From Candidatus Binatia bacterium (lineage in GTDB: Bacteria; Desulfobacterota; Binatia; UBA9968; JAJDTQ01): a stretch of 34,130 bases of DNA. The stretch's first letter is position 1. Every line of letters begins with the position of its first letter. A program made the translations under genes and the position numbers. The stretch spans positions 1 to 34,130 of the forward strand of contig JAJDXX010000244.1 of assembly GCA_022823055.1 (NCBI GenBank), in the 5' to 3' direction. This document shows positions 1-34,130 of the stretch, one piece after another. The notes beneath the pieces were generated by a model. The model was not told the DNA's origin. It did not search any database and worked only from the letters and a program-made list of their open reading frames with translations.

Positions 1-1452
1 CCGGAGCACTCCTGCCAGCAATCAATGTGTGCAGTTTTCGGTTGCCACAAATGGGAGATTTACAGTTGCCCGCTACAGTTAGCTACTGAACTACGTGCAT
101 CGGGTGTCGATGCGATACTTGACAAATGGGATTTGAGAGAAGGGCACGAGGCCGATGCGTTCATGGAAAAGATGGTGACCGACAAGACCATCAAGAAGGT
201 GATCATCGTCTCTGACCGGGGTTACACTGAAAAATCGGATTCCCGAAAAGGCGGAGCTGGAACGGAAGCGCAGATCATCTCTAAAGAGCTCTATCAAGAA
301 GATCAGGACAAGTTTGTAGCCGTAGTCAGGGAGAGGGATGAGCGGGGCGAACCGTATTTGCCGGCGTACTACACGTCGCGAATTTTTATTGACTTCTCCG
401 ATGACGGCCTGTTCTCGGGCAGCTTCGAACAACTCATGCGGTGGATCGAAGACAAACCCCTCCATGAGCGTCCTCCCATTGGGGAGCTACCCCCGTATGT
501 GACAGAAGGAGAAAGCACCATCACCATCTCTACAGGCCCATCTAGACGACGAGCATACGACGCAATTACGGGTTCCAAAGGACACGCCTACTCTGCCACC
601 AAGGACTACTTCGACCTGTTTGTAAGAGAGCTTGAGAGGTTTCGGTTTGATCCCGAAGTCGATCCATTGGCGGAAGAGTTCCTTGAGAACTTCCAGGCAT
701 TCCTACCATATCGCGACGAATGCCTGGAGGTAGTGCGCGCGATTTCGCGTAACACCCACGAGGATCGCTTTGTGGATATTGTCCATTCCTTTTTTGACGG
801 TTTTCTTCAGTACACTGAACCGCCGGCGTCTCTAAAACAGTACAAAGTCTTGGCCATGGACAATTATAAATTCTTTGCCTACGAATTGTTCTTGCACTGC
901 TGCACCATGTTTTTCTCTGAACATCGCCCTGATCTCTTTGGTGCGTTGGTCGAGAGGCAATACTACTTGGAACGGAAACGGGACTTTGGCCGGGAGCCCC
1001 TTGTGGGGTTTACTGCGTTTCATCAGTACCTCGAATCTTTGAATCACAGAAACCAAGCGTTGAAGCTGGAGCGTACTTCGCTTGCAGCCGACATGATCAA
1101 GGAACGTGCTGTAGGTTCGGGGGCACAGTTCCGCAAACTGATGGAGATGGATTTCGTCTTGTTTCTCCGAGCGGATTTGGCCGGTGAGGGAGGTTACAAT
1201 AGATGGTGGCCAGACACCTCAGTTTACCTTGGTTGGGATTATCGAGCATTTGAAATGTTCGAGCGGTCCAGGTCTTCCCAGTACTTCGTAAAATACGTGT
1301 ATCCCTTTTTGGGTGCAAACAAAGAGGAATTAGAACAGTTACTTGAGAAATACACTGCCCCCAATGGCCTCGATGTCCCTCAATGGCATTATCGTTTCAG
1401 GCTTGTACCGAAAACGCTGATAGGCATTGAAGGCTTGTGTACAAAACCTTGA
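1..1452 (+). CDS. SEFIR-domain protein (TIR-like N-terminal domain plus uncharacterised C-terminal region), 5' end outside the window
   Basis: ORF 25..1452 contains LQLATELRASGVDAILDKWDLREGHEADAFMEKMV...IKKVIIVSDRGYTEKSDSRKGGAGTEAQIISKELY, which matches the SEFIR pattern. The frame stays open to base 1 (PEHSCQQS before the first Met), so the N-terminus is probably truncated by the window edge. Confidence 0.8.
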   Translation, partial: PEHSCQQSMCAVFGCHKWEIYSCPLQLATELRASGVDAILDKWDLREGHEADAFMEKMVTDKTIKKVIIVSDRGYTEKSDSRKGGAGTEAQIISKELYQEDQDKFVAVVRERDERGEPYLPAYYTSRIFIDFSDDGLFSGSFEQLMRWIEDKPLHERPPIGELPPYVTEGESTITISTGPSRRRAYDAITGSKGHAYSATKDYFDLFVRELERFRFDPEVDPLAEEFLENFQAFLPYRDECLEVVRAISRNTHEDRFVDIVHSFFDGFLQYTEPPASLKQYKVLAMDNYKFFAYELFLHCCTMFFSEHRPDLFGALVERQYYLERKRDFGREPLVGFTAFHQYLESLNHRNQALKLERTSLAADMIKERAVGSGAQFRKLMEMDFVLFLRADLAGEGGYNRWWPDTSVYLGWDYRAFEMFERSRSSQYFVKYVYPFLGANKEELEQLLEKYTAPNGLDVPQWHYRFRLVPKTLIGIEGLCTKP

Positions 1453-1729
1453 GAGGGCGTTTCGGACGTCCTCTGAAAATAGACCCCGGGTGCCCGAAGT
1501 GGGATTACGTTCGCCTTCGGTTGGGCGAATGGGATCCCAGGACTTGGAGCAACGGCACCGACCACATTTCTGCCACATCACGTTTTCTCGCCAATGACAA
1601 TCACCGCCGTTCGCTGACACGCCTGTGAATCGGGCTGTTGAGCCCTTGTTCCCGGTCCGAAAAGCGCGTATCCGGGCTCATGGCCATACGAAAAGCAGGT
1701 AAAAGTGTGCCCGCCCGAAGGCGTGGGCG

Positions 1730-1897
1730 ATGGTAGCCTCCATCGGCGTGATCGCCTCGCCGTCGCAGGGTGTCTCTTACTACGAGAAGGACGGCTGCTA
1801 CGCGAGGGATGACCCCGCGCACAGGGAGGCGAGCGCCTGGGCGGGCAAGGAAGCCGGGGAACTGGGGCTTTCGGGCTCGGTCGATCCCGAGACCAGG
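1730..1897 (+). pseudogene. N-terminal fragment of a MobF-type (TrwC/TraI) relaxase
   Basis: MVASIGVIASPSQGVSYYEKDGCYARDDPAHREASAWAGKEAGELGLSGSVDPE resembles the MobF relaxase N-terminus, then runs directly into integrase-like sequence. Confidence 0.6.
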
Positions 1898-2125
1898 GTC
1901 AAGACCACTCTCACCAAACGCTCCGTCGACGCCCTCGCGCCCGCCGACCGCCCCTTCATCGCATGGGACGACAGGCTGACAGGCTTCGGCGTCAGGGTCC
2001 GGCCCTCGGGGGTCAAGACCGTCGTCGTCAAACTACCGTGCGGGAGAGGGCGGACGCAAGACCACCTCCGCAAATCTCAAGCGAAAGGCGGCGGAGGCTA
2101 GGCCGTCTGCGTGGCTTGAGAGCAG
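1898..2125 (+). pseudogene. N-terminal fragment of a tyrosine integrase (P4-type, DUF4102 arm-binding domain), frameshifted
   Basis: VKTTLTKRSVDALAPADRPFIAWDDRLTGFGVRVRPSGVKTVVVK, then a 1-nt frameshift near 2030. The other frame continues YRAGEGGRKTTSANLKRKAAEARPSAWLE. No catalytic domain follows. Confidence 0.75.
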
Positions 2126-2905
2126 TTAGACCGGCCCAGGGGTCGGTCCTGGCGAGGAATCCTGTTGCAGAAATGTTTCGGAACCGTGCACGACAGCAGT
2201 GATCAGACGGCGTTGGTCTTTGGTAAGACAGTCGTTGTTCAGGTGTTTCTTTTCCGCAGCAATGAACATTTCAAGGTCATAGACTCTTGAATCCGGGCGA
2301 CCTGCCATCTCGTAGTGACGCCCATCCGGGCCTGTAGTGTAGCGCACCAAGCTCAGGCAAGCCTTCGCCATAAACTCTTCGCTGCGCGAAATGCCCTCTT
2401 CCAACCATGCCTTTGGTGCATCGGGAGTGGAAAGATGGCCCCAGGACGTGATGATGTCAAAATAGAAAGGAGCTGCCGAAAGCGTCCCGTCTTGGAAAGC
2501 CTGTTCAATCTTCGCGATTAGTATCTTGCCGAGTCTCGCAAAAGTTTTTTCTGTGATGGGAGGCGGATCCGTCGACACTCCACGGAAGACACCAAACTCG
2601 CCACCGCGCGAGACATAGACCTCGGCAAGAAAACCGGGGGAGTCCGTCTTCTCGAAGGCTTCGACAAGATGCTCGCCAGCCTCACTCGGCTCCCATTGCT
2701 TGAGTATCTCGTACACGAGGAAACTGAGGTGCGCACGCGGTGGCAAGTCAAACCAACCGGTATTCCGTTCGATACCGATAACTTTCTCGCCGACACGAAA
2801 CAAAGCATCTAGCATGGCCTGCAGGCGGAGGCCCGGCTGGGAATATTCGGGAAGAATGAGAAGATGGCCGAGGGAAGCACCGAAGTCGGATGCCTCCCGT
2901 CTTGG
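2126..2905 (-). pseudogene. C-terminal fragment of an uncharacterised protein, possibly KAP-family P-loop NTPase; 5' end lost
   Basis: The ORF (2126..2986) has a plausible coding sequence (ALFRVGEKVIGIERNTGWFDLPPRAHLSFLVYEILKQWEP...PFYFDIITSWGHLS) but no Walker motifs. Its first ~30 codons are antisense to the DUF2726-like gene. Confidence 0.4.
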
Positions 2906-2906
2906 C

Positions 2907-3371
2907 GATCCGACTGCACAAATGGAGTTCATCTCCAGAGTGTATTTCGAGCCGCGTCGGCTTCTGAACAAGTCCGAATACGGCATTCTGCAGGTTCTTG
3001 AGAGGCTTACCCGCGAAATGGGAGGCGGCTATCGCGTCATGGCGCAAACCAGCCTGGGTGAGGTGATCGCCCCTGTCAATGGCGCCGCATCCGGGTCGGA
3101 GGAAGCGCGCGACCTTGCCTTTCGCTCAATCAACAGCAAACGCTTGGACTTCCTGGTCATCGACCGCACAGGCATGCCCGCTTTGGCGGTGGAATACCAG
3201 GGGCATGGCCACTACCAGAACAGGGCATTCATGCGCGATGCCGTGAAACGGGAAGCCATCAGAAAGGCCAGGGTGCCGTTCCTGGAGATTCCGGCGGAGT
3301 ACGACAGAACAGTCGTGGAGAACCAAATTCGCTCGGCGTTGCGCCCGGATGAAAGGCGCGGTTCCGCCTGA
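2907..3371 (+). CDS. DUF2726-domain protein, probably 5'-truncated
   Basis: DPTAQMEFISRVYFEPRRLLNKSEYGILQVLERL...RVMAQTSLGEVI...AFRSINSKRLDFLVIDRTGMPALAVEYQGHGHYQ...RDAVKREAIRKARVPFLEIPAEYD is characteristic of DUF2726. The family's usual membrane-anchor N-terminus is replaced by sequence antisense to the neighbouring ORF. Confidence 0.7.
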   Translation, partial: DPTAQMEFISRVYFEPRRLLNKSEYGILQVLERLTREMGGGYRVMAQTSLGEVIAPVNGAASGSEEARDLAFRSINSKRLDFLVIDRTGMPALAVEYQGHGHYQNRAFMRDAVKREAIRKARVPFLEIPAEYDRTVVENQIRSALRPDERRGSA

Positions 3372-3441
3372 CTGCACCTCCCGGACGCTCGCCGTTCCGT
3401 CGGTTGAAAGCCCGCGACACCCGAAAGGACCGATAGCCGCG

Positions 3442-3770
3442 ATGCCTCTCAGATGCCTTGACCCCTCCGCCAACGGCAGTATTCTGGCGTTCGACCTGTC
3501 GCCCGGCGAGTGGCGCGCGCTGGAGCTTGAGAACAGGAAGACCCGCCACCTGAAGATGACGTGCCGCGATGCGCAGGTGACGCTCAAGAGATCCCGGCGC
3601 GGCACGCCGTTCTTCGCCCACAAGAGTGTTGGCGAGTGCTCGATCGCTCCGGAGACGGAGGCCCATCTGCGGTTGAAACGGATTGCCATAGAGGCTGCCC
3701 GGATGCACGGTTGGGATGCGGAGACCGAGGTTGCCGGAGAAATCGGCGAGGGCGACCGCGATTCCGGCAG
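3442..3770 (+). pseudogene. CoiA-like (competence protein/nuclease-like) N-terminal fragment
   Basis: MPLRCLDPSANGSILAFDLSPGEWRALELENRKTRHLKMTCRDAQVTLKRSRRGTPFFAHKSVGECSIAPETEAHLRLKRIAIEAARMHGWDAETEVAGE. The expected continuation with the nuclease motif is absent. Confidence 0.6.
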
Positions 3771-4304
3771 CGGATTCTCCGCACTCCTGCGCATGAGGGC
3801 GCTGACGCGGGTGTGTTCGATGTCGGGCGCAGGGATGACCGAAACGAGGCCTCTTCCGAGCATCCGTGTCAGGCCGAGGCTGTCTTGGAAAGGCGGTCCC
3901 CGGTCACCCAGTGGGCGCTACCGCCCGGACCAGCCGTAGGATACAAGCTGGAGGATTTCGCCGGGGTGAATGGCCTTGCGTCGCTTTTGCGTCGCAGCCT
4001 GGAGTCCACCAAGTCCTTGAAATCGCAAGCGTGTGTTTGGACCGGTACACGACCAGTATACGCCCGTGTTACGGAGAGAACACGCCTTTCCCATGGTGCG
4101 AGCGGGTCGGAGGGGCTCGACCTGCGCAAGGGAGCGCATCCGGTCGCAGACAAGGCACGACAGGCACCATGGTGCGGCAGGTGTGAGAACCAGAGCCCGC
4201 GCAGGCGGTCAGGAACGAAGAAACCAGGGGCACAAGCGAAGGGGAATGGACGCCGGAGGATCCGGCGGAGGGGAGCCACCACGGCGATTGAGTGGCGATG
4301 AGTG

Positions 4305-5080
4305 CGGGAGGTAGTGAAGACGGTCGTGTCGAGCACACTGACGGAGGCGCGAGCAGTGGCCCGGACACAAGTGCACGGGGTAGTGCGGAAGCCGGTGGCG
4401 GGCGAAGCGAACGCGGAGCGGCAGCGCCGACGACGAGCGCAGCGAGTCGGACGGCACGAGCGATGCGAGGTCGCCGGAGGCGACGAGCCGAGCCAACACC
4501 TGGCCGGTTCGAAGTGAATCGGCGCAGTGGTCGAGCTGCTGCACCGTCGTGGACATCACGGACGTGCTGACGAGCGCTGTGGTGATCGGCGTGGTCGGCA
4601 GCACGCGGCGGGGAGCACTGAAGGCGGTGACGGCAGACGTGCGGAGCACGTTGTCGGTGTCGCCTTCAGTGGCGAGGACACCGGAGGAGGACGTGATGCG
4701 GAAGCTGGTGACAGGCGAAGCCCGCACCGGGCGACGCGGATGATGAGCGTTGATGCCGAGGACGAACGCAGCGAGTCGGACGGCATGAGCGGGGCGATGC
4801 TGCCGAAGGCGGCGAGCCGTGTCACGCGTCGAGACACGGTGGTGAAGCTGGAGCACCGTGATGGTGGAGATGAAGGGCGTCACCTTCAGCGACCGCGATG
4901 TGAAGACCGGTGACGGGCAGAGCCGCACCAGGGAGGCGCAGGCGGAAGGACGGACCGGACCGAAGGGACGTGGGCCGTGGGGAGGGGTCGTGCCGAGAAC
5001 AAGCACACCGCGGGGATTGTCGTCATGGTCGGCGTCGTTGGTGGAGATGAAAGGCGTGGCAACGATGGACGTGAAGACCC
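4305..5080. repeat. Diverged direct repeats (period about 313-329 bp) in a region without recognisable proteins
   Basis: gacgagcgcagcgagtcggacggca.. (4432-4489) matches gacgaacgcagcgagtcggacggca.. (4761-4818). gtagtgcggaagccggtggcgggcgaagcg (4380-4409) matches gtgatgcggaagctggtgacaggcgaagcc (4693-4722). ggtggagatgaagggcgt...gtgaagacc occurs at 4863-4908 and 5040-5079. Confidence 0.6.
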
Positions 5081-5160
5081 AGTGTGGGAGCGACGGCGCC
5101 GGAGATGCTGCGAGGAAGGGGCCGCGCCAACGAGTGACGCGACCCCATGGTGTGTACGGA

Positions 5161-5424
5161 TCAGGCAGCGATCTGTTCGATCTTCTGCACCGGTATCCCG
5201 AGCTGGCGGGCTTTGTCGACGAGGTTGTCGGTGATGCCGCTGCCGGGGAACGCGATGACGCCCTTCGGCAGGAGGTTGAGGAGGTCGTCGTTGCGGCGGA
5301 ACGGAGCAGCCCGTCCGTGGCGATCCCAGTCGGGCTTGCAGACGACCTGGTAGACGCCGCGCTGCTCGGCCCAGCTCGCCGCGATGCGCTCGACGCCCGG
5401 GCCGCCGCCGTGAACGAGCACCAT
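5161..5424 (-). pseudogene. DUF2493/YspA-like SLOG-family protein, N-terminally truncated
   Basis: MVLVHGGGPGVERIAASWAEQRGVYQVVCKPDWDRHGRAAPFRRNDDLLNLLPKGVIAFPGSGITDNLVDKARQLGIPVQ. The expected N-terminal beta-strand/GxRD segment is missing. Confidence 0.65.
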
Positions 5425-5443
5425 GTCGGAGAATTCGTATTAT

Positions 5444-5574
5444 GTCCTTCGACATCGCTTCGCTGACGCTCCGCTACGCTCAGGACGAACGGTTGTGATA
5501 GTCGTGTCCTGAGCCCTTTGGCAAAGCCTGTCCCGAGCTTGCCGAAGGGCTCAGGGCGAACGAAGTCGAAGGAC
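5444..5574. repeat. Palindromic intergenic repeat with nested hairpin
   Basis: Terminal inverted repeat GTCCTTCGAC (5444-5453) / GTCGAAGGAC (5565-5574). Inner arms CCTGAGCCCTTTGGCAAAG (5508-5526) and CTTGCCGAAGGGCTCAGG (5538-5555). Confidence 0.75.
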
Positions 5575-5649
5575 GGTTCAACTACCCGGACAGACTCCCA
5601 AGAGCCTGGAGTGCCCCGCGCGGCCGGGCGATTCACAGGAGGCGCCACA

Positions 5650-6471
5650 GTGGCGGATTCGCAGGAAAGCATGGGTGAACGGGCGGCACGGGAGGTCGGC
5701 GTGCTGCTGGGCAAGTGCGCGGCGGGGGAAGCGGAGGTCGCTGCCACCTACTTCAGCCGGCCGCGGCCCAAGGAAGACCACATCCGGTTTCTGAGACAAC
5801 AGACCGGCCGGGAGCTGACCCGCGTGTACCAGTTGGGCGGCCTGCTGGCCAATCAGTTGGGGTGGCTGGGCGTCACGGTGGACCGTCACACCTACCTCGA
5901 GACCCTGGAGAAGCTTCACGAGGAGACCAACCACTACGTCATGTGCCACGACGTGCTGGCATGGTTCACGGGCGAGCAGCCCTTCATCGGCGAACTGCGC
6001 CGCTACGACATCTTCAATCCCGACCCGACCCTCCCCGAAAACGAGGCCAGCATCCGGTTGTCCCGTGAAAAGAAGGCCATCGCGGACGAGCTGGCGGCGG
6101 AGGGGGCGCCCTGGGCAGCCCTGGTCGGGGACGAAGGGGTGCTGGAGGGCGGCGGCTCGGGAACGTTCTTCGCCTTGAGCCGGATCAAGGGCGGCGAGCT
6201 CGAACGGCGGGTGGCCGAAGCCATGAAGGTGGTCCTGGACGACGAGCTGCGGCACGGCGCCGACCAGTTGAAACGCTTCCACGACATCGATTTGACGGAG
6301 GAAGACCTGGAGCGGATCAAAGGATACGTCAAGCGTCACGGCGACGCGCGGGTAAGGTTTCGCAACGCCCAGTTCAACTATCCGGTGAGCGAGGCGCGCA
6401 TGCGCGAGATCGAAGCCGGCAAGATCGAGCCGTTGTACGTCTGGGAAGAGGTCGCGCGGAGCGAGGCGTGA
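5650..6471 (+). CDS. Ferritin-like (putative diiron) protein of unknown function
   Basis: GTG start with AGGAGG at 5637-5642. Helical protein with two ExxH motifs: LHEETNHYVMCH and LDDELRHGADQ. Confidence 0.55.
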   Translation: MADSQESMGERAAREVGVLLGKCAAGEAEVAATYFSRPRPKEDHIRFLRQQTGRELTRVYQLGGLLANQLGWLGVTVDRHTYLETLEKLHEETNHYVMCHDVLAWFTGEQPFIGELRRYDIFNPDPTLPENEASIRLSREKKAIADELAAEGAPWAALVGDEGVLEGGGSGTFFALSRIKGGELERRVAEAMKVVLDDELRHGADQLKRFHDIDLTEEDLERIKGYVKRHGDARVRFRNAQFNYPVSEARMREIEAGKIEPLYVWEEVARSEA

Positions 6472-6516
6472 TGTACCCCCCGAGCCGCTCCCATGAATGA
6501 ACAGGGCCGCAGGGAC

Positions 6517-6621
6517 ATGGCACACGCTTTCGTCGACGACCTGGCCGCAAGGATCGAGAACCTCAAGGCCGAGGGCCTGTTCAAGCAGGAACAGGTCATC
6601 GCCTCCCCGCAACAGGGCGAG
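6517..6621 (+). pseudogene. Possible N-terminal remnant of a glycine C-acetyltransferase (Kbl-like)
   Basis: MAHAFVDDLAARIENLKAEGLFKQEQVIASPQQGEVTLENG resembles the first ~40 residues of the KBL/AKB ligase family. The following residues do not continue the fold. Confidence 0.45.
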
Positions 6622-6709
6622 GTTACGCTTGAGAACGGCGCGGCCTGCATCGTCGGCGCCACCGGCCGCGGCACGCCCGAACACTGCGGGCTGACGTGGA
6701 GGAACCAAG

Positions 6710-7477
6710 ATGTACTCTCTGGAGGGACACAGCGCCATCGTCACCGGCGGTGCCAGCGGCATCGGCCTCGCCACCGTCCGCTTGCTGGCGGAAGCCGGCG
6801 CCAACGTCGTCATCGCGGACATCAACGAAGATGCCGGCGCGCAAGCCGTGGAGGAGTTCACGGCCAAGGGCGTGGGCGCGCTGTTTGTCAAGACCGACGT
6901 CACGCGGGGCGAGGACGTGGACGCGCTGATCCGCGCCACCACGGCCCGGTTCGGGTCGCTGGAAATCGTGATGCCTTTCGCCGGGATCGGGCTCGAGAAA
7001 CTCGCGCTGGAGACCACCCGTGAGGAATGGGACCGCATGATCGCCATCAATCTCACCGGCAGTTTCCTGGTGATGCAGGCGGCGGGCGCGGTCATGGTAG
7101 AGGCGGGCTACGGCCGCATCGTGGCCATGGCCTCCATCTCCGGCATGCGCGGAGGCACCGGGCGGGTCGCCTACGGCGCCACCAAGGGCGCCATGATCAC
7201 AATGACCCGAGTCATGGCCCTGGAGTTGGCGGAGACCGGGGTGACCGTGAACGCGTTGGCGCCGGGCCCGGTGGACACCGCGCTCACCCGGAAGATGTAC
7301 GACGACGAAACCCGCCGCGCCTATGACCGGGCCATTCCAATGCGCCGTTTCGCCCTTCCGGAAGAAGTGGCGCACGCGGCCCTGTTCCTGGCCCTGCCGC
7401 AGTCCGGCTACATCACCGGCATCACGCTGCCGGTGGACGGCGGCTTCACCTCAAGCGGCGTCATCAAGCGGAGTTGA
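6710..7477 (+). CDS. SDR-family oxidoreductase
   Basis: TGGASGIG cofactor motif, YGATK catalytic motif, GYITGITLPVDGG C-terminus; GGAGG before ATG. Confidence 0.9.
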   Translation: MYSLEGHSAIVTGGASGIGLATVRLLAEAGANVVIADINEDAGAQAVEEFTAKGVGALFVKTDVTRGEDVDALIRATTARFGSLEIVMPFAGIGLEKLALETTREEWDRMIAINLTGSFLVMQAAGAVMVEAGYGRIVAMASISGMRGGTGRVAYGATKGAMITMTRVMALELAETGVTVNALAPGPVDTALTRKMYDDETRRAYDRAIPMRRFALPEEVAHAALFLALPQSGYITGITLPVDGGFTSSGVIKRS

Positions 7478-7523
7478 GCGTTCGCGGAGGCGGGTCCGGG
7501 AATGGTTCCACAAGCCGGCGGGG

Positions 7524-8630
7524 TCAAAGCTTGTAAAAGGCGAGGCCGTTCTCACGCAGGATCTTCCGCTTGACGGCCTCGGAGATGTCGGTGCGTTCGC
7601 GCAACTCTTCGATGCCCGTCTCGCGCGCCTCGGCATGGGGGATATCGCCCTCGATGAGGATCTGGTCCTCGCCCACCAGCTCGATCACCTGGGGCAGCAG
7701 CGGTTCCTCCGCCTCGCACGTCACGTAGACCCGGCCTTCCTTGAGGTATTCGCTGGGCGGCTTCTTCGACCGGTTCCCCAGCATCGCCACCACCGGATGG
7801 TAATGGTCCATCCGTCCCACCATGTAGGGGATCCACTCGGAACCGGCCTCCAGGAACGCTACCCGCAGCTTCGGGAAGCGGTCCAGCACGCCGCCGCCCA
7901 CGATGCTGAAGAAACCCATGAGCACCGGCAACGTGAAGCTCAGGATCAATGCGGCGTAGGGGTCCTCACAGGTCCGGGTCAGGCCCGGCGCGCTCCAGCC
8001 CGTGTGGATGCACACCGGCAGGTCCACCTCGCAGGCCGCCGCGTAGAACGGCGACAGGTCGGGATGGTGCAGCAAGGTCTGGCCCGCGGTGCCGCCGATC
8101 ATCAGCCCCACGGCGCCCAGCTCTCGGGCGCGCCGGACCTCCGCCACACACGCTTCGCGGTCGCGCATGGGAATGACCGCGGCCCACTTCAACCGATCGG
8201 GGCGTTCATTGCACCGTTGCGAGATCCAGGTGTTGTAGCTGCGCATCAAGGCGGCTTCGAATCGGGCATCGTCGGTAAGACGGTGGAACAGGATGGAGGA
8301 GAAGATCACCTGGATGTCGATGCCGAAGGCATCCAGGTCCCTGATCCGGGCGTCGATGTCCGTCATGCCCTGGCTGCCGATGTTGAATACCTTGTCGCGG
8401 GCGAACTTCATCTCCAGCGGAGTGCCGCTGAAGGTGGTGCCCTTACCCCACAGGCGGGGATGGACCTGGCCGTCGATGAGCCACCACGCGTCGATGTGGG
8501 AGTTGGTCGCCAACCCCTCCCCCTGCACGACCACCGGCGCGCGGTGGCGGAACTCGTCGTCCAGAAAGGCCCAGGTCTCGCGCACTTCCATGACGTGCGA
8601 ATCGGCATCAACGACGTCGATCTGTTTCAT
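7524..8630 (-). CDS. Amidohydrolase family protein (ACMSD-like)
   Basis: MKQIDVVDADSHVMEVRETW... with IHTGWSAPG and FLEAGSEWIPYMVGRMD, typical of the amidohydrolase_2 family. Confidence 0.85.
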   Translation of the reverse strand: MKQIDVVDADSHVMEVRETWAFLDDEFRHRAPVVVQGEGLATNSHIDAWWLIDGQVHPRLWGKGTTFSGTPLEMKFARDKVFNIGSQGMTDIDARIRDLDAFGIDIQVIFSSILFHRLTDDARFEAALMRSYNTWISQRCNERPDRLKWAAVIPMRDREACVAEVRRARELGAVGLMIGGTAGQTLLHHPDLSPFYAAACEVDLPVCIHTGWSAPGLTRTCEDPYAALILSFTLPVLMGFFSIVGGGVLDRFPKLRVAFLEAGSEWIPYMVGRMDHYHPVVAMLGNRSKKPPSEYLKEGRVYVTCEAEEPLLPQVIELVGEDQILIEGDIPHAEARETGIEELRERTDISEAVKRKILRENGLAFYKL

Positions 8631-8652
8631 AGTGCTTCACCCCCGGGCGGCG

Positions 8653-9291
8653 TCAGGCCTTTTCGCGCTCGAACCGCGCGGCTTCGCAAACGGCAAGAAT
8701 CACCGCGTCGTCCTCACCCGCGGCCACGAAGCCGTGGGGAATGCGGCCGTCGAAATGCACGGACTCGCCGGTTTGCAGGAGAAGGGCGCTGTACGGTTCC
8801 ATGTAGAATTTCACCGGCCCGTTGACGACGTACAGGAACTCCTCCCCCGCGTGGCCGTCGACAACCTTCGGCTCGCGCGTCTCCTTGGGCAGTCGCACCA
8901 GCATCGGCAAGAGAGCCTTTTGAGCCAGCTCGCCGCTCAGCACACAATACTGGCCCCGGGCCGCGTCGTACACAATCCCGTCCCCCTCCCGATTCACCGT
9001 CCTCGAGCCGTGCGCGAACGTCGCGAAGCCGGCGCCGCCCACCAGTTCCGACAAGTCCAGCCCGATCCCCTCGCACAAGCGCGTCAAAACGTCGAAGTTC
9101 GGCGAAGTCTGGTTGTTCTCGATCTTGGACAACGTGGAGACGGCAATCCCGGTCTTCTCGGCCACCGCCGCCAGTGTCCAGTCGTTCTCACGCCGTATCC
9201 GACGGAGCAACCTGCTGAGACTGTTCGCCCGCTCAAACCGCGACACGTGTCCCACCCGATTCCGGCCGGAAATGATTATATGTCCTGACAA
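8653..9291 (-). CDS. XRE-family transcriptional regulator with C-terminal cupin
   Basis: HTH LRRIRRENDWTLAAVAEKTGIAVSTLSKIENNQTSPNFDVLTRLCEGIGLDLSEL, cupin HAGEEFLYVVNGPVKFYMEPYSALLLQTGESVHFDGRIPHGF. Exact start uncertain. Confidence 0.85.
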   Translation of the reverse strand: MSGHIIISGRNRVGHVSRFERANSLSRLLRRIRRENDWTLAAVAEKTGIAVSTLSKIENNQTSPNFDVLTRLCEGIGLDLSELVGGAGFATFAHGSRTVNREGDGIVYDAARGQYCVLSGELAQKALLPMLVRLPKETREPKVVDGHAGEEFLYVVNGPVKFYMEPYSALLLQTGESVHFDGRIPHGFVAAGEDDAVILAVCEAARFEREKA

Positions 9292-9343
9292 AAATAGGCA
9301 TTAGACGAAAATATGTCTCCCATTTGATGGCCCAAAAACGTAT

Positions 9344-9952
9344 TTACCCGTGCCCGGTGTACTCTTTCTCCGTCGAAATCACATCCGTTTGCGAGACTAC
9401 GAGAAGCAGCGCGTCCCGGTCGCCCTCCGCGACCGTTGCGTGTGGCATCCGCGCGTCGAAGTGCACGGATTCTCCCGTCTTCAGGATTATCGAACGGTAC
9501 GGTTCCATGAAGAACTTCACTGCTCCACTAAGAACGAAGACGAACTCTTCTCCCGCGTGAGACGCGACAACGGCCGGCGTCTCGCCGCCCTTCGGCACCC
9601 GAATCAGTCGAGGCGTCATGACCTTCTTCGCGAGCTCGGCGCTCAGCACAAGGTACTCGCCGTGAGGTGATCGGTACCGGAGCCCGTCTCCCAGGCGGTT
9701 GACGGTCCTGGAGGCTTGGGCGAACGCGGAACCGCTTCCGGCCTGGAAAAATTCGGCCAGGTTCATTTCCAGGCCCTCGCACAGGCGAACGAGGACGTCG
9801 TAGTTGGGGGAGGTCTGATTTTTTTCGATCTTGGACAGGGTGGACACGGCGACGCCGGTCTTCCCGCTCACCGTGGCAAGAGTCCAGCCGTTCTCGCGCC
9901 GGAGACGGTGCAACGCCTGTCCGACATCGTGGGAGCGTGGTATTGCGCGCAT
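9344..9952 (-). CDS. XRE-family transcriptional regulator with C-terminal cupin (paralogue of the adjacent gene)
   Basis: LRRENGWTLATVSGKTGVAVSTLSKIEKNQTSPNYDVLVRLCEGLEMNLAEFF plus HAGEEFVFVLSGAVKFFMEPYRSIILKTGESVHFDARMPHA. ATG at 9952 preceded by AGGAG. Confidence 0.85.
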   Translation of the reverse strand: MRAIPRSHDVGQALHRLRRENGWTLATVSGKTGVAVSTLSKIEKNQTSPNYDVLVRLCEGLEMNLAEFFQAGSGSAFAQASRTVNRLGDGLRYRSPHGEYLVLSAELAKKVMTPRLIRVPKGGETPAVVASHAGEEFVFVLSGAVKFFMEPYRSIILKTGESVHFDARMPHATVAEGDRDALLLVVSQTDVISTEKEYTGHG

Positions 9953-10286
9953 GCGGCTCCTGTCTTGGTTTACGCGTAGCTGCAACAAAGGATACTTACG
10001 TTGCCGACGTGAAACCATAGCTCGCCGGTGAAACAACGGTTCACTACTTTATAAGAACATATACCGTTGTCCGGAGCAAGCATCCGGGCTAACGTTCCTC
10101 GCCGCGGCGAAAAGTTATTGACGGCGGAAAAGGGCGGCGGAAAAGGAGAGAGTTTCTGCGTGCTGGCGCCGTCGATCCCGCCGCGCTAGACTTCCGGCAT
10201 TCACGGCCCGCCGCGCGGAACCGGTTGGGACGGGAGCGAGGCGGATGTGGAGGGAGGCGGCGGCGCCGGTGGGAATCGGAGGGAAC

Positions 10287-10925
10287 ATGAAACTCTACGG
10301 CTACTTTCGGAGCTCGGCGTCCTACCGGGTGCGCATCGCTCTGTCGCTCAAGGGCCTGGACTACGACCTTCAACCCATCCATCTGCGCCGCGGGGATCAG
10401 CGGGCGATGGACTACCTTGCGCGAAATCCCCAAGGACTGGTCCCGGCGCTGGTGGATGACGGAAAGGTGCTCACGCAATCCCTGGCCATCATGGAGTATC
10501 TGGAGGAACGGTTTCCGGAACCGGCTCTGCTGCCCGGCGACGCGGCGGACCGGGCGTGGGTGCGGGCGCTGGCGCAGGTAGTGGCCTGCGACATCCACCC
10601 GATCAACAACCTGCGGATCCTGCAGTACCTGGAGAACGACCTGGAACTGGACGACGGCGCCCGGGCCGCGTGGGCCCGGCGGTGGATCGAGGACGGGTTT
10701 GGCGCGCTGGAAGCAATGCTGAAGGACGACCCGCGCACCGGGGACTACTGCTTCGGAGACAATCCGACGCTCGCCGATATCTGCCTCGTCCCGCAGATCT
10801 TCAACTCGCAGCGTTTCGCCGTGGACATGGGGCGGTTCCCCACCCTGGCGCGGATCCACGAGAACTGCATGCGCCTTTCCGCGTTCAAGGACCAGGCCCC
10901 CGAACGACAGCCCGACGCCGAATGA
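10287..10925 (+). CDS. maiA: Maleylacetoacetate isomerase / zeta-class glutathione S-transferase
   Basis: MKLYGYFRSSASYRVRIALSLKGLDYDLQPIHL (SSxxxRVRIAL zeta-GST motif), NPQGLVPAL, QSLAIMEYLEE, CDIHPINNLRILQYL. Confidence 0.88.
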   Translation: MKLYGYFRSSASYRVRIALSLKGLDYDLQPIHLRRGDQRAMDYLARNPQGLVPALVDDGKVLTQSLAIMEYLEERFPEPALLPGDAADRAWVRALAQVVACDIHPINNLRILQYLENDLELDDGARAAWARRWIEDGFGALEAMLKDDPRTGDYCFGDNPTLADICLVPQIFNSQRFAVDMGRFPTLARIHENCMRLSAFKDQAPERQPDAE

Positions 10926-12310
10926 CCATCGCGCTGTCACCGGCGCGGCTGTTGGCGGCGGCAGCGTGCGCGGGCGGCCTCGTGCTCGCCATCATGCCCA
11001 CGCCCGCCGGAATGCCTCCCGCGGTCCTGCCCACCGCGGCCGTCGTGGTGGTATGCGTGGGCCTTTGGGCCACGGCGGTCATCCCCGAATACCTCACGGC
11101 GGTCATCTTCTGCTTCCTGGCGGTGACCGTCACCGGCGCGCCGCCGGACACGGTCTTCGCGGGTTTCTCCTCCACCGCGGGGTGGTTGGTCTTCGGCGGC
11201 CTGATCATCGCCGCGGCGGTGCAGACCACCGGCCTGGGGGCACGCATCGCCACCGCCGCGACGGCCTGGTTCGGCCGCTCCTATCGCGGATTCCTGTGCC
11301 GCATCGTCCTCACCGCCGGACTCATGGGCTTCATCGTACCTTCGAACATGAGCCGGGTGCTGGTCATGCTGCCGATCTTTCTCAGCATGGGCGAGCGCCT
11401 CGGGTTCGAGCGCGGGAGCACCGGGCGCACCGGCGTGACCCTGGCGGTGGCCGCGGGCAGCATCTTCCCGAGCTTCGGCATCCTCACCGCCGCCGTACCC
11501 AACGTCGTCATGCTGGGGGCGGCCGAGAGCATCCACGGTATCCACATCACCTACGGCGAGTACTTCCTGATGCACTTCCCGGTCATCAGCATCGTCAACC
11601 TCGTCGCCCTGCCCTTCCTCATCGCCGCCCTGTTCCCGGCCGAGGTGCGCGCGTTGGAGACGGCGGACGCGCCCGCCCCTTGGACGGCCGCGGAGCGCAG
11701 GCTGCTGCTGATCCTGGTGGCGGCTCTGGCTCTGTGGGTAACGGATTACTGGCACCGGGTGTCGCCAGCCTGGATCGCCCTCGGAGCCGGCATCCTGTGC
11801 CTCTTGCCGCGACTGGGTTGCATGCCGCCCGAGTCCCTCACGGGCAAGGTCAACCTCGGGCCATGGCTCTTCATCTGCGGCATCGTGGGCCTGGGGTCGG
11901 TGGCCGTGCACAGTGGATTGGGGGATCTGCTGGCGGGCTGGTTGCTGGACAAGCTCCCCATGGAGCCGGGCCGCGATTTCTTCAACCTCGCGGCCATGAG
12001 CGCCGTGGGCATGCTCATCAGCATCGCCACGACGGTTCCGGCCGAGCCGGTGATCGCGGCTACCCTGGCCAAGGACCTCAGCGCCGTCACCGGCTGGCCG
12101 GTGGCCACGGTGCTTCTGACCCAGACTGTCAACTGGTCCATGGTGCCCTTTCCGTACGAGCTGCCGCCCATGGTGGTGGCGGCGCGCCTCAGCGGCATGC
12201 GGGTGGTCCAGGCCACGCGACTCTTGCTGTTCTTGACCCTCCTGGCCTGGACCGTGACCCTGCCGCTGCAGTTCCTCTGGCTGCGCCATCTGGGATACTT
12301 CGCGGGGTGA
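10922..12310 (+). CDS. SLC13/DASS-type permease
   Basis: Many hydrophobic helices; STAGWLVFGGLIIAAAVQTTGLG, IVPSNMSRVLVMLPI. ATGA overlap with the upstream GST. Confidence 0.75.
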   Translation: MTIALSPARLLAAAACAGGLVLAIMPTPAGMPPAVLPTAAVVVVCVGLWATAVIPEYLTAVIFCFLAVTVTGAPPDTVFAGFSSTAGWLVFGGLIIAAAVQTTGLGARIATAATAWFGRSYRGFLCRIVLTAGLMGFIVPSNMSRVLVMLPIFLSMGERLGFERGSTGRTGVTLAVAAGSIFPSFGILTAAVPNVVMLGAAESIHGIHITYGEYFLMHFPVISIVNLVALPFLIAALFPAEVRALETADAPAPWTAAERRLLLILVAALALWVTDYWHRVSPAWIALGAGILCLLPRLGCMPPESLTGKVNLGPWLFICGIVGLGSVAVHSGLGDLLAGWLLDKLPMEPGRDFFNLAAMSAVGMLISIATTVPAEPVIAATLAKDLSAVTGWPVATVLLTQTVNWSMVPFPYELPPMVVAARLSGMRVVQATRLLLFLTLLAWTVTLPLQFLWLRHLGYFAG

Positions 12311-12314
12311 CGTC

Positions 12315-13037
12315 GTGGGATGGGAGACCGGACTCTACGTTTTCGCCGTGGTGCTGTTGGCCGCAAGCCTTCAGGGCATCACCGGGGCCGGCATGATGAT
12401 CCTCTCGGTGCCCCCGCTGCTGGTGGCGTTGCCGGCCACGGTGGTGGTTCCGAGCATGGTCCTGGTCTTTCTGCCCCTAGGCTTGGCCCAACTCATACAG
12501 CTCCACCGGGACGTCGATTGGCGGCGCCTCGCGATCCTGTTCGTCAGCTCCGCCCTCATGGTCCCGTTCGGCGCCATGGTCCTGAAGGAAGTCGACACGG
12601 TGACGTTGCAACGGGGGATCGGTGCGCTGATGATCGTCCTGGTGCTGTTGCTTCATATCAAGCCCGGTCCCCCGTACGCGCGGGAAGCGCCGGCGTGCGC
12701 GGCCGTCGGCCTGATCGCGGGGTTCCTCGCTGCCAGCACCACCGTGGCCGGACCGCCGCTGGTGCTGCTGGGGCTGAAGCAACTCTGGGAACCGGCCGTC
12801 TTCCGCGCCACCGCCATCGCCTATTTCTTCAGCATTTCCGCGTTCTCCCTGCCGTTCTACTGGGAAATGGACCTGCTCACCCCGGTCACTGGGCAGTTCT
12901 CCCTCTACGGCCTGCCCGCCGTGGCCGTCGGTTACTTCACGGCGACGTGGCTCCGCGCACGAGTGTCGGTGGCGGCGTTCCGCCGGCTCGCCACCGCCGT
13001 GGTGGTCATCGGGGCCTTGTCCGCCGTCCTCTTTTGA
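12315..13037 (+). CDS. TauE/SafE-family membrane permease
   Basis: LLAASLQGITGAGMMILSVPPLL...LAQLIQLHRDVDWRRLAILFVSSALMVPFGAMVLKEV...AASTTVAGPPLVLLGLKQ, typical TauE/SafE repeats. Confidence 0.8.
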   Translation: MGWETGLYVFAVVLLAASLQGITGAGMMILSVPPLLVALPATVVVPSMVLVFLPLGLAQLIQLHRDVDWRRLAILFVSSALMVPFGAMVLKEVDTVTLQRGIGALMIVLVLLLHIKPGPPYAREAPACAAVGLIAGFLAASTTVAGPPLVLLGLKQLWEPAVFRATAIAYFFSISAFSLPFYWEMDLLTPVTGQFSLYGLPAVAVGYFTATWLRARVSVAAFRRLATAVVVIGALSAVLF

Positions 13038-13143
13038 ACAGCATGCGGAGTTGACAACCCCAGGGTACGTTGATACAAGCGCGGGTTTGGGCAGCAGTAC
13101 GCCAAGGTTGTAGCGGATCAACCGAACACGAAGGGAGACCGAT

Positions 13144-14670
13144 ATGCGGAACCATTTGCGAACCACTTTCCTGGCCCTGGCCGTCGCAATACTTGCCCTG
13201 AGCCTTGCGGCCAACACGGCGTGGGCACAGAAGAAGACCCGTGTCACCATCGGCGCCACCGAAACCATGGAGACCCACAACCCGTACGGCGACAGCGTGG
13301 CGCTGCTCTACGGCATCTACACGGAGTTGGCCGGCCCCCTGTGCAAGTACAACTGGAGCAACGGCAGTTGGGAGCCGCGTCTGGCCAAGAGCTGGAAGGT
13401 CGTGGACCCCAACAACTGGGTGTTCGAGCTGGACCAGCGCTACAAGTTCAACGACGGCAGCCCGGTGACGGCCCACGACATCGTCCACTCCATCTGGCGC
13501 ATCTTCAACGACCCGCAGAGCAAGCAGAAGGCATCCGTGGCCCGTCCGGTCAAGGAGGTCAAGGCGCTCAGCGACTTTTCCGTGCAGGTTACGACCCACA
13601 AGCCCACCGCGCCGCTGCTGGACTTCCTCTGTGACGGCCTGATCATCACGAGCAAGGCGGTGTACGACAAGTACGGCCCGGCGGAGGCCGACCGGAAACA
13701 CCACTTGGGCGGCGGCCCCTACGAGCTGGTGGAGCTGGTGCAGGGCCAGCGCATGGTCATCCGGAAGCGCCCCGATCACCCGGCCATGTCGAGGAATCCC
13801 GACGCTCCGGACGAGGTCGTCTTCCGCGTCATGCGCGAGACCGAGCAGCGGGTGGCGGCCCTCATGAACAACGAGGTGCAGGTCGCGCAGCTCATCCCGC
13901 CGCATCTGATGAAGACGGTGGAAAACTCCGACAGACACAAGATCGTGAAGATCCAATCCCTCGTGATCATGTTCCTGGGCATGCAGCCCAAGCCGCCCTT
14001 CGACAAGAAGGAAGTGCGCCAGGCGGTGTGCTACGCCATCGACCGGGACAAGATCATCGCGACCCTGCTGCAGGGACAGGCGCAACGGCTCGACGGGCCC
14101 CTGGGTCCCGGCCAGTTGGGATACAACCCGAACCTGAAGGCCCGCTACACCTACGACCCCAAGAAAGCGCGCGAACTGCTGACGCAGGCCGGGCATCTGG
14201 GCGTCGAGGTGGAGCTGCAGACCCCGGTCGGCCGCTACATCCTGGACAAGCAGGTGACCGAGGCCATGATCCCGATGCTCAACGCCGCGGGCTTCAAGGC
14301 CAAGCTGCGGACGCCGGAGTGGCCCACCCTCTGGGCCAACGTCCAGGTGGGCAAAGTGCCGTTCTTCTACATGGGCCGTGGCGGCGTTCTTGATCCGAGC
14401 TCGGCGTTCCACCAGTACTTCAGAAAGGGCGGCTCGCCGCGGATCGGTTTCTCCCATCCCGACATCGACGCGGCCCTCGACAAGGAACAGCAGGAGTTCG
14501 ATCCGGTGAAGCGCAACGAGTACCTCACCGACGCCATGGAGCTGATCACGGACATGGCGCCCGCCTGCTTCCAGTGGCGGCACGAGTTCCTGTGGGGCAT
14601 GGCGAAGGACATCGACTATCAGCCTCCGGCCGACTCGCGCATCTACGGCATGGACATCAAAGTGAAGTAA
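13144..14670 (+). CDS. ABC transporter substrate-binding protein (peptide/nickel family 5)
   Basis: Signal peptide (ALAVAILALSLAANTAWA), LAKSWKVVDPNNWVFELDQRYKFNDGSPVTAHDIVHS, VRQAVCYAIDRDKI. Confidence 0.9.
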   Translation: MRNHLRTTFLALAVAILALSLAANTAWAQKKTRVTIGATETMETHNPYGDSVALLYGIYTELAGPLCKYNWSNGSWEPRLAKSWKVVDPNNWVFELDQRYKFNDGSPVTAHDIVHSIWRIFNDPQSKQKASVARPVKEVKALSDFSVQVTTHKPTAPLLDFLCDGLIITSKAVYDKYGPAEADRKHHLGGGPYELVELVQGQRMVIRKRPDHPAMSRNPDAPDEVVFRVMRETEQRVAALMNNEVQVAQLIPPHLMKTVENSDRHKIVKIQSLVIMFLGMQPKPPFDKKEVRQAVCYAIDRDKIIATLLQGQAQRLDGPLGPGQLGYNPNLKARYTYDPKKARELLTQAGHLGVEVELQTPVGRYILDKQVTEAMIPMLNAAGFKAKLRTPEWPTLWANVQVGKVPFFYMGRGGVLDPSSAFHQYFRKGGSPRIGFSHPDIDAALDKEQQEFDPVKRNEYLTDAMELITDMAPACFQWRHEFLWGMAKDIDYQPPADSRIYGMDIKVK

Positions 14671-14691
14671 CGGGCCAGTGCCCAAGCGAAG

Positions 14692-14730
14692 AGAGGGGCA
14701 TGCTTCCGGGACCGGAGGCATGCCCCTCTT
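14692..14730 (+). terminator. Probable hairpin terminator after the substrate-binding protein gene
   Basis: AGAGGGGCATGC (14692-14703) pairs with GCATGCCCCTCT (14718-14729) with an inner TCCGG/CCGGA stem. The T-rich tract after it is weak. Confidence 0.6.
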
Positions 14731-14828
14731 GATTTGGCACGCCGGTGGCCGGTCCCGAAACTCACGGGGACCCGCGCGCGGGACGCGAAACCGGCGTCCC
14801 CGGACAAGACACTGAATGGAGGGCTTTC

Positions 14829-15731
14829 ATGAAACCCCGATTCCGCGGCATCTTCATCCCGACCCTCACCACCTTCGACGACGACGGCGAGGTGGACTTC
14901 GACATCCTGGGCGATATGCTGGAGTTCCACGTCGCCGCCGGCGTACACGGCCTCTTCGTGCTCGGCTCCACCGGCATGGGCCCGGCCATGACCACGGAAC
15001 AGCGCGTCGCCACGGCGGAATTCGTCATGGAACGGGTCAGGGGACGCGTCCCGGTCGTCATGCACGCGGGGACCGCCGACGTGCAGACCACCTGCCGGCT
15101 CGCCCGGCACGCCCAGGGCCTGGGGGTGGACGCGGTGGCCGTGGTGCCGCCGTACTACTATACCGACCACACGCCGTGGGAGATCACGGCGCATTTCAAG
15201 ACCGTGGCGGACGCCGTGAACGGCACCCCGCTGTTCCTCTACGACAACGTGAAGTATTCCGGCTGGGCCTTCACTCCGGCCACCGCCAAGGCCTTGCAGA
15301 GCGAAGTGCCGGCGCTTTGCGGCATGAAGGCGAGCTACTACGCCCAGGGACCCCTGCTCGGTTACCTCGAAGCCATGCCCAAGGACTTCGCCGTCATGTC
15401 GGGAAACAGCATCGACCTGCTTCCGGCGACGCCCCACGGGCTCAGCGGCGCCATCCCGCCCTTGACCAGCGCGATTCCCGAGATCTGCGTGGCCCTGTGG
15501 AACGCCCTGGAGCACCGGGATTACGAGGCGGCCGTGCCGCTGCAGAAGAAGGCTGACGACTTCGGGCGCGCCATCGGCCGCCTGGGGCAGCGGTTCGGCC
15601 GCAGCGCGCATCGGGAAGCCATGCGCGCCCGCGGCTTCAAGATCAAGCGCTACCCGCGCTGGCCGTCGGAGGAGCTGACCGAGGAAGCGATGCAGACCGT
15701 CGCGGACGCCTTGAAGGCCACCGGCGTCTGA
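14829..15731 (+). CDS. Dihydrodipicolinate synthase (DapA) family protein
   Basis: FRGIFIPTLTTFDDDGEVDFDIL...GVHGLFVLGSTGMGPAMT...VDAVAVVPPYYY...LYDNVKYSGW...CGMKASY (Schiff-base Lys context). Confidence 0.88.
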   Translation: MKPRFRGIFIPTLTTFDDDGEVDFDILGDMLEFHVAAGVHGLFVLGSTGMGPAMTTEQRVATAEFVMERVRGRVPVVMHAGTADVQTTCRLARHAQGLGVDAVAVVPPYYYTDHTPWEITAHFKTVADAVNGTPLFLYDNVKYSGWAFTPATAKALQSEVPALCGMKASYYAQGPLLGYLEAMPKDFAVMSGNSIDLLPATPHGLSGAIPPLTSAIPEICVALWNALEHRDYEAAVPLQKKADDFGRAIGRLGQRFGRSAHREAMRARGFKIKRYPRWPSEELTEEAMQTVADALKATGV

Positions 15732-15762
15732 CGGCCCGCGCCGCGCACGGCCCGCGGGTGCT

Positions 15763-16194
15763 TCAGGCCTTCTTCTCCCCGGAGGCGGGGGCGGGCGGCT
15801 CGAGGTCCCAACCCTGGGCGGAGATGTCCATGATCACGCCGTTGGGGCCGCGCACCTTTTCCTCGAAGTAGAAGCTGTGGTGGGAGCCGACGGCGTCGCC
15901 GAGGATCTCGGCGCCGGTGCCGTCGAGCTTCGCGTTGGCCTCCTGGACATCCTCCACCTGGAACCCCATGTGGTGGAGCCCCTCGTAGGCGGCGCCGCCG
16001 ACCATGTCCGCGGCCTCGTCGGAGGGGTAGTTCAGGAACGCGAAGTTGACGTGTCCGTCCGAGAGGAACACGCCGCCGCCGCGCGGCGAGTCGGGCACCT
16101 TCTTGATGAACTTGAGCCCAAACACCTTCTGGTAAAAGGCCGCGGTCTTGTCCGGATCCTTGGTGGCGATGGCGATGTGCCTCAAGCGTGCCAT
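15763..16194 (-). CDS. VOC-family (glyoxalase/dioxygenase superfamily) protein
   Basis: MARLRHIAIATKDPDKTAAFYQKVFGLKF...VFLSDGHVNFAFL...GLHHMGFQVEDV...GVIMDISAQGW. Confidence 0.88.
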   Translation of the reverse strand: MARLRHIAIATKDPDKTAAFYQKVFGLKFIKKVPDSPRGGGVFLSDGHVNFAFLNYPSDEAADMVGGAAYEGLHHMGFQVEDVQEANAKLDGTGAEILGDAVGSHHSFYFEEKVRGPNGVIMDISAQGWDLEPPAPASGEKKA

Positions 16195-16246
16195 GAGTCC
16201 TCCTCCTTCTTCTCTTCGTGCATGCTCCCGGCTGAAGCGGACGCGG

Positions 16247-16957
16247 TCAGTCCACCGCTTCCATGGCCCGGCCGACGCCGCCGAGAAACACCTGCCAGAA
16301 CTCCAGCGACTGCCGCGCGGCGTCCAGGATGCCCTCCCACTGGACTTCCGTCGTGGCGTAGTTGGCCAGCAGGTCCATGGTCTGGCCCTTATGGTCGGTA
16401 TCGGCCTCGCGGTGCAGCCTGAAATTGGGCAACTGCTCCTCGCTCAGGCCTAGGTCCGTCATCCAGCGCTCCTGGGCGCGCGTCTGGTGCGCGCCGCCGG
16501 GAATGATCGGGTCCAGGTTGACCCGCTCCAGCACCGCCACGCCGCCGAGCCCCTCCAGCCACCCCAGGTTGAAGGCCAGCCAGCTCCAGCCGGCGATGGC
16601 CGCCCGGGTGGTGGGCAGCGGCCGTGCGTGGTGCACCTCGTCCGCGGTGAGACCCACGGCCTCGCCGTGCCGCACCCACAGGGTGTAATGGTCGGAGCCG
16701 CAACGCGGATCGAAGAGCATCTCCTCGGTCTCGTGCTCCAGCAGTTCCTTCTTGACCTCCATGTGCGGGCAGCGTGCGATGAGGTAGGCCCAGGCCGAGC
16801 GCCGGCCGCGCACGAACAGACTGAACTGCTGCGCGATGATCTGCGCCCGGCGCGGCGTCAGCCGCACCTCGTAGAATTCCTGGACCTCGGGAGCGGCAAA
16901 CGCCTCCCGGGTCAACTGGTTCAGCATCTCGTCGTACCGTGTTGCCGTCGCGTCCAT
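16247..16957 (-). CDS. TenA/PqqC-like iron-containing redox enzyme family protein (HDO-type), copy 1
   Basis: LLEHETEEMLFDPRCGSDHYTLW and FRLHREADTDHKG: HExxE plus HxxxDxxH, consistent with a heme-oxygenase-like diiron fold. Confidence 0.7.
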   Translation of the reverse strand: MDATATRYDEMLNQLTREAFAAPEVQEFYEVRLTPRRAQIIAQQFSLFVRGRRSAWAYLIARCPHMEVKKELLEHETEEMLFDPRCGSDHYTLWVRHGEAVGLTADEVHHARPLPTTRAAIAGWSWLAFNLGWLEGLGGVAVLERVNLDPIIPGGAHQTRAQERWMTDLGLSEEQLPNFRLHREADTDHKGQTMDLLANYATTEVQWEGILDAARQSLEFWQVFLGGVGRAMEAVD

Positions 16958-16979
16958 CGTCCCTTCTCCCTCTCCCTTC

Positions 16980-17696
16980 TCAGGCTTCCACCGGTATGCG
17001 CTCCATGGCCTCCAGCACCCCGGCGCGATAGATGGTCATGAGCTCCATGGACTCCCTGACGGCGCGCAGCGCCTCTTCCTGCAACGGTCCGGTGGCGTGC
17101 TTCTCGAGGTCGGGCAGGAACATGTCGCTGTGCTCCTCGTCGGCCTGGGAGTGCACGTCGAAGTTGGGCATCTGCTTCATCTTGAAGCCCATGTCCTCGC
17201 TCCAGCGCCGGCCCATGCGGGTGGAATGGCCGCCCCCGTGGTCCCCCAGCAGGCGGTCATCGTTGCACCACTCCGTCACCGTCAGCGCGGCCAACCCCTC
17301 CAGCCAAGGCTTCTCCCGGGTGATCCAGCCCCAGGCGTAGAGCACGGCGCGGGTGGTGGGGAGCGGGTCGGCGTTCAGGATGTCCTCGGGCTCAAGCCCC
17401 ACCAGCTTGCCCTGGTTCACGATCAGGGTGATGTGGCCGTGCTCGCTGAACTCGTCCTTGATCACCTCTCCGTACTCGTGCTGCAGGATCTTCTGCTTGA
17501 CCGACCAGACCGGGCAGTTGCCGGACACGTGCGCCCAGCAATCCCTGCGGTGGCGGATGAAATGAGCCAGCTCCCGGACGATCACCTGGGCGCGCAACGG
17601 CGTCTGCTTGAGGTCGAAGTAGCGGGTCACGACATCGGAAGCGGAATGCTCCCGCACGATGTCGCCGATGGCCTTGCGCCACTCATGAACTTCCAT
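16980..17696 (-). CDS. TenA/PqqC-like iron-containing redox enzyme family protein (HDO-type), copy 2
   Basis: ILQHEYGEVIKDEFSEHGHITL and FDVHSQADEEHSD, the same HExxE and HxxxDxxH motifs; LTPxRAQ-like segment TPLRAQVIVRELAHFIRHRRDCWAHV. Confidence 0.7.
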   Translation of the reverse strand: MEVHEWRKAIGDIVREHSASDVVTRYFDLKQTPLRAQVIVRELAHFIRHRRDCWAHVSGNCPVWSVKQKILQHEYGEVIKDEFSEHGHITLIVNQGKLVGLEPEDILNADPLPTTRAVLYAWGWITREKPWLEGLAALTVTEWCNDDRLLGDHGGGHSTRMGRRWSEDMGFKMKQMPNFDVHSQADEEHSDMFLPDLEKHATGPLQEEALRAVRESMELMTIYRAGVLEAMERIPVEA

Positions 17697-17770
17697 GTTC
17701 CGTCCCTCCCGGTCCTGTGCGGCGTCCGGCGAGCCGTCTCATGCTTCGCGGGACCACGACACGTTTCCAC

Positions 17771-19336
17771 TCAATAGCCGATGGCGCAGCCGTCCTTGCG
17801 CGCATCCGACCCGCCCATGAGAACCCCGGTTTCCGGCTCGACGGCGATGGCGTGAGCGCCACCGAAGCTCTCGGGCGCCCCGGAGACCACTTGGTGGCCG
17901 CGCGCCTCCAGGGCGCTGACGGTGGCCGCGGCGACGCCCGGTTCCAGCGCCACTTCCACGCCGGACAGGTGGTTGAACCGGAGTGCGTCCAGCGCCTCCT
18001 GCGCGCTCATGCCGAAGTCCACCACGTTGCTGATGATCTGGCTCTGCACCTGGGCCTGGACGTGGCCGCCCTTGAGCCCCACCACCAGCACCGGGCGCCC
18101 GTCCCGACACACCATGCCCGGCATGAGCGTGTGGCTGCAACGCTTGTGCGGGCCGAGGCAGTTGGGATGCCCTTCCTCGAGGCAGAACATGTGGCCGCGG
18201 TTCTGGAGCACGATGCCGGTGTCCTCCACCGCCACGCCCGAGCCGAAGCCCATGAACAGGCTCTGGATGAAGGACACCCGGTTGCCCTTGCCGTCGGCCA
18301 CGGCCACGTACTCGGTGTCCCCTGCCACCGGGGCCGCGTCCACGCGCGCCACCGCCGTGTCCATGGAGATGCCGCTCCGCAGGGCGGCGATGCGTGGTTC
18401 CGCCACCAGGTCGCACCAGCTCACGGTCATGCTGTCGCGGTCGGACAGGTAGAGCTCGCGGTCGGCAAAGGCGCGTTTCTTGGCTTCGATGAAGAGATGG
18501 AGGTGGTCGGCGCCGTTGTGCTCCATTGAGCCGAGGTCGTATCCCTCCAGGATCCCGAGCATCTCCAGCGCCACGAACCCCTGCGTGGCCGGCGGCAACT
18601 GGTACACCTCGTGGCCGCGGTACGACGCGCGCATGGGCTCCACCCACTCCGAGGCATGCTCCTCCATGTCGCGCATGCCGAAGGCGCCGCCGAGCTTGCG
18701 GGAGCAAAGCACGAGCTTCTCCGCCACTTCCCCGCGGTAGAAATATTCGGCTCCCCCCTCGGCGATGCCACGCAACGTACGGGCCAGATCCGGCTGCTGG
18801 AAGATTTCCCCCGGCCCCGGCGCGCGTCCGTCCACCAGGTAGCCCGCCGCCGCTTCCTCGTTCTTCCGCAGCTTGCCCTCCAGGCCGCGCCACTCCTCGC
18901 TGGTAAAGGCGCTCACCGGGAACCCTTCCTCGGCGTAGCGGATGGCGGGCTCCAGCAGCGCCGCCAAGGTGCGGGTACCGTGGGTTTCCAGAAGCGTCTG
19001 CCACCCGTGCACCGCGCCGGGCACCGTCACCGAGTGGATCCCGGTCTGCGGCACCGCGTCCAGCCCCTCCTTCCGGAAGGCCTCGGCATCGGCCGCGTAG
19101 GGAGAGCGGCCGCTGGCATCCAGCGCCTTCATTTCGCCGGTCTCGGCGATGTAAAGAAGCGCGAAGGCGTCGCCCCCGATGCCGATGGACATGGGCTCCA
19201 GCACCCCGAGCATGGCCGCCGTGGCCACCGCCGCGTCCACCGCGTTGCCGCCCTCCGCCAGCACCTGGACGCCCACCAGCGACGCCAATCGCTGGCTGCA
19301 GGCGACCATCCCGTTCCTGCCCATGACCGTGCCCAT
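17771..19336 (-). CDS. ggt: Gamma-glutamyltransferase family protein
   Basis: NGMVACSQRLASLVGVQVLAEGGNAVDAAVATAAMLGVLEPMSIGIGGDAFALLY; GDTEYVAVADGKGNRVSFIQSLFMGFGSGV region around the processing Thr. Confidence 0.88.
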   Translation of the reverse strand: MGTVMGRNGMVACSQRLASLVGVQVLAEGGNAVDAAVATAAMLGVLEPMSIGIGGDAFALLYIAETGEMKALDASGRSPYAADAEAFRKEGLDAVPQTGIHSVTVPGAVHGWQTLLETHGTRTLAALLEPAIRYAEEGFPVSAFTSEEWRGLEGKLRKNEEAAAGYLVDGRAPGPGEIFQQPDLARTLRGIAEGGAEYFYRGEVAEKLVLCSRKLGGAFGMRDMEEHASEWVEPMRASYRGHEVYQLPPATQGFVALEMLGILEGYDLGSMEHNGADHLHLFIEAKKRAFADRELYLSDRDSMTVSWCDLVAEPRIAALRSGISMDTAVARVDAAPVAGDTEYVAVADGKGNRVSFIQSLFMGFGSGVAVEDTGIVLQNRGHMFCLEEGHPNCLGPHKRCSHTLMPGMVCRDGRPVLVVGLKGGHVQAQVQSQIISNVVDFGMSAQEALDALRFNHLSGVEVALEPGVAAATVSALEARGHQVVSGAPESFGGAHAIAVEPETGVLMGGSDARKDGCAIGY

Positions 19337-19411
19337 GTGTTCTCCGTCTGGACGGCGTCCCTTGAAACGTCATTGATATGGTAGTTACGGAATCCCGCTA
19401 CACACCAACGA

Positions 19412-19505
19412 GTCATTCCCGCGGAAGCGGGAATCCAGGCGGGGTGGGGCCGGGCAATGAGGCCGCCACACCCCCCACCTGGATTCCCGCTTCCGCGGGA
19501 ATGAC
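19412..19505. repeat. Inverted-repeat element, copy 1 (94 bp)
   Basis: gtcattcccgcggaagcgggaatccagg ... cctggattcccgcttccgcgggaatgac. Confidence 0.9.
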
Positions 19506-19552
19506 GGTTCAAAGGGCGATCCTTCCGCCGAACCTTCCCGCCACCCTTCGGG

Positions 19553-20251
19553 CTACGCCGCCTGGGTCTCCTCCACCTCCACCATGGCCGAGCCCAGCGC
19601 CCCGCGGTAGGCCCGATCCAGGGCCAGGCAGTCCCGCGCCGCCCGGATGATCAGGGCGCCGGTGTCCGCGTCGCGCACGTACTTCTCGAACACGGGGTCG
19701 AACATGTCCGAGTGGCCGATGTCCGCGGTCATGTGGAGCTGGGTGTTGGCGTCGAGCTTCTCCACGGAGCCCACGATCTCGTGCGCCTTCTTCATGGCCA
19801 TGCGGTGGGTGAAGCCGCCGCCCTTGACGATCTCGTTGTTGTTCTTCCGCTCGGTGGTGTGGTTGACCATCAGGGACTCGATCCACGAACGCGTGGAGCA
19901 CAGGTGGAACCACGCCCAGAACGCCGCCCGCGCCCCCGGCAGGAGCCTGGCCTCGTCCGCGGCCGCAGCCATCTCTTCGTCGGTGAGGTGGGCCGATCCC
20001 AGCCGTTCGTCGAAGATCAGCTCGTCCTTCTCGTGCTCCCAGATGGCCCGCTTCACGTCCAGCGGCGCCTTGCCCGCGGCCACCGCCCAGCAGTCGCGCC
20101 GGCTCTTGATGTAGTGGGGGTAGTGGAGGTCGAGGATGGCTTGGCGCGCCGGGGTGAGGCGCACCCCGAAGATCCGCCGGTACTCGGCGCTCTCGAAATG
20201 CCGGTTCACCATCTCGTCGACGACGGTGCGGGCCTTCGTCCACTCGCTCAT
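19553..20251 (-). CDS. TenA/PqqC-like iron-containing redox enzyme family protein (HDO-type), copy 3
   Basis: IWEHEKDELIFDERLGSAHLT and TQLHMTADIGHSDMF: HExxE plus HxxxDxxH. Confidence 0.7.
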   Translation of the reverse strand: MSEWTKARTVVDEMVNRHFESAEYRRIFGVRLTPARQAILDLHYPHYIKSRRDCWAVAAGKAPLDVKRAIWEHEKDELIFDERLGSAHLTDEEMAAAADEARLLPGARAAFWAWFHLCSTRSWIESLMVNHTTERKNNNEIVKGGGFTHRMAMKKAHEIVGSVEKLDANTQLHMTADIGHSDMFDPVFEKYVRDADTGALIIRAARDCLALDRAYRGALGSAMVEVEETQAA

Positions 20252-20330
20252 GGGTCACCTCCGTTCCGGGCGTTCCCGCCCCACGCCGGGACCGTGCCGG
20301 GAGGGGCGGGCTCCGGAGACACTCGTGTGC

Positions 20331-20669
20331 TCAGACGGGCCAGCCGTGCTCGGAGACGTCCACGCGGTTGTCCTCGGGATCGGTGATCCAGCTCTCCGCG
20401 ATGGCGCCGTAGGTGTTGGCGTTGGCGGTGGCCTGCGTCGAGTCCTCCACGGCCTTGACGCTGTCCACCACGAAGCCGAAGTGGTGGATGCCGTAGGGCA
20501 GGTTCGGACTGCTGATGAGCGCCACGTCCACGTGCCCGTCGGAGAGGTAGATGGTGCCGTTGGGTCCGCGGGACTTCTCCTCCAGCCCGAAGTGCTCCTT
20601 GTAGTATTCCGCCACCTTGTCGCGGTCGTGGGTGTTGATGGCGATGTGCCGTATCCTGGGCCGTGCCAT
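20331..20669 (-). CDS. VOC-family protein (paralogue of 15763..16194)
   Basis: MARPRIRHIAINTHDRDKVAEYYKEHFGLEE...IYLSDGHVDVALI...GIHHFGFVVDSV...RVDVSEHGWPV. Confidence 0.85.
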   Translation of the reverse strand: MARPRIRHIAINTHDRDKVAEYYKEHFGLEEKSRGPNGTIYLSDGHVDVALISSPNLPYGIHHFGFVVDSVKAVEDSTQATANANTYGAIAESWITDPEDNRVDVSEHGWPV

Positions 20670-20710
20670 TGGCTTTCTCCTTCCTGATGACTCCCCTCGA
20701 CGGGGCAGGT

Positions 20711-21733
20711 TCAGTTTCCGATGATGTCCCTGAGCTTGGCCTTGACCGCGGGCGAGGCGGCGAGCACCTGCTTCACCTGGGCCGCGACGTCTCCCGCCGA
20801 CACGTGATCGATGGTCATCCGGGTCTTCTTGGCGAGCGCCAGAAACTCGGGGTCCTCGAGCGTGGCCTTGAAGGCCTTGCGCAGAACCTCGACGGCTTCG
20901 GCGGGGGCCTTCGGCGGAGCGGCGAACGGGCGGAAGAAACGGTACTGGGCCATCCACGCGTTGAACGCCTCCAGGTCCTCCGCGCCCTTGATGAAGTCGG
21001 TGTACTTGGGCAGCCCCTTCACCTGGGGATCGCTGGAATCGCCCTGCAGGAGCACGGGGATCAACCGGTCGTCGCCCTTGGCGTTCAGCATGTCGCGGGC
21101 GGTGATCTTCATGGACACCCACTGCCAGCAGGCGCCGTCCACCTCGCGCCGGGTCATGGCGGCGCGAATGCCCGCCGTGCCCTGGTAGCCGGGCACCAGC
21201 TTCACGTTGGCGCCGATCAACTGCTTGAGGATCCTGGGCTGCTCGCGGGTGCTGCTGCCCGCCGCCCCCATGGTCAGGGTCTTCTTGGATTTCACCACGT
21301 CGTCGAGGGTCTTGACGCCGCTGAAGCCCATGAACGCGCACGCGGGCATGCCCACGCTCGGCGCCCCGATCCACTGGAACTTGCCGGCGTCGAACTTGAT
21401 CCCCTCCGTGCCCATGGTCTGCTCCATGACGAGGCCGCTGATGAGCATGGCAAAGGTCAGACCGTCCGGCTTGGCGACGTTGTACAGGTAGTTGGCGGCG
21501 ATGAGACTGCCCGCCCCGGGCATGTTCTGCACGATGAGGTTGGGCTTGCCCGGCAGGTGCTTGGGCATGTGGCGCGCGATGGCGCGCGCGTAGGTGTCGT
21601 ATCCGCCGCCGGGCGACGTGCCGACGATGAGCCGCAGCGTCTTGCCGGTGTAGTCCGGAGCCGCATGGGCCGCGGCCAGCCAGCACAACGAAGCGACCAC
21701 TACGAGACAACCGAGGGTCCTGATCCTGGGCAT
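20711..21733 (-). CDS. Tripartite tricarboxylate transporter receptor (TctC/Bug family)
   Basis: Signal peptide, YTGKTLRLIVGTSPGGGYDTYARAIARHMPKHLPGKPNLIVQNMPGAGSLIAANYLY. ATG at 21733 preceded by GGAGGAATTC. Confidence 0.9.
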   Translation of the reverse strand: MPRIRTLGCLVVVASLCWLAAAHAAPDYTGKTLRLIVGTSPGGGYDTYARAIARHMPKHLPGKPNLIVQNMPGAGSLIAANYLYNVAKPDGLTFAMLISGLVMEQTMGTEGIKFDAGKFQWIGAPSVGMPACAFMGFSGVKTLDDVVKSKKTLTMGAAGSSTREQPRILKQLIGANVKLVPGYQGTAGIRAAMTRREVDGACWQWVSMKITARDMLNAKGDDRLIPVLLQGDSSDPQVKGLPKYTDFIKGAEDLEAFNAWMAQYRFFRPFAAPPKAPAEAVEVLRKAFKATLEDPEFLALAKKTRMTIDHVSAGDVAAQVKQVLAASPAVKAKLRDIIGN

Positions 21734-21983
21734 GAATTCCTCCGGAGCGTTTGAAAACGCCGTTGCTGGGCGTTGGCGAAACCGAAACCGCCTTCGGTAG
21801 TTCATCCCCATTTACTCCTCTTCGGTCTCCCGGTTCAACCCCGGCGGGACAGCCTCCAACCGGAGTCCCGTGGTTTTCCCCGTTCGCGGGGAAATCGCGG
21901 CTGGTGTATACGGTAAGGAGCCGTCATCTCTTTGCCGGCCCGGCACGAAGCGACAGGCAACGACCTCGAGGGAGGACGACACC

Positions 21984-22901
21984 ATGGACAAAATTCATTT
22001 CCCCTACCGCTCCGCGAGTCACCTGGCGTTCCTTCACGTGGCGGCGCAGTCCGGCGCGTGGGAGGAGCATGGCCTCGACGTGGAGTACGACGCCTACATC
22101 AGCTCCGAGGACGCGCACAAGTTCGTCGCCGACGGCAGCGTCGAGTTCGTCGGCGGTAACCACGTCTCCACCTACGGCGCGCGCATGCGCGGCGACCAAT
22201 GGCTCTACCTGGGGCAGACCGTGAGCTGGCTCGACCACCGGCTGGTGGTGCGGGCGGACTCCGGCATCGACGGCGTGTCGGACCTCAAGGAGAAGGTCGT
22301 GGCCATCCGCGGCAACCACCCAGGCCTCAACACGTGGCTGTTCCTCAAGCAGCACGGGCTCGACCAGGACCGCGGCGACGTGACCCTTGAAAGGATCCGC
22401 GGCGCCGCCACCTGGGAAATGGTTCGTGACGGCGACGCCGACGCGGCGCTGGTGAACCCGCCCGCGGACCTTTTCGCCCAACGCGCCGGGTTGAAGGTCA
22501 TCGACGTCGATCCCCTGCCCATGGTGTGGTTCACCACCATGTCCAGCGGACGGAAGTTCGTGGACGGTCACCCGGACATCGTGGAACGCTTCCTCAAGGG
22601 CGCATGCCAGGGCATCGCCTACTTCAAGACGCACCGGCAGGAGTCCATCCAGATCATCCAGGACCGGTACAAGACCGACGGCGACCTGGACCTGGAGGCC
22701 GCCACACGCCTGTGGGAGAGCATCTCGAAGATCCTGAGCCCGAAGCCCTACGCGTCGTTCCAGGCCGTGGGCAACGTATATGAACTGGCCAAACGCAAGG
22801 ATCCGGCCGCCGCGCAGGTCGAGCCCACGTCGCTATGGGACTACCACCACCTGCGCAGGATCGACGACAGCGGATTCATCGACAGCCTGTACCAGACGTA
22901 A
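21984..22901 (+). CDS. NMT1/THI5-like substrate-binding family protein
   Basis: PYRSASHLAFLHVAAQSGAWEEHGLDVEYDAYISSEDAHKFVADGSVEFVGGNHV...SDLKEKVVAIRGNHPGLNTWLFLKQHGLD. No signal peptide from the ATG with GGAGG upstream. Confidence 0.75.
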   Translation: MDKIHFPYRSASHLAFLHVAAQSGAWEEHGLDVEYDAYISSEDAHKFVADGSVEFVGGNHVSTYGARMRGDQWLYLGQTVSWLDHRLVVRADSGIDGVSDLKEKVVAIRGNHPGLNTWLFLKQHGLDQDRGDVTLERIRGAATWEMVRDGDADAALVNPPADLFAQRAGLKVIDVDPLPMVWFTTMSSGRKFVDGHPDIVERFLKGACQGIAYFKTHRQESIQIIQDRYKTDGDLDLEAATRLWESISKILSPKPYASFQAVGNVYELAKRKDPAAAQVEPTSLWDYHHLRRIDDSGFIDSLYQT

Positions 22902-22967
22902 GCGACGAAGGAACACAAGGAACGACCGGAGTGTCTCACGGCTCCATCCTGGCAAAGGAGGTTTGCA

Positions 22968-23819
22968 ATGTGGCGTTTGGCGCTCGCGCTGGTGGTTTTG
23001 TTGGCTGCCTGTTCGGAATCGGACAAGAAACGGGTGCTGGAAGTCCTTGAGCACGAGGAAGTGGTCGGAGGGATCGCACGGGTGCTCGCCAAGTCGGATA
23101 CACTGATGGTGAGCGATGCGTTGTCTATCGACGGGACGCCTTCACTGACCGAGTATGAGTGCATCACCGAGACAAATACGTGCACGCGAGACAGCGTGCC
23201 CTTGTTCGACCCCGTTGACACGCTCGCAGAACTGATCACGGTGACGGCCAACCCTGATGTCGAGCGGTCCGATATTCGCCAGCAGAATGGCATCGACCTG
23301 GCCGAATACAGCGTCACGGAAACCCGCCCGGGAGCCATATGGACGACTTCCCACTACGGTGCATGGCTGGACTACAGCGCCTTCGAGACTTCCATCGCCC
23401 GCGGCCTGAAGACCGACAACGTAAACGTGCTGGCGGCCTACAGTATCTCTTTCGGCCAAAGGACGCCGGACGACGCCCCTCCCCTTCAAGACGGGGCTAC
23501 ATGGGAAGGGATGATGTTGGGCCACACCAGAGGGCCAAACGCCGTCGACGCGCTTCAAGGTGACGCCACCATCGCCTTCGAGTTCGACGCGATGACAGTC
23601 GATGTCCTGTTTTCCAACATCACGTACGTGACAACCGGTGCGGACTTTCGCGGCGGAGACATACCGTTTAACGGCATCCAGGTCGGTAACGGTGCGTTCA
23701 CGGACCGCACGGCGACCGCACACATCGCTGGTCGCTTCTATGGCCCCGCCCACGAAGAGGTCGGCGGCGTGTTCACCTGGCCGACGGCCTTGGGAGCGTT
23801 CGGCGCTCGCAAGCAATAG
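22968..23819 (+). CDS. Lipoprotein with TbpB-like (transferrin-binding protein-like) C-terminal beta-barrel
   Basis: Lipobox ALVVLLAACSES; C-terminus AHIAGRFYGPAHEEVGGVFTWPTALGAFGARKQ matches the FYGP-x-AxExGGxF...GAFGA pattern of TbpB-like barrels. Confidence 0.65.
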   Translation: MWRLALALVVLLAACSESDKKRVLEVLEHEEVVGGIARVLAKSDTLMVSDALSIDGTPSLTEYECITETNTCTRDSVPLFDPVDTLAELITVTANPDVERSDIRQQNGIDLAEYSVTETRPGAIWTTSHYGAWLDYSAFETSIARGLKTDNVNVLAAYSISFGQRTPDDAPPLQDGATWEGMMLGHTRGPNAVDALQGDATIAFEFDAMTVDVLFSNITYVTTGADFRGGDIPFNGIQVGNGAFTDRTATAHIAGRFYGPAHEEVGGVFTWPTALGAFGARKQ

Positions 23820-23852
23820 CGAAGCCGCCGCATCACCGCGCAAGGGTCAGCG

Positions 23853-24947
23853 ATGGCCTCCACGGTCCCCGGAGTGGCGGGCGGGACACCCACTTCCTCC
23901 CCCTCGGCCCCCGAACCGCCCAACACCGTACTGGTCACCGGCGCCAGCGGCTTCATCGGCAAGCACGTCGTTCTCGAACTGCTGAACGCGGGCTATTGCG
24001 TGGTGGGCTCGCTACGGTCGGAATCGCGCCGGGACGAGGTGCGCGACGCGGTGCGGCCGCATCTCTCCTCCACCGCCGACCTCCACCGGCGCCTGCGCTT
24101 TGTCATCCTGGACCTCAACGAGGACGGCGGCTGGCCCGACGCCATGTCAGGCGTGGACGTGCTGATGCACACGGCGTCGCCCTTGCCCATGGCGCAGCCA
24201 AAGGACGAGAACGATCTCATCCGGCCCGCCGTCGACGGTACCCTGCGGGCGCTCCGGGCAGCCTTCGCCGCCGGCATTCGCCGTGTGGTGCTCACATCCT
24301 CGTCCGCGGCCGTGACGAACCGGGCGCCCGTCCCCGGCAAACAACGGTTCGACGAGTCGGACTGGAGCGACCCCGCCTGGCCGGGGATGACGCCCTACAC
24401 CAAATCCAAGACCCTGGCCGAACGCGCGGCCTGGGACTTCGTCACGAACGAGGCGCCGGCCATGGAGCTGACCACGATCAATCCATGCCTCGTGCTCGGC
24501 CGTCCCCTCGACGACCACTACGGCACCTCGCTAAAGGTGGTGGAGCGGCTGCTCCAGGGCCGGGATCCAATGCTGCCGAGAGTCGGCCTTCCCGTGGTGG
24601 ATGTCGAGGACGTGGCGCGCATGCACGTCCGCGCCCTTGTCGCGAACGGTGCCGCCGGCAAGCGCATCATCGGAGCCGACGAATTCATGTGGCTCACGGA
24701 GGTGGCGGGAGTCCTGAGGGGGGAATACCCCAGCCGGCGAATCCCTGCCAGGACGGCACCGGACTTCCTGATCCGTTTGACCGGCCTCTTCGACCGCACC
24801 ATCCGTTCCATCGTTCCCCTGCTGGGACGACGCCAGGAACTTGACAATACCCGGGCGCGGGAACTCCTGGACATGGAGTTCACTCCGGCGGCCGACAGCC
24901 TCCGCGCCACCGCCCGCTACATCATGCAGCGCGGTCTGGTGCGTTGA
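23853..24947 (+). CDS. NAD-dependent epimerase/dehydratase (dihydroflavonol reductase-like)
   Basis: VLVTGASGFIGKHVVLELLNAGYCVVGSLRSESRRDEV...VDVLMHTASPLPM...YTKSKTLAERAAWDF. Confidence 0.88.
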   Translation: MASTVPGVAGGTPTSSPSAPEPPNTVLVTGASGFIGKHVVLELLNAGYCVVGSLRSESRRDEVRDAVRPHLSSTADLHRRLRFVILDLNEDGGWPDAMSGVDVLMHTASPLPMAQPKDENDLIRPAVDGTLRALRAAFAAGIRRVVLTSSSAAVTNRAPVPGKQRFDESDWSDPAWPGMTPYTKSKTLAERAAWDFVTNEAPAMELTTINPCLVLGRPLDDHYGTSLKVVERLLQGRDPMLPRVGLPVVDVEDVARMHVRALVANGAAGKRIIGADEFMWLTEVAGVLRGEYPSRRIPARTAPDFLIRLTGLFDRTIRSIVPLLGRRQELDNTRARELLDMEFTPAADSLRATARYIMQRGLVR

Positions 24948-25004
24948 CGCCGGAAATCGCCTCCCGGATCCCTCTTCGAACCCCTCACCAATTCCGGCGA
25001 CGCG

Positions 25005-26036
25005 CTACTTCCCGGACACGAGTTCCTTGTACTTGTCGAGAAGCTCCTTCGGCGCGCCGTAAAGGTCCGTGACGGTCTTCTCGATGGTCTGCGGAGTAGC
25101 GGGCGAGATGACCAGGTTCTGCCGCTCGGCCTGCTTCAGGAGCTCCGGGCTGCTCAGAGCGGCCATGAAGCCTTTGCGCAGGATCGCCACGCGGTCCGGG
25201 GGCGTGCCCGGAGGCAGGGCGAACAACCGCAGCAGCTTCCACGTCCCCACCAGGAAGTCCGCCATGCGCTGCTGCTCGGCATCGAGCTTGAGATCCTTGA
25301 GCCTGGCGATGCCCGGGATCGGCTTGAGCCGCGGCTCCTCTCCCATGGAAAGGATCGGGCGCACGAGGCCGCTCTTGATGTAGCGCCGGTAGTTGCCCTG
25401 CATGGTCTGCTGGGACATGACCCGCGCGTCCAGTTCCTTTCGTTCCATGGCGGCCATGACGTTGGAAGTGCCGCGATAGCCCATGACCGCCTTGATGGGA
25501 TAACCCAGGTGGCGCAGGAACAGAGTGGCCGCGGTGGATGCGGAGCCGACACCGGTCGATCCGGCGTGCAGGGTCTTCTTGGAGTTCTTGAAATCGTCGA
25601 ACGTCTTGACGGGAAGGTCGCTACGGACCCAGAGAACCTCCGGCAGGCTCCCGATGGCCGGATCCGTAATCCAGATGAACTTCCGTGGGTCGAACGTGAT
25701 GTTCTTGCTTCCCACCACCGCATCGACGAGCGAGCCCGCGTTGAACACCACGATCGTGCGACCGTCGCCCGGTTGCATGGCATAGACGCGGTTGGCCGCG
25801 GCTTTGCTCCCTGCTCCCGGCATGTTCATCACGATGATCGAGGGATTGCCGGGGATGTGGGCGCTCAGGTAGCGGCCCACCAGGCGAGAGAACGTGTCGA
25901 AGCCGCCGCCGGGACTGTAGCCCACGACGATACGGATCGTCTTGCCTTTGTAGAAGGGCTCGTCCGCGGCCCAAGCGCCGCCGGACGCCAGCGCCAGCGC
26001 GACGAGTCCCATCAACGTCGAACGCAGTATCTTCAT
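25005..26036 (-). CDS. Tripartite tricarboxylate transporter receptor (TctC/Bug family)
   Basis: MKILRSTLMGLVALALASGGAWAADEPFYKGKTIRIVVGYSPGGGFDTFSRLVGRYLSAHIPGNPSIIVMNMPGAGSKAAANRVY. Confidence 0.9.
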   Translation of the reverse strand: MKILRSTLMGLVALALASGGAWAADEPFYKGKTIRIVVGYSPGGGFDTFSRLVGRYLSAHIPGNPSIIVMNMPGAGSKAAANRVYAMQPGDGRTIVVFNAGSLVDAVVGSKNITFDPRKFIWITDPAIGSLPEVLWVRSDLPVKTFDDFKNSKKTLHAGSTGVGSASTAATLFLRHLGYPIKAVMGYRGTSNVMAAMERKELDARVMSQQTMQGNYRRYIKSGLVRPILSMGEEPRLKPIPGIARLKDLKLDAEQQRMADFLVGTWKLLRLFALPPGTPPDRVAILRKGFMAALSSPELLKQAERQNLVISPATPQTIEKTVTDLYGAPKELLDKYKELVSGK

Positions 26037-26141
26037 CGGAAATTCCTCCTCTGGACCATACCCGCCTGTCAGGACCCCGGGTGCGGCACTATCCGCCCCA
26101 CGGCTTACGGTCAACGGTTTCGAAGTTTCGCGGGACCGCCT

Positions 26142-26555
26142 TCAGAGGCCCGCCTTCGCCTTCAACTTGTCGATCAGCCGCACGGCCACCTCGATGTCCT
26201 CCTCCATGGTGCGCCCGCTCACGCCCACGGCGCCGACCACCGCGCCCTCCCCGTCCTTGACGAGCACCCCGCCGCCGATGGATGTCAGGTTGGCGTCGCC
26301 GTAGGCGGCGATGCCGCGGTTCCCGACCATCTTCTCGATCTCCACCGAGTCCCGGCCGAACCACAGGGCCGAGTATCCCTTGTTGTGGGAGAGGACACTG
26401 GAGCGGTAGGGCGCGCCGTCCATGCGCGTGTAATGCACCAGTTCTCGATGCGGGTTGAGCACCGCCCAGGACACCGGCCGCCCGGTTTCGTTGGCCAACT
26501 CGGCCAACAACTCGCCGGCCGCTTCGTGAATTACGCTGTGAGACAGTCCTGCCAC
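26142..26555 (-). CDS. GlcG/HbpS-type heme-binding family protein
   Basis: LSHSVIHEAAGELLAELANETGRPVSWAVLNPHRELVHYTRMDGA...SIGGGVLVKDGEGAVVGAVGVSGRTMEEDIEVA. Confidence 0.75.
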   Translation of the reverse strand: MAGLSHSVIHEAAGELLAELANETGRPVSWAVLNPHRELVHYTRMDGAPYRSSVLSHNKGYSALWFGRDSVEIEKMVGNRGIAAYGDANLTSIGGGVLVKDGEGAVVGAVGVSGRTMEEDIEVAVRLIDKLKAKAGL

Positions 26556-26714
26556 TTTGTCACCTCCGTTGGGGGTCGCCGGTAAAATGTGTTGTCTATT
26601 TTATCGCATCCCGTGGAGTCAAGCCGATTCGTCGACCTCATGCCATCATCGATACGCACCCTGGAGCCACAAAATCCGGGTTCACCCGGTACGCACCGGA
26701 GGGCGAGTGGATGG

Positions 26715-27941
26715 CTACAGGTCCGCTCTCCGGAGGTCGCGCCGCCACGCGAGCATGCCGAGGGTGGCGCCGGCGCAAACGGCGGCGCCGAGCAGTAGGG
26801 TGAACGCCGAGCCCAGAAAGGACGCCACCAACCCGGTCTGGGCCTCGCCGAGCCCGGGCATGCCCACGCTCAACATCCGGGTGAAGCTCGATACCCGGCC
26901 GCGCAGCGCGTCCGGCGTCACCGCCTGGATCACGGTGTTCCGCGGGATGGCCTGCATGGCGTCGAAGAAGCCCAGGAGGGCCACCATCGCGAAGGACGTC
27001 CAGAACCAGGGAGAGAGCGCGAGGCCGGCCAGACATACCGCGTAGGCCAGAATGCCGCCCACCACTACCAGTCCCTTGTAGCGGACATCGCCCACGCCGA
27101 TCATGGCCGCGGCACCCACGAGGGCACCCACCGCCGGCGCGGATGAGAAAAGCCCGAAACCTGTTGCCCCCATGCCGAAGCTCGCCGCGATGATCGGCAG
27201 GAGCACGCGAAAGCTGCCGAAGTACACTGCCACCACGTCCATGGCCACCAGCACGGCGATGATCGACTCCACGCGGACGAACGACAGGGCCTCCACAAGG
27301 CTTCTCCACGCCGACTGAGCGCTGCCCGCGTACGTGGCCCGATAGTTGACGAACACCAGCACCAGCGCGCTCACGAGATAGACGCAGCCGTTCAAGCCGT
27401 AGGTCGCGCTCGTGCCCGCGAAACCGATCATCAGGCCGGCTACCGCCGGACCCACGAGTTGCGCCAGCTTCCATGCCGTGGAGGTGAACGCGAAGGCGTT
27501 GAGCAGCAGCCTCTTGGGCACCATGTTGGGCGTCATGGCGGTGCGCGCGGGCGCGCTGATGGCCACGAAAGCGGAGCTCACCATCGAAATGAGCAGGATG
27601 TGCCACAAACGAACCGCGTCCGCGGCGATCAAGGCCGCCAGCAGCAGGTTGGCCGCGGCGCTGGCGAGCTGCATCGCCATGATGAATTTCTTGCGGTCGA
27701 TGCGGTCGGCGATGATGCCGCCGCCCAGCGAGAAGACCACGATGGGAATGCCGCGGGCCAGACCGGTGAGGCCCAGGAAGGCGGGCGAATCGGTCAGTTC
27801 GTAGACCAGCCACAGGTCCACGATCCGCTGGATCTGGTTGCCCATGGAGGCGCTGACCACCGCCATGTAGAAGTACGTGAAGTTACGGTAGGCGAAAGAG
27901 CCCCCGGCCCGCTGGAGTCTCGCATGGATACCCTGGAGCAT
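26715..27941 (-). CDS. MFS transporter
   Basis: FRNFTYFYMAVVSASMGNQIQRIVDLWLVYELTDSPAFLGLTGLARGIPIVVFSLGGGIIADRIDRKKFIMAMQ-like N-terminus; about 12 hydrophobic segments. Confidence 0.88.
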   Translation of the reverse strand: MLQGIHARLQRAGGSFAYRNFTYFYMAVVSASMGNQIQRIVDLWLVYELTDSPAFLGLTGLARGIPIVVFSLGGGIIADRIDRKKFIMAMQLASAAANLLLAALIAADAVRLWHILLISMVSSAFVAISAPARTAMTPNMVPKRLLLNAFAFTSTAWKLAQLVGPAVAGLMIGFAGTSATYGLNGCVYLVSALVLVFVNYRATYAGSAQSAWRSLVEALSFVRVESIIAVLVAMDVVAVYFGSFRVLLPIIAASFGMGATGFGLFSSAPAVGALVGAAAMIGVGDVRYKGLVVVGGILAYAVCLAGLALSPWFWTSFAMVALLGFFDAMQAIPRNTVIQAVTPDALRGRVSSFTRMLSVGMPGLGEAQTGLVASFLGSAFTLLLGAAVCAGATLGMLAWRRDLRRADL

Positions 27942-27984
27942 GAACCGTAGAGAGTTCGCCGAGCCGCGCGGGCGTCGCCGCGTT

Positions 27985-29589
27985 TCAGCGCCGGCTTCGC
28001 GCCGCCACCTCGTTGCGCAGGATCTTGCCCACCGGACTCTTGGGAATCGCCTCGGCGAACGCGATGCGATACGGCACCTTGTAGTGGGCCAACTCGTCCC
28101 TGAGGCTCTGTCGCAGGATCTCCGCCAACTCCGCGGACGCCCCCTGCCCCTCCGCCGGCACCACCACGCCGAGGACACGGTTGCCGATCTCGGGATCCGG
28201 CTCCGGCACCACCACGGCCTCGGCCACGGCGGGATGGCGCTGGAGCGCGTTCTCCACTTCCGTGGGCACGAGGAAGAGCCCGCGGGTCTTGAAGCAGTCG
28301 TCGCTGCGGCCGGCGATGAAGAAGTAGCCGTCCCCGTCCCGGTAGGCCAGGTCGCCGGTATCGTAGACGCCGTTGCGCCGGGCCGCTTCGGTGCGCTCGG
28401 GATCGCCGTGATACTCCACGAACAGCCCGGGGTCCCCGGTGGAGATCACCGTCCGGCCTACCGCGCCGTCCGCCACCGGGCATCCGTCCTCGTCGACGAT
28501 GGCGATGCCCACGTCCGGAGCCGGCACACCCACCGAGCCCGGCCTCACCGGGTGACGCGCCCCCTGCCCGACCACGAGCTGGTACTCCGACACCCCGTAG
28601 TGCTCGTACATCTCGCAGCCGAAGCGCGCTTTCCACTGGCGATACGTGGCTTCGCGAAGTGCCTCGCCGGTGGAGTGCACACCCCGCAGGGTGTGGATGT
28701 CGTACGCGTCCTCGATGCCCTCCGTGGCCAGCATCCGGCGGTAGACCGTGGCTACCGAGTGCAGCAGCGTGACGCGGAAGGTGGCCACGTGTTCCAGCAC
28801 GTTCTCGGGCGTGGCCCGGCCCGACAGCACCGCGCAGGTGACGCCGTTGCGCAACGGGAAGAGCAGGTTGTGGCCCAAGGCGCTGATGAAACTCCACTCC
28901 CCCGTGGCCATCACCACGTCTTCGGGCTCCGGCGGAAGGCGGTAGCGGTTGAGGTCCCCGAGCGCCACGATCCAGCGGTGCGCGTGCACGATGCACTTGG
29001 GCCGGCCGGTGGTGCCGGACGTGCACACCATGAAGGCCGGTTCGTGGGCGGACGTGTCTCTCGTGGGGAAATCGTTTCGTGATTCGTCGTCCGGAGCTTC
29101 GCCGCCGACGGTATCGAAAGGGACTTCGCCGTCCTCGGCCTCCCCGGCGCAGATCACGGCCTCCAGCCCCATGGGCGCGCGAACCTCGCGCAACGCCTGG
29201 GCGCGGGAGCCCTCGGTGACGGCGAACCGGGGCTTCGTCTGCTCGAGGATGGCCCGGACTTCCCGCACCCCCAAGAGCGAGTTGACCACTACCGGGAGCG
29301 CGCCGAGCTTCACCGCGGCGAGGAAGGCCATGGCGAACTCCGCCGAGTTGGGCATCCGCACGAGCACCCGCTCCCCCGGCGCGACCCCCAGCCGCTGGAG
29401 CCCACGGGCGAAGCCGCGCACCCTGCCGCGCAACTCGCCGTAGCTAAGCGAGCCGCCGTGCCACACCATCGCGGTGCGCCTTCCATGGCCCGCCGCCACC
29501 GGGCGCTCCAGCACTTCCTCGGCGAGGTTGAGCCTGGATGGGATCTTCCTATAGCCCGGCCACGGGGCCGCGGATTCAGAGTTGCTCAT
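27985..29589 (-). CDS. AMP-dependent acyl-CoA synthetase (benzoate/aryl-CoA ligase-like)
   Basis: FMVCTSGTTGRPKCIVHAHR, YEHYGVSE, VYDTGDLAYRDGDGYFFIAGRSDDCFKTRG, IPKSPVGKILRNEV. Confidence 0.9.
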   Translation of the reverse strand: MSNSESAAPWPGYRKIPSRLNLAEEVLERPVAAGHGRRTAMVWHGGSLSYGELRGRVRGFARGLQRLGVAPGERVLVRMPNSAEFAMAFLAAVKLGALPVVVNSLLGVREVRAILEQTKPRFAVTEGSRAQALREVRAPMGLEAVICAGEAEDGEVPFDTVGGEAPDDESRNDFPTRDTSAHEPAFMVCTSGTTGRPKCIVHAHRWIVALGDLNRYRLPPEPEDVVMATGEWSFISALGHNLLFPLRNGVTCAVLSGRATPENVLEHVATFRVTLLHSVATVYRRMLATEGIEDAYDIHTLRGVHSTGEALREATYRQWKARFGCEMYEHYGVSEYQLVVGQGARHPVRPGSVGVPAPDVGIAIVDEDGCPVADGAVGRTVISTGDPGLFVEYHGDPERTEAARRNGVYDTGDLAYRDGDGYFFIAGRSDDCFKTRGLFLVPTEVENALQRHPAVAEAVVVPEPDPEIGNRVLGVVVPAEGQGASAELAEILRQSLRDELAHYKVPYRIAFAEAIPKSPVGKILRNEVAARSRR

Positions 29590-29736
29590 GCTTCCCGGGA
29601 TTCCGATCCGCGCTCCAGCGTTGCCGGTCCTCTCCGGTGCCCCACGTGCTCACCGTCTTCCCCATGTTTCCGCCGTCCCACGGGCCCTCCAACGTCGGTC
29701 GGATCAACCCGCGGCCGCAACACGACAGACCGGCTG

Positions 29737-30648
29737 TCATTCCTTCTTGCCGGTCTTCTCGGGGAACGGCCACCCTGCGTCGTAAGGGTAGGTGTAACGC
29801 GGCGGACGCTTCTCCCGGAACGCCCGCATGCCCTCCTGGCAGTCCTTGGTGCGGGTGATCTCGAGTACCGACTCCAGCTCCTCGCGGTAGCCCTCGTCGG
29901 TGCGGTTCCAGTTCCAGTACATCTTCACCAGCCGCTTGGCGTGGCGCACCGACAGGTAGGGGTTGGCGGCGATGCGGCCGGCCAGGCCGAAGGCCTGCTC
30001 CATCAGCTCCTCGTGCGGAAACACCTCGTCCACCAGCCCGATGCGCAGCGCTTCGGCGGCGTCGACGATCTCGCCCGTGAGGATCAGGCGCATGGCGCGT
30101 CCGATGCCCACGAGCTTGGGCAGGTTGCGCGAGCCGCCGCTTTCCGGCACGAACCCCGCGGGCACCGCCACCTCGCCGAAGCGCGCTCGCTCCGACGCGA
30201 GCCGCATGTCGCACAGCGTGGTCATCTCCAGGCCCACGCCCACCGCCGGCCCGTTCACCGCGGCGATGGTGGGCTGGGGCAGGTCCTCCAGCTTGCGCAT
30301 GGCGCTCTGCAGCACCCGGTGCCGGAGATCGTTCAGGAAATACTCCGCCAGCTCCTTGTAGGGCCCCTCGATGCCGCTTGACCCCTCGAACGCGCCGAGA
30401 ACGGCACCCTCCGAGGTGAGGTCCCCGCCGGCGCAGAATCCGCGCCCCTCGCCCGTGAGGATCACCACCTTGAGCACGGAGTTGCGCGCGATCTCGTTGC
30501 ACAGGGCGTCGAGCTCCAGCCGCATGAGCGGGTCCACCGCGTTGAGCTGCTCCGGCCGGTTGAGCGTGATCACGCCGATGCACGGCTCCCCCGCCCGCAG
30601 CGGATTGTCATGCACGGCCCACTTGAGCGTCTTGTAGTCCATGGACAA
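29737..30648 (-). CDS. Enoyl-CoA hydratase/isomerase (crotonase) family protein
   Basis: VITLNRPEQLNAVDPLMRLEL, ILTGEGRGFCAGGDL, PTIAAVNGPAVGVGLEMTTLCDMRLASERARFGEVAVPAGFVPESGGSRNLPKLVG. Confidence 0.9.
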   Translation of the reverse strand: MSMDYKTLKWAVHDNPLRAGEPCIGVITLNRPEQLNAVDPLMRLELDALCNEIARNSVLKVVILTGEGRGFCAGGDLTSEGAVLGAFEGSSGIEGPYKELAEYFLNDLRHRVLQSAMRKLEDLPQPTIAAVNGPAVGVGLEMTTLCDMRLASERARFGEVAVPAGFVPESGGSRNLPKLVGIGRAMRLILTGEIVDAAEALRIGLVDEVFPHEELMEQAFGLAGRIAANPYLSVRHAKRLVKMYWNWNRTDEGYREELESVLEITRTKDCQEGMRAFREKRPPRYTYPYDAGWPFPEKTGKKE

Positions 30649-30757
30649 CGGCTCCTTTCGCTAACGCCGGAGAACACGACCCGGCCGCCCTGGCTCCGCC
30701 CCTGGATTTCCGCTTGCCAGGGCGAGTCAAAACTCCGAGGCACCAACCCCGTGAACC

Positions 30758-30854
30758 GTCATTCCCGCGCAAGCGGGAATCCAGGGGTGGTGGTGTGGCG
30801 GCTCCGTTGCCCCGGCCCACACCCCGCCTGGATTCCCGCTTTCGCGGGAATGAC
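30758..30854. repeat. Inverted-repeat element, copy 2 (97 bp), opposite orientation to copy 1
   Basis: gtcattcccgcgcaagcgggaatccagg ... cctggattcccgctttcgcgggaatgac; the core matches the reverse complement of copy 1 (gtgtggcggc...ttgcccggcc). Confidence 0.9.
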
Positions 30855-30952
30855 GGGAGATGAGACGCTGGATTTGTAACCTACTGATTTATCTGGGCAA
30901 TTGTTTATTTTCATATCAATGACGACAAGAGAGGGGTCGGCATTGTCGCGGC

Positions 30953-32632
30953 TCAGTCCTCGTCCTCTCCGTAAAACGACGTGTTGGGCGGGATCTCCTT
31001 GGTGGAGCGGCGCTGGCGCGCGATCTTGGCGCCGGTCTTCCAGTACTCGCCCCGGGTGGCGAGGGCGGCCTCCTGCTCCAGCTCCTCGTTCCAATCGCCG
31101 AGCGAGTAGCCGAACCACGGCGACTGGGGCTCCAGCTCCGGCAACCCCAGCTCCTCCCATAGCTTCCGGCCCCGCTCCATGTATTCCCGGGTGGGGAGGG
31201 AGATGGGCGGGAGCTTCTCCTTGAGGGTGGCGTCCCACAAGAGGCACGAGTCCTCGGCCGAGCCGCGCGCGTCGTGCCTCGGGGCGTGGCCCACGTCCAT
31301 GCCGTGCATGATCTGCACGTCGCGGTGCGGCTTGGAGCGGTAGCCCATGGCCCAGAACACCGCGTCGAGGTTGTCGGGATCGATGTCCTCGTCCACCGCG
31401 ATGACGATCTTGGACATGGACGGGCGGAACGCCACCGCGCCCATGAGCGCGCGCCACACTTCCGCGGGCGTGGGCTGGCGCATCTGGATCACCGTGAGCT
31501 TCTGTGTGGCGGTCAGCGGCTCGTGCAGCATCACGCGCACGACGCTCTTGACGCCAATGCCGTCGCGCAGGTGCTCCAGGTAGATGGGCTCGTAGGCCAT
31601 CTTCTTGATGACGCTCGACTCCGACGGCGTCACCTGGCTGATGATGGAGCACAGGACGGCGTCGCGCCGGCGCGTGATGCAGGTGACGTCCATGAAGGGG
31701 TTGTACTCCTTGGGGTTCACGTGGCCGTGGGACTCGCCGAAAGGCGCCTCTGGCTCCAGCCACTCGGTGGAGACGAAGCCCTCGACCACGATCTCCGCGT
31801 CCGCCGGCACCATCACCGGCACCGTGCGCCCCTCCACCACCCGGATGGGCGCCTTCACCAAGCCCCCGGCCACCGAGAACTCGTCGAGGTCGTAGGCCAG
31901 CTTCTGCGCCGCCACGTAGGAGATGGCCGGCACACCGCCGATGCACAGCGCCACCGGCATCTTCTCGCCCCGTTCCCGGTACTTCTCCCAGTGCCGGTAG
32001 ATGCCCTGCCCCAGCTCGATGGACGGGTTGCAGCCGACCCGGTCGCGCGCCTTGATCATGGCCCGGTAGGTGCCGATGTTGTGCCCGCCGTGGTCCGGAT
32101 CGCGGGAGATGAAATGGGCCGCGCTCACGTAGGGCGCGTTATCCCAGCCCGGGGAGGAGATGGGGACCGGAATGCCGTCCACGCCCTTGCCACGGGTCTT
32201 GAGCTGCGCGCCCGAGTAAACCACCTCGTGCACCGGCGCGGCCGACGACGGGATCTCCACTGGCGCCACCGGGTTGGTCTTGGCCTCGGCCCACAGCGCG
32301 TTGATGTCGGCGTCCTCGCCGCACCCGAGCCCGATGCGGTAGATGCGCCGGTTGGCCGCGAGCACGCCGATGGCCACGGGGATGTCGTAGCGCTTGCCCT
32401 TGGCGTCCACCGGCTGCTCGAACAGGAACGCCTTGCGGTCGCGCTCCTTGATGCCGCCGCGGAACTGCCAGCGCACCAGCGGATGCATCTCCTGGTCCTT
32501 GTCCACCTCCCGCGCCACCCGGATCAGCAGACCGGCGTCGTCCAGCCTCTGGAGGTGCTCGTGAAGATCGGGATACCCCCGCTCCGGTATTGCCTGCGCC
32601 GCGCTTGCGGCCGTCGGGTTTCTCTTCGCCAT
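30953..32632 (-). CDS. UbiD-family (de)carboxylase
   Basis: GYPDLHEHLQRLDDAGLLIRVAREVDKDQEMHPLVRW...FISRDPDHGGHNIGTYRAM...EWLEPEAPFGESHGHVNP...VIAVDEDIDPDNLDAVFWAMGYRSKPHRDVQIM. Confidence 0.9.
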   Translation of the reverse strand: MAKRNPTAASAAQAIPERGYPDLHEHLQRLDDAGLLIRVAREVDKDQEMHPLVRWQFRGGIKERDRKAFLFEQPVDAKGKRYDIPVAIGVLAANRRIYRIGLGCGEDADINALWAEAKTNPVAPVEIPSSAAPVHEVVYSGAQLKTRGKGVDGIPVPISSPGWDNAPYVSAAHFISRDPDHGGHNIGTYRAMIKARDRVGCNPSIELGQGIYRHWEKYRERGEKMPVALCIGGVPAISYVAAQKLAYDLDEFSVAGGLVKAPIRVVEGRTVPVMVPADAEIVVEGFVSTEWLEPEAPFGESHGHVNPKEYNPFMDVTCITRRRDAVLCSIISQVTPSESSVIKKMAYEPIYLEHLRDGIGVKSVVRVMLHEPLTATQKLTVIQMRQPTPAEVWRALMGAVAFRPSMSKIVIAVDEDIDPDNLDAVFWAMGYRSKPHRDVQIMHGMDVGHAPRHDARGSAEDSCLLWDATLKEKLPPISLPTREYMERGRKLWEELGLPELEPQSPWFGYSLGDWNEELEQEAALATRGEYWKTGAKIARQRRSTKEIPPNTSFYGEDED

Positions 32633-32784
32633 GATTGGTCCTTTTGTGGGGAGTTGCCGTGAGTGGAGTGTGACAATGTAACGTACCCTCGCCGGGGAAG
32701 TCCAGGAAGGAGATTCCACAACGCTGCCGCTCTGCTCGTCCGTCGAGTCTTGACGAAAGACGTCCCGACGTCTACTCTTTGGGA

Positions 32785-33957
32785 ATGTCGAAGAACAAGA
32801 ACCCACCCGGCCGGGTACGCGACGCGATCCTCAGCGTTCTTTCAGAATCACCTGCGTCACTGAGTGTGGCCACAATCGTGACGGAAGTCCAAAAGCAAGT
32901 CAGCGGTGCACCACCGTCCTCCGTAAGGTCGTACCTCAGGCTCAACACGCCGGAACTCTTCGTTCGCGAGGCGCGTGGCACCTATCGAGCCAGACATGTC
33001 CCGGTGAGCCCTCTACAAACAAGCCTGCCGGAAATCGACAAGAAAGAAGACGGTTTCTTTTTCGGACTGTCCGAACTGCACCACGACGATTGTTTCGCTT
33101 GGCTGGCTCGACAAACCCATAATTCGTTTCATGCGGTGGTCACGGATCCCCCGTACGGCCTTCACGAATATTCCCAAGAGCAGCAGCGGAAACTCCGTGC
33201 CGGCAAAGGGGGCGTCTGGCGCATTCCGCCTTCATTCGATGGCCACCAGCGTTCGCCTCTTCCTCGCTTCACGACGCTGGACACGGCCCAACTGGACGAT
33301 CTCCTTGAATTTTTTGTCATCTGGGCCCGCTTGCTGCTTCCCGTATTGGTGCCTGGCGCCAACGTCATCGTTGCATCCAATCCTTTGGTCTCACACATCG
33401 TGAGCAGCGCACTGTCCGAAGCAGGGCTGGAACGCCGAGGAGAAATAGTACGGCTCACCATGACGATGCGCGGGGGAGACCGCCCGAAGGGTGCACATGA
33501 TGAGTTTCGTGACATCAGTGTGATGCCGCGTTCGATGTGGGAACCTTGGCTCGTGTTCAGGAAGACCCCGGAGGGACGAGTGCAGGACAACCTGCGGAAG
33601 TGGAAGACCGGCGGTTTTCGTCGTCCAGAACCTGAAAGACCCTTCGGCGACGTCATTGCGTCGGCCCCAAGCCGAAAAGCAGAGCGTCAACTTGCCCCTC
33701 ATCCCAGCCTGAAGCCGCAGGCCTTTCTTCGACAACTTGTGCGAGGGGTCTTGCCGTTGGGCGAAGGCAAGGTCTTGGATCCATTCGCGGGTTCGGGTTC
33801 GACGCTTGCGGCGTGTAACGCCGTCTCGTACGAGAGCGTCGGCATCGAGCGAGACCCTCACTATTTCGCGATGGCCGTTGAATCGATCCCAAGGCTCGCC
33901 AACTACGGCGTACGGCAGACTACACCCTGTAAATCCAATGTTGGCGCAGCTTCCTGA
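32785..33957 (+). CDS. DNA methyltransferase (N4/N6 type, DPPY before FAGSG order) with N-terminal winged-helix-like region
   Basis: VVTDPPYGLHEYS, PHPSLKPQAFLRQLVRGVLP, VLDPFAGSGSTLAACNAVSYESVGIERDPHYF; ~75-residue N-terminal extension RDAILSVLSESPASLSVATIVTEVQKQVSGAPPSSVRSYLRLNTPELFVREARGTYRA. Confidence 0.85.
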   Translation: MSKNKNPPGRVRDAILSVLSESPASLSVATIVTEVQKQVSGAPPSSVRSYLRLNTPELFVREARGTYRARHVPVSPLQTSLPEIDKKEDGFFFGLSELHHDDCFAWLARQTHNSFHAVVTDPPYGLHEYSQEQQRKLRAGKGGVWRIPPSFDGHQRSPLPRFTTLDTAQLDDLLEFFVIWARLLLPVLVPGANVIVASNPLVSHIVSSALSEAGLERRGEIVRLTMTMRGGDRPKGAHDEFRDISVMPRSMWEPWLVFRKTPEGRVQDNLRKWKTGGFRRPEPERPFGDVIASAPSRKAERQLAPHPSLKPQAFLRQLVRGVLPLGEGKVLDPFAGSGSTLAACNAVSYESVGIERDPHYFAMAVESIPRLANYGVRQTTPCKSNVGAAS

Positions 33958-34130
33958 TCCCTTCCGCGTGGAGCGTAGCCGTCCGGGTTCCTAGCAGGCC
34001 GTGGAAAAACCCAGGGATTTGAGTGTTGGTGACTGAGGCAAAGGGAAGCGGACCGTCGACGGGCTGGGATAGAGGTCATTCGCACGCCTTTTCATGCCAA
34101 CGACCGTGGCGCAGACGTACGACCCCACAG

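Follow-up and report, generated by a model that had tools for sequence, protein, structure and literature searches.

A conserved cluster of three HDO-family genes in Candidatus Binatia with a possible role in aromatic catabolism

A conserved gene cluster encoding three heme-oxygenase-like HDO proteins in Candidatus Binatia is proposed to serve the breakdown of an aromatic compound, probably carboxylated and possibly amide-bearing, a reading to which a probability of about 0.55 is assigned. Its catabolic and aromatic character is suggested by the neighbouring genes, and the substrate class and order of steps proposed below are what we infer from the gene content. The cluster lies in a window of 34,130 nucleotides, the whole stretch of DNA that was analysed, from a MAG of 4.27 Mb that is 97.6% complete; all genomes compared with it are also MAGs.

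Results

The core of the locus consists of VOC1, HDO1, HDO2, a GGT-like gene, HDO3 and VOC2, followed by a TctC-type gene, all on the minus strand. The preliminary description had given this order, VOC-HDO1-HDO2-GGT-HDO3-VOC and then TctC, and it proved exact, with 7 of 7 genes found at the coordinates it had assigned. The TctC-type gene (20711-21811, minus strand; PF03401, 1.2e-8) encodes an orphan substrate-binding protein, is kept in the genus, and is the probable first gene of the operon; one MFS gene lies ~5 kb past it. Intergenic gaps measure 22-79 bp, with the exception of the 216 bp between the GGT-like gene and HDO3, which contain a perfect inverted repeat (19412-19505, no strand assigned); it belongs to a REP-like family whose half-site has 483 exact matches in the genome. 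Since the corresponding gap is ~20 bp in the sister genome G003, an inserted element most likely splits an otherwise tight operon. Promoter and terminator scans of the locus gave results no better than chance. Codon-position composition of the cluster genes is typical for coding sequence, and VOC2 was missed by the gene caller used there. GC3 values of 0.91-0.97 across the cluster, together with dN/dS values of 0.05-0.26 for every cluster gene relative to the sister species, indicate that these genes are under purifying selection.

HDO1 (16247-16957, minus strand) and HDO2 (16980-17696, minus strand) match the Pfam model Haem_oxygenas_2 (PF14518) at 1e-18 and 3.5e-12, respectively. A Pfam scan of the divergent HDO3 (19553-20251, minus strand) returned zero matches; its family membership is based on profile homology, ligands and fold. 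Each protein carries a complete 3H/3C ligand set (E79, H90, E144, H182, D186 and H189 in HDO1; E77, H88, E142, H182, D186 and H189 in HDO2; E77, H88, E134, H173, D177 and H180 in HDO3), the defining feature of most HDOs (PMC13108848). In an alignment of 87 relatives all six positions are invariant (87/87), with a Glu and a His on helix 1, a Glu on helix 2, and His, Asp and His on helix 3. Five of the six map residue-for-residue to E81, H88, H174, D178 and H181 of CADD, and the sixth, the helix-2 Glu, aligns with the CADD helix-2 Glu by profile. The HExxE and HxxxDxxH motifs quoted in the preliminary description occur in all three proteins as given. As a metal motif HExxE was rejected, its final Glu alone being a universal ligand in the 87 relatives; the His and first Glu are invariant just in a core of 76.

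AlphaFold2 models were obtained for HDO2 (pLDDT 93.8, 30 sequences) and HDO3 (pLDDT 84, 8 sequences), and the HDO2 model superimposes on metal-bound CtCADD with a TM-score of 0.82. The best solved matches of the two models are CADD, PqqC, BesC, TenA and UndA; for HDO3 the best PDB matches are PqqC, CADD, TenA and BesC, with E just above 0.001 and a probability of 1.00. All top PDB matches of both models have the heme-oxygenase-like seven-helix fold, in which HDO1 is placed by PF14518. The fold modelling proposed at the outset agrees with the HDO-type assignment originally made for all three proteins, which the complete ligand sets, profile homology and, for HDO2 and HDO3, the modelled fold make firm. 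By extension from these features, the three proteins would be expected to load metal and carry out O2 chemistry.

In a phylogenetic tree HDO1, HDO2 and HDO3 fall in three well-separated clades; judged by sequence, they are ancient paralogs. The genome holds 13 PF14518 matches besides HDO3. Among 396 phylum-wide genomes, HDO3-like genes were found in this genome only; few genomes of the same order were in that sample, so the result says only that the HDO3-like group is rare outside the order. A plasmid search returned no match for HDO2, and the matches to the VOC proteins are just 28-36% identical.

VOC1 (15763-16194, minus strand; Pfam Glyoxalase, 7e-15) and the 112-aa VOC2 (20331-20669, minus strand) are single-domain vicinal-oxygen-chelate proteins that are 35% identical (E=7e-20), in agreement with their earlier description as paralogs. 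The triad H6, H75 and D123 of VOC1 is invariant in 13/13 sequences, as is H8, H63 and D104 of VOC2 (numbered from the ATG at 20669) in 28/28, and VOC2 orthologs of 64-77% identity adjoin HDO2/HDO3 in another family. The best NCBIfam match of VOC1 is methylmalonyl-CoA epimerase, below cut-off. With extradiol dioxygenases of the VOC superfamily the two proteins share a His-His-carboxylate set at the VOC metal positions and a weak match to catechol 2,3-dioxygenase models. However, type I extradiol enzymes have two domains and a 2-His-1-Glu Fe(II) site, whereas VOC1 and VOC2 are single domains of 110-143 aa with a His-His-Asp triad; because Asp replaces the extradiol Glu and only one domain is present, ring cleavage by them is unproven.

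The GGT-like gene (17771-19336, minus strand; PF01019, 6.5e-147) retains the catalytic nucleophile Thr341, which is kept in 18/18 orthologs. All six γ-glutamate-binding residues of Escherichia coli GGT are replaced, (near-)identically, in the same 18/18 orthologs: R114, N411, Q430, D433, S462 and S463 become S, F, R, M/L, H and T. The closest solved relative is 2nlz, annotated 'cephalosporin acylase', and GGT-family Ntn hydrolases without γ-glutamyl specificity (2nlz and 2i3o) likewise have the catalytic Thr and lack the R114 equivalent, but the gene described here differs from them in its linkage to HDO and VOC genes. In the sister species G001 all that is left of the gene is a C-terminal remnant behind HDO3, with the HDO and VOC genes intact and only ~40% identical GGT paralogs elsewhere, and in G018 the ortholog is on a different contig. 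The replaced binding residues and the gene loss in G001 mark the protein as an accessory hydrolase; it is a GGT-fold Ntn hydrolase and, by its sequence, a probable amidohydrolase without γ-glutamyl activity.

Further genes of the window lie on the plus strand. A DHDPS/NAL-family class I aldolase or hydratase (14745-15731; PF00701, 9.6e-44) has its Schiff-base Lys195 and Tyr166 conserved in 14/14 sequences, and next to it is an SBP_bac_5 solute-binding protein (SBP5; 13144-14670). An NMT1/THI5-like binding protein (21870-22901; PF09084, 2.2e-12) is divergently placed; its orthologs use a downstream start (~305 aa, MDKIHF...), and a signal peptide is not evident. The GST-type maleylacetoacetate (maleylpyruvate) isomerase (10245-10925; TIGR01262, 292 bits against a cut-off of 171) is the sole above-cut-off copy in the genome and is syntenic in 6/6 loci of the genus. 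Its gene is ~5 kb from VOC1, on the opposite strand. As homogentisate dioxygenase was not found in the genome, the isomerase probably serves another ring-cleavage route. On the minus strand are an Amidohydro_2 (ACMSD/decarboxylase-like) gene (7524-8630), whose family recurs near HDO genes elsewhere, and a UbiD-family decarboxylase gene (30953-32806), whose product is 46% identical to the UbiD encoded next to HDO3 (L069) or next to the GGT gene (L053) in the other family; the genome has 32 UbiD copies. FAA_hydrolase copies are present elsewhere in the genome.

The neighbourhood survey suggested in the preliminary description showed that the locus is kept in every member of the genus with contiguous sequence, and that the core, VOC2-HDO2-HDO3, occurs in a second family of the order as well, often accompanied by the GGT-like gene. 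This family (f3) has ~10 genomes in which VOC2 and HDO3 cluster with between one and four genes of the HDO2 type; several of the clusters also carry a GGT ortholog (57-61% identity) and have exported NMT1-type binding proteins interleaved among the HDO genes. In G013, orthologs of HDO1, VOC1, DHDPS and SBP5 (62-74% identity) form a separate cluster on a different contig, SBP5-DHDPS-VOC1-HDO1, apart from HDO2-GGT-HDO3-VOC2-SBP, and the locus in the window is therefore a junction of two older modules. Duplication of a VOC-HDO module had been suggested earlier; the paralogy of VOC1 and VOC2 stands, but a single duplicated module does not, the HDOs being deep paralogs and the locus two joined modules. 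On the same grounds, the deep clades of HDO1, HDO2 and HDO3 and the separate modules of G013, a VOC-HDO duplication that was both recent and local was rejected.

Twenty-two further related HDO loci were surveyed, from Binatia and from MAGs labelled Myxococcota, Thermodesulfobacteriota and Pseudomonadota. A ring-cleavage-type dioxygenase, either a double cupin or a VOC, directly adjoins an HDO in 16 of the 22, compared with 3.4 expected for random genes drawn from the same loci (P<=5e-4, a value that is not fully independent, the cupin references having been taken partly from HDO loci and the loci being related). Because some cupin references came from the surveyed loci, a Pfam-based independent test within the genome itself was relied on as well: a double cupin is no more than 1.5 kb away in 4/11 HDO loci (P ~4e-5). 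Scored against the models for 5-aminosalicylate and gentisate 1,2-dioxygenase, the double cupins mostly reach 1e-80 to 1e-101 but stay below the NCBIfam equivalog cut-offs. A DHDPS-family gene is at most two genes from an HDO in 7/22 loci and a UbiD gene at most three genes away in 9/22, and substrate-binding proteins recur throughout.

Discussion

In the pathway proposed, the TctC, NMT1-like and SBP5 binding proteins would capture the substrate, from which the GGT-fold Ntn hydrolase may, in most species, strip an amide group. With O2, the three dimetal HDOs would then hydroxylate the ring or decarboxylate it oxidatively ahead of its opening, which the single-domain VOCs may perform or assist, holding the place of the gentisate/5-aminosalicylate-dioxygenase-like double cupins of other HDO loci; the opened product would go to the GST-type isomerase and to the aldolase of the DHDPS family. 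Known gentisate and 5-aminosalicylate 1,2-dioxygenase pathways comprise a double cupin, a GST-type maleylpyruvate isomerase and a fumarylpyruvate hydrolase. They resemble the present system in the double cupins of sister HDO loci, the maleylacetoacetate-isomerase-family protein in the window and the genomic FAA_hydrolase copies; in contrast, the window has VOCs for the cupin, and HDOs would stand in for the flavin or Rieske hydroxylases. The earlier suggestion of a multi-step oxidative pathway is plausible; the γ-glutamyl or glutathione-linked substrate suggested with it is not supported, given the replaced GGT binding residues and the gene loss in G001. The literature searched held no match to the gene set, as first stated, nor any HDO-linked aromatic catabolism, and a 2026 review of HDOs describes none that acts on an aromatic ring, the word 'aromatic' being absent there (PMC13108848).

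The main rival, although an unlikely one that the neighbours do not favour, is that the cluster makes a specialised metabolite, like the known HDO clusters for fluopsin C, polyoxin and streptozotocin, the HDOs oxidising an amino or fatty acid and the binding proteins recovering a metallophore or product. The HDOs characterised so far number about a dozen; they belong mostly to natural-product pathways, with amino or fatty acids as substrates (PMC13108848), and two HDOs in one pathway are known from fluopsin C, FlcD and FlcE (PMC11363339). However, the scanned genes of the core cluster and its flanks include no assembly-line, peptide-ligase or carrier-protein gene, the neighbours are uptake proteins, decarboxylases, ring-cleavage-type dioxygenases and aldolases, and the Pfam-scanned genes of the window and related loci include no companion genes of the fluopsin C, streptozotocin or polyoxin clusters. 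It is very improbable that the HDO proteins are not oxygenases and that, similar to PqqC, TenA or CADD, they work without metal or are self-sacrificing: PqqC and CADD are indeed among the top structural matches, but the full 3H/3C set is invariant, the fold is described as metal-independent where it serves in PqqC and in thiaminase-type proteins (PMC13108848), and the many paralogs per genome, with their varied partners, are more in keeping with catabolic enzymes than with a single cofactor pathway.

An oxidative pathway for a γ-glutamyl or glutathione-linked compound, the idea of the preliminary description, deserves hardly any credence. Most of the genus has a GGT-family gene within the cluster, several genomes of the other family have one next to HDO3, and GST-type isomerases use glutathione, though as a cofactor. 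Against this, the ortholog of G018 is on a separate contig, and a γ-glutamyl substrate was rejected on the substitutions at all six γ-glutamate-binding positions, common to the 18 orthologs compared, and on the loss of the gene in G001, where the HDO and VOC genes are kept.

Catabolism of an aromatic compound, the reading preferred here, would set the cluster apart within the HDO superfamily (CADD/PabS, UndA, BesC, SznF, FlcD/FlcE; PF14518/TENA-like). The three proteins share its heme-oxygenase-like fold and complete 3H/3C set, but are ~15-20% identical to solved members, HDO3 is outside the Pfam models, and, unlike known HDOs, they have neighbours that look catabolic and belong to clusters that, in relatives, hold as many as five paralogs. 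A broader proposal, held tentatively and at somewhat less than even odds, is that such HDOs make up a widespread class of oxygenases for the rings of aromatic acids, and that in Binatia and certain other groups of bacteria their products pass on to ring-cleavage dioxygenases of the cupin or VOC type. If true, this would give a catabolic role to a superfamily described mainly from biosynthesis and a route of ring hydroxylation that is neither Rieske- nor flavin-dependent. The names of some isolates suggest sponge hosts for the closest relatives, MAGs labelled Candidatus Binatia or Deltaproteobacteria, in agreement with published Binatota ecology (PMC8262859). A large, lineage-expanded HDO group tied to ring-cleavage genes would bring carbon catabolism into the range of the superfamily. 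It would also offer clues to what the many unannotated 'iron-containing redox enzymes' do, and to the way in which Binatia associated with sponges and soil use aromatic carbon.

In one sister species (G001), the GGT-fold Ntn hydrolase gene (GGT) has clearly undergone an internal deletion: at L039:7939-8889 the frame of HDO3, a heme-oxygenase-like dimetal oxidase (HDO) family gene, reads on into what is left of the GGT C-terminus (DGVLMGASDPRKDGCAIGF).

A REP/REPIN-like inverted repeat, consisting of GTCATTCCCGCGNAAGCGGGAATCCAG pairs ∼70 bp apart, is present between GGT and HDO3 at 19412-19505 of the window, and a second copy with the same ∼70 bp spacing lies at 30758-30854. Exact matches to GTCATTCCCGCGNAAGCGGGAATCCAG are numerous genome-wide (248 forward and 235 reverse). 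Since several contig ends in the genome carry copies of the repeat, it probably breaks the assembly.

In clusters L054, L057, L053 and L056 of family f3, a second family of the same order, HDO genes are interleaved with those for exported NMT1-type binding proteins, and no obvious permease genes were found near these arrays. In the related genome G018, HDO3 is immediately followed by genes for both subunits (I and II) of a cytochrome bd oxidase (L057:11307-13800). EutA-like proteins (ethanolamine ammonia-lyase reactivating factor) adjoin tandem or single HDOs and cupins at L114 and L118, and a 489-aa ORF, matched by position, occupies the corresponding site at L122.

Elsewhere in the window, a SEFIR/TIR-domain protein is encoded at the edge (1-1452), with a GC content below that of the remainder, and a second catabolic-looking gene group spans 25005-32806 (TctC, HbpS-like, MFS, acyl-CoA ligase, enoyl-CoA hydratase and UbiD).
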